Shown here: piece after piece, positions 1-64,000 of the stretch
Numbering within the stretch: position 1 is the first letter of the stretch
Layout of the letters: every line of letters starts with the position of its first letter
DNA from: Reinekea marinisedimentorum
GTDB taxonomy: Bacteria > Pseudomonadota > Gammaproteobacteria > Pseudomonadales > Natronospirillaceae
DNA: 64,000 nucleotides
Assembly (NCBI RefSeq): GCF_004341165.1
Contig: NZ_SLZR01000004.1
Coordinates: forward strand, 62,001 to 126,000
Direction of reading: 5' to 3'
Translations under genes and position numbers: made by a program
The notes under the pieces: generated by a model
The model's input: the letters and a program-made list of their open reading frames with translations, nothing else
What the model was told of the DNA's origin: nothing
The model's database searches: none

Positions 1-1611
1 CTGTACGGCCTCAGCTCTCGCAGACTGAAGCTGCTCCGTGGCATCAACCAGCTCCACCTTTAAGGTATTTTTTTCTTCAGATTCTTTCTGGGAAAATAAT
101 TGAAGTTTATTAATCTTATTTTCCAGCGATTGTTGCTCTTGCGCTGAAGCGAGCAATTTTTGTTCTTTCTCTGCCAAGATATTTTCTAAGCGTGTAACAC
201 TAGACTTGTACTGAGAGTTTTCAGCTTTCAAACTATCCAGGCTTTGCTTTAGTTCCTTAGCTCCTTCTATCAGAGCTTCTTCACTGGATTTCAGTGTTTG
301 AATTTGACTTTCAAGTTCGGAAGCTAACGCTTTGAAGGTATATTTTTCTTCGGTCTCTTTCTGGGAAACCGATTGAAGGTCACTAATCTGGTTTACTAGT
401 GACTTTTGCTCTTGCTTTGAAGCGAGCAGCTTTTGCTCTTGCTCTGCCAGGGTACTTTCTAACCGTGCAACGTTAGACTTGTACTGAGACCTTTCAGCAT
501 CCAAGCAATTCTGGTTTTGGCTTAGTTCCTTAGATATTTTTTTCAGAGCTTCTTCACTTGATTTCAGAGTTTGAACTTGGTTTTCAAGCTCGGCAACTAA
601 CGTTTTACCGGCATCGCGTTCTAATTTTAAATTACTCAGCTCTGTTTTAAGAGAGTCGATTTGATCCTTCTGCGATACAAGTAATCCATTAAACTTAGCC
701 TTTTCTGCTTCTAAGTTCTTGGCTATTTGGTTGGCGTTTTTATCTGCCTGAGTTTGCCTGGCTATAGCATTTTTCTTATCAATTTCAAAAGCAGCTGCTT
801 TGTTGGTTATTTCCAGCAACTGAGCGCTAAGATTAGATTTATCGAGCTCTAGCTGGTTAATCATCTTTTGCAGTTTAACTTGCTCATCATCGCTTGCCTT
901 TTTAAGCGCATTATTTTCAACCGCAAAACTTTCACACTTAAGCTGTAATGCCTTGTTTTTCTCTCGAAGTGCTTTTAACTCTAGCTTATTTGTATCTTTC
1001 ACAAAGGTATAGCTTGTAAAGATGGAGCTTTCTTTAGCTTCATGCGCTAGTGCAAAGGCAGCCTTTAACGGCTGAATGTCGTTAAAAGGTACTTCCGCAG
1101 AGGGCATTTCGGCATCATTTATTGAAACAGCCTGTACCACTATTACAGTAAATTTATTTAACCACTCTGCATTTATAGCCGCCAATATGGAATTTTCTGC
1201 ACCGTTCAGTTGCAATACAAGTATGTTTTGATTGCCTTCTTGTAGGCTTACACTTTGCAGTAAATCATTAATGCCTATGGCTTCTACTTCAGCATGCTCA
1301 ACCTTTAGGTTCTTAAACAGCTTTTTAAATGCCAGCGGCTCTACAATACTGCTGAATTGCTGTGGCACAGAATTGTAAAAGGTTACATTTTTGGTTTGCT
1401 CAGCCACAACCTTGTTCACAACGCTTACTGTGCCGGAACCGTTAGTTTTAAGCGATAACTGCTGAGCCACACTTGGGTTAGCTTCCACCAGGTGTATGCT
1501 CTTCGCATTCAGTTGATGGTAGCCTTCAAGTTCGGTACATTGGCCAGCACCTATGTGAATAATAGTGCCTACATTATTCAGCGGTATGTTTAAATTTTTC
1601 AAACTGTTCAT
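1..1611 (-). CDS. SAM-methyltransferase-like protein with long repetitive coiled coil (partial, C-terminus missing)
   Basis: The frame is open from an ATG at 1611 through the left edge, giving 537 codons with no stop. Residues 1-200 look like an FkbM/class I methyltransferase fold: a glycine-rich motif (HIGAGQ) near residue 15, an acidic VEAN strand end near residue 37, and a later LVLQLNGAE segment that resembles the FkbM 'D-EGAE' strand. From about residue 205 onward the protein is Leu/Glu/Lys/Gln-rich heptad coiled coil, with two 91-residue tandem repeats and the start of a third. It is the last visible gene of the rml/ABC-transporter polysaccharide operon, 11 nt after the glycosyltransferase. 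By analogy with WbdD, where a methyltransferase is joined to a coiled coil that sets O-antigen length, it could cap or measure a glycan. That is inference. Whether the methyltransferase is active cannot be judged. Confidence 0.7.
   Translation of the reverse strand, partial: MNSLKNLNIPLNNVGTIIHIGAGQCTELEGYHQLNAKSIHLVEANPSVAQQLSLKTNGSGTVSVVNKVVAEQTKNVTFYNSVPQQFSSIVEPLAFKKLFKNLKVEHAEVEAIGINDLLQSVSLQEGNQNILVLQLNGAENSILAAINAEWLNKFTVIVVQAVSINDAEMPSAEVPFNDIQPLKAAFALAHEAKESSIFTSYTFVKDTNKLELKALREKNKALQLKCESFAVENNALKKASDDEQVKLQKMINQLELDKSNLSAQLLEITNKAAAFEIDKKNAIARQTQADKNANQIAKNLEAEKAKFNGLLVSQKDQIDSLKTELSNLKLERDAGKTLVAELENQVQTLKSSEEALKKISKELSQNQNCLDAERSQYKSNVARLESTLAEQEQKLLASKQEQKSLVNQISDLQSVSQKETEEKYTFKALASELESQIQTLKSSEEALIEGAKELKQSLDSLKAENSQYKSSVTRLENILAEKEQKLLASAQEQQSLENKINKLQLFSQKESEEKNTLKVELVDATEQLQSARAEAVQ
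43..315 (-). repeat. 273-bp in-frame repeat, unit 2
   Basis: This is the second copy of the 91-residue block. It keeps AEKEQKLLAS and SQKESEEK at the same offsets as unit 1 (AEQEQKLLAS, SQKETEEK). The 14 residues left before the window edge (1-42) look like the start of a third unit. Confidence 0.85.
316..588 (-). repeat. 273-bp in-frame repeat, unit 1 (91 residues, 13 heptads)
   Basis: This unit encodes a 91-residue coiled-coil block starting LENQVQTLKSSEEAL. It is followed directly by a second copy starting LESQIQTLKSSEEAL. The shared DNA string cagagcttcttcact occurs at 544 and 271, exactly 273 bp apart. Confidence 0.85.
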
Positions 1612-1622
1612 AGGCGGTTCAC

Positions 1623-2885
1623 TTATTTAATACAAACGTTAATGTTCATCTGGTTGTTAGCTGGCTTCTGGTAATTGGTAAAAAGCCAATCACCCAAATC
1701 CTGGAATAACGCTTCACTGTAGCCGTTGGTACCGTTGGGTTCGCTGTTTAAAACAGCGTTTACCTGCTGAAGCACCAACAATAACTGGCCATGCAAAGTT
1801 TGCTCATTGGCTTCATACAGTTTTAACCCTAACCTTTTCGCCTCTCGGTTTAGCCATACATTGCTCATACTAATAACCGTAAGTTTATGCTGAGCGGCTA
1901 GCCATAGTACGCCCGAGCTTTGGTTCTTATAGGCATGTTCGGCATAGTTAAACAGCACTGCATGTGAGCGACTAAATAGCTTGTGCAACTCATCATGACT
2001 CATAAATTGATCAACTATCGTTAAACGCGAATGCTCTGCCGCCAATTGTTTAAGCCGGCTATCAATAGCACTCAGTACGGCCGAATTATTTGTAACTGTA
2101 TATTGCACTACAAATTCAACATCGCTAAATGCCGGGTTTACCACCAAGCTCTTAGCAATTTTTGGTAGATCACCAAAGCCTTTGTCGAGTTTGGCATCAC
2201 CGCTAAACAATATAACCCGCCTATTTTCACCGGCACTCGGCTGCTTCTGTGCTGGTTTACTACCGAGCAGAATGCAGGGGTGAACATCTAACGGCTGTGA
2301 CAGTATTTTTGAATATACTGCAGCTAGCTCACCATCTGCGGCGTAAAGCTGTACATTTTTAAACTTGTTTAAGTACTTAAATGCCAGTTCAAAATTCAGT
2401 GCCACATTCGCACCGTTACTACCCACTATATTTTGGCTGTTATAAGGGTTGTACATTAAGCCAACAACAATAGGGGCTTTAGTCAATTCAGTATTTTTGA
2501 AACCTTCCAGCGCTAATGCCAGAGCGTAAGCATGCTGCCAGTTAAGCGTATGAAACCAAAATAGAACAGGCTGATTAAAACTTTTATAACGCTGCAGTAC
2601 TTCGGTGTACTCTACCGATAACAACCGGATGTAAGGTTGCGTACTGGCAATATCGGCCGGCTTATAGAAATACTGATAAAAATCTGTACCAAAGTGTTTA
2701 TAAAATTTGCAATGCCTGGCATTTAACGTTGCTACATATTCATCCGGGCAGTCCATATGGCCATACACATGGCAACAGGCTTTTTCACCGGTTACCAGGC
2801 GAGTACTCAACATTGCCTGTAGAGCTGCCGGGTGATGACCGCCCAGCTCTCTTAAGGCTGGGTCGCATAGCACAATCGTTAGCAT
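1623..2885 (-). CDS. Glycosyltransferase, GT-B (GT4-like) fold
   Basis: The protein has 420 residues. The N-terminal strand MLTIVLCDPALRELGGHH, with glycines after the first strand, is typical of the acceptor domain of GT-B enzymes. The C-terminal half has the group-1 pattern: RRVILFSGDAKLDKGFGDLP (the 'G-xx-K-G' donor-domain entry), then a HDELHKLFSRSHAVLFNY segment and a short Glu-rich stretch after an Asn-Gln-Ser-Ser-Gly turn. It probably transfers a sugar to the polysaccharide made by this operon. Donor and linkage cannot be told. It sits between the two coiled-coil genes with short gaps (23 nt and 11 nt), so it is co-transcribed with them. Confidence 0.65.
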   Translation of the reverse strand: MLTIVLCDPALRELGGHHPAALQAMLSTRLVTGEKACCHVYGHMDCPDEYVATLNARHCKFYKHFGTDFYQYFYKPADIASTQPYIRLLSVEYTEVLQRYKSFNQPVLFWFHTLNWQHAYALALALEGFKNTELTKAPIVVGLMYNPYNSQNIVGSNGANVALNFELAFKYLNKFKNVQLYAADGELAAVYSKILSQPLDVHPCILLGSKPAQKQPSAGENRRVILFSGDAKLDKGFGDLPKIAKSLVVNPAFSDVEFVVQYTVTNNSAVLSAIDSRLKQLAAEHSRLTIVDQFMSHDELHKLFSRSHAVLFNYAEHAYKNQSSGVLWLAAQHKLTVISMSNVWLNREAKRLGLKLYEANEQTLHGQLLLVLQQVNAVLNSEPNGTNGYSEALFQDLGDWLFTNYQKPANNQMNINVCIK

Positions 2886-2908
2886 CGTTAAGCGCTACCC
2901 AAGCTAGC

Positions 2909-4396
2909 TTAGTGCTTAAGCTTTGATAGCAAAGCAACAGAGTTTTTTAAGCGCAAGCCAGCAGGCGCTGACCGTAATGGTAATTGGCGCCATGTTCCCT
3001 GTTCGTGCAGTTTGCCGTAGTAAAACTCTAACTCTTCCTGTAATTGGTTAATTTGCAGCATACTCAGTTCATTTTCAGCCGTTAGCTCAGCCACTTGGGT
3101 TTGCAGGGTTTCAGCCGCAGCATTGGCTTTGTTAAGCTCGCTGAGTGCTTTTTGTGAAGCTTCGTCTGCTTTCGCGGCATGATCTTTCTGCTTGCTAGCC
3201 TCTAATACCGAGGTTTCTAACTCTTGTTGTAGCTGGTTAATTTGTAGGAGCAATAGCTCGTTTTCGGCAGCTAAATTTTGGTGCTCACCTTTTAGTTGAC
3301 TTGCTTCTTGCTTTATAGAGGCATTCTCAGCTTCTTTTTGAGCAAGGCTTTCTTGGGCTTGTTTACTTGCTTGCTCCAGGCTGATTAGCTTACTAACTTG
3401 CTGTTCCAGCTCTTCCTGCAGCTGATTGATCTGCAACAGGCTCAACTCACTCTCATTTGTCAGATCTTTATTCCGCTCAGCCTGCTCAGCTAACGCTGCT
3501 TTAACTGCGTTGTATTCAGCAGCCTTCTGTGCGAGCTCATCTTCAGCGCTACTTAGCTGTTTCTGTTGGCTTTTCAGCTTACTTCCGGCCTGCTCCAGTT
3601 CTTCTTGCAGCTGATTTATCTGCAATGCGCTGAGCTCACCTTCAGATGAAAGCTCTGTTATTCGTGTTTGTAGATCTGAAGCGGATTGCTCCAATGCAGT
3701 TTTGGCAGCTGTATTTTCACTTGCTGTGTTTAGCAATAATTGCTGCCACTTTTTCACCCTTGCTTTCAGTTGTGCTTCCGCTACGTCTGTTTCTATCGCG
3801 CTTGCGCTTTCCAATTGCTCCAGCAATAACTGAGCTGCCGGGAAGTACTCCAGCTCTACTGTACGGGCGTAACAGGCCGCTACATCCGTAAGGGGCAGCG
3901 CAGTGCTATTTGTATGTTGTGAACCTTCTGCCTGAAGGTTAGGTATTTCGTTGGCAAGAACGGCCAATACTTCCTTCCCGCGGTTAAGAAGGGATTCGCT
4001 ATTGAACATAAAGGCTGAACCCATATTTGCCATGTAGGTTTCGAACAGCTGATTATTCGCGGCTAACCAGGCATCAACCTCGTCAGCAAGGCTGGCTGCG
4101 GCTGATAATGCCCCATACTCGGGTGCAGAGTAAAAAAGTGCGTATGTAAGCGGCTGTTGCTCGTTTATTTTGGCAAGTTCAGCAACGGGCAAATCAGCCT
4201 GCCAATCTTCTTGAATATAAACCAGTGTACTATCTGCGCCTACGCTACCAGAACCGCCGGCCTTAGCAGATAAGCGAGATTGCAGTGACTGAAAGGAATC
4301 AACCAGCTCTACGTTGCCTTTGGTAGCCGTAAAGAGTGACCGAAAAGCGCTTATAAAACGATTTCCGTTTAAACCACAGGCGATTATTAGTTTCAT
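2909..4396 (-). CDS. Coiled-coil protein with four LQINQLQEELE repeats at 63-residue spacing
   Basis: The protein has 495 residues from ATG 4396, which follows an AGAGAG stretch. A GTG at 4438 would add 14 residues and overlap rmlB. Residues 1-200 form a globular domain starting MKLIIACGLNGNRF that I do not recognise. The rest is coiled coil in which ELSxLQINQLQEELE appears four times, spaced exactly 63 residues (nine heptads) apart. The last copy continues into EFYYGKLHEQ and a short basic tail. I recall similar LLLLQLHQVQEELE motifs in proteins of surface-polysaccharide loci, with no known function. It lies 28 nt after rmlB and before the glycosyltransferase. A scaffold or length-ruler role is inference only. 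Confidence 0.75.
   Translation of the reverse strand: MKLIIACGLNGNRFISAFRSLFTATKGNVELVDSFQSLQSRLSAKAGGSGSVGADSTLVYIQEDWQADLPVAELAKINEQQPLTYALFYSAPEYGALSAAASLADEVDAWLAANNQLFETYMANMGSAFMFNSESLLNRGKEVLAVLANEIPNLQAEGSQHTNSTALPLTDVAACYARTVELEYFPAAQLLLEQLESASAIETDVAEAQLKARVKKWQQLLLNTASENTAAKTALEQSASDLQTRITELSSEGELSALQINQLQEELEQAGSKLKSQQKQLSSAEDELAQKAAEYNAVKAALAEQAERNKDLTNESELSLLQINQLQEELEQQVSKLISLEQASKQAQESLAQKEAENASIKQEASQLKGEHQNLAAENELLLLQINQLQQELETSVLEASKQKDHAAKADEASQKALSELNKANAAAETLQTQVAELTAENELSMLQINQLQEELEFYYGKLHEQGTWRQLPLRSAPAGLRLKNSVALLSKLKH
3071..3637 (-). repeat. Three tandem 189-bp coiled-coil repeats plus a fourth core
   Basis: The units start at 3637, 3448 and 3259, and a fourth partial core starts at 3070. 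Each begins with Glu-Leu and the LQINQLQ(E/Q)ELE core. Spacing is exactly 189 bp each time. The 35-45 residues between cores have diverged in sequence but kept their length. Confidence 0.85.
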
Positions 4397-4424
4397 TCTT
4401 AATTGCTCTCTATTCCGCAGCTTT

Positions 4425-5519
4425 TTAATTATGGGCACTATTTAAAATAGCGCTCCACCATGCATCGTTTGCCAGGTACCATTGAAGGGTTTTATTAATA
4501 CCTGTTTCAAACGATTCCATTGGCTGGTAACCCAGCTCTGCCTTAGTTTTAGTTGCATCTATGGCATAACGCCTGTCGTGCCCGGCCCTATCGGTTACAA
4601 AGGTAATGAGCTGCTCTGCATTACCTTTAGCGGCAAGCTGTGCAGCCGGGTATTTCTTTGTAAGGCTATGGTCTTCTGCAAAGGCTTTATTCATCAGCTT
4701 GCATACAAGGTGAACTATATCTATGTTCGCCCATTCGTTGTGGCCACCAATGTTATAGTTTTCGCCCACCTTCCCTTTGTTTAATACAAGGTCTATGCCG
4801 CGGGCGTGATCTTCAACATAGAGCCAATCGCGAATCTGCTGGCCATCGCCATAAACAGGCAATGGCTTATCGTGAAGAATATTGGTGATAAGCAGCGGTA
4901 TTAACTTTTCCGGGAAGTGATAAGGGCCGTAATTGTTAGAACAATTAGATGTTGTTACCTGCAAGCCATAGGTATGGTGGTATGCGCGCACCAGGTGGTC
5001 GGATGATGCCTTACTTGCAGAATACGGCGAGTTTGGCTCATAGGGGTTTGTTTCTTTAAATGGCGGGTCGCTGGGTGCAAGTGAACCATATACTTCATCG
5101 GTAGAAACATGGTGAAAACGATGATCAACCGCCGGTTGAGCATTTGTTTTAGGGGTATCTATCCATACTTTTTTTGCTGCCTTAAGCAAGCTGTAGGTGC
5201 CCAGAATGTTGGTTTCTATAAAGGCATCTGGCCCTGTTATAGAGCGGTCGACATGCGATTCTGCCGCGAAATGCACCAGCGTATTTATACCGTGCTCGCA
5301 CAGCAGCTGCTCTACCAATGCGGTATCGCATATATTGCCATGAACGAAGGTTAGTTTAGGGTTAGATATTACATCGTTCAGGCTGGCTTTATTACCTGCG
5401 TAGGTTAGGGCATCTAAAACCACTACCTTGTCATTCGGGTAGTTGGCCAGCCAATAATGAACAAAGTTTACGCCTATAAACCCTGCACCACCTGTTACTA
5501 AAAGCGTTTTGTTAGTCAT
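4425..5519 (-). CDS. rmlB: dTDP-glucose 4,6-dehydratase RmlB
   Basis: This is the second step of dTDP-L-rhamnose synthesis, converting dTDP-glucose to dTDP-4-keto-6-deoxyglucose in the cytoplasm. The 364-residue extended SDR shows TGGAGFIG (NAD binding, residues 9-16), STDEVYG (139-145), YSASK with the catalytic Tyr/Lys (166-170), and the family string NNYGPYHFPEKLIP. I chose ATG 5519, which overlaps the end of rmlD by 8 nt; the longer frame uses a GTG at 5525. All four rml genes are present in the order A-C-D-B along the transcript, so the operon can make its own dTDP-rhamnose. Confidence 0.96.
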   Translation of the reverse strand: MTNKTLLVTGGAGFIGVNFVHYWLANYPNDKVVVLDALTYAGNKASLNDVISNPKLTFVHGNICDTALVEQLLCEHGINTLVHFAAESHVDRSITGPDAFIETNILGTYSLLKAAKKVWIDTPKTNAQPAVDHRFHHVSTDEVYGSLAPSDPPFKETNPYEPNSPYSASKASSDHLVRAYHHTYGLQVTTSNCSNNYGPYHFPEKLIPLLITNILHDKPLPVYGDGQQIRDWLYVEDHARGIDLVLNKGKVGENYNIGGHNEWANIDIVHLVCKLMNKAFAEDHSLTKKYPAAQLAAKGNAEQLITFVTDRAGHDRRYAIDATKTKAELGYQPMESFETGINKTLQWYLANDAWWSAILNSAHN

Positions 5520-6405
5520 TAGCACTGTTACTTTCTGAAATTCTTTTTACATCATCCAACATAAACGATAGCTGCTTACGCCAGTGTATTGTAGCCAAAC
5601 CGCTTGCCAATTCTGCAGGGGCTTTATCGAGCACTGAATAATGCGGGCGCTTAGCGGGTGTTGGGTAGTCGCTGGCCGGTATGGGCTTTATGGGTATTGC
5701 ACTACTTAACAGGCCTTTTTCTACTGCAAGCTCTTGTATGGCAATTGCAAAATCGTACCAGGAAGCTACACCTGCATCTGTCCAGTTATATAGGCCATTT
5801 AGTTCCGGCTTAACAGCTATTGCCCATAACCATTGTGCCAGGCCTTTGGCCCAGGTTGGCGTGCCTACCTGGTCGTACACTATTCCCAGCTCCGGTTTTT
5901 CACGCATTAAGCGCAACATGGTTTTTACAAAATTGTTGCCATTGGCCGAATAGACCCAGGCAGTACGCACAATAAGGCTGCTTTCAGGCAACAGCTTTGC
6001 AACTGCTATATCACCCGCTAGCTTAGAGGCGCCATATACGCTAACCGGGTTTGGTTTACTCTCTGCTGTATAGGGTATTGTTTGTGTACCATCAAAGACA
6101 AAATCGGTTGAAACATGAAGTAAACGGGCTCCGGTTTGCCTACATGCCTCTGCTATATTGCGGGCTCCATCGCGGTTTACTGCGTAGGCGTTTTGTACAT
6201 CTGCCTCAGCTTTATCTACGGCAGTATAGGCAGCTGTATTAATAACAACTTCTGGTTGAATACGTTGAATAGTATCTGCCGTTGCATGGGCATCGGTTAT
6301 ATCCAGATCTTCAATCCCTAAAGAATAGAGCTCAACAAAGGCTGGATTGGTTTGGCTTAGCTCCCAGGCTAATTGACCACCTTTGCCGGTAACAACAACC
6401 TTCAT
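5512..6405 (-). CDS. rmlD: dTDP-4-dehydrorhamnose reductase RmlD
   Basis: This is the last step of dTDP-L-rhamnose synthesis, an NAD(P)H-dependent reduction of the 4-keto group. The 297-residue protein starts MKVVVTGKGGQLAWEL (a Rossmann GxxGQLG-type loop with a Lys-Gly variant). It has NTAAYTAVDKAE (residues 56-67) and YGASKLAGD with the catalytic Tyr/Lys near residue 128, all typical of RmlD. Its start overlaps the rmlC stop by 4 nt and its end overlaps rmlB, as expected for translational coupling. Confidence 0.95.
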   Translation of the reverse strand: MKVVVTGKGGQLAWELSQTNPAFVELYSLGIEDLDITDAHATADTIQRIQPEVVINTAAYTAVDKAEADVQNAYAVNRDGARNIAEACRQTGARLLHVSTDFVFDGTQTIPYTAESKPNPVSVYGASKLAGDIAVAKLLPESSLIVRTAWVYSANGNNFVKTMLRLMREKPELGIVYDQVGTPTWAKGLAQWLWAIAVKPELNGLYNWTDAGVASWYDFAIAIQELAVEKGLLSSAIPIKPIPASDYPTPAKRPHYSVLDKAPAELASGLATIHWRKQLSFMLDDVKRISESNSAND

Positions 6406-6962
6406 GAAGCCGTCTCGGTAAACGCTGGTGCAGAAAGGAATGGCAACCCTGAGTTATCTTTTTCAGAAACTATGGGGTTTTTACCATTTATAAGCGGCCA
6501 TTCTATGGCCAGGTCTGCATCGTTCCACTTTACTGAAACATCGTATTCTGGCGCATAATAGTCGGTACATTTATATACAAACTCGGCTGTTTCACTGGTC
6601 ACATAAAACCCATGTGCAAAGCCTTCTGGTACCCATAGCTGACGTTTGTTTTCTGCGGATAGAAAATACCCTACCCACTTACCGAACGTAGGTGAAGCTT
6701 TGCGCATATCAACGGCTACATCGAACACTTCTCCCTGAACAACTCGCACCAGCTTTCCTTGCGTATTCTTTGTTTGGTAGTGAAGACCCCGTAAAATCCC
6801 CTGGGTAGACTTTGAGTGATTGTCCTGTACAAAAGGTTTTGCACCTGTAACGTTCGCGAACTCATCCGCACGGAATGTTTCCATAAAAAAACCGCGATCA
6901 TCACCAAATACTTTAGGTTCTAACAGCTTTACATCTTTAATGGGTGTTTCTATAAATTGCAT
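6402..6962 (-). CDS. rmlC: dTDP-4-dehydrorhamnose 3,5-epimerase RmlC
   Basis: This is the third step of dTDP-L-rhamnose synthesis, epimerising C3 and C5. The 186-residue cupin matches the usual RmlC length. It contains GDDRGFFMETFRADEF near the N-terminus, HSKSTQGILRGLHYQ with the catalytic His, GEVFDVAVDMRKASPTFGKW, and PEGFAHGFYVTSE. It overlaps rmlA by one base and rmlD by four. Confidence 0.96.
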   Translation of the reverse strand: MQFIETPIKDVKLLEPKVFGDDRGFFMETFRADEFANVTGAKPFVQDNHSKSTQGILRGLHYQTKNTQGKLVRVVQGEVFDVAVDMRKASPTFGKWVGYFLSAENKRQLWVPEGFAHGFYVTSETAEFVYKCTDYYAPEYDVSVKWNDADLAIEWPLINGKNPIVSEKDNSGLPFLSAPAFTETAS

Positions 6963-7888
6963 TAAGACTTAACCCTTTTCAGCAGTTCACCAGACTTTCG
7001 GGTTTTATCATTTAGTACATCAAATAAATACCTGCCATAGCCTGTCTTTTTTAGGCCCTCGGCAATAACCGCCAATTGCTCATCACCAATAAAGCCCATT
7101 TGATAGGCCACTTCAGCTGGGCTACCAATTTTTAAACCCTGGCGTTTTTCTATCGCCTGTACAAATTGAGAGGCTGCCAGCAGGTTATCGTGCGTGCCAG
7201 TATCTAGCCAGGTAAACCCACGCCCCATAATTTCTACATTTAGCAAGCCCTGCTTTAAATAAAGCATGTTAAGGTCGGTAATTTCCAGCTCTCCACGCTG
7301 TGAAGGCTTTATTTCTTTAGCTAAATCGACCACGTTTTCATCATAGAAGTACAGACCGGTAACTGCGTAGTTCGATTTAGGTTCTTTAGGTTTTTCTTCC
7401 AAGCTGATGACTTTGTTATTGTCATCAAACTCTGCCACTCCATATGCTTCGGGGTTATCGACTCTATAGCCGAACACAGTCGCCCCTGAATCACGCTGAG
7501 CAGCATGTTGCAGCAAATCAAAAAAACCATGACCGTAGTAAATGTTGTCGCCCAGAACCAGTGTAGAGGGGTGACCATCCAGAAATTTTTCACCCAGAAT
7601 AAATGCCTGAGCCAAACCATCCGGGTTAGGCTGCACGACATATTCCAGGTTTACACCCCAGCTGCTGCCATCATCCAGCAATCGTTGAAAGCTTTCTAAA
7701 TCTTGCGGGGTGGTAATAACCAGAATATCGCGTATACCACTGAGCATTAGAGTGGTTAACGGGTAGTAGATCATTGGCTTATCGTAAATAGGCGTGAGCT
7801 GCTTGCTGATACCCTTGGTAATAGGGTACAGGCGGCTACCAGAGCCACCTGCTAATATTATGCCTTTGCGTTTCTTTGCCATACCCAT
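6962..7888 (-). CDS. rmlA: Glucose-1-phosphate thymidylyltransferase RmlA
   Basis: This is the first step of dTDP-rhamnose synthesis, making dTDP-glucose from dTTP and glucose-1-phosphate. It shows [16 protein letters not shown] (nucleotide-binding signature), [17 protein letters not shown], and [19 protein letters not shown]. The longest frame begins with a GTG at 7924. I prefer ATG 7888 (about 308 residues), though ATG 7882 is equally plausible because it gives the usual short lead before [10 protein letters not shown]. The gene follows wzt closely and leads the rmlACDB set. Confidence 0.95.
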
Positions 7889-7931
7889 ACCCAATTGTTC
7901 ATTATTAATAACGCTGTAGGTCACTACTGCT

Positions 7932-8672
7932 CTAAAGCGAATCCATAAAATCCTGATACTTTTTAGCGACTCTCCGGGTATTGCCAGAGGCCGCTACTGT
8001 ACCCTGCTCAATCCAAATCGCTCTCTTACAAAGCTTTTTGACTTGCCCAGCACTGTGACTTACGAACACCACAGTTTGCTCGCCATTTATGCGCTGCAGT
8101 AGTACGTCTTCTGCCTTCTTTTTAAAGTGCTGATCACCCACACTGAGTACTTCATCTATTAATAGAAGATCTGTTTCACCTTTAACGCCTACCGAAAAGC
8201 CTAAACGCGAGCGCATGCCGGAGCTGTATGTTCTAACTGGCTGATCAAAAAAATCCCCCAGTTCAGAAAACTCCTGTATTTCAGGTATAAGCTTTTTTGC
8301 TTCCTTCTTTTTAATGCCTTGTAGCATAAGGCTTACCAAGGCGTTATCTCTGCCGGAAAGCTCACCATCAAAACCCAACCCAAGAGCTAATAAGGATCTG
8401 TTATTAATACCGGCAAACTGTAACTTGCCTTTATCGTGCTTGTATATTCCAGCCAAAATCCGCAATAGAGTCGACTTGCCACAGCCATTACGCCCCATCA
8501 CACCAAAGGTTTCACCCTTATTAATTGAAAAGCTGATGTCCTTTAGTGCTGAGTGCCTGAACCTGCCCAGCAGACTCGTGCGCGTTGCATATGTTACGCT
8601 TAAATTTTCAGCAAACACTGCAACACTGGCATTTAGATTATCTTGCGCGGCTGAGGATATTGGACTATTCAT
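7932..8672 (-). CDS. wzt: Polysaccharide ABC exporter, ATP-binding subunit (Wzt/KpsT type, short)
   Basis: This subunit powers export of an undecaprenyl- or lipid-linked polysaccharide across the inner membrane together with the adjacent permease. The 246-residue protein has Walker [10 protein letters not shown], signature [13 protein letters not shown], Walker [13 protein letters not shown] and H-loop VSHS, in that order. It ends soon after the nucleotide-binding domain. The C-terminal carbohydrate-recognition domain of long Wzt proteins (such as E. coli O9a) is absent, so substrate selection, if any, must come from elsewhere. Its start overlaps the permease stop by 4 nt. Confidence 0.9.
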
Positions 8673-9439
8673 GACAAAACCTTACGCGCTATAAATTTGC
8701 TTTGAACGGAATACAAGAAATGCATAAAAAACAACGCAACTAATGAACCCAGTAAAATCCACCCCAAATGGGCTATATCCGGAACGGCAGAGAACATTAA
8801 TACCTGCCGGTAGGCATCTAACAAGAACGCCATTGGGTTATAGGTGAGCAGTAAATGCTGAGCCCCTGCTTCTAATGAGCGCACATCCCAGAACAAGCCA
8901 CTTGAAAACATCAAAAAAGTTGTAGCCAAACTAATGACCATACGTAAATCACGTACATAAACAACAACCAGTGCTGCAAGCATAGCTAATGGCAACATAA
9001 GCAGGAAATTTACCGCAACAATCAATAGAAAATACAGCCAGTGAAAGGATGGCTCATACCCCTTAGCAATGAGCGCTATAACCATAAACAAAAACACGAC
9101 CATTTGTTTCTGGGTGTTTTCCTCTACAACTACATAAGGGAAAATATGTTTTGGAAAGTCTCGCTGCCCCATAATACCTTTGCCACTGATTAGAGCATTG
9201 GCACTAGAGTTGATAGTCTTTATAAACCACAAAAATGGAATTTTGCCGACCATTAAGAAAACAATGAAATCGCCCCTACCTGAACCCAGAAGCACCTCGA
9301 ACACGAAGTAAAACATGGCTACAAACAACATGGGTTCAATTACCCACCATAGATAACTCAGCACTAACCTGGATGCCTCGCTCTTCAACTTCATACTGGC
9401 CAGTGTTTGTGCAAGGGTTAAGCTTTGAAAATAATTCAT
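8669..9439 (-). CDS. wzm: Polysaccharide ABC exporter, permease subunit (Wzm/ABC-2 type)
   Basis: This is a 256-residue ABC-2 type membrane protein with about six hydrophobic segments. The first follows LWWVIEPMLFVAMFYFVF, typical of Wzm/KpsM permeases. It pairs with the overlapping ATPase gene to export the glycan built by the operon. It is the first gene of the leftward polysaccharide transcript, so the operon promoter should lie in the 355-bp gap upstream. I could not identify a confident -10/-35 pair there. Confidence 0.88.
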   Translation of the reverse strand: MNYFQSLTLAQTLASMKLKSEASRLVLSYLWWVIEPMLFVAMFYFVFEVLLGSGRGDFIVFLMVGKIPFLWFIKTINSSANALISGKGIMGQRDFPKHIFPYVVVEENTQKQMVVFLFMVIALIAKGYEPSFHWLYFLLIVAVNFLLMLPLAMLAALVVVYVRDLRMVISLATTFLMFSSGLFWDVRSLEAGAQHLLLTYNPMAFLLDAYRQVLMFSAVPDIAHLGWILLGSLVALFFMHFLYSVQSKFIARKVLS

Positions 9440-9794
9440 ACTTTAGAAGACATTACCAAAATTACACTTTTAAGAAGCAGCTCGGTAGTTAAGAGAGCAT
9501 ATGCTTCAGGAAAAATTGAACTACCATAGCAGCACTTTCGTGCATTTTTTGGACTAGCCAATCACAAACTCATGTAAAACCACAAATGGCGAATACTACA
9601 TTGTTTCTGCACAGTTAGTGAATACATTTGACTACCATTTTAGTCATATCGTTACCGTTAAGCACCACCCAAACCAAAAAATCTATAGATTGCTTATTTG
9701 TTAAACAACCGAAACTATTACCAAAATTCCAACACCATTAAGCCATCGATATATGGTAATTTGGCACCACAATCATGTTAAAAGGATTTAACAC
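9440..9794. other. 355-bp divergent intergenic region
   Basis: This AT-rich spacer lies between the leftward wzm operon and the rightward MBL gene, and must hold promoters for both. A short GCACTTTCGTGC hairpin lies at 9531-9542. On the minus strand the text just after it loosely resembles the first half of a JUMPstart element, but no ops core (GGCGGTAG) is present. No reading frame or RNA gene is recognisable. Confidence 0.4.
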
Positions 9795-11159
9795 TTGGAA
9801 CCTATCAATATTCTTCATCATGGCGCTGTGAGTGGCGTTACCGGCAGCTGCCACCAGTATGTATCGGAATCTACCAACCTGCTCATCGATTGTGGCCTGT
9901 TTCAAGGGAGCGAAGCAGCACAGATTGATTTAGCCAACTTTCCGTTTGATGTTAGCCGCCTGAACGCCGTTGTGTTAACACACGGCCATATAGACCATAT
10001 TGGCCGCATTCCCTGGCTGATCGCTGCTGGCTTTCGTGGGCCTATTATTTGTACAAAGCCTACTGCAAAGCTGCTGCCCATCATTCTGCGCGATGCGCTG
10101 TCTTTTCATATTCCCGGAAACGACACACTCATGAATTCCGTTATGGCGCGGTTAGAGCGTCAAATTATTGGCTATGATTACAACACTTGGTTTAAGCCTG
10201 ATAATACTTCTACAGGTTGCACCCGTTTAAGGCTGCGGCCTGCCGGCCATATATTGGGCTCTGCTTACATTGAAATTGAAGAAAACGGCCACCGCACTGT
10301 GTTCAGTGGCGATTTAGGTTCGCCCGGTGCCGTATTTGTAGAACCGCCCGCCTCACCTGAACGTGCTGACACACTCATCATTGAAACCACCTATGGCGAT
10401 AGGCTTCACACCCAGCGCAAAGAGCGCGAACAGCTGCTGGCTAAACTGATTAACCGGGCGCTTTCAGATAATGGAACATTGCTTATACCGGCGTTTTCAC
10501 TGGGCCGAACGCAGGAATTACTCAGCATCATAGAAAACCTGCTGCACAACGGCAAAATTAGCTGGCACAGCACAACAGCCCTGCCTGTTATTTTAGATTC
10601 ACCCTTGGCAGGCGAGCTAACTTCCGCATACCGATCACTGGCCAACTATTGGCCAGAAGAGCTGATAACCCGCAGGAACAGCGGGCGAATGCCATTGGCT
10701 TTCGATAATCTAATCACCGTAGAAGGCCACTCAGAACATAAAAAACTGGTTAAGCGTTTGGCGCAAACCGAGCAACCGGCCATTGTTATTGCCGCCAGCG
10801 GTATGTGCCAGGGCGGGCGCATTATGAACTACCTGGAAGCACTACTGCCCCTGAAAACAACTGAAGTTTTGTTTGTGGGTTATCAAGCCAAGGGGACGCT
10901 GGGTAGCGAACTACAAAATAGCAAACCGGGTGATACGGTGCGGGTTAATGACCAGCAAATAGAAGTAAATGCGCAAACCTGGTCGATCAGTGGGTTTTCG
11001 GCCCATGCGGATCAGGCTGATTTGTTAGCATTTATTGAAGGCATTAAACCAGAACCTGCTGAAATACGGCTGGTTCATGGCGATGAACAGGCTAAACGTA
11101 CTTTTGCTGGTTTGATTAAAAAGGCGTTGCCGCGAGTGAAGGTTGTTGTGCCGGGGTGA
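9795..11159 (+). CDS. Metallo-beta-lactamase/beta-CASP RNase-like protein
   Basis: The protein has 454 residues. The MBL zinc motif HGHIDHIGR (residues 63-71) and FSGDLG give the nuclease metal site. The later SGMCQGGRIMNYL, SGFSAHADQ and LVHGDEQA are the beta-CASP motifs B/C of RNA-processing enzymes (YsgF/CPSF73-like bacterial family). It probably cleaves RNA, but the physiological target is unknown. The start is a TTG at 9795 preceded by a good AAAGGA at 9781; no nearby ATG gives a complete MBL domain. It is monocistronic and faces cysD tail-to-tail. Confidence 0.88.
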   Translation: MEPINILHHGAVSGVTGSCHQYVSESTNLLIDCGLFQGSEAAQIDLANFPFDVSRLNAVVLTHGHIDHIGRIPWLIAAGFRGPIICTKPTAKLLPIILRDALSFHIPGNDTLMNSVMARLERQIIGYDYNTWFKPDNTSTGCTRLRLRPAGHILGSAYIEIEENGHRTVFSGDLGSPGAVFVEPPASPERADTLIIETTYGDRLHTQRKEREQLLAKLINRALSDNGTLLIPAFSLGRTQELLSIIENLLHNGKISWHSTTALPVILDSPLAGELTSAYRSLANYWPEELITRRNSGRMPLAFDNLITVEGHSEHKKLVKRLAQTEQPAIVIAASGMCQGGRIMNYLEALLPLKTTEVLFVGYQAKGTLGSELQNSKPGDTVRVNDQQIEVNAQTWSISGFSAHADQADLLAFIEGIKPEPAEIRLVHGDEQAKRTFAGLIKKALPRVKVVVPG

Positions 11160-11195
11160 TGTTGTGGGTTGGGGTTGATGTCGGGCTACCGCGCA

Positions 11196-11252
11196 GGCGG
11201 GGATCCATCGTTCCATGCCACCTTAATAATGGATTTCCGCCTTCGCGGAAAT
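11196..11252. repeat. Intergenic palindromic repeat (REP-like) copy
   Basis: The stretch GGCGGGGATCCAT (11196-11208) pairs with ATGGATTTCCGCC (11229-11241) with two mismatches. The right part also forms a perfect 8-bp hairpin, ATTTCCGC-CTTC-GCGGAAAT (11233-11252). The 'CCGCCTTCGCGG...ATGACG' wording is typical of dispersed palindromic repeats in proteobacteria. Confidence 0.6.
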
Positions 11253-11379
11253 GACGACTGTGGTATTTCTATTACTTTGAGTAAATACGTTTGCTGAGTC
11301 ATACCAGTGCATTTTCCCATTGAAACCAGACGCTGCAATCCTTTCAAAGAATCCCGTTTATTTATTCCGGACAGTAGTG

Positions 11380-11477
11380 CGCCTTCGCGGTGGTCCGACA
11401 TTTCGGGATGACGCGCTATTAAGCGCGCAAATCAGACCACGGTCGCCTTTCCGAAATGTCGAAGCACCGCGAAGGCG
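11380..11477. repeat. 98-bp long inverted repeat between convergent genes
   Basis: The left arm 11380-11406 and right arm 11451-11477 are complementary over 13 bp (CGCCTTCGCGGTG) and 10 bp (GACATTTCGG), separated by a symmetric 4-nt mismatch. The loop contains another small inverted repeat, GCGCT-ATTA-AGCGC. The element ends 9 nt from the cysD stop codon. It could be a mobile palindromic repeat and may also act as a bidirectional transcription end; no T-run is present. Confidence 0.7.
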
Positions 11478-11485
11478 GGAATCTA

Positions 11486-12409
11486 CTAGAAGTAGCCTTC
11501 CTGCTTTTTCTTTTCCATTGAACCGGCGGAATCGTGGTCGATTACGCGGCCCTGGCGCTCACTGGTCGTCGTCAGCAGCATTTCCTGAATCACTTCTGGC
11601 AATGTTGTGGCTTCGCTTTCTACAGCACCGGTTAGTGGGTAACAGCCCAAGGTACGGAAGCGTACCATTTTCATTTCTGGCACTTCACCTTCTTTTAATG
11701 GCAGGCGATCGTCATCGACCATAATCAGGCTACCATCGCGCTCGACTACCGGGCGCAGTGCTGACAGATACAGCGGCACCATTGGGATGTTTTCCAGGTG
11801 GATGTACTGCCAAATATCCAGCTCTGTCCAGTTGCTGAGCGGGAACACACGAATACTTTCGTTTTGGTTCACCTTGCCGTTGTAGTTATCCCACAGTTCC
11901 GGGCGCTGGTTTTTTGGGTCCCAGCGGTGGTTTTCATCACGGAAGCTGTAAATACGCTCTTTTGCCCGGCTTTTTTCTTCATCGCGGCGTGCACCACCAA
12001 AGGCAGCATCAAAACGGTATTTATCCAGTGCCATTTTCAGGCTCTGGGTTTTCATAATATCGGTATATTTGGCGCTGCCGTGATCAAACGGGTTGATGTT
12101 GTTTTCTACACCTTCCTGATTGATATGAACAATCAATTCCATACCCACTTCTTTGGCCATGCGGTTACGGAATTCAATCATTTCTTTAAATTTGAAAGTT
12201 GTATCAACATGCATCAGCGGGAACGGCGGCTTGCCCGGCAAGAACGCTTTTTTGGCCAGATGCAGCATTACCGAGCTGTCTTTACCAATGGAATAAAGCA
12301 TCACCGGGTTTTCAAACTCGGCCGCAACCTCACGAATAATATGGATGCTTTCAGCTTCAAGTTGCTTAAGGTGTGTTAAACGTTCTTCAGATAATTGAGT
12401 CATTTTCAC
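11486..12409 (-). CDS. cysD: Sulfate adenylyltransferase subunit 2 CysD
   Basis: This is the catalytic subunit of ATP sulfurylase, making APS from sulfate and ATP with the GTPase CysN. The 307-residue protein has [21 protein letters not shown] (PP-loop, near residue 35), [12 protein letters not shown], and the conserved [22 protein letters not shown]. It is the last gene of the cysC-cysN-permease-cysQ-cysD set. It is separated from cysN by two genes, whereas cysD usually precedes cysN directly. No PAPS reductase gene is nearby, so the APS/PAPS made here may serve sulfation as well as assimilation. Confidence 0.96.
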
Positions 12410-12498
12410 TTCCTAATCGGGTGCATACAAAATGCACTCTTTGTATTCAGGTTACACAACGGCAGGCTAGCCATGCCGCTTTTAAAATTCAAAGGCTG

Positions 12499-13284
12499 TT
12501 AGCTTGCCCAGGTACTGTCCGGTTTTGCACAACAAATAAAAAACGGGTTCAAGATATTTTCTTTCTGGTTATAGGTTAACGGCAATAGCGATTCATGCTG
12601 CAAACACTGGCCCCCTGCACCGCGCAGAACGGCATCTGCTGCGCCGGTATCCCACTCGCTTGTTAAACCCAAACGCGGGTACAAATGAGCTGCGCCTTCA
12701 GCAACCAAACAGAGTTTTAAAGAGCTACCCATGGAAACAATGTCGCAATTGGGCATGTTAGCAACAAACGTTTTGAACTCGTCACTCTGGTGCGAACGAC
12801 TGCCTACCACCTTCCATGTAGCGCCCTGCTCCGGTATTTTCGCCACAGCAATTTTCTCGGCACCTTCTGCCGTCACTTTTTCAGCCTTGCCGGTTAAGGT
12901 GCCGCCGTGGTAAAGCCAGTTTAGTACAGGTGCATAAACAACACCCCAAACAGGTTCGCCATTTTTAATAAGTGCGATATTCACTGTAAACTCACCGTTC
13001 TTTTTGATGAATTCTTTGGTGCCATCCAGCGGGTCTATCAACCAGTATTCAGCCCATTGGCTACGCTCTTGCCAGCTTATATCAGCTGCCTCTTCGCTCA
13101 AAACAGGCAGCTCTGGTGTTAGTTCCTGAAGGCCGGCTACAATCGTTTTGTGCGATGCAAGGTCGGCTTCAGTCAGCGGGCTGGCATCCTCCTTGGTATA
13201 GGTTTCAAAATCTCGCTGGTAGATTTCCATAATCGCATTACCGGCACTGCGTGCCAGCTCGATTACTTTTTCAAATGGAACCAT
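12499..13284 (-). CDS. cysQ: 3'(2'),5'-bisphosphate nucleotidase CysQ
   Basis: This enzyme hydrolyses PAP, the by-product of PAPS-using enzymes, to AMP, and so relieves product inhibition of sulfotransferases or PAPS reductase. The 261-residue inositol-monophosphatase-fold protein shows the metal motif VLSEEAADISW (residues 60-70), WLIDPLDGTKEFI (residues 82-94) and the C-terminal WDTGAADAVLRGAGG. It lies 15 nt after the SLC13 permease and 89 nt before cysD, in a PAPS-centred operon. Confidence 0.93.
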   Translation of the reverse strand: MVPFEKVIELARSAGNAIMEIYQRDFETYTKEDASPLTEADLASHKTIVAGLQELTPELPVLSEEAADISWQERSQWAEYWLIDPLDGTKEFIKKNGEFTVNIALIKNGEPVWGVVYAPVLNWLYHGGTLTGKAEKVTAEGAEKIAVAKIPEQGATWKVVGSRSHQSDEFKTFVANMPNCDIVSMGSSLKLCLVAEGAAHLYPRLGLTSEWDTGAADAVLRGAGGQCLQHESLLPLTYNQKENILNPFFICCAKPDSTWAS

Positions 13285-13299
13285 AAGTACTCCTAAACT

Positions 13300-15036
13300 C
13301 TAAAACCTGCCTAATAAAAAGACGATTGAAACAGTTACCGCTGCTGTTAAGCACAACAAAGGCAAGCCGCTTTTAAAATAATCACTGGGCGTATAATTAC
13401 CCGGTGCCATAACCATTAGATTTGTCTGATACCCAAATGGCGATATAAAGCTGCTCGATGCCGCAATCATCACTGTTAAAGCTACCTGATCTACACTTAA
13501 GCCAGAAACATCACCTATTGCCAACGCGAACGGCAACATTATGGCGGCTGCAGCGTTATTGGTTAGTAGCTCTGTTAGCAGCCAGGTTGCAATATAAATG
13601 GAAACCAGAGACGTAATTGGCCCATTAATGAGCGGTCGCAATACCTCTACAGCAGACATAGCCAAGCCACTATCTACACTCGCTTTTGCTATCGCTAATG
13701 ATGCAATAATTACCAGCAATAAATCATAAGGCAATTGCTGCACTGCATTTTTTGGTGTCGTAATGTTTAGTAACAACAACATAATTAAGTAAATTGATGT
13801 TGCCTTTAACAAACCCACCGAAGTAAAAGCGCCAATAAAAATAGCAGCCAACAGACCTATAATTGAACAAGCTTGAACTAAGGCGGCTTTTGTTTGCTTA
13901 ACCTGGGATTGGCTCAGCAACTGGAAATCGCGTGCCGCATTAGAGTTTGACCAATGTGGCCCCGCACACAACACCATCATATCGCCAGGCTGTATGTTCC
14001 ACTCACCAATCCGCCCTAAAATGCTTTTATCCTGATGCGCAACACTGACGATTGAAGCGTTATAAGACTCTCGAAAATCAATTTCTTTTGGTGTTTTGCC
14101 CGCCAAACCACTACTGGAAGGAACAATCACCTCATAGAAATTCAGCTCTGCCTGATTCGGTAATTCATTGATACTCATATTGAGCTGAGCCAGTTCATTA
14201 CCTAAATGTGGCGAACCACTGAAGTGAAGTTCATCACCTTTTAAAATGAGAGTCTGCGATGCAGCGTCAATGACATCACCATTTTTTCGCTGAATCTGAT
14301 ACAGGTAGCCGTTTTCCAACTGACGCAAACCGGCATCTATAAGAGATTTACCAACAAAATCTGAATTAGTCAGAGTTGCGCGGAACAAATAGTTGCCATG
14401 TTGCGGTAGCGGTTCACTGCCACTTTTGAGCTTTAACTGCCTAATTAAGAATACGAAGTAAGCAATAGTCACAACCAGTATGGGAAAGCCAACGATTGCA
14501 GGGGAAAACAACGACAAACCATGCTCTACCTGATGCGATTGCAGCAACCCCAGCACAACAAGGTTTGTTGATGTTCCCACTAACGTTAAAGTTCCACCCA
14601 CAATAGCGGCATAGCTTAACGGCAGTAAAAACTGATGCGCTTCCAGGTTGTTTTTTCTGGCCCATTGGCGAATTGGCTGAATGAGTAACGCAACAACCGG
14701 CGTGTTGTTGAGTACGCCGCTGATCAACGCAACCGGCATAAGAACCCGTAAAGAAAACCCAACCGCGCCCTGCCACTTAGAGGGCAAAAGCGCTTTTACC
14801 AGGCCATCAATTAGCCCGGCCTCAAAAAGGCTTTTTGAAATAACCAACATAACAATGAGTGTTAAAACACCTTCGTTGAGAATACCCTGAAAGGAATCCT
14901 CAACGCTGTTCACGCCAGTTAAATACAGCAACACAGCACCAACAATAAAATAGCGCCAGGCACGATTGTGATCTTTATAGGCAAATGCCAGTACTGAGAT
15001 CAGCACCAGCAATGTCATCCATGCTTGCCAAACCAT
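13300..15036 (-). CDS. SLC13/DASS-family permease with RCK_C domains (probable sulfate uptake)
   Basis: The 578-residue protein has membrane segments from residues 1-200 and 390-578. Between them are two TrkA-C (RCK_C) like soluble domains at about 210-290 and 300-375. The SNT motifs are visible: NNTPVVALLIQP in the first half and NNAAAAIMLPFALAIG in the second, both typical of DASS carriers. Proteins of this architecture sit inside cysDNC operons of Vibrio and Shewanella and are taken to import sulfate with Na+. The position between cysN and cysQ supports that here. The substrate is inferred from context. Confidence 0.82.
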   Translation of the reverse strand: MVWQAWMTLLVLISVLAFAYKDHNRAWRYFIVGAVLLYLTGVNSVEDSFQGILNEGVLTLIVMLVISKSLFEAGLIDGLVKALLPSKWQGAVGFSLRVLMPVALISGVLNNTPVVALLIQPIRQWARKNNLEAHQFLLPLSYAAIVGGTLTLVGTSTNLVVLGLLQSHQVEHGLSLFSPAIVGFPILVVTIAYFVFLIRQLKLKSGSEPLPQHGNYLFRATLTNSDFVGKSLIDAGLRQLENGYLYQIQRKNGDVIDAASQTLILKGDELHFSGSPHLGNELAQLNMSINELPNQAELNFYEVIVPSSSGLAGKTPKEIDFRESYNASIVSVAHQDKSILGRIGEWNIQPGDMMVLCAGPHWSNSNAARDFQLLSQSQVKQTKAALVQACSIIGLLAAIFIGAFTSVGLLKATSIYLIMLLLLNITTPKNAVQQLPYDLLLVIIASLAIAKASVDSGLAMSAVEVLRPLINGPITSLVSIYIATWLLTELLTNNAAAAIMLPFALAIGDVSGLSVDQVALTVMIAASSSFISPFGYQTNLMVMAPGNYTPSDYFKSGLPLLCLTAAVTVSIVFLLGRF

Positions 15037-15045
15037 ACTATTAGC

Positions 15046-16452
15046 CTAGATCTCTTTACAGCACCATTCCGGGAAGTGCTCGCGAATATAGTGGTTTAGC
15101 GCACGCTCCGCTTCGCTGTAGTCACGACCACCATGACGCATTTCGGCCGCAGATTTACCGCGCAACATACCTGCACCAACTGTAATATTTGTAAGGCGGT
15201 CAATCACAATGAAGTTGCCGGTGGAGCGCAGTTTATCGTATGCATCAAAGATCAATGCATCGTTCGTGTTCAGCACGCAGCGGCCAATTTCGTTGAGCCC
15301 CAACACATTTACACGGTTATGCTCCAGAGTGTTTACATCTACCTGGAACTCAATATTTTCAATACGACCCGGTGTTGTTAAGGAACCACACTTAATCAGA
15401 TATTCTTTACCTGGCGTTAAGCGGTTTTCACTCATCCAGATTAAATCGACATCTACCCGTTTTGCGAGTACCGGTGATGTTCCGTTTGCCAGCATATCGC
15501 CGCGTGAACAGTCAATTTCATCTTCCAGCGCAACCACAACTGGCTGGCCAGTCACTGCTCGGTCTGCAGGCTCACCGGCTACATGAATAGACTTCACCTT
15601 AGAGGACTTGCCACTCGGGTAAGAAATCAGCGAGTCACCAATTTTTAATGGGCCATTGCGCAATGGGCCGGCAAAACCACGGAAGTTAAGATCTGGGCGG
15701 ATAACCGTTTGAACCGGTATACGGGCACCTTCAAACTCTGCCGCATCGATAATTTCAACAGAATTTAACCATTCCATTACCGTTGGGCCGGTATACCAAG
15801 CCAGGTTTTCAGTCTTGTTTACGACGTTATCGCCCTTCAATGCTGAAAGCGGAATAAATTTAATTTCCGGGATATTCAGTTGCTTGGAAAACTCCAGATA
15901 GTCTTCTTTAATCTTCTCGAACACTTCCTGTTTGTAATCAACGGCATCCATTTTGTTTACGGCAATAATGACGTTTTTAATGCCTAGCAAAGAGCAAATA
16001 AAGCTATGACGGCGGGTTTGGGTAAGCACACCTTTTCGTGCATCAATCAGAATGACAGCCAACTGGGCCGTAGATGCGCCCGTTGCCATGTTTCGGGTGT
16101 ACTGCTCATGCCCCGGAGTATCGGCAATAATAAACTTACGCTGCTCAGTACTGAAAAAGCGGTAAGCAACGTCAATGGTAATGCCCTGCTCACGTTCTGA
16201 GGCGAGGCCATCTACCAGCAAGGCTAAATCTAATTCACCTTCACCCGCTTTACCGATGCTTTGGCTTTCTTTGGTAATAGCAGCAAGTTGATCTTCAAAG
16301 ATCATTTTAGAATCGTGCAGCAAGCGACCAATCAGGGTAGATTTACCGTCATCCACACTGCCGCAGGTAATAAAACGAAGTAAATCTTTATGCTCATGCT
16401 GATGCAAATATTCTTCAATGTTTTCTGCAATTAGGTCGGAATGGTGAGCCAT
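15046..16452 (-). CDS. cysN: Sulfate adenylyltransferase subunit 1 (GTPase) CysN
   Basis: This GTPase subunit drives APS synthesis by CysD. The 468-residue EF-Tu-like protein has G1 GSVDDGKST (residues 32-40), G3 DTPGHEQY, G4 NKMD and a C-terminal beta-barrel region. The length fits a stand-alone CysN; there is no fused APS kinase, which is encoded separately by cysC 11 nt upstream. It begins with an ATG preceded by GGAACC. Confidence 0.96.
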   Translation of the reverse strand: MAHHSDLIAENIEEYLHQHEHKDLLRFITCGSVDDGKSTLIGRLLHDSKMIFEDQLAAITKESQSIGKAGEGELDLALLVDGLASEREQGITIDVAYRFFSTEQRKFIIADTPGHEQYTRNMATGASTAQLAVILIDARKGVLTQTRRHSFICSLLGIKNVIIAVNKMDAVDYKQEVFEKIKEDYLEFSKQLNIPEIKFIPLSALKGDNVVNKTENLAWYTGPTVMEWLNSVEIIDAAEFEGARIPVQTVIRPDLNFRGFAGPLRNGPLKIGDSLISYPSGKSSKVKSIHVAGEPADRAVTGQPVVVALEDEIDCSRGDMLANGTSPVLAKRVDVDLIWMSENRLTPGKEYLIKCGSLTTPGRIENIEFQVDVNTLEHNRVNVLGLNEIGRCVLNTNDALIFDAYDKLRSTGNFIVIDRLTNITVGAGMLRGKSAAEMRHGGRDYSEAERALNHYIREHFPEWCCKEI

Positions 16453-16463
16453 TTTTGGTTCCT

Positions 16464-17081
16464 TTAGTTCAGAGCTTTTAATATAGCTTTTACACTGTCT
16501 TCGATATTAGAGCTGGAAGTATTGATTACAACTTCCGCAGTTTCAGGGGCTTCGTACGGGTCGCTGATACCGGTGAAATTTTTAATAACGCCTTGACGTG
16601 CCTTTTTATACAAGCCTTTAGGGTCGCGAGATTCACAGACATTCAATGGAGTATCCAGAAAAACCTCAACAAACTGGCCATGCTTAAACATTGAACGGAC
16701 AATTTGCCTGTCCCGCTGATAGGGTGAAATAAATGCACAGATGACAATTAAGCCAGCATCTACCATCAGCCTAGCTACTTCACCAATGCGGCGAATATTT
16801 TCTGCACGATCTTTCTCGCTCATGCCCAGGTCTTTATTTAGGCCGTGACGAATGTTATCGCCATCAAGAAGAAAGGTAGCCGCATTGTTTTCAAACAAGA
16901 CGGCATCTAGCGCATTCGCAATCGTAGACTTACCTGAGCCAGAAAGGCCAGTCAGCCATATGCACTTGGGGCACTGATTCAAACGATCTGCACGCATTTC
17001 ATTGGTTATGGTTGAATGGTGCCATACGGCATCGGATGCCAGGTCGGTACACTTAACCTCATAAGGGGATTTTTTATTCAT
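16464..17081 (-). CDS. cysC: Adenylylsulfate kinase CysC
   Basis: This kinase phosphorylates APS to PAPS, the sulfuryl donor. The 205-residue protein has Walker A GLSGSGKST (residues 45-53), LDGDNIRHGLNKDLGMSEKDRAENIRR, FISPYQRDRQ, and DPKGLYKKARQG, all diagnostic of APS kinases. An N-terminal segment of about 40 residues with CPKC precedes the P-loop. It is the first cys gene after ugd in this leftward transcript. Confidence 0.95.
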   Translation of the reverse strand: MNKKSPYEVKCTDLASDAVWHHSTITNEMRADRLNQCPKCIWLTGLSGSGKSTIANALDAVLFENNAATFLLDGDNIRHGLNKDLGMSEKDRAENIRRIGEVARLMVDAGLIVICAFISPYQRDRQIVRSMFKHGQFVEVFLDTPLNVCESRDPKGLYKKARQGVIKNFTGISDPYEAPETAEVVINTSSSNIEDSVKAILKALN

Positions 17082-17121
17082 CCATCATGCCCTTTTCCAT
17101 TTCTAATCTTTACAAATTTGA

Positions 17122-18291
17122 TTAATCGTTACCGAACAGATCACGGGTATAGACTTTGTCTATAACGTCTTCTAGCACCTCTGATGGGCGGTTAGCCACG
17201 ATAACATCAGAGATGCGCTTAAACTCCTCCAGGTCCTTAATTACTTTAGACCTGAAGAATTCAGATTCGGTTAGAACTGGCTCGTAGACTACTACCTCAA
17301 TACCCTTGGCTTTTATTCTCTTCATAACACCCTGAATAGCAGATGCACGAAAATTATCAGAACCAGCCTTCATTACTAAACGAAATATACCTACAACTCT
17401 TGGGTTTCGCTTGATAATAGAGTCAGCAATAAAATCTTTACGGGTAGTATTGGCGTCGACAATAGCGCGCACCATGTTATTTGGTACATTCTGAAAGTTC
17501 GCGAGCAATTGCTTGGTATCTTTTGGCAAACAATAGCCGCCGTAGCCAAAACTAGGGTTATTGTAATGATTGCCGATTCGGGGGTCTAACCCAACGCCTT
17601 CAATAATCTGTCGTGCCTGCAAGCCGTGAGATTCAGCGTAGGAATCCAACTCGTTAAAATAGGCAACACGCATGGCCAGGTAGGTATTGGAAAACAGTTT
17701 AACCGCTTCAGCTTCAGTAGAATCAACAAATAGTGTTGGAATTTCCTTTTTAATTGCCCCCTCAGTCAGCAACTGAGCAAAACGTTCAGCCCGTTCGCTT
17801 ATTTCACCCACGATAATACGGGATGGATAAAGATTATCGTACAGCGCTTTACCTTCACGTAGGAACTCCGGTGAGAACATCAGGTTCGGCACGTCTAAGC
17901 GTTCACGGGCTTCCTTGGTGTAGCCTACCGGCACTGTAGATTTAATAACCATTACTGCATTTGGGTTAATTGCTACTACCTGATTAATTACGGCCTCTAC
18001 ACTGCCGGTATTAAAGTAGTTAGTTTGTGGGTCGTAATCCGTTGGCGTAGCGATAATGACGAATTCTGCGTCTTTGTATGCGCTTTCGGCATCCAGTGTC
18101 GCCCTGAAGTTCAAGGCTTTGTTAGCTAAGAATTCTGAGATTTCAGCATCTTCAATTGGCGATTGCTGCTTGTTCAACAGGTCAACTTTCTCTTTAATGA
18201 TATCAACCGCTACCACCTCGTTGTTTTGAGCGAGCAACATCGCATTAGAAAGACCTACATAGCCGGTACCTGCAACTGCTATCTTTGTCAT
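17122..18291 (-). CDS. ugd: UDP-glucose 6-dehydrogenase Ugd
   Basis: This enzyme oxidises UDP-glucose to UDP-glucuronate, a precursor of acidic polysaccharides. The 389-residue protein matches the short E. coli type. It has [17 protein letters not shown] (NAD binding), [23 protein letters not shown], and [14 protein letters not shown] with the catalytic Cys near residue 253. The start ATG is preceded by GGAA. It leads the cys operon, linking uronic-acid supply with PAPS supply. UDP-GlcA or a GlcA-derived sugar could therefore be the sulfated residue, but this is inference. Confidence 0.94.
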
Positions 18292-18343
18292 AAATATTCC
18301 TTGGTCGCTAGTCGACCTATGCTTATGTGTGGAAATTGAATGG

Positions 18344-18372
18344 AGTATACAGGCTGAAAAGCCTTGTTAGAA
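18344..18372 (-). promoter_or_regulatory. Possible promoter of the ugd-cys operon
   Basis: On the minus strand, TTCTAA (18372-18367) and TATACT (18349-18344) are 17 bp apart and about 52 bp upstream of the ugd start. The -35 is poor and the -10 is good. The 274-bp gap upstream of ugd shows no other recognisable feature. Confidence 0.3.
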
Positions 18373-18565
18373 TAGGAATTCAGGGGGGATAAACTCAACG
18401 AATAATTATATGCTTATGCCCGCAATGGGTAATATTACTGCAATATTGATCAACTATAAGACACTTAACAGGCCCCATCAAAACACTTATTGGCAACCCT
18501 TCATCATTGTGTCAACTGCTCTTCAGCCCCCTATACTTCTAGCAAAGCCCTTCCATTAAAGCGCA

Positions 18566-19318
18566 TTAATACTGAAAATCCTTTATAAACGAAGCCCGCT
18601 TCCACTTACCCCAGTGAGCACCTTCAATTTCATGCATATCCGGCCGACCATGAAACATTACCACACGTGCATTTTCAGGAAGCTTCGCTTGACCCCATCG
18701 GGCGGTGGTTATGCCCTTTTTCGCTAAACCATCACCAAATGGCGCTATGCCTTTGGAGTAACAATCATATTTATAAGAAACAATTTTATCGCCATCAAAA
18801 AACTTAGGCTGCCCTTTCGGGTAATAGCGATCTATCCAGCATTGATCACTTTCTTTACCTATCTCCTTCCGAATCTGATCGTGATCCCCGGCTACGATGC
18901 TGTTCCATATCTCAGGACGGTGATTAATCTTCACGCGATAAACCGATGTTTGAACCAAGCCCAGCCTGCTTTTGTGCTTGTCTCTTGCAAAAACTAAAGG
19001 CTCTTCCGGTAAATCTTCTATGAGAAAATCCAAGCTTCCGGTTATTAGAATATCCAAATCCAGAACAATTGCGGTATCGCCATTAGGCAACCCCAGAAAC
19101 CCCTCACTAAATGTTCTCAACTTATTCCAGTTACCCTTGAATGGCTTGCCATAGGGTAATTCATGAACCGTGATCTCCGGCCTAAGCTCAATATCCTCTG
19201 CAGTAACGCAATGAAACTCAAAAGGGTAAGAGAACTGCGCCTTAACCGAGCGATACAGCCTTTCTACGTTTTCTGGTGAATACAACTCACCCCAGTGATA
19301 ACAGACAAAATGATTCAT
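18566..19318 (-). CDS. Putative glycosyltransferase (GT-A like)
   Basis: The protein has 250 residues. A VLDLDILITGSLD segment near residue 87 gives the DxD-type metal site of GT-A glycosyltransferases. The string NWNKLRTFSEGFLGLPNGDT before it and VMFHGRPDMHEIEGAHW near the end are reminiscent of small glycosyltransferases in surface-glycan loci. It lies 27 nt from the stop-side of the next upstream gene. Donor and acceptor are unknown. Context with the sulfotransferase-like gene and ugd points to polysaccharide assembly. Confidence 0.5.
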   Translation of the reverse strand: MNHFVCYHWGELYSPENVERLYRSVKAQFSYPFEFHCVTAEDIELRPEITVHELPYGKPFKGNWNKLRTFSEGFLGLPNGDTAIVLDLDILITGSLDFLIEDLPEEPLVFARDKHKSRLGLVQTSVYRVKINHRPEIWNSIVAGDHDQIRKEIGKESDQCWIDRYYPKGQPKFFDGDKIVSYKYDCYSKGIAPFGDGLAKKGITTARWGQAKLPENARVVMFHGRPDMHEIEGAHWGKWKRASFIKDFQY

Positions 19319-19345
19319 ACTTAAACTGAAAACCTTTATGAATAG

Positions 19346-20194
19346 TTAAAAACCTGTAATACCCAAACGACTTAACTCGGGAAACCGATCACATAGGGCC
19401 AGCCACTGAGTTCTGTTACGATCTTCACGAATATTTTCATACCTTAGTGAAACTTCTTGAGTACCCGGAAGGCTTTTCATATACCCCCCCTTACTCTGAA
19501 CGACTTGTATACCGGTTCCATTAAGGAAGCCCATAGCTTTAAACCACAAGTCGTCTGCCTTCGGGCATAATTTCATATACAACTCAGTGTCAACAACTTG
19601 CTTGTTTAAGCAACCTGCTGGATACAACACTCCCGCATAACCCAAAGGTATAGAGTGCTGCAAATCGGTATCCTGTTCGATTTTGCTTCGCCACCGCTTA
19701 TAATTCACAACTTTCCCGGAATCGTCCTTAGTTACAATACGAATACGGTATGCGGCGATCACGTCAGGGCTTTTTAAATAGGCTTGCCACAAATCATTTA
19801 ACCAGAAGGATGAATACATTTCATCGTCATCACAAGTAACAATTATTTGATCGGGAAAACGAAGGAGCGAGGGAACTAGCTTACAGTGAGAACTATCCAT
19901 TTCAGTAAAAGCAATTTCGAACCTTGGCCCCTCTAACGCTAAAAGAGATTGCGGCAAAGCTTCCTTTAGAGACTCATGCAGCCAAAGAAAGATTTTTTTC
20001 GGTGGCTTTGCTTGAGACAACAAACTCAGCACCGTATAACTTACCCGATTTAACCGAGAGGGTATTGTCGTCAAACTTACGATAACATCTAATTCTTCAG
20101 CATTAACAGAATGCAGCCCCTGAATAGGCAGTTTTTTCAGTCTGATCATCTCTGCATACGCAGATATGTTTCTTTTAATTTTTCTGAAAGACAT
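19346..20194 (-). CDS. Putative glycosyltransferase, family-2-like
   Basis: The protein has 282 residues from ATG 20194, preceded by GCGAGA; a TTG at 20218 would add eight. The central part reads ELDVIVSLTTIPSRLNRVSYTVLSLLSQ, then QIIVTCDDDEMYSSFWLNDLW, a layout like the GT2 nucleotide site with a DDD motif near residue 117. Later segments include GYAGVLYPAGCL and KADDLWFKAMGF, where an Asp-Asp pair could be the catalytic base region. Similar proteins occur in capsule and LPS clusters, but I cannot assign a sugar. It is AT-richer than the neighbouring cys genes. Confidence 0.5.
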   Translation of the reverse strand: MSFRKIKRNISAYAEMIRLKKLPIQGLHSVNAEELDVIVSLTTIPSRLNRVSYTVLSLLSQAKPPKKIFLWLHESLKEALPQSLLALEGPRFEIAFTEMDSSHCKLVPSLLRFPDQIIVTCDDDEMYSSFWLNDLWQAYLKSPDVIAAYRIRIVTKDDSGKVVNYKRWRSKIEQDTDLQHSIPLGYAGVLYPAGCLNKQVVDTELYMKLCPKADDLWFKAMGFLNGTGIQVVQSKGGYMKSLPGTQEVSLRYENIREDRNRTQWLALCDRFPELSRLGITGF

Positions 20195-20344
20195 ACAAAT
20201 CTCGCATACATGAATCAAAATGCACTTAGCTTAGATATTGCATTATCTAGCAAAGAAGAATACTTTTACAGCAGAGCCATAAATTAAACAGCTGAGAAAC
20301 TAATTTTTTATATCAACAACACACCCAATCACGGGAAAGCAAGA

Positions 20345-21088
20345 TCACATAGCAAAGCTCTGAGTTTTAATTTCTATTGCACTATTCGCACTAGTTCCAG
20401 ACTCCAAACCTACCAAATCATCAATTAAAATAACCTTCTTGCGTGTTTTTGGAGACATCCTAACCTCACTAAAAACCAAGTTTTCACGTAAAAAAGGAAT
20501 ATCAGCACCCAGCTCATTAAGGCAACTTATCAATCGATTAGAGTTTTGACTAATTTGCTCATAATTAACAACCACAACCTCATTGCTGGAACGCGCCAAA
20601 CCTTCCCAAAACTCATAATAATGCCTGTAATCATTAAGAAGCATCTGATAATTAAGCAAGGCTTGATTTTTATTCGCAAACCAGTTTTTTCTCAGCCCAT
20701 AGTTCATCAAAGAACATACGGCGTGATTGACATCTTTTTTGATCACAATATGCTTTGTGTTTTTAGGAAACTTAGCCAAAGAATTCAGCTCTGATAAGCT
20801 TGATGAACAAACAGAGTTGCCAAATTCTACTTTCACATAGGGTGGCATAGCTTCTTTATTCTGGTACCACCGAAAATGCTTGTGTGATGGGTGATTTCTT
20901 GCCGGGTCAAATCTATTAATAACATTTACATTTAATGAATCTAGACAGGCGAGAAGATAATTCGTACCACTCCGCTGGATACCATGATGAGCCAAAACAA
21001 ACTCACCTCGTCGTGCCTTCCCACTTAGCGAGTACAAGTGCTTATATCGAACTTGAGCCTTAGACAATTTTTTATAGAACTTTATCAA
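20345..21088 (-). CDS. Sulfotransferase-like protein
   Basis: The protein has 247 residues. HHGIQRSGTNYLLACLDSL near residue 35 matches the PAPS 5'-phosphosulfate loop (PxxSGTxxL) of sulfotransferases. HIVIKKDVNHAVCSLMNYG near residue 125 matches the 3'-phosphate site (R/K-D-P-x5-S). VVVVNYEQISQN fits the usual 'V-x-YEDL' strand. I place the start at TTG 21088 because GGAGG lies 7 nt upstream; a TTG at 21118 has no ribosome site. The neighbouring cysC/N/D and cysQ genes would supply PAPS and remove PAP. The acceptor is unknown, presumably a glycan. Confidence 0.6.
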   Translation of the reverse strand: MIKFYKKLSKAQVRYKHLYSLSGKARRGEFVLAHHGIQRSGTNYLLACLDSLNVNVINRFDPARNHPSHKHFRWYQNKEAMPPYVKVEFGNSVCSSSLSELNSLAKFPKNTKHIVIKKDVNHAVCSLMNYGLRKNWFANKNQALLNYQMLLNDYRHYYEFWEGLARSSNEVVVVNYEQISQNSNRLISCLNELGADIPFLRENLVFSEVRMSPKTRKKVILIDDLVGLESGTSANSAIEIKTQSFAM

Positions 21089-21218
21089 CAGGGCGCCTCC
21101 AATCTTAATCTTGACCAAACTCTAAACCACAAGACGAAGAGCCAAAACCTCGATCAAAATCATTCCATTAGATACGCCCCAGAACTACACAAACCTTACC
21201 TATTGTTAACATAAAGAA

Positions 21219-22013
21219 TTAAGAAATCGTAATATCCGGGATCTCTGAATCTTCTTTAGCCAACGCCTGCATCACGTTTTCTGCAAGGGACTTATAACAA
21301 CCGCCAATATCATCATGTGCTAACAGGCTTTCCGGCTCACCGGCATCCATAGATGTACGCACCTGCAAGCTAAGCGGTAGCTGACCAAGCAGTTTTACGC
21401 CGTACTCTTCAGCTAACCGCACACCACCCGAGTCACCGAAAATATGCTCTTTGTGGCCGCAGTTAGAGCAGATATGCACGGACATATTCTCTACAACACC
21501 CAGCACAGGTATATTCACCTTCTGGAACATTTCAATGCCCTTCTGAGCATCTAACAAAGCGATATCCTGCGGAGTCGTTACAACAACAGCGCCGTCTACA
21601 CTCACATTCTGAGCCAATGTCAGCTGAATATCACCGGTACCCGGTGGCATATCGACCACCAGATAATCTAAATCTTGCCAAACGGTCTGGGTTAGCAATT
21701 GTTGCAGAGCCCCTGCCGCCATTGGACCACGCCAAACCATCGGCGTTTTATCGGTGACCAGATAAGCGATACTCATGGTTTGCAGGCCATGTGCAACGAT
21801 GGGTGCCATGCTATTGCCACCGACGACTTCCGGCTTTGTGCCATCAGCCACGCCCAGCATCATCGCGATGCTCGGGCCATAGATATCGGCATCCAACAAA
21901 CCAACCGTATGTCCCTGCTCTTTCAATGCTAACGCCAGGTTAACTGCAGTTGTCGATTTACCAACGCCACCCTTTCCGGAAGCAACGGCAATAATTTTTT
22001 TAACATTTTCCAT
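21219..22013 (-). CDS. apbC: Iron-sulfur carrier ATPase ApbC/Mrp (short form)
   Basis: This is a P-loop scaffold that carries Fe-S clusters to target proteins. The 264-residue protein has the deviant Walker A GKGGVGKSTTAVNLA (residues 13-27), LLDADIYGPSIAMMLG, DYLVVDMPPGTGDIQL, and the cluster-binding CSNCG near residue 186. It starts directly at the ATPase domain. The N-terminal MIP18/DUF59-like domain of E. coli Mrp (369 residues) is absent. It is divergent from metG, which it commonly neighbours, but a GDP-mannose gene is inserted between the two. Confidence 0.92.
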   Translation of the reverse strand: MENVKKIIAVASGKGGVGKSTTAVNLALALKEQGHTVGLLDADIYGPSIAMMLGVADGTKPEVVGGNSMAPIVAHGLQTMSIAYLVTDKTPMVWRGPMAAGALQQLLTQTVWQDLDYLVVDMPPGTGDIQLTLAQNVSVDGAVVVTTPQDIALLDAQKGIEMFQKVNIPVLGVVENMSVHICSNCGHKEHIFGDSGGVRLAEEYGVKLLGQLPLSLQVRTSMDAGEPESLLAHDDIGGCYKSLAENVMQALAKEDSEIPDITIS

Positions 22014-22069
22014 AGTTCACCTTAACTTGATAAATCGACAACCCATTCTTAACTAACCTTCACCGGCTA

Positions 22070-23473
22070 TCAGCTGCGACCGTATCGGTCGGTTAGGCGA
22101 ATAATATCGTCTTCACCCAAATACGCTCCGGTTTGAACTTCAATCAGCTCCAGAGGGATTTTGCCCGGATTTTCCAGTGCGTGAACCTCACCCAGCGGAA
22201 TATAGATCGACTGATTTTCAGTCACCATTTGAACGGTATCGCCTACGGTTACATTGGCGGTGCCTTTTACGACAATCCAGTGCTCGGCACGGTGGTGGTG
22301 CTTCTGTACAGACAGCTTTTCACCCGGTTTCACCATAATATTCTTAACATGGTATCGGGTACCTTCGTTAATGGTTTCGTATGAGCCCCACGGGCGATAC
22401 ACCTTAGTATGAACCTCGTGCTCTGTGCGGCCCGCTGCCTTCAATTGATTCACCACGTGTTTGATATCCTGTGCGCGGCTGCGAGGCATTACGGCGACAG
22501 CATCTTTCGTTGAAACAATCGCCAGGTCTTCAACACCCACCGCCGCAATCAACTGGTTTTCACTGCGGATAAAGTTGCCTTTCGCTTCATGAATCAGCAC
22601 ATCCCCGAACAACACATTGCCTGATTCATCTTTTTCATTCAGGTCGTAGAGTGCGGCCCAGGCACCGATATCATTCCAGTCACCATCATATGGCACCACT
22701 ACGGCACGGGTGGTTTTTTCCATAATGGCGTAGTCGATGGAATCGGATGGAGATGCCTCGAACGCTTCAGAATCGATACGGATAAAGTCGAGATCCACCT
22801 TATGGCCGTCGAACGCCTTTTTCACGGAGGTATAGATTTCCGGCTGGAATGCATTCAGCTCATCCAGGTAGGCCTGAGCAGAAAACACAAACATACCGGA
22901 GTTCCAGTAATAGCTGCCCGCGGCTACATATTGCTCTGCGGTTTCAGCATCCGGCTTTTCTTTAAAAGCTTTAACGGGGCTAACAACGCCCTTCTCTTCT
23001 GCCTGAATATAGCCATAACCCGTCTCAGCATAGGTTGGCTTCACACCAAAGGTGACCAACTTACCATTTTTGGCTTGCTCGACGGCTAAATCTAAGGCTG
23101 CAGCGAATTTATCGTGATCGCGAATGACATGATCTGCCGGCAACACGACCAAAATAGCATTGGCATCGCGCTCCAGCGCCTGAAATGCCGCCAGAGCGAT
23201 GGCTGGCGCTGTGTTACGGCCCGCAGGCTCCAGTACAATATCAGCTTTAATGCCAGACTCAGTCATCTGCTGAGCAATCAAAAAACGGTGTTCATCGTTA
23301 CAAACAACAATAGGATTGGACGACATACCTGTCGATACCGAACGCTCGGCGGTTTGCTGAATCAGGCTTTTTTCAGCATCAAACAGATTAATACATTGCT
23401 TTGGGTACAGTTCACGCGATAACGGCCACAAACGACTACCCACACCACCGGCTAACAAAACTGGAATGATCAC
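22070..23473 (-). CDS. Mannose-1-phosphate guanylyltransferase / mannose-6-phosphate isomerase
   Basis: This bifunctional enzyme supplies GDP-mannose for polysaccharides (AlgA/CpsB/ManC type). The 467-residue protein starts from GTG 23473 with AAAGGGA upstream; the longest frame uses a TTG at 23509. The N-terminal nucleotidyltransferase has LLAGGVGSRLWPLSRELYPKQ and FVEKP-like FKEKPDAETA. The C-terminal cupin isomerase has RPWGSYETINEG and KPGEKLSVQKHHHRAEHW. It stands alone between apbC and metG, close to the sulfotransferase/glycosyltransferase group, so GDP-mannose may feed the same glycan. Confidence 0.93.
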   Translation of the reverse strand: MIIPVLLAGGVGSRLWPLSRELYPKQCINLFDAEKSLIQQTAERSVSTGMSSNPIVVCNDEHRFLIAQQMTESGIKADIVLEPAGRNTAPAIALAAFQALERDANAILVVLPADHVIRDHDKFAAALDLAVEQAKNGKLVTFGVKPTYAETGYGYIQAEEKGVVSPVKAFKEKPDAETAEQYVAAGSYYWNSGMFVFSAQAYLDELNAFQPEIYTSVKKAFDGHKVDLDFIRIDSEAFEASPSDSIDYAIMEKTTRAVVVPYDGDWNDIGAWAALYDLNEKDESGNVLFGDVLIHEAKGNFIRSENQLIAAVGVEDLAIVSTKDAVAVMPRSRAQDIKHVVNQLKAAGRTEHEVHTKVYRPWGSYETINEGTRYHVKNIMVKPGEKLSVQKHHHRAEHWIVVKGTANVTVGDTVQMVTENQSIYIPLGEVHALENPGKIPLELIEVQTGAYLGEDDIIRLTDRYGRS

Positions 23474-23653
23474 AGTTAATTCCCTTTCAGTAAGTAAAAT
23501 TCTGGGCAATTGTTACCGCTATTTGCGCTGAACGCAACTCGTCAGCAGGGATGACGGCATAAGATGCTTAAGTTAGAATGGCCTGCTTGTTTTCGGGCTG
23601 CCAGGCTCGTTTAACTTTTGTACACCACCCATTCACAAGGAATAATTTCTCGC

Positions 23654-25708
23654 ATGACAGCTCAACGCAAGATACTCGTCACCAGCGCCCTCCCATATGC
23701 CAACGGTCAACTGCACCTCGGGCATATGATGGAACAGATCCAAACCGATATTTGGGTTCGCTTCCAGAAAAGCATGGGCCATCAGTGTATGTATGTTTGC
23801 GCCGACGACACCCACGGCACCGCTGTTATGCTGCGCGCAGAAAAAGAAGGCTTCACCGCTGAAGAGTGGATTGGCAAAATGAATGCCGACCACAAAGCCG
23901 CGTCTGAAGGCTTTCTGATTGCTCACGATAACTACTACAGCACGCATTCTGATGAAAACCGCGAGCTTTCCGAGCTAATTTACAACCGGCTGAAGGCCAA
24001 TGGCCACATTAAGGTTAAAACGATTCGTCAGCTGTACGACCCGGAAAAAGAGATCTTTCTGGCCGACCGCTTTGTTAAAGGCACCTGCCCTAAGTGTAAG
24101 GCAGAAGATCAGTACGGTGACGCTTGCGAAGTCTGTTCGGCAACTTACGAAGCTAACGAGCTGATCAACCCTAAATCGGCCTACACCGGAGCAACACCCG
24201 TTGAGAAAGAGTCTGAACACTACTTCTTTGATTTACCCCAGTTCCAGACCATGCTGCAGGAGTGGACCCGATCCGGCACCCTGCAAACCAGCGTTGCCAA
24301 CAAACTGGCAGAATGGCTCGATTCCGGCCTGCAAGCCTGGGATATCTCGCGCGATGCCCCTTACTTCGGCTTTGAAATCCCCGGTGCGCCAGGTAAATAC
24401 TTTTACGTTTGGCTGGATGCCCCCATCGGCTATATGGCCAGCTTCCAAAACCTGTGTGCCCGCACTGAAGGCCTGGAATTCGATGACTACTGGGCAAAAG
24501 ATGCCGATGCCGAGCTGTACCACTTTATTGGTAAAGACATCATCAACTTCCATGCCCTGTTCTGGCCGGCCATGCTGACCAGTGCCGAGTTCAAAACACC
24601 GGACGGTGTCTTTGCCCACGGCTACATCACCGTGAATGGCGAAAAAATGTCGAAGTCGCGTGGCACCTTCATTATGGCCAGCACTTACCTGAAGCACTTA
24701 AGCCCGGAATCACTGCGCTATTACTACGCTGCCAAACTGGGCCCGGGTGTGGAAGATATCGACCTGAACCTGGAAGACTTCGTACAGCGTGTGAACACTG
24801 ATCTGGTCAATAAATTCGTTAATATAGCCAGCCGCTGCGCCGGCTTTGTTAAGAAGGCTGGCGGTCAGCTTTCCGACAACATTGCTGAACCAGAGCTTCT
24901 GAATCAGGTTTTGGCTGCGAAAGACACAATCACCGGCTTTTATGAGCAGCGCGAATACAGCAAAGCCGTGCGTGAAATCATGGCGTTGGTCGATAAAGCC
25001 AACGAGTACATTCAGGCTAAAGCCCCGTGGTCGCTGGCAAAAGAGGAAGGCAAAGAACAGGAAGTACTGGATATCTGTTCAATGGGCATCCATCTGTTCC
25101 GGGCCCTGACCATTTACCTTGGCCCTATTCTTCCAGCGCTGAGCGATAAAGCCCGCGCATTCCTCAATGTTGAAAGCCTGAACTTCACCGATGTCGACAA
25201 CACCCTGACCGGGCACAGCATCAACAAGTTTAAACCGTTGATGACCCGCATCGAAATGAAGCAAATAGAAGCTCTACTGGAAGAAAGCAAAGAAGACGCA
25301 GCTCGCGAAAGCGGCAAAAAAGCGCCAGAGAAGACCGTTTCGAAAGAAAACAAAAAGTCTGCTCAGGCCAACCAAAGTGCCGAGCACATTGAGTTCAATG
25401 ATTTCACCAAGGTCGATCTGCGTATCGCGAAAGTGATTTCAGCCGACCACGTTGAAGGTGCCGATAAACTGCTGCAACTGCAATTGGATGTGGGCAATGG
25501 CGAAACCCGTCAGGTGTTCTCTGGTATTAAAAGCCACTACCAACCGGAAGATTTGATGGGTAAAAACCTGGTTCTGGTTTATAACCTGGCACCGCGCAAG
25601 ATGCGCTTTGGCATGTCGGAAGGCATGGTGCTGGCCGCCGGTGAAGGCAAAGACCTTTGGATTATGGAAGGCAATGGCGACATTCCGCCGGGAACTAAAA
25701 TCAGCTAA
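23654..25708 (+). CDS. metG: Methionyl-tRNA synthetase MetG
   Basis: This enzyme charges tRNA-Met. The 684-residue protein is close to E. coli MetG. The HIGH-like motif is [14 protein letters not shown] near residue 15. The zinc knuckle is [22 protein letters not shown] is in [12 protein letters not shown] near residue 333, and the C-terminal EMAP-II/Trbp-like tRNA-binding domain begins at [16 protein letters not shown] near 580. I use ATG 23654, preceded by AAGGA 12 nt upstream; the longer frame begins with a TTG. A rho-independent terminator follows. Confidence 0.97.
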
Positions 25709-25733
25709 ACCACTCTATCTGATATGAAAACTG

Positions 25734-25759
25734 AGCGGTTCCTAAGGAGCCGCTTTTTT
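25734..25759 (+). terminator. Rho-independent terminator of metG
   Basis: The stem AGCGGTTCC/GGAGCCGCT (one G-U pair) with loop TAA is followed by six Ts, 26 nt after the metG stop. Confidence 0.85.
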
Positions 25760-25912
25760 CATTGCGGTCTATAAAAGTAGATTTTTGGTCAGTTCGAGTT
25801 AAAAATTACATCGACATTCCAAATAGTTATAAAAATACCCAGCAAACCTTCTTGTGAGGCATATCCAAACTCCCGATAATAGCGTCACAATTTTGGAGTA
25901 CTGTTTCTTTCG

Positions 25913-26494
25913 ATGAGTGAATACATTCTTCTATTAATAGGCACGGTGTTAGTTAACAACTTTGTGCTGGTTCAGTTTTTAGGGCTATGCCCCTTTATGG
26001 GCGTTTCCAATAAGCTTGAAACGGCGATTGGTATGTCTGCTGCAACCACCTTTGTGTTAACGCTGTCTTCTGTTGCCAGTTATGTGGTTTATACATTCCT
26101 GCTCCTGCCGTTAGGACTAACCTATTTAAAAACCATCAGCTTTATTCTGGTGATCGCCTTTATGGTGCAGTTCACCGAAATGATGGTACGCAAAACCAGC
26201 CCGCTGCTTTATCGCGTACTGGGTATTTTCCTGCCGCTCATTACCACCAACTGTGCTGTATTGGGCGTTGCACTACTCAACATCAGCCGCCAGAACACGC
26301 TGATGGAAAGCTTCCTGTATGGTTTTGGCGCTGCTGCCGGCTTCTCGCTGGTGCTGATTCTGTTTGCCGCCATGCGTGAACGCATCAATCTTGCCGACGT
26401 TCCCAAACCGTTTCAGGGTGCGGCTATCGGCTTGATCTCTGCCGGCATTATGTCGCTGGCCTTCATGGGCTTTTCCGGTCTGGTTGCGGGGTAA
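25913..26494 (+). CDS. rnfA: Electron transport complex subunit RnfA/RsxA
   Basis: This is a membrane subunit of the Rnf complex, which couples NADH:ferredoxin (or in some bacteria SoxR reduction) electron flow to an ion gradient. The 193-residue protein has six hydrophobic segments and starts [30 protein letters not shown], nearly the family signature including the conserved Cys. [12 protein letters not shown] carries the second conserved Cys thought to bind the intramembrane Fe-S centre. It is the first gene of rnfABCDGE. Confidence 0.96.
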
Positions 26495-26497
26495 CAC

Positions 26498-27091
26498 ATG
26501 CTTCTGTCTGTTATTACGCTGCTGGTATTGGCAGCTATTTTTGGTGCTCTACTGGGCTTTGCCTCTATCCGCTTTAAGCCGGAAGGCAACCCCATTGTCG
26601 AAGAGATTGATAACCTGTTGCCGCAATCGCAATGCGGTCAATGTGGCCACCCCGGTTGCCGCCCTTATGCCGAAGCGGTCGCCAATGGTGAAGAAATTAA
26701 TAAATGTGCGCCGGGTGGTGAAGCCACCATGCTGGCCATTGCTGATCTGCTTGATGCAGAACCACAGCCACTCGATGCCGAACACGAAGCCGACCCGGTT
26801 AAACAGGTAGCGGTGATCAGAGAAGCCGAGTGCATCGGCTGTACTAAATGCATTCAGGCCTGCCCTGTTGATGCCATTCTGGGTGCCGCCAAGCAAATGC
26901 ATACCGTGATTGAATCTGAATGCACCGGCTGTGATCTCTGCGTAGAGCCTTGCCCGGTTGACTGTATTGATATGGTTCCGGTGCAGACAGACATTAAAAC
27001 CTGGCACAAAGATAAGCCGAACAGCTACCTGAACCTGATCGCCACCGACAAGAGTGGTTTGTTGATTCCGAACAGCGAGACAGTTGCATGA
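26498..27091 (+). CDS. rnfB: Electron transport complex subunit RnfB/RsxB
   Basis: This is the ferredoxin-like subunit of Rnf. The 197-residue protein has an N-terminal membrane anchor (residues 1-27), the CGQCGHPGC cluster motif of the Fe-S domain near residue 47, and two ferredoxin motifs, [14 protein letters not shown] and [14 protein letters not shown], for two [4Fe-4S] clusters. It begins 4 nt after rnfA and overlaps rnfC by 4 nt. Confidence 0.96.
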
Positions 27092-28878
27092 ACCAGCAGG
27101 CAAACCTGATTACAACCGGCAAAGTTTGGTCGATTCCCGGCGGCATTCACCCTGCCGAGAACAAATCGCAATCCAACGCTACGCCGATCGAAACCCTGCC
27201 GGTGCCTTCAGAGCTGTGGTTGCCACTGACCATGCATATTGGTGCAGAGGCGTTACCAATCGTTAAGGTTGGCGATACCGTCTGTAAAGGTGAACTGATT
27301 GCACAGGCGCAAACAGGCATTTCTGCCAGCGTTCATGCGCCCACTTCCGGCCGTATTACCGCCATTAAGCCACACCCCTTTGCGCACGAATCCGGCTTAG
27401 ATGCGATGGCTATCTGCATTGAAAGCGATGGTTTGGACGCCTGGCGCAAGCAAACTCCATGGAAAGACTGGCAACAGCATTCCGCCGAAGAAATTCTGGA
27501 ACGCATTCACAATGGTGGCATTACCGGGCTGGGGGGCGCAGGCTTCCCGACCGACATTAAATACCGCAACAAACACGCCGCCGTGCATACACTGCTGGTC
27601 AATGCAGCCGAGTGCGAACCCTATATTACGGCCGACGATGTACTGATCCGCTATTACGCCAAAGAGATCCTCATGGGCGCGCAAATCAGCCAAATGCTGT
27701 GCAGCGCGGAAACCATCATCATAGGCATAGAAGACAACAAGCCAGAGGCGGCCCAGGCCTTCCGCGAAGCGGCGAAAGAACTGAACTTACCCGTTACCTT
27801 AACGGTTGTGCCGACCAAGTACCCTTCCGGTGGCGAGAAACAACTGATTCAACTGACCACAGGTTTGGAAGTACCGGCTAAACGCTTACCAAGCGATGTG
27901 GGTGTACTGTGCCAAAACGTGGGCACCCTGCGCCAAATCTACCGCACTGTTGTTCACGATGAGCCGCTGATCAGCCGTATAACCACGGTAACCGGCAAGG
28001 CAGTCAATAAACCCGGTAACTATGAAGTACTGATCGGCACCAGCATTGAAACGCTGCTTAATCAGGCTGAAGCACACCTGAAGAAGGCCGAGCGCGTTAT
28101 TATGGGCGGCCCTATGATGGGCTTCGCCATCCCGGATATTGCGGCACCGATTGTTAAAGCAACCAACTGCATTCTGGCGCCAACAAAGAAAGAGCTGCCT
28201 GTTCCTATGTTCGACAACCCCTGCATCCGCTGTGGCATGTGCGAACAGGTGTGTCCGGTTAACCTGCTGCCGCAGCAAATGCTTTGGGCGTCGCGCAACC
28301 GCCAGCTGGATAACGCGGCATTGCACAGCCTGCCGGATTGCATTGAGTGTGGTGCCTGCTCGTTCGTTTGCCCAAGCAACATTCCTCTGGTGCAATATTT
28401 CCGTTATGCCAAGGGCGAAATTCGCCAGGAAGAACAGGATAACCGAAAAGCAGAGCAAGCCCGCATTCGTTTTGAAAACCGTCAGGCACGGCAGGAACGC
28501 GAAAAGATCGAGAAAGAAGAGCGCCGAAAAGCCCGCGCGGAAGCCGCAGCAAAAGCGCTGGCAGCCAAGAAAGAGGCTCAACCGGAAGGTGCGGCCCCGG
28601 CAACCGATGCTGAAGACCCAATAAAAGCAGCCCTGGCCCGCGCAGCCGCTAAAAAGCAGGAAAAACAAGCCAGTGCAGCCAGCAAGAGCATTGACGAACT
28701 GAAAGCGGATGTCGAAAAAGCCAAAACCAAGCAAGCCAAGGCGCTGGAGCGACTGGCCGAGGCTGAAAAGGAAGGCTCAGAAATGGTTAATGCCCTGCGC
28801 AAAGCGGCAGGCAAACTGGAAGAAAAAACAAAGAGCGCTGAGCTCGCGCTACAGCAGGCACAGGAACAATCAAACTAA
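27088..28878 (+). CDS. rnfC: Electron transport complex subunit RnfC/RsxC
   Basis: This is the NADH/FMN-binding peripheral subunit. The 596-residue protein has a Gly-rich [20 protein letters not shown] site near residue 150. A SLBB-like region follows, then two ferredoxin motifs, [14 protein letters not shown] near 378 and [14 protein letters not shown] near 417. After about residue 440 comes a long charged Ala/Lys/Glu-rich helical tail, the length-variable C-terminus known from gammaproteobacterial RnfC. It ends by sharing one base with the rnfD start. Confidence 0.95.
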
Positions 28879-29906
28879 TGCTGTCTAAAACATCTCCGCA
28901 CATTACAGGTAGTAACTCAGTCGGCAAGGTCATGGTGACACTCTTGTTGACGATGATTCCGGGTTTCGCATGCCTGGTTTATTTCTTCAGCTGGGGCTAT
29001 CTGGTCAACCTGATACTGGCGTCGGCCACTGCCCTTGCGGTAGAAGCCGCCATCCTGAAAACCCGCAAGCGGCCGGTTCTGTTCTTCCTGAAAGACAGCT
29101 CCGCGCTGGTGACCGCAGCCCTGCTGGCCTGCGCACTGCCACCACTGGCCCCCTGGTGGCTGACGGTAACCGGCGCTGCAATCGCCGTAATCTTTGGCAA
29201 GCAACTGTTTGGTGGCCTTGGCCAGAACCCCTTCAACCCGGCGATGGTGGCTTACGCCTTACTGCTGGTCTCGCTGCCGGTATTTATGACCACTCGCTGG
29301 GCCAATGTTGATCAACCCAGTAGCCTGCTGGAAAGCCTGCAGATCATCTTCAACCTGAGTGCTTCCGGTATTGATGGTATAACCGGGGCCACGCCACTCG
29401 ATAGCTACAAACAGAATATTGCCCGGCTGACGTCTGCCGATTTACTGGTTGCCCCCCTGTTCAACGGCCAATGGCCAATCGGGTGGGCTCAGGTGAATAT
29501 TGCGTTTCTGATTGGCGGCCTGGTCATGCTTTGGCGCCGCATTATTACCTGGCATATTCCGGTTTCACTGTTGGCTACGCTGGCCGTTATGGCTCTGCTG
29601 TTCAGCCATGATGCCGATGCCAAGGTGCCCGTCTTAATACACCTGCTTTCCGGCTCTACCATGCTGGCGGCGTTCTTTATTGCCACCGATCCGGTATCTG
29701 CCGCCACCAGTAACAAGGGTAAACTCTATTATGGCGCGGGCATTGGCCTGCTGATCTACCTGATCCGAACCTGGGGCAACTACCCGGATGCCACCGCCTT
29801 TGCCGTACTGCTAATGAACTTCGCTGCACCACTGATTGATCATTACACCCGGCCACGGGTTTATGGCCACACCAATGCAGTAAAGGGGTATAAGAGCGAT
29901 GACTGA
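28878..29906 (+). CDS. rnfD: Electron transport complex subunit RnfD/RsxD
   Basis: This is an integral membrane flavoprotein subunit of Rnf. The 342-residue protein has multiple hydrophobic helices. The string DGITGATPLDSYK near residue 170 carries the Thr that takes covalent FMN (S/TGAT motif, known in RnfD/NqrB). GGLGQNPFNPAMVAYALLLV matches the family. It overlaps rnfG by 8 nt. Confidence 0.95.
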   Translation: MLSKTSPHITGSNSVGKVMVTLLLTMIPGFACLVYFFSWGYLVNLILASATALAVEAAILKTRKRPVLFFLKDSSALVTAALLACALPPLAPWWLTVTGAAIAVIFGKQLFGGLGQNPFNPAMVAYALLLVSLPVFMTTRWANVDQPSSLLESLQIIFNLSASGIDGITGATPLDSYKQNIARLTSADLLVAPLFNGQWPIGWAQVNIAFLIGGLVMLWRRIITWHIPVSLLATLAVMALLFSHDADAKVPVLIHLLSGSTMLAAFFIATDPVSAATSNKGKLYYGAGIGLLIYLIRTWGNYPDATAFAVLLMNFAAPLIDHYTRPRVYGHTNAVKGYKSDD

Positions 29907-30576
29907 TACTGCGCAAATCACACTGGGCGAAGCGATTAGAAAATCGGCGATCGGTTTGGCGATCTTTGCCTTCTTCACGGCCGGCATTATTGCGATTACC
30001 CAATCCCTAACCGCCCTGCAAATATCGGAAAACGAAAAGAACTTTGAAGCCCGGCAGTTGCTCTCGTTACTACCCGAAGGTTTTGAAGCAGAACAACTGC
30101 TGGAAGGCGCGCGACCGCTGAGTTCGGTTGAAGTGCAACAATTGGAGCTACTGGCCGTAGATGCCAGCGAACCGTTCTTTATCGCCGAAAACCCGGCAGG
30201 TGAGGTGGAAGCAATTATTCTGCCGGTCAACGCACCAGAGGGCTATACCGAGAGCATTCGCTTAATCGTTGGTATCAATACCAACGGAGAGGTCATTGGC
30301 GCCCGGGTAACCAAGCATAAAGAAACACCCGGGTTGGGTGACCAGGTAGAAATTACAAAATCGAACTGGATTCTGGGCTTTAACGGGAAATCACTCGCTA
30401 ACCCTGAAGCCGGCCAATGGCAGGTTAAAAAAGACGGCGGCGATTTTGATCAGATGACCGGCGCGACCATTACCCCAAGAGCCATCGTCAAAGCGGTAAA
30501 ACAGGCATTGGAATTTTACCAGCTGAACCAAACCATTCTGCTCAATGCAGCGCAAAATCAGGGAGCTAACTCATGA
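29899..30576 (+). CDS. rnfG: Electron transport complex subunit RnfG/RsxG
   Basis: This is a periplasm-facing flavoprotein subunit. The 225-residue protein has one N-terminal membrane helix (about residues 15-37). The FMN-binding domain contains [13 protein letters not shown] and the covalent FMN motif [12 protein letters not shown] near residue 188. It lies between rnfD and rnfE with overlaps on both sides. Confidence 0.95.
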
Positions 30577-31283
30577 GTACTCAGGCTTCAACACTCATCA
30601 AAAACGGCTTGTGGAGTAACAACGCCGCACTGGTGCAGATACTGGGCTTATGCCCAATGCTGGCGGTTACCGGTACGGTGGTCAACGCGTTGGGCCTTGG
30701 CCTGGCAACCATGGTCGTTCTGGTGGGCTCTAACGTTGCGGTTTCGCTGATCCGGAATTATGTTTCCGAGGCTATCCGCCTGCCCGCCTTCGTAATGATT
30801 ATTGCCTCTTTCACCACCTGCGCTGAACTGCTGATGCAGGCCTATACCTACGAGCTCTATCAGGTTTTGGGCATCTTTATTCCGCTGATCGTTACCAACT
30901 GTACTATTTTGGGCCGCGCGGATGCCTTTGCCCGTAAAAACCCGCTGATACCTTCGATTATCGATGGCCTGGCCATGTCTGCCGGCTTCCTGGTTGTTCT
31001 GGTATTGCTGGGCGCTATTCGGGAAGTGATTGGTCAGGGCACCCTCTTTACCAACATGCACCTGATCTTCGGTGATATGGCGCGTAGCTGGGAAATCGAA
31101 GTATTTAAAAACTACCCTAACTTCCTGTTTGCCGTGCTGCCGCCGGGCGCATTTGTCGGCCTGGGCTTCCTGATTGCTGCGAAAAACTTTATTGATGATC
31201 GCAACGCTAAAAAGAAAGCGGCCATGAAAACCGACGAGCCGGCTGTCTCCAGAAGGGTACGTGTGACCGGCAACGTGGGTTGA
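30573..31283 (+). CDS. rnfE: Electron transport complex subunit RnfE/RsxE
   Basis: This is a membrane subunit homologous to RnfA and NqrD. The 236-residue protein has about six helices. The paired Cys sites [15 protein letters not shown] (near residue 28) and [14 protein letters not shown] (near 110) are conserved. The start overlaps the rnfG stop by 4 nt. It completes rnfABCDGE. Confidence 0.95.
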
Positions 31284-31312
31284 GCTGCTGCCCTTACCGT
31301 TGAGAAAACTCC

Positions 31313-31948
31313 ATGAATAAAGAGATCCGCACCGAAATTTTCACCCGTTTCCGAAATGAAAACCCGAAACCGGAAACAGAGCTGAATTACAGCAACCCTT
31401 TTGAGCTGCTGGTTGCGGTTGTGCTCTCTGCCCAGGCAACGGATAAAGGCGTCAATAAAGCCACCGATAAGCTATTCCCCGTTGCCAATACTCCGGAAGC
31501 CATCTATGCACTTGGTGTTGATGGCCTGAAGGAATACATCAAAACCATCGGCTTATTCAATGCCAAAGCCGAAAACGTACATAAACTCTGCAAACAGCTG
31601 ATTGAGCAGCATAATTCGGAGGTGCCTCAAACACGCGAAGCACTCGAAGCCCTGCCCGGCGTTGGCCGGAAAACCGCGAATGTAGTACTGAACACCGCCT
31701 TTGGCCAGCCGACAATGGCGGTAGACACCCACATATTCCGCGTCAGTAACCGCACCAGGATTGCCCCGGGAAAAAACGTTGTAGAGGTGGAAAAGCGCCT
31801 GGTACGTCTGGTGCCCAAAGAGTTTTTACTGGATGCCCACCACTGGCTGATTCTGCATGGGCGCTATACCTGCGTTGCCCGCAAACCCAAATGCGGCAGT
31901 TGCATCATTGAAGATTTGTGCGAATATCGGGATAAAACGACCGATTAG
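31313..31948 (+). CDS. nth: Endonuclease III Nth
   Basis: This DNA glycosylase/AP lyase removes oxidised pyrimidines. The 211-residue protein equals the E. coli length. The helix-hairpin-helix LPGVGRKTANVV carries the catalytic Lys120, VDTHIFRVSNR carries Asp138, and C-x6-C-x2-C-x5-C at the C-terminus binds the [4Fe-4S] cluster. It follows rnfE by 29 nt and is probably co-transcribed, an arrangement also known in Pseudomonas and E. coli. Confidence 0.97.
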   Translation: MNKEIRTEIFTRFRNENPKPETELNYSNPFELLVAVVLSAQATDKGVNKATDKLFPVANTPEAIYALGVDGLKEYIKTIGLFNAKAENVHKLCKQLIEQHNSEVPQTREALEALPGVGRKTANVVLNTAFGQPTMAVDTHIFRVSNRTRIAPGKNVVEVEKRLVRLVPKEFLLDAHHWLILHGRYTCVARKPKCGSCIIEDLCEYRDKTTD

Positions 31949-32038
31949 CGGTTATTTTCTGCCATTTAAAGCGCCAGCCCCCTTAAATTAACAAAAGGTT
32001 ACAGCTAAACTCCGATTACCTAGTTAAAAGGCCCGCAC

Positions 32039-32971
32039 ATGAAAGTAGGCATATTAGTTGATGCAACCTGTGACATCCCGACCTCAATTCTGAGCCGTCA
32101 CAACGTCACCATATTGCCGACCATGCTGAATCTGAAGACTGAAGCCTTTCCTGATGCTCGCCTGGTAAACGATACGCTCAGCTTTTACAACGAGCGGCCC
32201 AACACTGAAATCAATGAAGCCTCGTTCAACTCAGCCGGTTTTGAAGAATTAAAGACTCTGCTGGAAGACAAACTGCTGTATACCTGCGATCACCTGATTT
32301 TTATTGCGCCTCACATGAAGCTTTCCAGCACGCTAAAAAACATCCGTGAAGCGTTGTTCGATCTACAACCAAGGTTACAGAGCCTGCGCAGCCAGGCATT
32401 GGTAAACACCCCGTTTAAGGTACGGATCATTGAAAGTGAACAGGCCTATGCAGGCTATGGACTGGTGTTATACGAAGCACTCCGGCTACTCAATGAAAAG
32501 GCCCGCTCAGCGGACCAGATTAAGGCTCCGCTGGATGACTTTAAACGCACGGTCGAAACTTATATCTTCCCCGGACAGATTAACGACGCCCAACATCACC
32601 TTTCAGTGCCACCCTTCAACCAGAGCTGGCTGAACCTGAAGAAACAGCAACTGATGCATTCTCAACCCATCTTTAAGATCGATCAAAACGGCTTCCGCTA
32701 TATGACCAATATTCGCGGAACCAATCTGGAGAACAGTTTTCTGGAGTTTGTCTACGACTACCTGACCCGCACCAGCCTTGGCAACCATCTGGTTAACATC
32801 AGCTACGCGGGCAAGCTTTCTCAGCTGCGGGTGACACCTGCGTTCAAGCAATTACACGAGCATGTAAAAGCCAAGCGCGGGCGTTTGGTCTATTCAAATA
32901 TGAGCCCCAGCAGCGCGACGCAACTGGGGTTAAGGGCGCTTTCCGTTTCGTTTTCCGGTGACAAGATTTAA
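32039..32971 (+). CDS. DegV family protein (fatty-acid-binding fold)
   Basis: The 310-residue protein starts MKVGILVDATCDIPTSIL, the DegV signature (D-S/A-T-x-D-I/L). The family fold binds a fatty acid; in Firmicutes, FakB proteins of this family present fatty acids to a kinase. The central segment VRIIESEQAYAGYGLVLYEAL and the YAGKLSQLRVTPAF segment fit DegV lobes 1 and 2. No fatty-acid kinase (FakA) is visible here. A ribosome site AAAAGG lies 8 nt upstream. The lipid-storage region begins 2.5 kb downstream, but a functional link is only a guess. Confidence 0.75.
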   Translation: MKVGILVDATCDIPTSILSRHNVTILPTMLNLKTEAFPDARLVNDTLSFYNERPNTEINEASFNSAGFEELKTLLEDKLLYTCDHLIFIAPHMKLSSTLKNIREALFDLQPRLQSLRSQALVNTPFKVRIIESEQAYAGYGLVLYEALRLLNEKARSADQIKAPLDDFKRTVETYIFPGQINDAQHHLSVPPFNQSWLNLKKQQLMHSQPIFKIDQNGFRYMTNIRGTNLENSFLEFVYDYLTRTSLGNHLVNISYAGKLSQLRVTPAFKQLHEHVKAKRGRLVYSNMSPSSATQLGLRALSVSFSGDKI

Positions 32972-32976
32972 CAGAG

Positions 32977-32997
32977 TTCCGGGTGCCAAGGCCGGAA
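32977..32997. other. Small hairpin between convergent genes
   Basis: TTCCGG (32977-32982) and CCGGAA (32992-32997) form a 6-bp stem with a 9-nt loop between the degV-like gene and the DUF4062-like gene. There is no T-run, so a terminator role is uncertain. Confidence 0.3.
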
Positions 32998-32998
32998 G

Positions 32999-34006
32999 TT
33001 ACATGGCCAAAACCAGCTGCTCACCTTTCGGCGTTAGTTGCCAGCGGCCTTCTTTATCAAACTGAATCAAATTCAATTTTTTGAGTTTAAGCTTTATTCG
33101 GTCGAACGAAGCTGGATCAATGCGGATATCTGAAACCGCATGACAGCCGGGCCAGGCGAATTTTGCTTTGGTCAGCACAGCCGCCATCAACGGCGAGGTG
33201 ATCGCCACTTTGACCTTCGATTCCGCCGAAGGTGACAGCAAAGAAACCCCGATATATTCGAACAGCTGCTTAAATTCTATCTGAATAGAATCATCCAGCT
33301 GGCGCAACCGCCCTTCACGGAAGGCATTACATTGATACTTCAGCATCAGGGCTTCGCAGTCTTTGAATACCTCGGCAGCATCAATCTGAGCCGGGCTGCT
33401 TTTTTGTGACGCCAGCTTGCGGGATAACAGATTGATTTGCTCTTTGAGCTTATCAATCACGCTGGTATCGCTTTGAGCGACCTCACTGCCCGCTTTAACC
33501 CAACCACCAGAAGGGTGAGTTTCAAAAACCTCTTCCAGGGCGCGCTCGGCGGCATCTCGGAGGCTCACTTCATCGTTCCAGTAATACACCTGCTTTGATT
33601 TAAGCAGATCGATAAAACCCGTTAAACGCTTCTGATCGAACAGATCAAACGATGGTTTTTCATCGCCACGGTAAACCAGGCTGACGATAGGCTTACGCTT
33701 AGCCTGCGCAGCTGCATAAACAGCGTGCAGGTAACTGACACCACGTTCACTCAGGGCGCCATATTCACTGCCCACCAGCAGAAACACGTAGTTGGCATCA
33801 TCAAGGCACTGAAGGTTCAGTTTATGGATATAGTTTTCCGGAACGGACGGGTAAGCCAAGCCATTAGGAATACCACCCTGCCCGAGGATGGCTTCAGAAA
33901 CGATCTTTCTTTCTTCAAAAAGGTTACGCTCTAATGATGCTAACAACACCAGCATTCGGTTATTTGATAAGGTAACGATAAGACAACCCTTCCCTGTAAT
34001 GGCCAT
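32999..34006 (-). CDS. DUF4062-like protein
   Basis: The protein has 335 residues. The N-terminal 170 residues resemble DUF4062, a TIR/Rossmann-like domain: LLASLERNLFEERKIVSEAI (the usual 'ER..V..aI' helix), GQGGIPNGLAYPSVP, ANYVFLLVGSEYGALSERGVSYLHAVYAAAQ, and KPIVSLVYRGDE. The second half is a predicted helical linker followed by SPLMAAVLTKAKFAW and a winged-helix-like tail, GRWQLTPKGEQLVLA. DUF4062 occurs in STAND/NLR-type signalling and defence proteins, but here it is not joined to an NTPase. Function is unknown. It is convergent with degV and adjacent to a Nudix gene. Confidence 0.6.
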   Translation of the reverse strand: MAITGKGCLIVTLSNNRMLVLLASLERNLFEERKIVSEAILGQGGIPNGLAYPSVPENYIHKLNLQCLDDANYVFLLVGSEYGALSERGVSYLHAVYAAAQAKRKPIVSLVYRGDEKPSFDLFDQKRLTGFIDLLKSKQVYYWNDEVSLRDAAERALEEVFETHPSGGWVKAGSEVAQSDTSVIDKLKEQINLLSRKLASQKSSPAQIDAAEVFKDCEALMLKYQCNAFREGRLRQLDDSIQIEFKQLFEYIGVSLLSPSAESKVKVAITSPLMAAVLTKAKFAWPGCHAVSDIRIDPASFDRIKLKLKKLNLIQFDKEGRWQLTPKGEQLVLAM

Positions 34007-34072
34007 ACTTTTCGGCAGAAAATACTATCACATCGCTATTTTTGCGCCTATAGCCATCATGACCTGTTAGCA

Positions 34073-34672
34073 CTAAAGCAGTTTTGAAAAATCCGGCACT
34101 GGCCATTGCGTTCCTTCCACCAGGTTTATCAATTCAAGCAATACCATCGCGGTTAACCCCCAAATGTGCTTATCCTGATAGTAAAAGTGTGGAATGTAGA
34201 GCTCCATCGACCCGCGGGTAACCTTTTTAAGCTCTGGAGCCTCTTGCGCAAAGAACTGCCAGGGCACCGTGAATATTTCGGCAATCTCATCATCATTTGC
34301 GGTTGTGTTTACCGGCTCATCAGCAACACCCACAATAGGAAACACCTGAAAGCCAGCACGGGAGACAACCGTTGAAAGCTGGCCGACCGATTTAAAAAGG
34401 TGCGGTGCAATACCCACCTCTTCATGGGTTTCGCGCAGAGCTGTATGCAGCCGGCTTGCATCCACCTGCTCGCTCATACCCCCAGGAAAGGATACCTCCC
34501 CGGGGTGGCTTTTTAAATGGGCAGCGCGCACGGTCAGCAGAACCTCGGGCTCGTCACCCAACAGCATAGGTACCAGAACGGCAGCGTAGCTAGAGGCTTG
34601 CGGAACAATTCGTGGCCGGTGCTGATCTAGCGAAGTTATCAGCTTTTGGCGAAATTCAATTGCGTTTGTCAT
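34073..34672 (-). CDS. Nudix hydrolase, CoA pyrophosphatase type (NudL-like)
   Basis: The 199-residue protein contains HPGEVSFPGGMSEQVD followed by ALRETHEEVGI, the Nudix box with the extended UPF0035/NudL lead-in. E. coli NudL (YeaB) cleaves coenzyme A and its derivatives. The 'LLTVRAAHLKSHPGEVSFPGG' context is the clearest match. It is divergent from a second, unrelated Nudix gene across a 107-bp gap. Confidence 0.82.
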   Translation of the reverse strand: MTNAIEFRQKLITSLDQHRPRIVPQASSYAAVLVPMLLGDEPEVLLTVRAAHLKSHPGEVSFPGGMSEQVDASRLHTALRETHEEVGIAPHLFKSVGQLSTVVSRAGFQVFPIVGVADEPVNTTANDDEIAEIFTVPWQFFAQEAPELKKVTRGSMELYIPHFYYQDKHIWGLTAMVLLELINLVEGTQWPVPDFSKLL

Positions 34673-34779
34673 GCGCTAATCATGGCACATTTAGACTGAA
34701 CTGATGAGATTAAATCGATCACTTTTATCGAATCAGGAATGTTGATACTCTGAACGTCTAATTCTAATGTAAGCCAGAG

Positions 34780-35310
34780 ATGAACTACTGCAGTGTATGT
34801 GGCCACAAGGTCACCATTAAAATACCAGAAGATGATCACCGCCCTCGCCACGTTTGCGAGAACTGTAACACCATCCATTATCAGAACCCGAGGCCCATCA
34901 CCTGTACACTGCCCATCGCACCCGATGGCCGTATTGTATTGTGCCGTCGAAATATCGAGCCACAGAAAGACCTCTGGACACTGCCCGGCGGCTTCATGGA
35001 GAACGGTGAAACAACCCTTCAGGGTGCGCTGCGGGAAACCTGGGAAGAAGCAGAAATTCATGCCGAAACCGGCGAGCTGTTAGCCGTGATCAGCCTGCCT
35101 GCCTGGGATCAGGTGCATATCTTCTATACCGTGAAAATGGCCGATTACAGCTATTCAACCACGCCTGAAACCAATGAGATCGAACTGTTTGATGAACAGC
35201 AAATTCCGTGGGATGAACTGGCCTTCAAAACCGTTGAAAGCGCCCTTAAACACTATTTTCACACCTGCAAAACCGAGCATTTCGTGTTGAGCTCGAGCGT
35301 CGCCCCCTAA
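34780..35310 (+). CDS. Nudix hydrolase with N-terminal zinc ribbon
   Basis: The 176-residue protein has a CxxC...CxxC ribbon (YCSVCGHK, HVCENCNT) in residues 1-30. A Nudix box follows: GGFMENGETTLQGALRETWEEAE. This architecture matches small ADP-ribose/NADH-pyrophosphatase-like Nudix proteins next to cell-housekeeping genes in many gammaproteobacteria. The substrate is not assignable. The start ATG lacks a strong ribosome site. Confidence 0.8.
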   Translation: MNYCSVCGHKVTIKIPEDDHRPRHVCENCNTIHYQNPRPITCTLPIAPDGRIVLCRRNIEPQKDLWTLPGGFMENGETTLQGALRETWEEAEIHAETGELLAVISLPAWDQVHIFYTVKMADYSYSTTPETNEIELFDEQQIPWDELAFKTVESALKHYFHTCKTEHFVLSSSVAP

Positions 35311-35439
35311 TTCGCCGGGCGGCGATGCCTGCCACCTACCCTTTCTACCAGTGCACGATATTTTCAAACCTCAGACAACCATTTCATTTTGACCTGCTAA
35401 CCTGTATTTTAAGTGCAACGCATACAGGACCTTCTAAAA

Positions 35440-36816
35440 ATGGACAGCGTTTTTACGAGCGATACCGAGCAAGCCGCCTGCCCGATGGCCAGCGTTGATC
35501 ACGCCTGGCTAAGAATGGATACACCGGTCAACCCAATGGTCATTAACGCGGTGATCAGTTTTAAACAACCGCTCAACACTGAAGACTGCATCCAACAAAT
35601 CACCAGCCAGCTACTTTCTAATAAAATCTTTCGCTCCAAGCCGGGTTCTTCGATATACGGAGCGCAATGGCAACAAACGAAGGTCGACGAAAGTTACCAT
35701 TTTTCGATTTGTCATCAACGCCTGAAGGATGACCAGGCACTGCAGGCACAGGCGACCGATTTCATCAATCAACCTCTGGATCACAACCGCCCATTATGGC
35801 GCGTATTGCTCGTCCCCCACTGTAAATCGGGTGGCGCGCTTGTGGTTCGTATCCATCATGCCTATGCCGACGGCATGGCACTGATGAAGGTATTGCTGAA
35901 GCTGATGGATGAGCGTGAATTAATTGAATACTATGAAAAACAACAGACAAGCAAACAAAAGAAGCCTCGTAAAAACAGAACCGTAGCGCTGTTTTCCAAA
36001 CTGCAAAACTACATGCCCGGCAATGGCAAATGGCTGGAAGCTCTCGGCCTTGTCGATGAACTCACGACCGAGCTGCTGAAACTGGGGCTCAGCCCGGGCG
36101 AAGAAAACGCCTTCAAAAAACCGGGCTTGTGCGGCAAAAAACAACTGGTGTGGACCAAGCCGTTAAACCTCGACGAAGTTAAAACCATTGCAAAATTTCA
36201 GCATGCCAAAGTCAATGATGTTCTGCTCAATTCAGTTTCCGGCGCATTCCGACGCTATCTGAAATCGATTGATCAACTCTCCGCCTGGTCCGAGATGAAG
36301 GCGGTAATCCCAGTGGATTTGCGTCAGCATGTAAATGCCAGGGAACTGGGGAATTACTTCGGCCTTGTATTCTTATCGCTGCCTTTGGGAACCGAAGACC
36401 CGATTGAACGCTCCAGGCTGTTGCATAAGCGGATGAACGCCCTGAAAGACAGTAAACAGGCCTGGCTAACCTTCCAGCTACTGCAGCTTGCAGGCTATCT
36501 GCCTGAAATCATTGAAAAGGAACTGATTCAGCTTTTCAGTAGTAAAGGCTCCATGGTAATGACCAATGTTCCGGGGCCGCAATTCCCGCTGCACCTTTCA
36601 GGCAACGAGATTGATCAGATCATGTTTTGGGTGCCGCAATCTGGCAGTATCGGCATTGGCGTAAGCATTCTTACCTACAACAACCATGTTCAGTTTGGTT
36701 TGATGACAGATAAACAAATCATCCCCAACCCGGAAAAGCTGATCGACTTTTTCACCGAAGAATTTGAATCTCTGTTGCTGGAAACGCTAATGACAGTGCA
36801 ATGGCCGAGCGCCTAG
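35440..36816 (+). CDS. Wax ester synthase / acyl-CoA:diacylglycerol acyltransferase (WS/DGAT)
   Basis: The enzyme joins acyl-CoA to a fatty alcohol or diacylglycerol, making wax esters or triacylglycerol at the inner membrane. The 458-residue protein carries the catalytic HHxxxDG motif, HHAYADG at residues 139-145, preceded by PLDHNRPLWRVLLV. NDVLLNSVSGAFRRYL and TNVPGPQFPL also fit the family. I use ATG 35440 (AGGA upstream) rather than the GTG at 35413. A fatty acyl-CoA reductase of the matching pathway lies 1 kb downstream on the other strand. The stop codon lies inside the left end of a CTAGTG repeat element. Confidence 0.9.
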   Translation: MDSVFTSDTEQAACPMASVDHAWLRMDTPVNPMVINAVISFKQPLNTEDCIQQITSQLLSNKIFRSKPGSSIYGAQWQQTKVDESYHFSICHQRLKDDQALQAQATDFINQPLDHNRPLWRVLLVPHCKSGGALVVRIHHAYADGMALMKVLLKLMDERELIEYYEKQQTSKQKKPRKNRTVALFSKLQNYMPGNGKWLEALGLVDELTTELLKLGLSPGEENAFKKPGLCGKKQLVWTKPLNLDEVKTIAKFQHAKVNDVLLNSVSGAFRRYLKSIDQLSAWSEMKAVIPVDLRQHVNARELGNYFGLVFLSLPLGTEDPIERSRLLHKRMNALKDSKQAWLTFQLLQLAGYLPEIIEKELIQLFSSKGSMVMTNVPGPQFPLHLSGNEIDQIMFWVPQSGSIGIGVSILTYNNHVQFGLMTDKQIIPNPEKLIDFFTEEFESLLLETLMTVQWPSA

Positions 36817-36860
36817 TGGGCTGTGCGTAAAGTTCGGTAACTGTTCGCACGGCCCACTAG
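36813..36860. repeat. CTAGTG-bounded palindromic element, copy 1 (48 bp)
   Basis: The arms CTAGTGGGCTGTGCG (36813-36827) and its near-perfect complement CGCACGGCCCACTAG (36846-36860) enclose TAAAGTTCGGTAACTGTT. CTAG sits at each end. The left CTAG contains the TAG stop of the wax ester synthase. Related copies lie at 41919 and 44368. Confidence 0.75.
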
Positions 36861-36868
36861 CTTCATAG

Positions 36869-37762
36869 CTACAGATCACCGGCTTTTATTTGATTGCACA
36901 ACAGCTCATGCGCGGTAGTGTTCAGGGTTGCACTCATGTGCCCACGCGCATTGATTGCCAGGCCTGGGCGGTCTATCAATGATAACGACGGCGGTATGAC
37001 GATGGTATCGTGCGTAGAGTGCAGATAGAAAGTTACGGTTTTGCTGCCATCGTCTCGTGCGTTCAGGTCTTTTAACCATTGGCTGCCGGGTGACATTTGT
37101 GCTGCATTTTCAGAATGCGTCATAAGGTGATAAAGCCTGGCAAGCTGTGTACCCTGATAAGGCGTATTCACTGAATAATGCCGAATCGCCTCTTCGCCGC
37201 TATCCGCCAGATAGGCTCTCGCCGCAAGGCCGCCCATACTGAAAGAGACCAAAACCAATTCCACCTCTTTATTAAGCGCCCTTACTCGCGCCACTTCGTC
37301 AGCAATCTGTGCTGCATAATCGTCGATCGAACCAAAAGGATGTTCAAACTCAACGTAACTGAAGGAAATGCCGTTTGCGGCCAACTGCTTTTCAAAGAAG
37401 TGCCAGAAGCCGTTATTGCACATAAAGCCATGCAGCAGAATGACATGCTGCCCTGCAACCTTATGACGATCTGAATTCCCCGGGTGCGCCTTCAGCTGAT
37501 ACCAGGCATACAGCAGTGTAAAACTATAGAACTCGGTCCAGCAGTAAACGACTAATGCCCGCAGCGTCATCCGGTAGTCTTTTTGCGTAAAGGCAACATA
37601 AAGGCAAACGCTGGTAATAACCACAAAGCGAATGGCCAGCATACCCCCCAATGCCAAAAACACCCCCGAGACAAAACCCGCCACGGTTAAAAGACTGACA
37701 AGATACAGCAGGGAAAACTCTGCCAGATGCCAGATTCTGATCAGGGAGCGAACGGTCATCAT
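36869..37762 (-). CDS. Membrane-anchored alpha/beta hydrolase (lipase-like)
   Basis: The 297-residue protein has two or three hydrophobic segments in residues 15-75, then an alpha/beta hydrolase domain. That domain starts at VILLHGFMCNNGFWHFF with the oxyanion-type HGF. The nucleophile is Ser in VSFSMGGLAAR near residue 173, STHDTIVIPP holds the likely acid, and ARGHMS the His. The gene lies 3 nt from the fatty acyl-CoA reductase on the same strand, so the two are co-transcribed. A role in hydrolysing or remodelling stored lipid esters is plausible but not shown. Triacylglycerol lipase or esterase are the alternatives. Confidence 0.72.
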   Translation of the reverse strand: MMTVRSLIRIWHLAEFSLLYLVSLLTVAGFVSGVFLALGGMLAIRFVVITSVCLYVAFTQKDYRMTLRALVVYCWTEFYSFTLLYAWYQLKAHPGNSDRHKVAGQHVILLHGFMCNNGFWHFFEKQLAANGISFSYVEFEHPFGSIDDYAAQIADEVARVRALNKEVELVLVSFSMGGLAARAYLADSGEEAIRHYSVNTPYQGTQLARLYHLMTHSENAAQMSPGSQWLKDLNARDDGSKTVTFYLHSTHDTIVIPPSLSLIDRPGLAINARGHMSATLNTTAHELLCNQIKAGDL

Positions 37763-37765
37763 TGC

Positions 37766-39781
37766 TTACCAGTGAACACCTTTCATTAGCGATGCAAACA
37801 TGAGCTGAGCCGGTGAAGGTTGCGGCGCTTTGGCTTTTTCGCCGGAACCATCCTGCTTTTTACCTTTATCTGCCTCTTTAAACAGGCGGAAAGCGGTATT
37901 CATAATCTGCCGCTGAGTTTTAGGTGACAGCGCATGCACAACCTCTGCAAACTTACCAAGCCGGGTCGAAACCCGCTCACTGCGCTTCAGCACCGCCTCG
38001 ACCACCAGTTCTGCGGCCTCTTCCGGCGTCAGGGCGGGCACATTGTTATACAGCGCGGTGGGTGCAATCATCGGCGTACGCACCAGCGGCATATTTATAT
38101 TGGTGAAGTGGACCTTATGATCGGCCAGTTCTGCAGCGGCACAACGGGAAAACGCCTCAAGCGCAGCTTTCGAGCCAACATAGGCAGAAAACCTAGGTGC
38201 ATTACTGAGCACACCGATCGAAGAGATATTTATGACGTGTCCGCCACCCCGCTCTTCCATAAGCGGAATGCTTTTCAACACCATAGAGACCGCGGCAAGA
38301 TAATTCAGCTGAATAGTCCGTTCGAAATCATGCAGACGCTCCAAAGACTCGGTAACCGGTCTTCTGATCGAGTGACCGGCATTATTAATCAAGTAATCAA
38401 CGCCTCCCAATTGCGCCTTGATGGAAGAGAACAGGTTATCGACATCCTGTTGCTGGGTAATATCGGCCACGTAGCTGTATACCCGGCCACCGGCTTTTTC
38501 AATTTCTGCATGAGCGGCCTGCAGTTTTTCCGGATCCCGCGCGCAGATAATCACCACGGCACCGACCTGTGAAAGCCGCTTTGCCGTGGCTTTACCAATT
38601 CCGGATGAACCACCAGTGATAAGAACAACCTTGTGGTTCAGTCGGTCTTCCAGCGTTTTTTCGGTAAACAGTGCTGCATCCAGATTACGTTCCCAATAAT
38701 CCCATAAGGCGGGCGCGTAGGTTTCCAGATCCGGAACGAAGATGCCGGCCTTTTCCAGCAGTTGCTCAGCCTTGCGGTTATCGTACTGGGTTGGCCAGTT
38801 GATGAACCGGAACAGGTCTTTGGGAATGCCCATACTTTCAAGCAGGTCATCCACAATCTCCTTAACCCCTGGAATCGCGGTTAAGTTCTTCCGCAGCATA
38901 ATGGGGACCAGCTCGACCAGGCGGGCGTTGATCCTTACATCAAACTCCGGGGAATGAGCAGAACGCGCAAACAGATTTAACAGCTGACCAAAGCGCCAGT
39001 GCTTTTTATCGGTCAGGTGGAAGGCTTGGCCGTCCTGATCCGGCTCAAAGGCCAGCTGGCTTATTGCATTCACAACGAAATCGACGGGTACCAGGTTAAA
39101 ATAGCCGCCCTCAAGCCCCAGCAAAGGAAACCAGGGAGGAAGCGCCTGACGAATACTTTTCAGCATATTGAACAGGTAGTACGGGCCATCGACCTTATCC
39201 ATCTCGCCGGTTTTAGAATCACCCACAACAAAGCTTGGGCGGTAAATCCGATAGGCAAAATCTGTTTGATCACGAACAATACGCTCGGATTCATGCTTGG
39301 TTGAAAAATATGGATGGTCCAAACCGGTTGCTTCGGTAAACATATCTTCGCGGAACACACCCGGGTAAAAACCTGCCGCTGCAATCGAGCTCATCAAATG
39401 AAAGGTTTTCACCCCAATCTCACGTGCAAATTCAACCGCGTATTGGCTTCCCTGTACGTTCACTGCGTACTGCGAATCTCGGTCCGCTTTTAAATCGTAT
39501 ATCGCTCCAAGGTGAAAAAAGTGATCAACACTACCGGCCATTTGTGCTTTTGCTTCTTCACTGACACCCAGTGCCGGTTCACTTAAATCACCCTGGATAA
39601 ACTTAACCTTGTCGCGCAGGTGTTCATTGGTTACCGTTTTTTGCAGAACCTTATCGGCTTTTTGCAGCGAAGCTGGCCGAACCAGGATATAGAGGGTGTG
39701 AATTTCAGGGCGAGACTCTAATAAACGTGCAACAAGGCGGCGGCCGATAAAGCCGGTACCGCCAGTAATAAACACCTGCAT
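37766..39781 (-). CDS. Two-domain fatty acyl-CoA reductase, alcohol-forming (Marinobacter FAR type)
   Basis: The 671-residue enzyme reduces acyl-CoA or fatty aldehyde to fatty alcohol with NADPH, feeding wax ester synthesis. The N-terminal extended-SDR domain has ITGGTGFIGRRL (residues 5-16), SSIAAAGFYPGVFREDMF and YFSTK (158-162). The C-terminal classical SDR domain has ITGGSSGIGKAT (388-399), NNAGHSIRR, NISSIGVLSNAPRFSAY and the YVGSK site (534-538). The two-domain layout, total length and many shared strings match the characterised Marinobacter enzyme Maqu_2220 as I recall it. AAGGA lies 7 nt before the ATG. A palindrome shared with the tetR/phasin region lies 65 bp upstream. Confidence 0.9.
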   Translation of the reverse strand: MQVFITGGTGFIGRRLVARLLESRPEIHTLYILVRPASLQKADKVLQKTVTNEHLRDKVKFIQGDLSEPALGVSEEAKAQMAGSVDHFFHLGAIYDLKADRDSQYAVNVQGSQYAVEFAREIGVKTFHLMSSIAAAGFYPGVFREDMFTEATGLDHPYFSTKHESERIVRDQTDFAYRIYRPSFVVGDSKTGEMDKVDGPYYLFNMLKSIRQALPPWFPLLGLEGGYFNLVPVDFVVNAISQLAFEPDQDGQAFHLTDKKHWRFGQLLNLFARSAHSPEFDVRINARLVELVPIMLRKNLTAIPGVKEIVDDLLESMGIPKDLFRFINWPTQYDNRKAEQLLEKAGIFVPDLETYAPALWDYWERNLDAALFTEKTLEDRLNHKVVLITGGSSGIGKATAKRLSQVGAVVIICARDPEKLQAAHAEIEKAGGRVYSYVADITQQQDVDNLFSSIKAQLGGVDYLINNAGHSIRRPVTESLERLHDFERTIQLNYLAAVSMVLKSIPLMEERGGGHVINISSIGVLSNAPRFSAYVGSKAALEAFSRCAAAELADHKVHFTNINMPLVRTPMIAPTALYNNVPALTPEEAAELVVEAVLKRSERVSTRLGKFAEVVHALSPKTQRQIMNTAFRLFKEADKGKKQDGSGEKAKAPQPSPAQLMFASLMKGVHW

Positions 39782-39845
39782 ATAACTATCCTTATTTAAT
39801 CAGTTTTATTTATATTGATTAAAAGCTAGTACCAGACAAAATAAG

Positions 39846-39858
39846 AGTCAATTTGACA
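39846..39858. promoter_or_regulatory. Putative operator, FAR promoter region
   Basis: The minus-strand reading TGTCAAATTGACT is an 11-bp palindrome (GTCAA-A-TTGAC) and contains a TTGACT -35-like hexamer facing the reductase gene. It differs by one base from the 13-bp core at 43954-43966. It lies 65 bp from the reductase start and 44 bp from the divergent FFLEELY gene. Confidence 0.5.
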
Positions 39859-39901
39859 ATGACAATATGGCATCAATTACATTGCTTTGAGCACAATCTA
39901 C

Positions 39902-40600
39902 ATGAGAAAAACGAGTAAACAGTTCGAAAAGGCGATCCACAATCACCTTTCCGATATTCAGAACATCAGGATCACGCCAACGTTCAGGCAACTGCAACGC
40001 TGGCAGTCTGAGCGCCTGTTTGACACCCATCGTGAGCTCTATCAGCAACCTAAATTTCAGCCGGCGATGCGCTTTTTTTCTGAGGAGCTGTACGGTACCG
40101 AGCACTTCATGCAACGCAATAATGAGTTGATAAAAGCACTGCCACTCATGTGCCGGACGATGCCCGCGCAAATTTTACGGATTGTCGAAAACGCCGCTCT
40201 GTTGCAGCGGGTCAGCCTGCAGCTGGATGCGCAACTGCTCACCCACCTGCCCGCCGGTATTTCAATAGAACATTTAACGCTGCAGCAATGGGTACAGGCT
40301 TATGCCCAATGCGACAACAGGCCGCAAAGGCAGCAGCAGCTGGATTTAATTGAAAGTATCGGTAATGACCTGGCCGCCATCATTCACATCCCCATGATTA
40401 CCGCATTGCTAAATTGGGCTGAAAAACCGGCAAAACTGGCGGGTTACGGGGAGATACACCACTTCGTCATTACCGGTTTCAGGGCATTTAAACGGCTGAA
40501 AAACCCACAGGATTTTCTGCAGCCGGTTATCAGCAAAGAACGGCAACTCTCCGGCCAGTGGTTTGCTCAGGCTTCATCCAGCTCTTTGCGCGCCAGGTAA
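39902..40600 (+). CDS. FFLEELY-motif-like hypothetical protein
   Basis: The 232-residue soluble, largely helical protein contains RFFSEELYGTEHF near residue 60, a variant of the conserved FFLEELYG motif after which a family of uncharacterised proteobacterial proteins is named. No catalytic motif is visible. I use ATG 39902; a TTG at 39887 would add five residues. It is divergent from the fatty acyl-CoA reductase and shares its putative operator region. Its last 34 bases overlap the 3' end of the convergent TPR gene. A link to storage-lipid metabolism is suggested by position only. Confidence 0.65.
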   Translation: MRKTSKQFEKAIHNHLSDIQNIRITPTFRQLQRWQSERLFDTHRELYQQPKFQPAMRFFSEELYGTEHFMQRNNELIKALPLMCRTMPAQILRIVENAALLQRVSLQLDAQLLTHLPAGISIEHLTLQQWVQAYAQCDNRPQRQQQLDLIESIGNDLAAIIHIPMITALLNWAEKPAKLAGYGEIHHFVITGFRAFKRLKNPQDFLQPVISKERQLSGQWFAQASSSSLRAR

Positions 40601-41346
40601 TAATCCATCGCTTCGAGTGCATCTATCGGCGTGTTTTCGGTGGCCCGCTGATACAGGTTGACCGCATCCTTTAAGCGTTTTTTGCCAAACATTTTTAGCA
40701 GGCCGTCAGCAAATTCAGTTATGGCGCTCACCGAATAAGGTGCCAGCTCGATGGCTTTCTGGTAATGCCCGAGCGCGTCATCGGCAGAGGACGAATAGGT
40801 CAATTTTGCGGCCATTTTTCCAAGCTTACCGATGATCTCTGCCTGATAGGTACCCAGCGAGGTATGGGCATCGGCATGATCGGGCTCCAGCTGCAGGCAC
40901 TCTTTAATCGCATGCTGAACCTTACCGGCTAACCCTTCTGCCAATGCCTTGGTAATTGAAATAAATTGTCCGTATCGCCCTAATGCATAGGCCAGCTGGT
41001 AATACAGGTTAGCCCTGCTCTCCTGCTCCTCGCGCAGCGCTGTTTCTGCCTGTTGTGCACAGGCTTTCAGGCTTTCTGTCTTCTTTTCCGCATCCGCTTC
41101 CAGGTAATAGGCATAGGTTGCGCTGGCTTTCAGGTAAAGGCTGGCGCCACCAGGCAGAACTTTGGCTTTTTCTGCACTCTGCAGATATTCACCATTGTGA
41201 AACAGCAGCCAGGCCGCCAGCAGATCTTCATCTTTTGGCCGCGCTTCACAGTCTCCGGCGTGCAGACGGCCCCATTGCTCTTTCATGGATTCCATCGTCA
41301 GTGGGGTGAATAGAGGCTTGATATCTTCAAAATTGATCTGAGTCAT
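40567..41346 (-). CDS. TPR-repeat protein, uncharacterised
   Basis: The 259-residue protein has no signal peptide. Several helical pairs fit tetratricopeptide repeats: ANLYYQLAYALGRYGQFISI, ADAHTSLGTYQAEI, ALGHYQKAIELAPYSVSAITEFADGL and RLKDAVNLYQRATENTP. TPRs mediate protein contacts, so it may be a scaffold. The C-terminal 11 codons overlap the convergent FFLEELY gene. It is divergent from phasin gene 1, with an 8-bp inverted repeat (TCCTGATT 41346-41353 / AATCAGGA 41390-41397) between the two. Confidence 0.7.
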   Translation of the reverse strand: MTQINFEDIKPLFTPLTMESMKEQWGRLHAGDCEARPKDEDLLAAWLLFHNGEYLQSAEKAKVLPGGASLYLKASATYAYYLEADAEKKTESLKACAQQAETALREEQESRANLYYQLAYALGRYGQFISITKALAEGLAGKVQHAIKECLQLEPDHADAHTSLGTYQAEIIGKLGKMAAKLTYSSSADDALGHYQKAIELAPYSVSAITEFADGLLKMFGKKRLKDAVNLYQRATENTPIDALEAMDYYLARKELDEA

Positions 41347-41449
41347 CCTGATTTCCCTAATAAAGCCGGATTAGTGTGTTTACTCTAATAATCAGGAATA
41401 GATTAAAGATGTAGCCCGGTCAAGCGGCTCTCATACAGGAGACAACATC

Positions 41450-41905
41450 ATGTCAAAACTATCTAAAAACAAACTTACCGTTGCAACACAGACAACGAAA
41501 GATACCGCTCGTCAGATGTGGATGGCAGGTTTAGGTGCCTTTGTAAAAACCGGTCAGGAAGGCGGTCGACTGTTCTCCAGCCTGGTGGAAGAAGGCGAAC
41601 AGTTTCAGGAAAAAGTATCCAACAAAGCCACTGATCAGGTGAATGGCACTGTCGATTCGGTAATGACTCAGGCCTCTGGCCAATGGGATAAGCTGGAAGC
41701 AATTCTGGAAGATCGCGTCATTAAAGTACTGGATAAACTCGGTGTACCAACAAAAGACGATGTATCTGAACTGATCGAGAAAATCGACAAGCTTCAGGCT
41801 GCGGTCGATGGTACTGCAAAGAAAGCACCGGCCACCCGTGCTAAAAAACCAGCAGCGCCTAAAGCAGTAGCCGAAGAAAAAGCAGCGGAAGCAAAAGCTG
41901 AATAA
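41450..41905 (+). CDS. Phasin-like granule-associated protein 1
   Basis: The 151-residue protein contains RQMWMAGLGAFVKTGQEGGRLFSSLVEEGEQFQEK (residues 21-55), the core of the PhaI/PhaF type phasin family, followed by amphipathic helices and KLGVPTKDDVSELIEKIDKLQ. The C-terminal 25 residues are a Lys/Ala/Pro-rich tail (KKAPATRAKKPAAPKA) like a shortened PhaF histone-like tail. Phasins coat polyester granules. No PHA synthase is in the window, and the neighbours make wax esters, so the granule could be either. AGGAGA lies 8 nt upstream of the ATG. Confidence 0.82.
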   Translation: MSKLSKNKLTVATQTTKDTARQMWMAGLGAFVKTGQEGGRLFSSLVEEGEQFQEKVSNKATDQVNGTVDSVMTQASGQWDKLEAILEDRVIKVLDKLGVPTKDDVSELIEKIDKLQAAVDGTAKKAPATRAKKPAAPKAVAEEKAAEAKAE

Positions 41906-41918
41906 AAACTGCCACCAC

Positions 41919-42082
41919 CTAGTGGCGCATGTGCAAAATAAGGTCACTGTTGGCTTCGCAGTTCGATGGGTCTCAGCGTTGGTAAAGCTTGAAAGAGCAC
42001 CACTATTCCAACGCTTTACCGCCTTAAACTCCATTGAACTGCAGCGCTCCTTAGAGACCGAATTTCCCGCATGAGGCACTAG
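41919..42082. repeat. CTAGTG-bounded structured element, copy 2 (164 bp)
   Basis: CTAGTGGCGCATG at the left pairs imperfectly with CATGAGGCACTAG at the right. Internally, several nested inverted repeats occur: GCAGTTCGATGG with CCATTGAACTGC, GGTCTC with GAGACC, AGCGTTGG with CCAACGCT, and GGTAAAGC with GCTTTACC. The copy ends 5 nt before the GGAGG ribosome site of the patatin gene and probably forms a complex structure in the leader RNA. Confidence 0.65.
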
Positions 42083-42097
42083 TGAAGGAGGTGTGTG

Positions 42098-43291
42098 ATG
42101 GTTAATCATAAAAAAACGATCGCCCTAGCGTTAGCCGGTGGTGGTCCGCTCGGAGGGCTCTATGAACTTGGAGCCCTTATGGCAATTCAACAGGCCTTAC
42201 CAACATTAAAACTGCATCAGTTACCGATGTATGTTGGCGTCAGTGCGGGTTCTGTCATTGCATCAGCACTGGCCAACAACTTTGCCATCAATGACATTGC
42301 AAAAAATTTGTTGCGGCCACAGGTTGCTGACCACCCTATTCATCCCTCCCTGTTTTATAAACCGGCATGGAAGGAGTATATGGCGCGCCTTTCTCGTTTA
42401 CCGGCGCTAAGCCTGGAAGCCGTCAGCGACTATTTTGTTCAGCCGGATGATGAAACCCTACTGGAAAGCTTTACCCGACTGAAAAGGCTGCTGCCTTCCG
42501 GTTTTTTCAACAATCAGCCCATTGAGCAATACTTACGAAACCTGTTTGAGCAACAGGGTGTGAGCAATGATTTCCGGCAACTGAATTCCCGGTTAATGGT
42601 AGTTGCGGCCGATCTGGATAAGGGCAACTCGGTTGTTTTTGGCCAGCATGGCTGGGATGACGTCCCGATTTCAGTCGCGGTACAGGCCTCAACCGCCGTG
42701 CCTGGGCTTTATCTACCGGTTAAAATTCACGACCGTTATTTTGTTGATGGCGTCCTCTACAAAACCGTACACGCCTCAGCCGCCATAGATGCCGGTGCCG
42801 ATTTGGTTATCTGCATTAACCCGGTAGTGCCCTATGAGAACAACAACTTCGACGACACTCGGGCAGAGCAAACGTCGATTAAAAACGAAGGCAGTATCGG
42901 CATTATCAGCCAGGCATTACGAGCACTGGTTCATTCGAGATCTACCACCGGTTTCCGGCAGTACGATTCAGATTACCCGGATAAGGACATTCTGCTGTTT
43001 GAACCCAGCCCTACCGATGCCGAATGGTTCTTCACCAACGAGTTCAGCTTTAAAAACCGCAGCAGTCTGGTGGAAAAAGCCTACAAGGCGACGCTTCAGG
43101 ATTTAGCGGGTCGCAGAGAAGCCCTGAATGAAGTACTAGCGGGTTATCGATTAGAAATAACCGAAGAGAGCCTGGTTCCGAACAACCGGGAGATTCTCGA
43201 ATGCAGAAAACGACGCAGGAAGCTGAGCCCACATATGCTTCAACTGCGAAAATCTCTCAACAAGCTGGAGCAACAGCTCGAAGAGCCTTAA
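42098..43291 (+). CDS. Patatin-like phospholipase
   Basis: The 397-residue protein has the patatin Ser-Asp dyad layout: LALAGGGPLGGLYELGAL (oxyanion hole, residues 10-27), YVGVSAGSVIAS with the GxSxG nucleophile near residue 51, and RYFVDGVLYKT with the DG Asp near 214. No signal peptide is seen. It probably hydrolyses acyl esters of phospholipid or neutral lipid. ATG 42098 has GGAGG 6 nt upstream; the longer frame uses a GTG 3 nt earlier. It lies between phasin 1 and the convergent TetR gene. A PHA/lipid-granule-linked role is inference; related patatin genes occur next to phasins. Confidence 0.88.
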   Translation: MVNHKKTIALALAGGGPLGGLYELGALMAIQQALPTLKLHQLPMYVGVSAGSVIASALANNFAINDIAKNLLRPQVADHPIHPSLFYKPAWKEYMARLSRLPALSLEAVSDYFVQPDDETLLESFTRLKRLLPSGFFNNQPIEQYLRNLFEQQGVSNDFRQLNSRLMVVAADLDKGNSVVFGQHGWDDVPISVAVQASTAVPGLYLPVKIHDRYFVDGVLYKTVHASAAIDAGADLVICINPVVPYENNNFDDTRAEQTSIKNEGSIGIISQALRALVHSRSTTGFRQYDSDYPDKDILLFEPSPTDAEWFFTNEFSFKNRSSLVEKAYKATLQDLAGRREALNEVLAGYRLEITEESLVPNNREILECRKRRRKLSPHMLQLRKSLNKLEQQLEEP

Positions 43292-43300
43292 GCCCTTCTG

Positions 43301-43912
43301 TTATGCCAGCTTCATCAGTTGTTCAACCTGCAGCTGATCACTGGCGCGCAGGTATGGCAGTATTAACCCCAATATTTGCGTCAGGGCGGCCTGTTCTGCG
43401 TTTGATTTCAACCTTCCGGCTGGCAACAGCCGGCTGAAATCCTGCCAGAAAAAGGCTATGAAGGTTACCTGCCGAGCCAGGCGCTCGGTATCACCCCGTG
43501 TCGCCACCATCACCCCCTGCATTTTCAGGCGGCTGAACACCCCTTTCTGATGCTCTTCCACACTGGCAGTGACCTGCTGCATCAGAAACCGGACGTGCTC
43601 AATGTGCTCAACCAGATAATTCTGATTCAAAAAAATAAAGCGATAGCTTTCTGCCAATGCAAACCACCGCAGCCACCAGCTGACCCAATCGTCCAACGTT
43701 ATTTGCTCAGGCATCGTTAACAGCGGGTCGAGCCGTTGCTGAAACCTTTTTAACAGCTGAACAATCATTTCATCTTTATTTTTATAGTGGTAGTAAAGGT
43801 TGCCAACGCTTATATCAGCACCATCAGCAATGCCATTGGTCGTAACCTTGGCAGGACCAAGTTCATTCAGCTGGTTCAGCGCTTCAACCAGAATGCGTTC
43901 AGAAGTTTTCAC
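43301..43912 (-). CDS. TetR-family regulator, PhaD-like
   Basis: The 203-residue protein has an N-terminal TetR helix-turn-helix: KTSERILVEALNQLNELG, then VTTNGIADGADISVGNLYYHYKNKDEMIVQLLKRFQQRL. The ISxGNLYYH-x3-KxExI pattern and the following DPLL resemble PhaD, the TetR regulator of Pseudomonas pha genes, as I recall it. The C-terminal ligand domain is predicted helical. It is divergent from phasin 2. An ATGTCAAATTGACAT palindrome lies 41 bp from its start, so autoregulation plus control of the phasin and the acyl reductase is likely but untested. Confidence 0.85.
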   Translation of the reverse strand: MKTSERILVEALNQLNELGPAKVTTNGIADGADISVGNLYYHYKNKDEMIVQLLKRFQQRLDPLLTMPEQITLDDWVSWWLRWFALAESYRFIFLNQNYLVEHIEHVRFLMQQVTASVEEHQKGVFSRLKMQGVMVATRGDTERLARQVTFIAFFWQDFSRLLPAGRLKSNAEQAALTQILGLILPYLRASDQLQVEQLMKLA

Positions 43913-43952
43913 TTACGGCCTGCGAGTCGGTGGGTTGTATTTCTATTAAAGC

Positions 43953-43967
43953 ATGTCAAATTGACAT
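43953..43967. promoter_or_regulatory. Putative TetR operator between tetR and phasin 2
   Basis: ATGTCAA-A-TTGACAT is a perfect 15-bp odd-centre palindrome. The right half contains a TTGACA -35 for the rightward phasin gene, and the reverse strand also reads TTGACA toward tetR. Nearly the same sequence lies at 39846-39858 before the fatty acyl-CoA reductase. Confidence 0.6.
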
Positions 43968-44035
43968 TATTAAAATGCAACCTAACTTTATTAGAGGCTT
44001 GGTTAACAATCACATCAGTAAAAACAGGATTAAGT

Positions 44036-44371
44036 ATGAAAAAAGACTCCTTTGCACAGCAGATTTGGTATGCAGGACTGGGTGTTATCGCTCGCGCCGA
44101 ATCGGAAAACACTGAGTGGCTGCAAGACTTCATCAAAGAGGGAGAAAAGTACGAAGAGGCCCGTATAGACGAGCTAAAAGCCAAATTGAGCCAGTTTGAA
44201 GATAAAACCGTTGGCAGCACCAAACGCAAATTTGACGATATTGAAAAAAGCTTTGAATCTAAAGTATCGCAATCACTTTCCAAGGTGGGCTTAATGTCCA
44301 AGTCTGAATTTGAGACGCTGAAAGAAAAGCTCGAGCAACTGGAACAGCAAATTAACGACCTGAAAAGCTAG
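44036..44371 (+). CDS. Phasin-like protein 2
   Basis: The 111-residue protein has QQIWYAGLGVIARAESENTEWLQDFIKEGEKYEE (residues 6-39). It aligns with the phasin 1 core (QMWMAGLGAFVKTG...EEGEQF) and then becomes a helical heptad region ending LEQLEQQINDLKS. The longer frame upstream runs through the promoter and is not used; ATG 44036 has AGGA 8 nt upstream. It lacks the Lys/Pro-rich tail of phasin 1. Its TAG stop falls inside the left CTAG of repeat copy 3. Confidence 0.8.
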   Translation: MKKDSFAQQIWYAGLGVIARAESENTEWLQDFIKEGEKYEEARIDELKAKLSQFEDKTVGSTKRKFDDIEKSFESKVSQSLSKVGLMSKSEFETLKEKLEQLEQQINDLKS

Positions 44372-44419
44372 TGGCGCATGCGCGATGCGAGTGGGCCATG
44401 CGTAAAGTTCGGTCACTAG
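44368..44419. repeat. CTAGTG-bounded element, copy 3 (52 bp)
   Basis: It begins CTAGTGGCGCATGCGC and ends AAAGTTCGGTCACTAG. The internal GTGGGCCATGCGTAAAGTTCGGT matches copy 1 (GTGGGCTGTGCGTAAAGTTCGGT) in 21 of 23 positions. The palindrome GCGCATGCGC is present near the left end. The phasin 2 TAG stop is part of the first CTAG. Confidence 0.7.
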
Positions 44420-44542
44420 AGCCTGATAACGCCCTGATTTGGGAATAATGCTTCATTTAGTTAACAATGCGCCGCTAAACTATAAGCAACTGACTTCCGG
44501 TTTTCTTAAATAAACCAATCATACGGCGGATTTAACTGACAG

Positions 44543-45325
44543 ATGGGTTCTACTAACACGCTCTTAACGGTGATTGGCCTGGCAATTCTGGCGTTCATTA
44601 TTCTGGGGATGCTGATTTCCCAGAGTAACCACCGCGCCAGAAAAGCCAGAAACGAGCAGATCAATCAACTGCAGCTGCAGCAACGCCGCCTGAACAACCT
44701 GTTACGCTCATTACCGGCCAGCTACCTCTCGGTTGAATTGCGCGACTTTATCTATCAGGCTTTGCAGCAAAACCTTAAGTCGCAAATTACCCTTGCCAGA
44801 AGCAGTAAAGAACACCTCATATCCGATTTGGAGCAGGTGAGCGCCGAACGGCTTCGTGTGCGTGACAACCCTCCTGCAGCAGAAACCCTGAAGCTCACCG
44901 CAGATCAGGCAAGCCTATACCGGGGCCTGCTTAAGTCACTTTATCAGTTCATCCGAAGAAACTACGAAACCGGCCGTCTGAATAAAGACCACGCGGAAAA
45001 AATTATTAATCAGGTCGAGTTAAAGCTGATTGAGACCGCTGTTGACTACTTCACGCTGATTGGCGGTGAATTTCATGCCGAACAGAAGTACCGGCAGGCC
45101 AGAAACGCCTACCAGAAAGCCCTGGATGCCATTGAAGGTTCAATTTACTCATCTCGGTTCAAGCAGCAGACGGTTAAGCTCCGCAATGAACTCAATAAGC
45201 TGGTCGATGAATGGCGTGAAAACCGGGATGTGGTCAGTAAGGCTGCGTCTGAAAAACTGGCCGGAGGGTTTGAATCGTTTGTGGAAGAACAGGACAGCTG
45301 GAAGAAAAAACAGGACTACGAATAA
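44543..45325 (+). CDS. Membrane-anchored coiled-coil/TPR-like protein, unknown
   Basis: The 260-residue protein has one N-terminal membrane helix (residues 6-27: LLTVIGLAILAFIILGMLIS), so the bulk is probably cytoplasmic. A Gln/Leu-rich coiled coil follows (EQINQLQLQQRRLNNLLRSL). Near residue 180 comes one TPR-like pair, GGEFHAEQKYRQARNAYQKALDAI. I do not recognise a named family. It stands alone between phasin 2 and a convergent secreted-protein gene. Confidence 0.65.
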   Translation: MGSTNTLLTVIGLAILAFIILGMLISQSNHRARKARNEQINQLQLQQRRLNNLLRSLPASYLSVELRDFIYQALQQNLKSQITLARSSKEHLISDLEQVSAERLRVRDNPPAAETLKLTADQASLYRGLLKSLYQFIRRNYETGRLNKDHAEKIINQVELKLIETAVDYFTLIGGEFHAEQKYRQARNAYQKALDAIEGSIYSSRFKQQTVKLRNELNKLVDEWRENRDVVSKAASEKLAGGFESFVEEQDSWKKKQDYE

Positions 45326-45371
45326 CCACCAGCTGAATGACTTACACTTTGCTCGTTTTCAGCAAAACCCG

Positions 45372-45821
45372 TTAATTTCGCTCATTCCTTGCCTGAACAG
45401 AGAACTCAATTGGCTCACTCAGGGTCATAGATACGGTGGTATTACCGGCAACCTGGTACTGACTGCAGGCACTGTTTGAACATTGACCAAAACTTACAAC
45501 TGTACCCACAGGAATAGCTTCAAGCACCTCTTGCTGCGGGCCCACGCAGATCATCTTACCGGGGACCAGCGTCACGTTGCCGCTCTCCAGCTGCACATCG
45601 ACAGACCACAAACACTGGCTGAGCACATCGGTATCGCCACTGGCTTCGGAACTGGCATGCGGCTTGACGGTGACCTTCGATGTACCGTTTAACTGTTGAT
45701 CGAATAATGTTTTACCCTCCAGAACGGGGGCTTCAACCCGGTACAAGCCATCTGCAGAGGCGAAACCGGCTAAACCGGAAAAGAAACAACCAACAAGAGC
45801 AACCCTTAAACCGATGCGCAT
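45372..45821 (-). CDS. Secreted protein of unknown function
   Basis: The 149-residue protein starts at ATG 45821, with AAGGAGG 5 nt upstream; the longest frame began 16 codons earlier without a ribosome site. Residues 1-23 (MRIGLRVALVGCFFSGLAGFASA) form a clear Sec signal peptide. The mature part is beta-rich with about five Cys, including FGQCSNSACSQYQ, so disulfides are likely in the periplasm. I do not recognise a family. It is convergent with the upstream membrane-protein gene. Confidence 0.65.
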   Translation of the reverse strand: MRIGLRVALVGCFFSGLAGFASADGLYRVEAPVLEGKTLFDQQLNGTSKVTVKPHASSEASGDTDVLSQCLWSVDVQLESGNVTLVPGKMICVGPQQEVLEAIPVGTVVSFGQCSNSACSQYQVAGNTTVSMTLSEPIEFSVQARNERN

Positions 45822-45968
45822 GACGCCCTCCTTTACTGTAAATCGTGTATTAGAAAAATATGATAACAAAGGCTAACCTACTTTTTATACTCGTGAAATA
45901 GGACTAATTGCCAACGTATGATTGATTCGATTCCGCTAAAAATAGACCCTTCCTCTGCCTTTCCATAT

Positions 45969-45980
45969 GATAGGCCTATC
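45969..45980. promoter_or_regulatory. 12-bp palindrome upstream of a small ORF
   Basis: GATAGGCCTATC is a perfect palindrome 38 bp upstream of the small membrane-protein start. It may be an operator; no regulator can be named. Confidence 0.3.
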
Positions 45981-46017
45981 GCTATTCTATTACTGATCAG
46001 ATGAGGCTCCGTTACCA

Positions 46018-46170
46018 ATGAACAAGCGCTTTCTAATTTTCATCATCATCGTGGTTCTGATCGTGGCTGTTCTCGTTTACATTGAGCTTGGGCGCGAAAA
46101 CCCTTGGAACTCCGATGTCTTCTTCGGTTTATACAACACGGTGCCCACTGAGCAGACCGGCATCAGTTGA
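46018..46170 (+). CDS. Small single-helix membrane protein (50 residues)
   Basis: The reading frame encodes 50 residues: a short basic N-terminus (MNKRF), a strong hydrophobic helix (LIFIIIVVLIVAVLVYIEL) and a soluble tail containing ENPWNSDVFFGLYNT. TGAGG lies about 10 nt upstream of the ATG. It is on the same strand as glgC, 112 bp before it. Whether it is translated is not proven, but codon use and the clean membrane-protein layout favour it. No family is recognised. Confidence 0.5.
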   Translation: MNKRFLIFIIIVVLIVAVLVYIELGRENPWNSDVFFGLYNTVPTEQTGIS

Positions 46171-46282
46171 GTCAGATATAACAGATCTGGCTAACGGAAA
46201 AGCCAATAAAAACAATAAGAATGCCTATAGTTAAAGAAGTGATTCATTTACTTCCTCTGCAATGGCAAATTAAGGATCTGCA

Positions 46283-47524
46283 ATGTCCGGAATTCTATCG
46301 ATGATTCTTGCAGGAGGAGAAGGCACCCGCCTTGCTCCTTTAACATCTGTTCGGGCTAAACCTGCCGTGCCGTTTGGCGGCAACTACCGGATTATCGACT
46401 TCGTTCTGAACAACTTTGTAAACTCCGACCTGCTGCAGATCTTTGTACTTACTCAGTTCAAATCCCATTCTCTGAACAAGCATATGAGCCGTCGCTGGCA
46501 GATCTCCGGTCTGACCAACCGCTTCATCGATACCATTCCGGCACAGATGCAAATGGGTAAACACTGGTATCAGGGGACTGCCGATGCCATTTACCAAAAC
46601 ATTCTACTGGTTGAGCGTATGGACCCAGAAGTAGTCTGTGTATTTGGCGGCGATCACATCTACAAGATGGATGTGCGGCAAATGGTCAACTTTCACCGCA
46701 GTTATGCCAACGCAAAGCTGACCGTAGCGGCAATTCCCGTACCGGTTGAGCAGGCACATCAGTTCGGCATCATTGAAGTGGATGCCAACAACCGCATGAC
46801 TGGCTTTGTTGAAAAGCCCAAAGGGCCGGTGCAGGAAATCCCTAAAATGCCGGGCTACGCTCTGGCCTCAATGGGCAACTACACCTTCGACGCCCAAACT
46901 CTGGTAGAGGTGGTAAAAGAAGATGCCGCCGATAACGAATCGAAGCATGATTTCGGCCACAGCATCATTCCCAAGCTCTACAAGGGCGGCAATGTTTATG
47001 TCTACGACTTCTCAAGAAACAAAATCCGTGGCGAACCTGAGGGCACCAGCAGCTACTGGAAGGACGTAGGCACCATAGATTCACTGTACAATGCCAATAT
47101 GGATTTACTTGAAGTGGTGCCCCCCATAGACCTGTACAACCGCCATTGGCCCATGCGCAGCTACCACCCTGCTGTACCGCCGGCGAAATTTGTGCACGAC
47201 AAAGCCGACCGTATGGGCCTGGCGATCAGTTCTATTGTCTCTGCCGGCTCCATTGTTTCCGGTAGCCTCGTGCAGCACTCCATACTTGGTTACAACTCCC
47301 ATATTCACAGTCACGCTCAGGTAAAAGACAGCGTACTGTTTGGCAATGTCGATGTCGGTCGCAATTGCCGTATACGCAACGCAATTATTGATAAAAACGT
47401 TACGATCGCTCCGGGTACCGTTATTGGCGAAGACCCGGAACATGATCGCGAACACTTCCACGTATCCCCGAACGGCATCGTAGTCATTCCCCAAGATGCT
47501 CGAGTCGGCTTTAACGAAGGGTAA
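46283..47524 (+). CDS. glgC: Glucose-1-phosphate adenylyltransferase GlgC
   Basis: This enzyme makes ADP-glucose for glycogen and is usually the allosterically controlled step. The 413-residue protein has ILAGGEGTRLAPLTSVRAKPAVPFGG (residues 8-33), WYQGTADAIYQN, FGGDHIYKMD, FVEKPK and the C-terminal left-handed beta-helix with a final HFHVSPNGIVVIP. It is followed after 2 nt by glgA. No branching enzyme or phosphorylase gene is present in the window. Confidence 0.96.
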   Translation: MSGILSMILAGGEGTRLAPLTSVRAKPAVPFGGNYRIIDFVLNNFVNSDLLQIFVLTQFKSHSLNKHMSRRWQISGLTNRFIDTIPAQMQMGKHWYQGTADAIYQNILLVERMDPEVVCVFGGDHIYKMDVRQMVNFHRSYANAKLTVAAIPVPVEQAHQFGIIEVDANNRMTGFVEKPKGPVQEIPKMPGYALASMGNYTFDAQTLVEVVKEDAADNESKHDFGHSIIPKLYKGGNVYVYDFSRNKIRGEPEGTSSYWKDVGTIDSLYNANMDLLEVVPPIDLYNRHWPMRSYHPAVPPAKFVHDKADRMGLAISSIVSAGSIVSGSLVQHSILGYNSHIHSHAQVKDSVLFGNVDVGRNCRIRNAIIDKNVTIAPGTVIGEDPEHDREHFHVSPNGIVVIPQDARVGFNEG

Positions 47525-47526
47525 AA

Positions 47527-49008
47527 ATGAAAATACTGTTTATAACTTCAGAAGTTGATGGCCTGGTAAAAACCGGTGGTCTGGCAGATGTTGCCTATGC
47601 ACTGCCCAAAGCACTTATAGCTATGGGGCATGAGGTACAGATCGTCATGCCGGCCTATCGCAAAACCATTGAAAGCTGGCAGGACTGGCCAGCCAAAGAA
47701 TTCAACACTCCGATCAGCCACTTCGTCACGGAAACTGTTCAGGCGTTCAGCGGCGAGTTCAAAGGTATTCCTGTGGTGGCCATGCATCACCGCGCCAGCT
47801 TCAGTCGAGAAGGCCTGTACGATGACGGTAACAATGCCTATTACGATAACTGCTTCCGTTTTTCAGTCATGACCAAGGCGGCATTGGAGTGGTGTAAGCT
47901 TGAAGACTGGCAGCCAGATATTGTGCAGGCAAACGATTGGCAATCGGCCATGGCGAGCTTTTACCTGGCCGAACACTACAAGGCGGACCCTTTCTTCAAG
48001 GACACCCGATCTGCTATCGCCATTCACAATGGCGCTTACCAGATGCATGCCGACCCACACTGGATGCACCAGCTGGGCATTGATCCACGCTTCTTCAACC
48101 CGGAAGATTTTGAAGACAATGCCCACCTTAACGTACTGAAAGGCTCTATTGGCTTTGCCGATGCAGTAACAACGGTTAGCCCGGGGTACGCTGAAGAGCT
48201 GACCACCGACCTTGGCGGCCATGGCCTGGATTACAAATTCAAAAGCTTGACCCAGCCTTTCCGCGGTATTCTGAATGGCTGCGACTATGATCAATGGAAC
48301 CCGGAAACGGACATCTGGCTGAAATCACAATTTAAGACGCCTGATGACGGTGGCAAAGCCATCTGCAAACAGGATCTGCAGCAAGAGCTGGGGCTCAATC
48401 AAGGCGACCAAATACCGTTCCTCGGTGTTATCTGCCGCTTGGTGGATCAGAAAGGCATTCATTTGCTAATCCCGGTGTTCTGGAACCTGATGGCACATCA
48501 CGATTGCCAGGTGGTCGTGTTGGGCTCCGGCGATGCAAAAATGGCGGCTGAGCTGGATGAGATTCAAAACCGCTACCCGGATAGATTCCGCTTTATCAAC
48601 GGCTACAACATTGGGCTTTCTCACCGTATCGAGGCGAGTATCGATGCCTTCCTGATGCCTTCTATCTTCGAGCCTTGTGGCCTGAATCAGATATACAGCC
48701 TGCGCTATGGCACTGTGCCACTGGTCCGGGAAGTGGGCGGCCTGCGCGATACCGTCTGTAAACTGGAGTACTCTCGTGCCAATGCCGATGAAGCCACCGG
48801 CTTTATGTTCCAGCATTTGGATGAGGAGACGCTGCTGCAGGAAACTCTGCGTTTACTGGACGTGTACAAGCACGATAAAGAACTGTGGATGAAGCTACAG
48901 AACAACGGAATGGCAAAGCGCTTCACCTGGGAAAAATCCGCCAAGGAATACGAAAAACTCTACAAAGAGATTCTGGCGCTTCCCAAGATGAAACACCCGC
49001 TAGTTTAA
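47527..49008 (+). CDS. glgA: Glycogen synthase GlgA
   Basis: This GT5 enzyme extends alpha-1,4-glucan from ADP-glucose. The 493-residue protein starts MKILFITSEVDGLVKTGGLADVAYALPKAL, with the KTGGLADV ADP-glucose site at residues 15-22. It also has VQANDWQSA, AIHNGAYQ, and EPCGLNQIYSLRYGTVPLVREVGGLRDTV. It is coupled to glgC. A rho-independent terminator follows that lies inside the end of the convergent MFS gene. Confidence 0.96.
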   Translation: MKILFITSEVDGLVKTGGLADVAYALPKALIAMGHEVQIVMPAYRKTIESWQDWPAKEFNTPISHFVTETVQAFSGEFKGIPVVAMHHRASFSREGLYDDGNNAYYDNCFRFSVMTKAALEWCKLEDWQPDIVQANDWQSAMASFYLAEHYKADPFFKDTRSAIAIHNGAYQMHADPHWMHQLGIDPRFFNPEDFEDNAHLNVLKGSIGFADAVTTVSPGYAEELTTDLGGHGLDYKFKSLTQPFRGILNGCDYDQWNPETDIWLKSQFKTPDDGGKAICKQDLQQELGLNQGDQIPFLGVICRLVDQKGIHLLIPVFWNLMAHHDCQVVVLGSGDAKMAAELDEIQNRYPDRFRFINGYNIGLSHRIEASIDAFLMPSIFEPCGLNQIYSLRYGTVPLVREVGGLRDTVCKLEYSRANADEATGFMFQHLDEETLLQETLRLLDVYKHDKELWMKLQNNGMAKRFTWEKSAKEYEKLYKEILALPKMKHPLV

Positions 49009-49021
49009 AGGTGCCGAATAG

Positions 49022-49048
49022 GCCTGACCTTTTGGGTCAGGCTTTTTT
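49022..49048 (+). terminator. Rho-independent terminator of glgCA
   Basis: GCCTGACC/GGTCAGGC with a 5-nt loop is followed by TTTTTT. The right arm and T-run lie inside the last codons and stop of the convergent MFS transporter gene. Confidence 0.85.
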
Positions 49049-50233
49049 CTCTTCGTGCAGGTTATCGTCTTTAACAAAGAACCAGGTCACCAACAGTGCC
49101 AGGAACGCCCAGAATGTTGCGACAAAATAAACCTTGCCTGTTCCATCCCACAACGCCCCCGCCATCAGGTTGCCGGCAAACAAACCGATACCTGCACCAA
49201 TAGCAACATATAAACCCTGCCCGAAGCTGGCGCGAGACGCCGGAAACAGCGTGCCAATGCGGTGGACCACCACGGAATGCATAACGCCAAAGGTGATGGC
49301 GTGACACACCTGCGTAGCCAAGACAACAACGAAGCTATTCGGGAAGCTCGCCAGCATGAACCAGCGGCCAATGGTCACCAGTAGCGTAAAGATTAACAGC
49401 GAGCGCTCTGAATACTTTGAGAACAACCGGGCGATATAAATAAAGGTGGCAATCTCACAGATTGAACCGAAGCTGATCAAGAAGCCGCTCATGGCAGCAG
49501 AGGCACCATGCTCGCGCATGTAGAGATCGAAAAACGTATTGTAAGGCGCCATGCTGAATTGCCAGAGCAATATAACCACCAGTAGTGCCACCACCTGGCC
49601 CCAGTTCACGGGCGTTTCTTCTGCAACAGGCACACTGATTTGTTCATCGCCCTCAGCGGCAACCGGCTTTCGCTTTCGTTCCGGTATCAGGAAGGTAGAA
49701 ATAAACATGAACAGCGAGACAATAGAGCCCAGCAATGGGATAACAATAACCGAGAACATATCGATCAAATAACCCAGCAACCATACGGTTGTGACGAAGC
49801 CGATAGAGCCCCACAGGCGAACCTGACCATAGCGGCTGCGTTGGTCGCCCAGAACAGAAATTGCGACAGACTCCATCTGCGGCAACACAGCCGATAAGAA
49901 AATACCAAACAAGCCAAATACGGTTAAATAAAACCAGAAGCCGGAACCAAACATCGACAGGAAGTAAAATACGCCAATCGCCAGATAGCCGACCCGAATG
50001 TAGACCATTCTGCGTCCGCTTTTATCAGCCAGGAAGCTGATTAGGAAAGGCGCAAACACGTTCACACCGTTCACAATCGCAACAATAATCCCCGCCTGCG
50101 CTGCACTCAGCCCGTTTACAGTCAGAAAGCGCGCAACATAAGGAATGAAGGTTCCAAAAAGCGCAAAATAAAACAGATAGATGGGGGATAACCGCCAAAT
50201 CTTTTGATTGAGCGTCAGGTTAGACAAAGGCAA
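49037..50233 (-). CDS. MFS transporter (HcaT/PPP-like, MFS_1)
   Basis: The 398-residue protein has twelve hydrophobic segments in two halves, separated by a soluble loop near residue 190 (PERKRKPVAAEGDEQ). The string FLADKSGRRMVYIRVGYL is the first-half cytoplasmic signature, and GFLISFGSICEIATFIYIARLF belongs to the second half. The overall pattern recalls 3-phenylpropionate transporter-like MFS_1 proteins. The substrate is unknown. It follows tadA by 3 nt and is co-transcribed. The final codons (HEEKKA) overlap the glgA terminator. Confidence 0.8.
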   Translation of the reverse strand: MPLSNLTLNQKIWRLSPIYLFYFALFGTFIPYVARFLTVNGLSAAQAGIIVAIVNGVNVFAPFLISFLADKSGRRMVYIRVGYLAIGVFYFLSMFGSGFWFYLTVFGLFGIFLSAVLPQMESVAISVLGDQRSRYGQVRLWGSIGFVTTVWLLGYLIDMFSVIVIPLLGSIVSLFMFISTFLIPERKRKPVAAEGDEQISVPVAEETPVNWGQVVALLVVILLWQFSMAPYNTFFDLYMREHGASAAMSGFLISFGSICEIATFIYIARLFSKYSERSLLIFTLLVTIGRWFMLASFPNSFVVVLATQVCHAITFGVMHSVVVHRIGTLFPASRASFGQGLYVAIGAGIGLFAGNLMAGALWDGTGKVYFVATFWAFLALLVTWFFVKDDNLHEEKKA

Positions 50234-50236
50234 TGT

Positions 50237-50743
50237 TTAATCTTCCTTATGAGGTTTAGCGGCTTGACGCAGTTGTTTTTTTCTTTCGCGTCGCTGCTGA
50301 AAAAAGGCGGTCATTTTAGCCGAACATTCATCCGCTAATACACCCGATTCAATAACAAATTTATGGTTCAGGTGTTCTAGCTTCTGTACATCCATAGCGG
50401 AACATATTGCACCGGCCTTGGTTTCAGCAGCGCCAAAGACCAGCCGCCCTATTCGGCTGTGTACCAGCAGGCCGGTGCACATGGTACAGGGCTCTACCGT
50501 TACATACAGCGTACAGTCTACCAGGCGGTAATTCCCGATGTTCTTCGCCGCTTCGCGGATGGCAACCATCTCGGCGTGGGCGCTCGGGTCGAGCGAGGTA
50601 ATCGGCTGGTTGTAGCCTTCACCAATAACTTCACCTTCATAAACGACCACCGCACCCACCGGCACTTCGCCGTGCTGGGCTGCGGTATCGGCAAGCGCCA
50701 GAGCGCGACGCATGAAGGCTTGGTCAGACTGACGTGAACACAT
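50237..50743 (-). CDS. tadA: tRNA-specific adenosine deaminase TadA
   Basis: This enzyme deaminates A34 to inosine in tRNA-Arg(ACG). The 168-residue protein has the zinc/catalytic motifs HAE (residues 56-58, SAHAEMVAI) and PCTMC (residues 85-89). ILE-like positions LVFGAAETKAGA fit TadA. The C-terminus is a Lys/Arg-rich tail. The start ATG is followed by MFS transporter transcription in the same direction; it lies just downstream of the guaA terminator. Confidence 0.94.
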   Translation of the reverse strand: MCSRQSDQAFMRRALALADTAAQHGEVPVGAVVVYEGEVIGEGYNQPITSLDPSAHAEMVAIREAAKNIGNYRLVDCTLYVTVEPCTMCTGLLVHSRIGRLVFGAAETKAGAICSAMDVQKLEHLNHKFVIESGVLADECSAKMTAFFQQRRERKKQLRQAAKPHKED

Positions 50744-50761
50744 GTGTTTTTCTAACTCCCG

Positions 50762-50784
50762 AAAAAAAACCGACTTAACGTCGG
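50762..50784 (-). terminator. Rho-independent terminator of guaBA
   Basis: On the minus strand CCGAC-GTTAA-GTCGG is followed by eight Ts, 17 nt after the guaA stop. Confidence 0.85.
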
Positions 50785-50800
50785 GTTTCTATTTTCCGAT

Positions 50801-52378
50801 TTATTCCCACTCGATCGTCGCCGGCGGCTTACCCGAAACATCGTAGACAACCCGCGATACGCCGTTGATCTCATTGATGATCCGGTTACTGACCTTACCC
50901 AACAACTCATAGGGTAAATGCGCCCAACGGGCCGTCATGAAGTCGATGGTTTCCACAGCACGCAGGGCAATAACCCACTCATAGCGGCGGCCATCACCCA
51001 CCACACCAACCGATTTCACCGGCAGGAATACTGCAAAAGCCTGTGAGGTTTTATGATACCAGTCTGCCGCGTGCAGCTCTTCCATAAAGATGGCATCGGC
51101 TTCACGCAGTATATCGGCATATTCCTTCTTCACTTCGCCGAGAATACGCACACCCAGGCCCGGGCCCGGGAACGGATGGCGATACACCATATTATAGGGT
51201 AGGCCCAGTTCCAGACCGATACGGCGAACTTCATCTTTAAACAGTTCACGCAGTGGTTCGACCAGCTCCATCTTCATGTCGTCCGGCAGGCCGCCAACAT
51301 TGTGGTGCGATTTAATCACATGCGCTTTACCGGTTTTTGAAGCGGCAGATTCAATAACGTCCGGGTAGATCGTACCCTGGGCAAGGAAGTCGACATCGGT
51401 AATTTTGTGCGCTTCTTCATCAAATACATTGATGAATTCATGGCCAATAATCTTGCGCTTGGCTTCCGGGTCGGCCTCACCTTTTAATGCGTTCAGGAAA
51501 CGATCCTGGGCGTCAGCACGAATCACCTTAACACCCATGTTCTCAGCGAAGGTTTTCATCACCTGATCGCCTTCGTTTTTACGCAATAAGCCATTATCAA
51601 CGAATACACAGGTCAGCTGATCACCAATGGCCTTGTGCAACAGCGCAGCCACTACGGATGAATCAACACCACCGGAAAGCCCCAACAGCACTCGGCGGTT
51701 ACCCACCTGATCACGCACGGCAGCAATCTGATCTTCAATAATATTGGCTGGCGTCCATAAAGCATCGCAGTTTGACAGGGTGCGAACAAAGCGCTCCAGC
51801 AAATCCAGACCTTTCAGGGTATGGGTCACTTCCGGGTGGAACTGAACACCGTAGAAATGCTTATCTTCGTTAGCCATAGCGGCAATCGGACAACTTGGCG
51901 TTGAAGCCATCAGCTCAAAGCCTTCCGGCAGCTTGGTAACCTTATCACCATGGCTCATCCAAACATCCAGGTAGCTACCATCGCTTGAATCGCGATCGGA
52001 CAGGCCCTTCAGCAGGCTGCCCTCACCTTCAACCTTAACTTCAGCATAACCGAATTCCTGCTCGTTCGAAGTTGAAACAACCCCACCAAACTGGTGCGCC
52101 ATGGTCTGCATGCCGTAACAGATACCCAGAACCGGAACCCCAAGGTTAAACACGATTTCAGGAGCTGCCGGGCTGTCTTCTCTACCAACAGACTCCGGGC
52201 CACCTGAAAGAATGATACCTTTGGCTTTGAATGCCTTGATGTCGTCTTCTGGCATGTCGTAAGCGTAGATTTCGCAATAGACACCCAGCTCTCGAATTCG
52301 ACGGGCAATTAACTGCGTATACTGCGAGCCAAAATCCAGAATCAGGACTTTGTCGGAATGGATATTTACATGGGTCAT
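50801..52378 (-). CDS. guaA: GMP synthase (glutamine-hydrolysing) GuaA
   Basis: This enzyme amidates XMP to GMP. From ATG 52378 (AAGG 10 nt upstream) the protein has 525 residues, the E. coli length; the longer frame used a GTG at 52417. The N-terminal glutaminase has [15 protein letters not shown] (catalytic Cys) and HPEVTHT. The ATP-PPase has [20 protein letters not shown]. The C-terminal dimer domain ends PPATIEWE. It lies 101 bp after guaB on the same strand. Confidence 0.97.
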
Positions 52379-52479
52379 TTGGTCGGCCTTGGAACGGTTA
52401 ATAAAAAGCGGGTTCACCCCGCAATTTTAAAAATCTGCGTGGCGGGCACTATAGCTGCCCGCCGTTTACTGCATGAAGT

Positions 52480-53949
52480 TTAGCCCATGCGGTAGTTTGG
52501 AGCTTCTTTAGTAATCTGCACGTCGTGAACATGAGATTCTTTCATGCCCGCGCCGGTAATCTGCACAAACTCAGGTATCGTGCGCATCTCTTCGATGCTC
52601 TTGCAACCGGTGTAACCCATTGCGGCCCGCAGGCCACCAATCTGCTGGTGAACAACGGCGCCCATTGGGCCTTTAACGGCGATACGGCCTTCAATACCTT
52701 CCGGTACCAGCTTTTCAACGCCGCTCTCAACTGCCTGGAAGTAACGGTCACTGGAGCCCTGCTTTTGAGACATCGCACCCATAGAGCCCATGCCACGGTA
52801 ACTCTTATAAGAGCGGCCCTGGAACAGTTCAACCTCACCCGGAGATTCATCAGTACCGGCAAACATACCACCTGCCATTACCGCATAAGCACCGGCAACA
52901 ATAGCTTTGGCAATATCGCCCGAGAAACGGATACCGCCGTCTGCAATCAGTGGAATACCATAGGGTTCCAGTGCTTCAGCTACATTGGCAACAGCACTGA
53001 TTTGCGGCACACCAACACCAGCTACAATACGGGTCGTACAAATGGAGCCCGGACCAATACCGACTTTCACACCATCGGCACCGGCTTCTGCCAGGTCTTT
53101 GGCCGCAGCTGCTGTAGCAATATTACCGCCGATCACATCAACCTGCGGGAAGGTTTCTTTAACCCAGCGAACACGGTCGATAACGCCTTTACTGTGACCG
53201 TGAGCGGTATCTACAACGATAACATCAACACCGGCATTCACCAGCGCTTCGACGCGGTCTGGAGTATCCGCGCCGGTACCCACCGCTGCACCTACCCGCA
53301 GGCTGCCGTTTACATCTTTACAGGCATTCGGGTAGGTTTTTGCTTTATTGATATCTTTAACAGTCATCATGCCGGTTAGCTTGAAGTTGTCATCGACTAC
53401 CAGCACTTTTTCAATACGGTGTTCGTGCAGCAGATCACGCACGACATCGGCACTATCGCCTTCCTTAACGGTGACCAGCTTTTCTTTCGTGGTCATAATG
53501 GCAGAAACCTTGGCATCCAGGTTCTTTTCAAAGCGGACATCACGGCTGGTCACAATACCGACCAGGTCACCGTTCTCGAGCACTGGCACGCCAGAAATAT
53601 TGTGCAGGCTGGTCAGGTTTATCAGCTCACGAATGGTTGCGTCAGAAGCGATGGTGATCGGGTCGCGAACCACACCGGCTTCATATTTTTTAACCAGTCG
53701 AACCTGATGAGCCTGCTGCTCAATAGTCATATTTTTATGGATAATACCGATACCGCCTTCCTGCGCCATCGCAATAGCCAAACGGGATTCTGTCACGGTA
53801 TCCATAGCCGCAGAGACCAATGGAATATTCAGGGTAATGTTTCGGCTGACTTTAGTTTTCAGTGAAACATCTTTTGGCAGGACTTCTGAGTGCCCTGGTA
53901 CTAATAGAACGTCGTCGAATGTGTAGGCAGTTTGAGCGATGCGTAGCAT
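52480..53949 (-). CDS. guaB: IMP dehydrogenase GuaB
   Basis: This enzyme oxidises IMP to XMP, the committed step of GMP synthesis. The 489-residue protein has two CBS domains at about residues 93-205. The catalytic loop [20 protein letters not shown] contains the active Cys near residue 305, and [10 protein letters not shown] lies in the flap region. It forms a guaBA operon with the downstream guaA. Confidence 0.97.
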
Positions 53950-54028
53950 GACTTATCCCTTTGCTTAAAGTGGAAAGGAAATAGATGTAGCACCCATAAG
54001 TGGGATACCAACCTTTAATTGGCGCGGC

Positions 54029-54056
54029 ATTATAACCATATTTGATTAATTGCAAA
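54029..54056 (-). promoter_or_regulatory. guaB promoter
   Basis: On the minus strand TTTGCA (54056-54051) and a perfect TATAAT (54034-54029) are 16 bp apart, about 80 bp upstream of guaB. This is the best sigma70-type match I found in the window. Confidence 0.6.
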
Positions 54057-54153
54057 GTTTTATGGCATTATCGCCCGCTTTTATAAACTGCCTCTTTGCG
54101 GGTCGGACAAAACCTCCCACTTCTAACAAATCAAAGCGACGAGTATTTCGGTC

Positions 54154-55503
54154 ATGTGGAGCCAACCTTCTGCCCCTCTCAGTGTTTCACAACTGAATCG
54201 CCAGGTTAAGCAACTACTGGAAAGCCAGTACCCAGCCATACCGGTTCGCGGTGAAATTTCCACCTTAAGCCGCCCCGCTTCCGGGCATATCTACTTCACC
54301 CTGAAAGACAGCAATGCCCAAATTCGCTGCGCCATGTTTAAAGGCCAGCTGGCTCGCAGCAGGTACATCCCAAAACAGGGTGACGAAGTCATTGTGCAGG
54401 GCCGGATTAGCCTCTATGAGGGCCGTGGTGACTACCAGATGATAGCCGCAAGCGTAGCGCCTGTCGGTGAAGGTGAGCTACAGGCCGCTTTCTTTCAGTT
54501 GAAGGAACGCCTTGCCGCCGAAGGCCTGTTTAATACCGAACACAAGAAGCATCTACCGGCTTCGATACAGCGCGTTGGCCTGGTTACCTCCAGCACTGGC
54601 GCGGCAGTTCACGATATTCTCACCGTGTTAAAGCGTCGCTACCCGGCAATAGAGGTAACACTTTACCCCAGCCAGGTACAGGGCAATGAAGCCGCCCAGA
54701 CCATTGTCAGTGCCATCGCAACCGCCAACCGCAGAAAAGAGGTCGACCTGCTGATCGTCGGCCGGGGTGGTGGCTCACTGGAAGACTTATGGTGCTTCAA
54801 TACAGAGCCGGTCGCTCGGGCAATTTTTAATTCTGATTTACCGGTGGTTTCTGCTGTTGGCCATGAGGTTGATGTATCGATTGCAGATTTTGTTGCCGAT
54901 ATCCGTGCAGCAACCCCCTCCCAGGCCGCAGAGCTGATCAGTCCGGATCAATTCGAGCGGATGCAGCAGCTCGACGCGATCAACCAAAAGCTTGCCAGCC
55001 TGATCAAGGCAAAAATTCAGCACCAAAAAGTGCAACTGCAGCACGCCAGTCAGCGCCTGAAAAGCCCGGCACAAATTGTCAGCGACTGGGCTAAGCAACT
55101 CAGTGCTCTGCAATCCCGGTTAAACTACTCAATGCAACAACCATTGTCGCTTTTCAGGCAAAAGAGCGAGGCATTGCAGAACCGTCTGTGGCTTTCCTCG
55201 CCAGACAAAGAGATAGCCAAACGCCAGCAGCTGGTACAAACGCTGACCGACCGCATGGCAAGAAGCACACAGAACAACCTGAAACAGAAAAAGAATGGCT
55301 TCGATATAGCCATCTCTAAACTCAACATCTTATCCCCCCTGGCGACTCTGGATCGCGGCTACAGCATCAGCCGCAATGACCAGGGCAATATTGTAAAAAC
55401 CACAGACAACCTGAGTCTGGGCGATAAGATCAGCACGCGACTGTCGAACGGATCGTTTGTTTCTGAAGTAATTTCAGTCGCCCCTTCCAAACCTCAGGAC
55501 TGA
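54154..55503 (+). CDS. xseA: Exodeoxyribonuclease VII large subunit XseA
   Basis: This subunit degrades single-stranded DNA together with XseB. The 449-residue protein has an N-terminal OB fold (PVRGEISTLSRPASGHIYFTLKD). The catalytic region contains VTSSTGAAVHDILTVLKRRYP, GRGGGSLEDLWCFN and ISAVGHEVD-like SAVGHEVDVSIADFVAD. A long coiled coil (residues 270-390) and a C-terminal LDRGYSI motif follow. xseB is not in the window. It is divergent from guaB. Confidence 0.95.
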   Translation: MWSQPSAPLSVSQLNRQVKQLLESQYPAIPVRGEISTLSRPASGHIYFTLKDSNAQIRCAMFKGQLARSRYIPKQGDEVIVQGRISLYEGRGDYQMIAASVAPVGEGELQAAFFQLKERLAAEGLFNTEHKKHLPASIQRVGLVTSSTGAAVHDILTVLKRRYPAIEVTLYPSQVQGNEAAQTIVSAIATANRRKEVDLLIVGRGGGSLEDLWCFNTEPVARAIFNSDLPVVSAVGHEVDVSIADFVADIRAATPSQAAELISPDQFERMQQLDAINQKLASLIKAKIQHQKVQLQHASQRLKSPAQIVSDWAKQLSALQSRLNYSMQQPLSLFRQKSEALQNRLWLSSPDKEIAKRQQLVQTLTDRMARSTQNNLKQKKNGFDIAISKLNILSPLATLDRGYSISRNDQGNIVKTTDNLSLGDKISTRLSNGSFVSEVISVAPSKPQD

Positions 55504-55606
55504 TCCTTTCACTTAATTTTTGCTCAGATTCGGCATTCAGGATCTGTTTTTGCAATAGACGCATTTATTTTGAACGAAACATGACAATAAAATTGTGGAG
55601 ACTTTA

Positions 55607-56173
55607 ATGACCATCAACAACTTCGTCGACTTCGGACCACTACAGCTTTTAATCGGCGAATGGACCGGCAGCAAAGGTGATGACCGATCACCGGAGCCGG
55701 ACGGCATCGAAGAAAACGCCTACCGCGAAACCATCCGTTTCGAGCCCATCCGGGAGGTGACCAATGCAGAAGAGCAGCGCCTGGCGGTATTGCAGTATCG
55801 GCAGATTGTTCACCGAATCCGCGACAACAAACAAATTCATGATCAGAGTGGTTATTGGATGTGGGATGCAGTTAATAACCAGATCATCCACACCTTCTGT
55901 ATTGGTCGCGGCATTGCAGTGGTAGCGGGCGGCAGCTTCACTGAAACCGAAGACCGGGAATTCACCCTGACGGTTGCTGCCGAGGCTGGCGGTTCAGAAT
56001 GGACAATTCAGCAAGCACCCTTTTTGACTGAAAAAGCCAAAACTACAGGCTTTACGATGTCTCTCACCGTTAAGGGCGATACGCTCAGCTACGATCAAAC
56101 GACGATCGTAGACATCTACAACTACAAGCAGTTTGAGCATACCGATAAAAGTACGCTGACCCGTAAGCTGTAA
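55607..56173 (+). CDS. Heme-binding beta-barrel (nitrobindin/FABP-like) protein
   Basis: The 188-residue protein contains LQLLIGEWTGSKGDD (the GxWxG entry of nitrobindin/DUF1794 barrels), YRETIRFEPI, and later NQIIHTFCIGRG, GFTMSLTVKGDTLSYDQTTIVDIYNYKQFEHTDKSTLTR. Family members bind heme and interact with nitric oxide or peroxynitrite. I cannot confirm the heme ligand. ATG 55607 has TGGAGA 7 nt upstream. A terminator follows at 56183. Confidence 0.78.
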   Translation: MTINNFVDFGPLQLLIGEWTGSKGDDRSPEPDGIEENAYRETIRFEPIREVTNAEEQRLAVLQYRQIVHRIRDNKQIHDQSGYWMWDAVNNQIIHTFCIGRGIAVVAGGSFTETEDREFTLTVAAEAGGSEWTIQQAPFLTEKAKTTGFTMSLTVKGDTLSYDQTTIVDIYNYKQFEHTDKSTLTRKL

Positions 56174-56187
56174 TCGAGGCATAAAAA

Positions 56188-56216
56188 AAGGTCGCACGAG
56201 CGACCTTCTGGTCTTT
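56188..56216 (+). terminator. Rho-independent terminator after the nitrobindin-like gene
   Basis: AAGGTCGC-ACGA-GCGACCTT forms an 8-bp stem, followed by a T-rich stretch (TTCTGGTCTTT). Confidence 0.7.
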
Positions 56217-56511
56217 GTAGGTTGGCCTTCAGGCCAACAAGGATTGTCGGGCTGAAGCCCGACCTACACTAGTGTGGCTTGCTGTAGGTTGGTCTTTAGG
56301 CCAACTGAGTTTCTGTCGGGCTGAAGCCCGACCTACAAATAAGCCCCAGTTGTAGGTTGGCCTTTAGGCCAACATGGGATGTTACTAAACCCAGGTTAAC
56401 TGTCGGGCTGAAGCCCGACCTACAAATAAGCCCCGGTTGTAGGTTGGTCTTTAGGCCAACATGGGATGTTACTAAACCCAGGTTAACTGTCGGGCTGAAG
56501 CCCGACCTACA
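56216..56511. repeat. Four tandem double-hairpin palindromic repeats (REP/BIME-like array)
   Basis: Four units lie at 56216-56268, 56283-56337, 56351-56424 and 56438-56511. Each begins TGTAGGTTGG, has a hairpin GTTGGYCTTYAGGCCAAC, then a second hairpin GTCGGGCTGAAGCCCGAC, and ends CCTACA, which can pair with the leading TGTAGG. Units 3 and 4 with their linkers are near-identical 87-bp direct repeats. Short frames across the array are repeat translation, not genes. It fills the gap between the nitrobindin-like gene and the convergent der. Confidence 0.9.
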
Positions 56512-56519
56512 GCCAGCAG

Positions 56520-57896
56520 CTACTTACGAGCCCCGCGCCTACCCTTCGGCTTGGTAGAACGACGACCTTTGGCCGCATCATCATAAGGGTTTTCACCCAC
56601 TTTAAATTCGAAGCGGATCGGCGTACCGCGTACCTTCAACGCCTTGCGGAAGGCATTCTCCAAATAACGCTTATAGCTGCCCGGCAACTTATTCAACTGG
56701 TTACCGTGAATAACAACAATCGGCGGGTTAGTTCCGCCCTGGTGCGCATAACGCAGCTTAATACGGCGACCACCCACCATCGGCGGCTGATGCATCTCTA
56801 CAACGCCCTGCATCAGGTTGGTCAGCTGATTGGTACTCCAGTGGCCACGGGCACTTTCGTAGGCAGTATCGACCGACTCGTAAAGGTGGCCAACATTGGT
56901 TCCGTGCTTGGCCGAAATGAAGTGGAGATCTGCCCAATCCATAAAGGGTAAACGGCGGTCAATAGCTGTTTTAACGGTGTCTTTCTGGTCTTCCGGCAGG
57001 CCATCCCACTTATTTACCGCCAGCACCAGCGCGCGACCGGACTCCAGCGCGAAGCCAAGCATGTGCATATCCTGATCGACCAGGCCAACCTGCGCATCAA
57101 TCACCAGCACAACGACGTTGGCATCCTGAATAGCCTGCAACGTCTTAACGATAGAAAACTTCTCAACAGCCTCAGAGATATTCTTTCGGCGACGCACACC
57201 GGCCGTATCAATCAGGGTATAGTTCTTACCATGACGCTCAAACGGGATGTAGATGCTGTCCATGGTGGTACCCGGGTGATCGTATACCACGACGCGCTCT
57301 TCACCGAGCATGCGGTTTACCAGCGTAGATTTACCCACATTCGGCCGACCGATAATCGCCATACGAATGGTGTCGTCATCCATTGGGTCGGTGCGGTCTT
57401 CCGGTACCGGGAAGTTAGCCAATACATCTTCCAGCAGCGAAGACACGCCCCTGTTTTGTGAAGCGGCAATAGGAATAGGCTGCCCCAAACCCACTTCAAA
57501 GAAATCTGCCATGGCGACATCCGGATCGCGACCATCGGTTTTATTCACCACCAGGTACACCGGCTTATCGACCTTACGCAAATGGTCTGCCAAAAACTGA
57601 TCGGCACCGGTCAGGCCGGTTTGAGCATCAACTAGGAACAGAACCAGATCGGCCTCTTCAATGGCCGCGAAACTCTGCTTAGCCATTTGAGCATCGAGAC
57701 CTTCCTCGAAACCACTGACACCGCCGGTATCAATGACAATAAAGGGGTGCTCGCCAAGCTTGCCTTCCCCGTATTTACGGTCACGGGTTAGCCCGGACCA
57801 ATCCGCAACTAATGCGTCCCGAGAACGGGTGAAGCGGTTGAAAAGAGTTGATTTGCCAACGTTCGGTCGGCCAACAAGTGCTATTACGGGGATCAT
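56520..57896 (-). CDS. der: Ribosome-assembly GTPase Der (EngA)
   Basis: This GTPase with two G domains is needed for 50S maturation. From ATG 57896 the protein has 458 residues. G domain 1 has [13 protein letters not shown] (residues 8-20), DTGGV and NKTDG. G domain 2 has [13 protein letters not shown] near residue 188, DTAGV and NKWDG. The C-terminal KH-like domain ends with a basic tail ([16 protein letters not shown]). The longest frame adds 26 residues without family support. A weak TACAAT -10 lies at 57930-57925, 28 bp upstream. Confidence 0.96.
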
Positions 57897-57989
57897 TTTA
57901 ATGTTCGTCTTAAGTTTTGCGTCTATTGTAGCCTGAATCGTCACCCGACTCAGTCTAAATTCTTGTTCAGCCACTTTTCAGCGGCCATA

Positions 57990-58047
57990 AAAAACGGCTC
58001 TTTCGCAGTAAACGCACCAGGCTGGTGGTTTCAGCTAAAAGAACCGC
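57990..58047 (-). terminator. Rho-independent terminator of bamB
   Basis: On the minus strand CGGTTCTTT (58047-58039) pairs with AAAGAGCCG (58004-57996) with one G-U pair, and six Ts follow. An inner CACCAG-CCTGGTG stem lies in the loop. Confidence 0.6.
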
Positions 58048-58060
58048 TTCAGTGTTTGTA

Positions 58061-59230
58061 TTAGTTAGGCTCTACAACCAGATATTTAATACGGCTGCTA
58101 CGCCCCTGGAACAAAACACCGTCCTGAAACTCAATCGGATCGCTGTTAGAGCCTTTCCAGTCAATCTGACGGGAAGTTAACCATTCGCCGGTTTCAGCAT
58201 CAATAACGTGCACATAGCCCTTGATATCTGCAACAAACAGGTAGCCATCCTTAAGAAGGATTTCACTCAGCTGACGGTACTGGAAGCTTTGCAGGCTCCA
58301 CAGCTCATTCATCGTCGCCGGGTCAAAGGCCTTCAGGTGCGATTGGGCATTCACGCCGTACCAACGCTCTCCATCCGATTGGATCGACCGGAATGAAGAA
58401 AACGGCAGCGCCTGTAATACCCGCCCGGTACCGGCATCAATAACCACCATATCGCCCTGATAACCACTGACAATCAGGCGGTCATCCAGCACGGTAACGG
58501 CTGCATCGACATCAACCAGGCGGCTGATGTCGGTCGTGCCGCTGGCTCTGGCGATGCGGTATTCCCAGAGCACCGAACCATCCGCGACACTCAATGCCAC
58601 CACCTTGCCATTGGACAAGCCAGTCACCACGGCTTCGCCCTGATCGGTTTCAATCAGAACAGGCCGACTGGTGCCGGTAATGGTTAGATCGGGTTCAGAA
58701 TCCTGATAGGCCCATAAAAGCCGCCCGGTTACCCTTTCCAGCGCATTCACCCGACCATCAATGGTCTGAACGAATATGCGGTACTCCGTTACCAGCGGCT
58801 GCTCTACAGAAATAGCCCCCAAACGGCTGGACCAGATTTCGTTGTAACTCAGGTTGTAAAGATGCGCTTCGCCGTTATTGTTCAGCACCAGCATTTCTTC
58901 ATCCGCGAACACAACCGGTGCGGTAATACCACTGCTCAGGTGCTGTTTGTGCAGCACTTTGCCGTTCTCGCTCAGCTTGTATACATCGCCGCTGGCCAGT
59001 GGCACATATATGGAATCGCCATAAACCGTCGGATTTAAGTGAGCAAAGGCATTGAGGTCGGTGTCATTATCCAGAATACGCCACCAGTCCACCTTCAAAT
59101 CAACGACAGAAGGCAATGGATCTATGAGCTCAATAGGCTCTTCTCGCAAACCGCCATTAGAGCAACCTAGCAGAGCCGCAGAAGCGGCTGCTATCAGAAA
59201 CAGGCGGCCAAAGGTGTTTTTATTCGGCAA
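58061..59230 (-). CDS. bamB: Outer membrane assembly lipoprotein BamB
   Basis: This is a component of the BAM complex that inserts beta-barrel proteins in the outer membrane. The 389-residue protein has a lipoprotein signal (MPNKNTFGRLFLIAAASAALLGC) with the lipidated Cys23. The mature part is a PQQ-type beta-propeller with repeating GxVxALxxxxGxxLW strings (VNALERVTGRLLWAYQD, VVALSVADGSVLWEYR, VVIDAGTGRVLQALPF, VHVIDAETGEWLTSR). Its start overlaps the yfgM stop by 11 nt. Confidence 0.94.
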   Translation of the reverse strand: MPNKNTFGRLFLIAAASAALLGCSNGGLREEPIELIDPLPSVVDLKVDWWRILDNDTDLNAFAHLNPTVYGDSIYVPLASGDVYKLSENGKVLHKQHLSSGITAPVVFADEEMLVLNNNGEAHLYNLSYNEIWSSRLGAISVEQPLVTEYRIFVQTIDGRVNALERVTGRLLWAYQDSEPDLTITGTSRPVLIETDQGEAVVTGLSNGKVVALSVADGSVLWEYRIARASGTTDISRLVDVDAAVTVLDDRLIVSGYQGDMVVIDAGTGRVLQALPFSSFRSIQSDGERWYGVNAQSHLKAFDPATMNELWSLQSFQYRQLSEILLKDGYLFVADIKGYVHVIDAETGEWLTSRQIDWKGSNSDPIEFQDGVLFQGRSSRIKYLVVEPN

Positions 59231-59852
59231 CGGCTAGATCATCCAACTTAATTTTCAGATAAGGGTTGTTGATGCTTTGGCTTTCGGCCAAATCACTGGC
59301 AGTCTGATAGGCAGCCCGGGCATCTTCGACTTTACCCTGTTCCAGTAGGATATCGCCTTTTAACTCATAGCTAACCGCTTGATGACCTTCGCCTTCAATG
59401 GCGTTCAGGGCAGTTAAGGCATCATCCAGCTCATCCAATGCATACAGCACCTGAGCTTTTCGGTACAAAATAACGGGAGTCAGAGTCTTATCGGCGTTAT
59501 CAAGCGCCCAATCCAGCTCAGTCAATGCGCTGTCCAGATCGCCCTCTTCAACAGAAATTTTTGCTTCCAGCAACGCGGCCATAATTCCGTAACCCAGATC
59601 GGCGTAGTCATCTTTAAGCTCATCAATCAGCTGCTGGTGCTTCTCGTCGGCCTGTGCGCCACTGGCCAGGCTCTCGCTCAGCTCTTCATAAATAGCTGAA
59701 GCTTCCAGGCGGTGATTCTCAGTAGAGTTCTGATAGAGCTGAACGCCAACATAGGCCGCAATAAAGATAATGAAACCGCCGACTACCCAGTTTCCGTTTT
59801 TAGACCACCACTTCTGTAAGGCTTCAATCTGTTCCTGATCGGTGTCGTACAC
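59220..59852 (-). CDS. yfgM: YfgM-like TPR membrane protein
   Basis: This is an inner-membrane periplasmic chaperone-like factor that works with PpiD/SecYEG in E. coli. From GTG 59852, with GGAG 8 nt upstream, the protein has 210 residues; the longest frame starts earlier without a ribosome site. The helix GNWVVGGFIIFIAAYVGVQLY (about residues 18-38) anchors a C-terminal TPR region (DLGYGIMAALLEAKISVEEG, ALTELDWALDNADK, YRKAQVLYALDELDDALTAL, LKGDILLEQGKVEDARAAYQTA). It lies between hisS and bamB as in other gammaproteobacteria. Confidence 0.9.
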   Translation of the reverse strand: MYDTDQEQIEALQKWWSKNGNWVVGGFIIFIAAYVGVQLYQNSTENHRLEASAIYEELSESLASGAQADEKHQQLIDELKDDYADLGYGIMAALLEAKISVEEGDLDSALTELDWALDNADKTLTPVILYRKAQVLYALDELDDALTALNAIEGEGHQAVSYELKGDILLEQGKVEDARAAYQTASDLAESQSINNPYLKIKLDDLAVAE

Positions 59853-59950
59853 GCTGTTACTCCAAAATATACACAAAATTGCCGGTTCAATACCGGCAGT
59901 TTCAAATTCGGCTGAATGGCTTCAGCCGGTTAAATTCGCAAGGCCGGAGA

Positions 59951-61228
59951 TTATAGCCCGAGTTCACGTAAAACTTCAGCTACCTGATTCCAGGAAGTTG
60001 ACTGCTGTTCGTTGTGACCTTGTAAATCTTTCACCTGCACAATCTCTTGCTCCGCTTCCTGATCACCGAGAATCAATGCAAAGCGGGCACCGGATTTATC
60101 GGCCTTCTTCATCTGGCTCTTAAAGCTGCCACCGCCGCAGTTCATCTGCAGGCGAACGGCCGGTAATGCATCGCGAAGCTTTTCAGACAGCGCAATAGCC
60201 GCAATCTCTGCATTATCACCGGCGGCCACCATAAATACATCGACGGTGTTATAAATCGATTCCGGTACGGCTTTCAGCTCTTGCAGCAACAGCAGAATAC
60301 GCTCAATACCCATCGCGAAACCGGAGGCCGGTGTCGGCTTACCACCGAGCATTGGCACCAGGCCATCATAACGACCACCTGCACAGACTGTACCCTGCGC
60401 ACCCAGTGCGTCAGTGATCCATTCAAAGACGGATTTAGTGTAATAGTCCAGGCCACGAACAAGGCGCGGATTAATAACGTAGGGGACGCCAGCGGCTTTC
60501 AGCAGTGCACACAGGCGATCGAAATGCGCCTTGGATTCTTCATCGATGTAATCATCGAAGCTTGGCGCACCGTCGAGCAGTTTCTGTGTGGATGCCGACT
60601 TGCTGTCAAGGATGCGCAGCGGGTTAACATACAGGCGGCGCTGACTGTCTTCGTCTAACTGATCTTTCACGCCTTCCAGGTAATCAACCAGCGCTTTACG
60701 GTAGCGGCCACGCGCCTCACTGCTGCCCAGCGTATTAATATTGAGCGTAACAGAATCTGCAACGCCCAGTTTCTTAAACAGACGATAAGAAAGAACGATA
60801 AGTTCAACATCAATATCTGCCCCGGCCATGCCGAAGGTTTCCACACCGATCTGATAGAACTGGCGGTAACGACCTTTTTGCGGCCGTTCATAGCGGAACA
60901 TAGGGCCCTGATACCACAGACGCTGAATCTGATTATGCAGCAAGCCGTGCTGCAGGGCGGCACGGACACAGCCCGCGGTACCTTCCGGGCGCAGAGTCAG
61001 GCTGTCGCCGTTACGGTCGTCAAAGGTATACATTTCTTTTTCAACGATATCGGTGTGTTCACCAACACCACGGGCAAACAATTCTGTTGGTTCAACGACC
61101 GGCATCCGGATTTCCCGGTAACCGTATTGAGCGAGAACAGATTTCATCTGATCTTCGAGGTACTGCCAGAGAGGGCTATCAGTTGGCAGAATATCATTCA
61201 TTCCGCGGATAGATTGCAGATTAGCCAA
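59951..61228 (-). CDS. hisS: Histidyl-tRNA synthetase HisS
   Basis: This enzyme charges tRNA-His. The 425-residue class II enzyme matches the E. coli length. It has [15 protein letters not shown], the motif 2 region [16 protein letters not shown], and the HisA motif [15 protein letters not shown] near residue 260. [32 protein letters not shown] is motif 3. It follows ispG with a 12-nt gap. Confidence 0.97.
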
Positions 61229-61240
61229 GCGGAAATCTCC

Positions 61241-62362
61241 TTAACTTTCTTTTGCGATTATTGCTTGTTCAAGCGCTTGCTTAGTTTTAATTTTTTCACG
61301 AATCAGCTTTTCAAAATGGTCGACCAGATCGGCGTTATCGACCTTATGGTCCGGCTTACCGCCAACATAAATCAGGTTATTTGGCGAGCCGCCGGTAACA
61401 CCCAGATCGGCCTCTTTGGCCTCACCCGGACCGTTGACGACACAGCCAATTACGGCAACATCCATAGGCGTAAGAACATCTTCCAGACGCTCTTCAAGCT
61501 GATTCATGGTACTGATGACATCGAAATTCTGACGTGAGCAACTTGGGCAGGCGATAAAGTTGATCCCTTTGTTACGCAGGCGAAGGCTACGCAGAATATC
61601 AAAGCCAACCTTTATTTCTTCAACCGGGTCCGCGGCCAGCGAAACACGAATGGTGTCTCCTATGCCATCCATCAGCAACATGCCCAGGCCAACGGCCGAT
61701 TTTACCGTACCACTGCGTAAGCCGCCGGCTTCAGTAATGCCCAGGTGCAGAGGCTGTTCAATCTGGCTGGCAATAGCGCGGTAGGCTGCGACTGTCATAA
61801 ACACATCGGATGCTTTCAGGCTGAGTTTGAACTCCTGAAAGTTCAGGCGATCGAGAATATCGATATGACGCATGGCCGATTCAACCAGAGCCTGCGGTGT
61901 CGGCTCACCGTATTTCTTTTGCAGGTCCTTTTCCAGAGAGCCGGCATTCACACCAATGCGGATCGGTATATTGTTGTCACGCGCGCACTCAACAACGGCA
62001 CGGACCCGATCTTCACGACCAATATTACCCGGATTGATACGCAGGCAATCTACGCCCAGCTCGGCAACACGCAACGCGATTTTATAGTCGAAGTGAATAT
62101 CTGAAATTAACGGGACAGACACCTGCTTTTTAATCTCACCAAACGCTTCGGCTGCCTCCATGCTGGGCACGGAAACACGCACCATGTCGGCCCCTGCTTT
62201 CTCCAGTGCTTTAATTTGAGCAACGGTGGCTGCCACATCGGTGGTTTGGGTATTGGTCATTGACTGAACACTGATAGGCGCATCACCGCCCACAGGGACA
62301 TCACCTACCCATATCTTCCGGCTTTGACGGCGGGTAATCGGACTTTGTTCCTGTTTATTCAT
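61241..62362 (-). CDS. ispG: 4-hydroxy-3-methylbut-2-enyl diphosphate synthase IspG
   Basis: This is the penultimate step of the MEP isoprenoid pathway. ATG 62362 forms an ATGA overlap with the pilW stop and gives 373 residues, one more than E. coli IspG. The TIM-barrel part has [28 protein letters not shown] and RINPGNIG. The C-terminal Fe-S site has [11 protein letters not shown] and [20 protein letters not shown]. Confidence 0.97.
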
Positions 62363-63141
62363 AAAGATTTCTGCCAATCGATGAACTGTGCATATTCTTT
62401 TGTTTTGGAATACTGGTTTTTAAGCTGTAGGGCATAAGAGGCATACGCATCGGAATCGTCCTGCTCGTGCGCCAGCTGAATACCGAGCCAGAGCGTTGAC
62501 GCATTCTGGCGTGCCAGCTTAGCCCGTACCAGTCTTACGAAACCGTTATAAGTTCGATAAGCCCGCGCGTAGTCTTCCTGCTCTTTATAGATGGCAGCCA
62601 AGTTCAGGTAGCTACTGCTCATTGAAGGGTTCAGCACAATGGCCTTTTGATAGGCCAGAATAGCCTCTTCCTTCATTCCCAGGCGATTGGCGACCAGACC
62701 TTTGAAATCGAATGCCTGAGCCCTGCGCGCATAGAGGGTATCTTTTAGTACCATATCGAACTCATCGATCGAGGCTTCCAAGTTACCACGGTTATAGAGG
62801 TATACCGCATATTGAAAATGTGCCTCGGTACCGCCGTTATACTTTATTGCTTTCCTGAAGTGATCATCAGAAAGTTCAAACTCCAGCTCTCGCTCGTATA
62901 CTCTTGCCAGCCCCATGTGAGCACCGGCACTCTGACTGTTGATATCCAATGCATTCATCAGATTTTCTTTCGATTTGAGTAAGTCGCCCTTCTGGAAATA
63001 GCCATAGCCGATTTGAATGTAGGTTTTTTCGGCTTTATCCAGGTCTTTCTTATCTTCATATGGGCCGGTTTTGGTAGTAACGCAACCGGCTGCAACAAGT
63101 GCAATTACAGCTAAAAATACATACTTCACAATCAGTTTCAT
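62359..63141 (-). CDS. pilW: Type IV pilus biogenesis/stability lipoprotein PilW (PilF)
   Basis: This outer-membrane TPR lipoprotein acts as pilotin for the PilQ secretin. The 260-residue protein has the lipobox LVAAGC with Cys20. TPR units follow: [81 protein letters not shown] and [33 protein letters not shown]. It lies between rlmN and ispG, the usual gammaproteobacterial location. Confidence 0.93.
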
Positions 63142-64000
63142 TTGGCAGAACTCCGATCTGAACGTTGGTTAGCAACCGTGGCGGCTGTGTGACCCAACTC
63201 AACGGCTTCAATAAACTTTTCAGAGCGGCGGGTTTTATCTGCAACCTGGCCAATGAGCTGGCCACAGGCTGCGTCGATATCGTCGCCGCGCGTTTTACGA
63301 ATGGTTACATTGTATCCGCCCTTTTGAAGAATGTCCCTAAAGCGGTGAATTCGATTGTTGCTCGGACGCTGATAACCGGAATTCGGGAACGGATTAAACG
63401 GTATCAGGTTAATCTTACAGGGCGTGCTCTTTAACAGCTGCACCAGCTCTTCCGCGTGTGCCGGTTCATCATTCACCTTGTCGATCAGGGTGTATTCGAT
63501 GGTACACACCCGCTTATCCGGCAGGCGGTCAAAATAGGTGTTTACTGCATCAAGCGTTGCTTTCAAGCCATAGCGCTTGTTTATTGGCACCAGTTGGTTA
63601 CGCAGCGCATCGTTGGGCGCATGAAGAGAAAGAGCCATAGACACATCTGTGACCTTGGCCAGATCAAGTATTCTTGGTACCACACCAGAAGTACTGACGG
63701 TGACACGACGCTTGGAAAGGCCGTAAGCGTTGTCTTCCATCATCAGGTTCATCGATTCAACAACATTATCGTAATTCAGCAAGGGCTCACCCATGCCCAT
63801 CATCACGACGTTGGTAACGTGACGTTCACGCTTTTTGCCCGGCTCATCCCAGGAGCGAGCGGCAACCCAGAGCTGACCAATAATTTCAGCGGAACTCAAA
63901 TCACGGTTAAAACCCTGCTTACCCGTAGAGCAGAAGGAGCAATCGAGCGCACAGCCGATCTGCGAGGAAACACAAAGTGTGCCGCGATCGTCTTCAGGGA
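63138..64000 (-). CDS. rlmN: 23S rRNA (adenine2503-C2)-methyltransferase RlmN (partial, N-terminus outside window)
   Basis: This radical-SAM enzyme methylates A2503 of 23S rRNA and A37 of some tRNAs. The frame is open to the right edge, so the N-terminal part lies outside. The radical SAM CxxxCxxC motif is visible near 63940 ([18 protein letters not shown]). It is followed by [37 protein letters not shown], the catalytic Cys area [13 protein letters not shown], and [18 protein letters not shown]. Its stop overlaps the pilW start by 4 nt. Confidence 0.96.

Follow-up and report, generated by a model that had tools for sequence, protein, structure and literature searches.

The 64-kb window analyzed here, 64,000 nucleotides of Reinekea marinisedimentorum DNA, raises the question of whether three neighboring genes, for a WS/DGAT (wax ester synthase/diacylglycerol acyltransferase), a lipase-like hydrolase, and a fatty acyl-CoA reductase (FAR), form a self-contained locus for wax ester synthesis and turnover, as the initial annotation proposed, or belong to something larger. 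The three genes are real, and six further genes, missed by that annotation, stand with them in a nine-gene block (35440-44371) comprising WS/DGAT, the hydrolase, FAR, an FFLEELY motif protein, a TPR protein, phasin 1, a patatin, a TetR regulator, and phasin 2. We consider it probable, from sequence and gene distribution, that this block is a module for storing neutral lipid, with wax ester the likeliest product, and that its coat and regulator are of the kind found with PHA granules.

Wax ester enzymes and the anchored hydrolase

The WS/DGAT gene (35440..36816, plus strand) is assigned by Pfam profile search, in which its product clears the cut-offs of both PF06974 (134.9 bits against 20.7, E 2.8e-39) and PF03007 (56 bits against 23.6, E 6.7e-15). 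It misses the TIGR02946 subfamily cut-off (285.8 against 309.95 bits) in a match that is full-length, and on these scores it is a divergent member of the family. The HHxxxDG motif (H148-G154) and the NVPGP motif are intact and invariant across an alignment of 8 homologues, matches in the PDB are to 7nxg and 6chj, and the genome holds a single copy. An earlier GTG start at 35413 is possible, but homologue alignment favors the ATG at 35440 that had been chosen initially.

The FAR gene (37766..39781, minus strand) encodes a Maqu_2220-type reductase that matches NCBIfam NF005539/PRK07201 with 858.3 bits, against an equivalog cut-off of 549, in a full-length two-domain match over residues 1-671 (PF07993 and PF00106; NAD_binding_4 at the N terminus and adh_short at the C terminus). 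Both halves carry YxxxK (Y158/K162 and Y534/K538), invariant across 6 sequences; the N-terminal half resembles thioester reductase domains in the PDB, the C-terminal half classical SDRs, and the full-length gene is present once in the genome. The same architecture is found in the Marinobacter wax-ester pathway, whose named FARs are ~50% identical to this one. Maqu_2220 is reported to reduce acyl-CoA to alcohol (PMC4096523), and that activity is predicted here from family membership. The names Maqu_2507 and Maqu_2220 are used differently between papers. The identities first given to the two enzymes are borne out by these profiles and motifs, and a full route from acyl-CoA through alcohol to wax ester would, by gene identity, be encoded in one locus.

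The closeness of the two genes had also been regarded as unusual, with Marinobacter named as a genus in which they are not usually adjacent. The statement on Marinobacter is correct, as FAR stands alone there: none of the 10 named FAR loci with full 10-kb flanks contains WS, nor is phasin, TPR, patatin, FFLEELY, or the hydrolase found in them. The impression of rarity does not hold for the order. Comparison of 145 order genomes found FAR relatives in 37 (some partial) and WS/DGAT in 57, and the two lie within 4 kb of each other in at least 11, a lower bound; in 7 of these, WS immediately precedes FAR on the same strand, with 91-173 bp between the matches. Adjacency was rejected as a novelty, since WS-FAR pairing is common in the order, and SDR reductases beside ws/dgat are already in print (PMC10351704).

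Between the two enzymes lies the gene for a membrane-anchored alpha/beta hydrolase (36869..37762, minus strand), with a weak match to PF12697 (27.5 bits, cut-off 26.3), a hydrophobic N terminus, and a Ser175/Asp252/His275 triad kept in 17 of 17 aligned homologues. It is convergent with WS/DGAT, 52 bp away, so that WS/DGAT falls outside its operon. On the minus strand, a gap of 3 bp separates the stop of FAR from the start of the hydrolase, and cotranscription of these two genes is therefore very likely. No relatives of the hydrolase were found in viral contigs.

It could be argued that this hydrolase, cotranscribed with FAR, hydrolyzes wax esters and that the three genes form a synthesis-plus-turnover locus. 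The conserved triad is in keeping with such a role, as is the position of the hydrolase after FAR, on the same strand, in all 4 family genomes that have FAR, and homologues lie near FAR in 16 of the best 80 of 577 named FAR loci. Most FAR loci nevertheless lack the hydrolase, the patatin being commoner among these best 80 (32 loci), and it diverges fast, with 32-33% identity within the genus against 67% for FAR. Furthermore, two sister species (G152 and G153) have no WS, FAR, or phasin and retain an intact hydrolase homologue at the block site (30-32% identity, E 4e-41 and 1e-41), the only homologue of the block that remains. The hydrolase is thus not confined to genomes with wax-ester synthesis, which makes it the least secure part of the module and doubtful as a dedicated wax-ester lipase. 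We accordingly hold the three-gene reading to be unlikely: its synthetic half is supported, and its turnover half is weakened by G152 and G153. The patatin of the block is the better-linked lipase candidate.

The nine-gene block and its distribution

The FFLEELY motif protein (39887..40600, plus strand; NF047641, E 1.1e-61) is modeled as all-helical (AlphaFold2 pLDDT 92), and a search of its fold against the PDB gave no match at E <= 0.001. The TPR repeat protein (40567..41346, minus strand; PF13431) is followed by phasin 1 (41450..41905, plus strand; PF05597, E 1.1e-32), which is 81-85% identical in G150 and G154, and by the patatin-like lipase (42095..43291, plus strand; PF01734, E 1.7e-25), in which the Ser-Asp dyad motifs GVSAG and DGV are visible. 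The block closes with a PhaD-like regulator of the TetR family (43301..43912, minus strand; PF13972, E 1.5e-19) and with phasin 2 in a short ATG form (44036..44371, plus strand), whose PF05597 match (E 1.2e-20) was obtained with the longer open reading frame 43787-44371. Both phasins clear the PF05597 cut-off of 28.8 bits (113.2 for phasin 1 and 74.3 for phasin 2), and both fall under the TIGR01837 cut-off of 94.7 (87.5 and 64.5 bits).

Gene order is colinear between the same flanks in G000, G150, and G154, the last two being sister species. In the sister species G151 and G138, all nine genes are missing at the same site, where the flanking Nudix gene (at 34780-35310 in the window) and the counterpart of the gene at 44543 come next to each other, with about 280 bp between the matches in G151 and about 124 bp in G138. 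Saccharospirillum salsuginis (G157) has an nth locus without the block and carries block genes within ~32 kb elsewhere, beside a Tn3 transposase, grouped as FAR-hydrolase-phasin-TetR, patatin-phasin-TPR, and WS; FFLEELY is missing from this set. As the block is missing whole in G151 and G138 and is set elsewhere in S. salsuginis, it represents a portable set of genes, whose distribution may reflect horizontal transfer or repeated loss.

The best 80 of 577 named FAR loci come from Lysobacter, Silanimonas, Arenimonas, Wenzhouxiangella, Limnobacter, betaproteobacterial MAGs, Marinobacter, and others; this sample is biased toward FARs resembling that of R. marinisedimentorum and includes one locus (L060) that is the same record as the seed genome G157. 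HMMs matched phasin in 45 of these 80 loci, TPR in 34, patatin in 32, FFLEELY in 28, and WS in 21, and TetR was found in 53 and acyl-CoA-binding protein (ACBP) in 54, the latter confirmed as PF00887 for one member. Phasin occurred in 0 of 8 nth loci taken as a control. ACBP gave no match near FAR in the R. marinisedimentorum window, G150, or G154, and WS was not found within the covered DNA in 26 of the 45 phasin-bearing loci.

The WS/DGAT family is bifunctional. It is conceivable, then, that the stored lipid is chiefly triacylglycerol, or else a mixture, with WS/DGAT acting as a DGAT and FAR serving some other use of alcohol, and the subcutoff TIGR02946 score and the many FAR clusters that have no WS nearby would both agree with this. 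Such a store is, in our judgment, also unlikely, since FAR and WS are each single-copy and are both present in 4 and both absent in 18 of the 22 family genomes. Phasin follows the same division, present in the same 4 and absent from the other 18. A wax-ester store remains the preferred reading.

Phasins and PHA synthase

Phasins would ordinarily point to PHA, the polymer of bioplastic storage, and the PHA synthase domain PhaC_N (PF07167) was found in 0 of 22 family genomes, the source genome included, with a Caulobacter control matched. Across the 145 order genomes, phasins track WS/DGAT rather than PHA synthase: both WS and phasin are present in 48, WS only in 9, phasin only in 12, and neither in 76 (Fisher p 6e-18, a value that ignores the tree). 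The same four counts are 31/5/9/46 by genus (91 genera, p 3e-11) and 20/3/6/18 by family (47 families, a total inferred from labels; p 3e-5). The corresponding association between PhaC and phasin is absent by genus in these genomes (12/15/28/36, p 1). Among genomes without a full PhaC, phasin is present in 40 of 48 with WS versus 5 of 59 without it, a tabulation in which weak or partial PhaC_N matches in G016, G033, G066, G098, G121, and G126 are counted as PhaC-lacking (that in G098 exceeds the Pfam cut-off through a short match); when these six are not so counted, the figures are 36 of 44 and 4 of 57. Strong phasin matches taken alone (E <= 1e-15) give a weaker link (16/48 versus 3/59, p 2e-4). 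Location follows a similar pattern: a phasin gene lies no more than 10 kb from PhaC in 14 of 14 cases among genomes that have PhaC and no WS, versus 0 of 8 among those that have both, counting only phasin matches to about E 6e-7 (73 genes). The exceptions speak against a wax module: 9 of the 57 WS genomes have no phasin, and 5 PhaC-lacking genomes have a phasin and no WS. In a phasin tree of 75 rows and few columns, phasin 1 is placed with the phasins of FAR loci: a 97/98 branch sets 49 of the 52 FAR-locus rows, together with 3 others, apart from the rest. Phasin 2 instead clusters with phasins linked to PhaC (96/86). This placement of phasin 2 also counts against the module, as do the weaker link among strong phasin matches, the 26 phasin-bearing FAR loci in which no WS was found, and the WS/DGAT score below the TIGR02946 cut-off.

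Chaperone-like, stress-reducing effects of phasins have been described (PMC5658603), and it could be speculated that the phasins here are stress chaperones that sit beside wax genes through shared inheritance. This seems to us quite improbable, as the association of phasin with WS recurs across genera and families, the whole block is lost at one site, and a palindrome, described below, is common to phasin and unlinked FAR genes. A PHA locus, in which the phasins and TetR protein would serve granules made by an undetected synthase, draws on protein families that are those of mcl-PHA loci but was rejected as very improbable for want of PhaC in the family, in the best 80 of 577 FAR loci (0 found with an HMM built from 9 sequences; L158 yielded no PhaC ORF), and in association with phasin across the order.

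The Pseudomonas mcl-PHA locus, phaC1ZC2D-phaIF, is nonetheless like the block in its PF05597 phasins and in an adjoining TetR gene matched by the same HMM; the block differs in having no PHA synthase, with FAR and WS in its place. Taken together, the distribution suggests that coat proteins usual to bioplastic storage serve wax droplets here. A parallel is offered by MLDS of Rhodococcus, an actinobacterial protein of a family other than phasin. It is a protein coat of bacterial neutral-lipid bodies (PMC5504291), as proposed for the phasins, and a heterologous phasin is reported to bind TAG inclusions (PMC6273058).

A candidate operator and the proposed storage module

Upstream of phasin 1 lies the palindrome TTAGTGTGTTTACTCTAA (41371..41388, assigned to neither strand), a candidate operator that is identical in three species, has one mismatch in S. 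salsuginis, and is widely conserved before phasins. It is the single site in the 64 kb at up to 4 mismatches, and its absence near FAR, WS, and phasin 2 counts against the module. Allowing at most 1 mismatch over 14 informative positions, the consensus YTAGWGTRnnnnYTCTAR is found in the 350 bp before 46 of 79 phasins (before 40 of the 54 in FAR loci; L060 left out), a count that is partly circular in that the palindrome was read first from phasin 1 upstream regions. It likewise precedes 17 of 50 FAR genes (the 50 of 80 loci used leave out L104 and loci under 21 kb), 8 of which share the upstream region with a divergent phasin. With 200 column-shuffled motifs, the means were 0.18 for phasins and 0.07 for FARs, with maxima of 4 and 1. 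The palindrome also stands at about -172 to -182 in 8 of 10 Marinobacter FAR genes, with no phasin nearby, at sites that were not used in its discovery, the consensus having been loosened (W, R) after they were seen; a second, poorer copy follows 33-34 bp on in 5 of these 8. Among PhaC-linked phasin loci, 2 of 3 carry it (L177 and L178, and not L179); its presence before the phasin of L178 is a further likeness to the mcl-PHA locus.

The TetR HMM sets 61 strong matches (E <= 3.8e-38) apart from 5 weak ones and strongly matches the TetR genes beside PhaC-linked phasins. By gene order, we take these genes to be PhaD. Binding of PhaD to the promoters of phaI and phaC1 has been reported (PMC9049629). 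The TetR protein of the block matches the TetR profile and may act on the candidate palindrome at phasin 1. The palindrome would fit an operator of the TetR type, by which FAR and phasins would belong to one regulon even in genomes where the two are unlinked.

In the pathway that we infer from sequence, FAR would reduce acyl-CoA to fatty alcohol, and WS/DGAT would join the alcohol to a second acyl-CoA to give wax ester. The wax would gather in bodies in the cytoplasm, with phasin 1 and probably also phasin 2 as their coat, a cargo proposed because no PHA synthase was found. The PhaD-like TetR protein may sense acyl-CoA supply and act at the palindrome that precedes phasin 1. Mobilization of the store may fall to the patatin, possibly aided by the anchored hydrolase.

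In the open-licence literature, the only report found of a phasin with wax ester or FAR genes in a bacterial gene neighborhood is that of Galvan et al. 2023 (PMC10351704), and prior work elsewhere is possible. Much as in the loci compared here, the beta- and gammaproteobacterial scaffolds described there carry an SDR reductase and ACBP beside ws/dgat, and one ws/dgat scaffold has a phasin, which was interpreted as PHA metabolism; the block, patatin, TetR, and operator are not described in the sections of that paper covered here.

A broader reading, to which we give about even weight, is that PF05597 phasins, a PhaD-like regulator, and the palindrome make up a general storage-granule kit, used in Beta- and Gammaproteobacteria for wax or other neutral-lipid bodies at least as often as for PHA granules. 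For lipid bodies the kit would take the form of a conserved FAR-phasin-patatin-TPR-FFLEELY(-WS) cluster and of a regulon to which the solitary Marinobacter FAR also belongs. Annotations as "PHA granule protein" may be wrong in genomes without a PHA synthase. From the analysis come candidates for the coat proteins, regulator, operator, and lipases of wax-ester bodies in Proteobacteria, together with a directly testable regulon in which FAR is linked to phasins even at distant gene positions. If the granule-kit reading is true, phasins would be the coat proteins that have been missing for these wax bodies.

Block genes in other genomes

Parts of the nine-gene putative wax ester storage block are found in other genomes. 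In a genome from another family of the order (G006), patatin, phasin, TPR and FFLEELY genes form a run (L171 4588-9576), with neither a fatty acyl-CoA reductase (FAR) nor a WS/DGAT wax ester synthase gene beside it within the 12 kb of locus sequence examined; a near-palindrome lies upstream of its phasin gene. In two sister species, an intact homologue of the membrane-anchored hydrolase gene is the sole block gene left at the otherwise empty block site (L139 14702-15589 and L140 14723-15610). Near the wax ester synthase gene of Saccharospirillum salsuginis lies a gene for a 1336-aa protein (L046 1305-5315), whose VasX_N match of 25.2 bits is below the cut-off of 27.

Paired palindromes and the FFLEELY protein

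The candidate operator palindrome YTAGWGTRnnnnYTCTAR occurs twice in five Marinobacter species (L095, L099, L113, L126, and L128), approximately 140-180 bp upstream of FAR, and the paired copies, the second of them poorer, are spaced 33-34 bp, or about three helical turns, apart.

The predicted structure of the FFLEELY protein (39887-40600) is confident (pLDDT 92) and all-helical, and comparison of this model with the PDB gave no match with an E value of ≤0.001. This protein may adopt an unusual helical fold.

Low-GC start of the window

Across most of positions 1-22000, GC content is 0.41-0.46, versus 0.49-0.55 beyond. A beta-CASP metallo-hydrolase gene (9795-11159; PF10996, PF07521), the lone plus-strand gene within this stretch, coincides with a local GC peak of 0.506. 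The stretch carries nucleotide-sugar genes encoding GDP-mannose 4,6-dehydratase-like (4425-5525), RmlD-like (5512-6405) and UDP-glucose/GDP-mannose dehydrogenase (17122-18291) proteins, and a further one, ManC-like (22070-23509), lies within positions 1-24000. On the basis of low GC and these nucleotide-sugar genes, positions 1-24000 probably represent a surface polysaccharide locus.

Follow-up and report, generated by a model that had tools for sequence, protein, structure and literature searches.

A Reinekea family of small CTAG-bounded elements, very probably an IS630-type MITE with shortened derivatives at stop codons

In the 64,000-nucleotide stretch of Reinekea marinisedimentorum DNA analyzed here (the window), three short elements begin with CTAGTG and end with CACTAG, and two of them start within the stop codon of a gene. 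What these elements are, what could have moved them, and why they lie at stop codons are the questions raised by this locus. The original prediction took them for a new, MITE-like family with a strong choice of insertion site. The elements and the two genes whose ends they occupy are as follows.

36813..36860, minus strand: copy 1, a 48-bp apparent derivative in which the left 15-bp tip is joined to the final 33 bp of the 164-bp unit.
41919..42082, minus strand: copy 2, a full-length 164-bp MITE, diverged, with CTAG at both ends and a long hairpin.
44368..44419, plus strand: copy 3, a 52-bp apparent composite remnant, in which a tip resembling the 22-bp palindrome (CTAGTGGCGCATGCGC) precedes a solo left end of 30 bp.
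35413..36816, plus strand: WS/DGAT gene (467 amino acids), whose TAG stop, within CTAG, holds copy 1.
44036..44371, plus strand: phasin gene (111 amino acids), whose TAG stop, within CTAG, holds copy 3.

All three elements were recovered at these positions with both terminal hexamers in place, and in copies 1 and 3 the leading CTAG does supply the stop codons of the WS/DGAT and phasin genes, respectively. The core common to copies 1 and 3, earlier given as 21 of 23 nt, measured 28 nt at 89%. The CTAGTG hexamer by itself is no commoner in the window than expected (14 occurrences versus 19.7); what speaks against chance is a genome-wide family, described below. Copy 1 folds as a strong hairpin (z, -5.05) and copy 2 folds over its whole length (z, -4.17); copy 3 has no strong hairpin (z, -0.41). 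As a separate observation, the elements are surrounded by storage-lipid genes (window positions 35413 to 44371) encoding WS/DGAT, a fatty acyl reductase-like/SDR fusion, and two phasins, and the same neighborhood also contains genes for a patatin-like phospholipase and a TetR regulator.

The host assembly, a 4.23-Mb draft of 62 contigs, was searched for further copies. The core GCGTAAAGTTCGGTNACT occurs exactly at 11 places, many of which form inverted pairs 122 bp apart, and there are twelve 164-bp copies, of which ten are at 96 to 99% identity, one is at 80%, and window copy 2 is at 75% identity to the main subfamily. The intact 164-bp unit has the makeup of a MITE, being short, noncoding, bounded by the terminal inverted repeats CTAGTGGNCCATGCGNNWARTT, and present in 12 full-length copies in the host. 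The family further comprises solo ends measuring 30 to 55 bp, a set of four palindromes of 22 bp (CTAGTGGCGCATGCGCCACTAG and its variants), and ends that lie at contig edges; at one locus (L033), a copy sits inside the right-hand CTAG of a 22-bp remnant. At L036:1480-1507 (G000:C5, just before 185318), tandem CTAGTGG heptamers lead into an element end, as though insertions had struck there more than once. The proposed family is thus real and multicopy. Within it, copy 2 is the intact unit; copies 1 and 3 have the look of shortened deletion derivatives.

In copy 1, the left 15 bp and the last 33 bp are joined across a common GCG. The same 48-bp layout occurs as one copy per genome in four genomes, including those of Microbulbifer sp. 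HZ11, M. harenosus, and a Lysobacteraceae MAG, and a search of the remaining 292 genomes of the order matched no intact 48-bp form. Because the copies in these four genomes are single, recurrent deletion is likelier than a mobile 48-bp unit, and the 48-bp form was dropped as a mobile class. The CACTAG closing copy 3 had been read as a genuine right end; since it matches positions 27 to 32 of the intact element (GGTCACTAA), which contain an internal CACTA, it is probably a deletion junction instead, and copy 3 would have no true right end. A deletion between the CACTA at positions 27 to 31 and the CACTA of the right end would yield CTAG...GGTCACTAG, the arrangement seen in copy 3 and at L017. 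Five solo ends terminate directly after GGTNACT.

The 164-bp unit is conserved across genera. Copies of equal length, gap-free and 72 to 76% identical, occur in a sister genus; gap-free 164-bp relatives were found in Saccharospirillum, Microbulbifer, and Thioalkalivibrio, and Saccharospirillum sp. M30B14 is among the carriers of the 164-bp element. A pattern scan of public genomes returned at least 111 stretches, nearly all, among the matches listed, from Gammaproteobacteria (Microbulbifer, Thioalkalivibrio, Wenzhouxiangella, Saccharospirillum, Bacterioplanes, Thiodiazotropha, and others); the scan query was the end sequence, and how widely the 164-bp form occurs is read from individually listed loci only. 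Among the matches listed, the commonest spacing of inverted end pairs was exactly 164 bp (26 pairs), followed by 165 bp (5 pairs). No phage record was found with the element. A diverged copy (80%) lies between the type I restriction genes hsdR and hsdS on a conjugative plasmid of Shewanella sp. ANA-3 (NC_008573.1; L239:3001-3123), and this plasmid is a possible vehicle between genera. We also observed, in MAGs that include Competibacteraceae, Chromatiaceae, and Thiohalobacter, a longer noncoding class of 268 to 272 bp that shares the CTAGTGG ends (L134:6488-6759, L142:2753-3020, L144:55-323, L155:252-520, L179:2961-3228, and L206:2998-3266), which looks like two hairpins in tandem, and one 335-bp relative with CTAGTGG ends (L147).

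Do the elements seek out stop codons? Of 60 readings of element ends in the host, 14 terminate an open frame that is 100 codons or longer, compared with 3 of 66 readings of other CTAGs; the tallies use open frames instead of annotated genes, and some of the control CTAGs lie in gene interiors. With two matches judged to be due to chance removed by hand, the figures become 13/58 versus 3/66 (P = 0.006); counted by site, they are 12 of about 33 versus 3 of 33 (P = 0.017). The strong site choice proposed for a MITE is retained, whereas a rule of stop codon targeting gives way to a tendency that covers about one-third of the sites. The simplest reading is that placement at stops reflects the choice of CTAG as a target together with the loss of harmful insertions. 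An insertion at a TAG stop or in intergenic DNA would spare the protein, and surviving copies would gather there; a CTAG target lets a parasite occupy a stop codon without harm to the protein.

The internal hairpin of the 164-bp unit invites a different kind of explanation. Over 28 distinct gap-free copies, compensatory changes are present in 30 of 56 pairs and, for the internal helix 42-57/109-124, which lies beyond the ends shared with the insertion sequence (IS) described below, in 13 of 14 pairs. Covariation was scored at 0.385, compared with 0.150 for shuffled sequences and 0.04 to 0.07 with slid partners. One strand is the more stable in 27 of the 28 copies, by a mean of 14 kcal/mol, although these copies are related to each other; the 268- to 272-bp relatives showed no consistent strand bias. 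The strong covariation, the better folding of one strand, and the frequent position just after stop codons would all suit a cis-acting RNA (a terminator or mRNA-end hairpin) kept for the benefit of the host, with mobility secondary. We consider this unlikely, however, since the stop sites show no orientation preference (14/41 sense and 10/32 antisense), six copies gave no meaningful Rfam match, and copies lie at unrelated genes and are missing at orthologous sites. Moreover, when pairs are chosen in a strand-neutral way, the G-U excess drops to a mild 85 versus 60, which weakens the case for strand-specific RNA selection. Two readings of the hairpin itself remain, namely, that it is kept by selection on the folded strand or that it is kept by template-switch repair matching the palindromes. 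A fixed length of 164 bp and a covarying hairpin across orders are unusual for a MITE and raise the question of what keeps the hairpin. It is possible, though we would not assume it, that the length and the hairpin, maintained by compensatory change across orders, reflect a role of the folded strand and that the 164-bp unit is more than a deletion relic; such a role would be played by RNA in a transcript or by single-stranded DNA in transposition or replication.

If the family is mobile, a transposase with matching ends should exist, and the search for one was successful: elements of 1147 bp share the MITE ends and code for an IS630-family transposase. Among the matches listed, two pairs of ends 1147 bp apart (L153 and L201) flank an open frame of about 365 codons, and the transposase scores 274.7 bits against NF033545 (IS630) and 86.3 bits against PF13358 (DDE_3). 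Its nearest named relatives, on annotated plasmids, are ISPpu2 (about 62%) and IS870 (about 50%). Partial transposase-coding copies with the same ends were found in Microbulbifer variabilis, Bacterioplanes sanyensis, a Solemya symbiont, and others. Matches to NF033545 read in relatives were mostly IS30, IS3, and other transposases. A profile search of the host contigs for an IS630 transposase found no intact gene. Host contigs C15 and C19 end inside one terminus of such an IS and C16 and C36 end inside the other, and the C16/C36 end translates as AKPFKWTKSAEKIIASVERAKKVLPN followed by a stop, which is 73% identical to the transposase C terminus. We attribute the missing middle of the gene to a repeat longer than the assembly could span, with its copies collapsed at contig breaks; because the gene is not whole in the assembly, the putative trans-acting partner in the host is read from contig ends. 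Elements of about 1.15 kb bridging these four contigs would be expected to have the ends CTAGTGGGCCATGCGG. The MITE and the IS have 15 end bases in common and partial identity over the next 14 or so, and with the likeness confined to this stretch, the MITE could instead be moved by another, related transposase.

The target site fits the same transposase family. CTAG is present at both ends in 33 of 45 scored full-length copies, a proportion biased upward in that some loci were fetched by a CTAG-containing pattern. Duplication of CTAG on insertion had been proposed; CTAG at both ends agrees with this, but the duplicated bases are probably the TA within it, as in IS630, for which the title of a 1991 paper by Tenzen and Ohtsubo, cited in PMC2170065 and PMC6811581, gives a preference for TA in CTAG. 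The ends that deviate from CTAG do not all agree: those of L097 (TTAG...CTAA) and L032 (CTAG...CTAA) fit a TA duplication, and those of L040 (TTAG...TTAG) fit a duplication of 4 bp. The latter is what an IS5-type MITE with a 4-bp CTAG/YTAR duplication would give, and MITEPsy1 of Pseudomonas syringae, an element of that kind, is reported to duplicate CTAG or YTAA (PMC3189936). That reading is nevertheless very unlikely to apply here, as the elements with matching ends code for IS630, not IS5, transposases, L097 and L032 are better suited by TA duplication, and the ends of MITEPsy1 (GGAAGGT...) are unrelated.

Empty sites gave one clear case. At the L157 site, a Thioalkalivibrio MAG has one full element beside a remnant, and its sister SH-MAG144 reads CGCGGGCTAGAGCACC, with a single CTAG. 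At the L193 site, one genome has a full 164-bp element and its sister has the 15-bp palindrome CTAGTGGGCCACTAG (L270:1662-1676), possibly a footprint of excision or deletion. At the L196 site, in Microbulbifer, the end of the gene is at an unchanged position in a sister species that lacks the element. Orthologous Microbulbifer sites without the element align at about 70 to 78%, too diverged for the exact bases to be read.

The host also has two Y1_Tnp (PF01797) genes, and the solo ends of about 30 bp are short imperfect palindromes whose inverted pairs resemble BIMEs, yet we give almost no credence to the idea that these ends are REPs moved by a tyrosine (Y1) transposase, because full-length elements with identical ends code for a DDE transposase, the elements have CTAG at both ends while REPs, to our knowledge, carry no target duplication, and no element end was found in the regions retrieved on either side of these Y1 genes (L068, L069, L103, and L104).

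We conclude that the family is very probably an IS630-type MITE, one that would use an ISPpu2/IS870-group transposase in trans, insert at the TA of CTAG, and decay by deletion. According to this model, a DDE transposase of the IS630/Tc1-mariner type, from the IS870/ISPpu2 group, would move the 164-bp unit by cut-and-paste into the TA of a CTAG, which would leave CTAG at both ends. The long palindrome would then decay by internal deletion between short direct repeats to leave remnants of 48, 32, 22, and 15 bp, and copies 1 and 3 of the window would be two such remnants. A small transposon that is widespread among Gammaproteobacteria from marine, soda-lake, and symbiont settings is thereby tied to its transposase group. 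No description of this MITE was found in the papers searched and, as far as those papers go, the family is new as a named one and of a known kind.

Among known systems, the IS870/ISPpu2 group has the same transposase family as the 1147-bp parent, whereas the window elements are noncoding and far shorter. IS870 begins with CTAGTGG and ends with CCACTAG and so has ends of the same CTAGTG...CACTAG type as the window elements; the annotated stop of its transposase is the TAG of its own terminal CTAG, overlapping the target site (L306:1351-1380). CTAGTG...CACTAG ends were seen directly in a Marinobacter IS, the transposase of which is 61% identical. ERIC, at about 127 bp, and RUP, which is linked to an IS630 element, are short, mobile, noncoding palindromic repeats present in many copies, like the 164-bp MITE, and differ from it in host range; the comparison is by description. 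ERIC ranges over enterics and vibrios (PMC10969869). IS630 of Shigella sonnei prefers TA in CTAG, going by the citations of that work in PMC2170065 and PMC6811581; it is autonomous and is likened to the MITE by its CTAG target only. MITEPsy1 is, like the 164-bp MITE, a small MITE found at CTAG but is 100 bp long, has other ends, is thought to derive from the IS ISPsy2, and is itself listed as IS5-like (PMC3189936).
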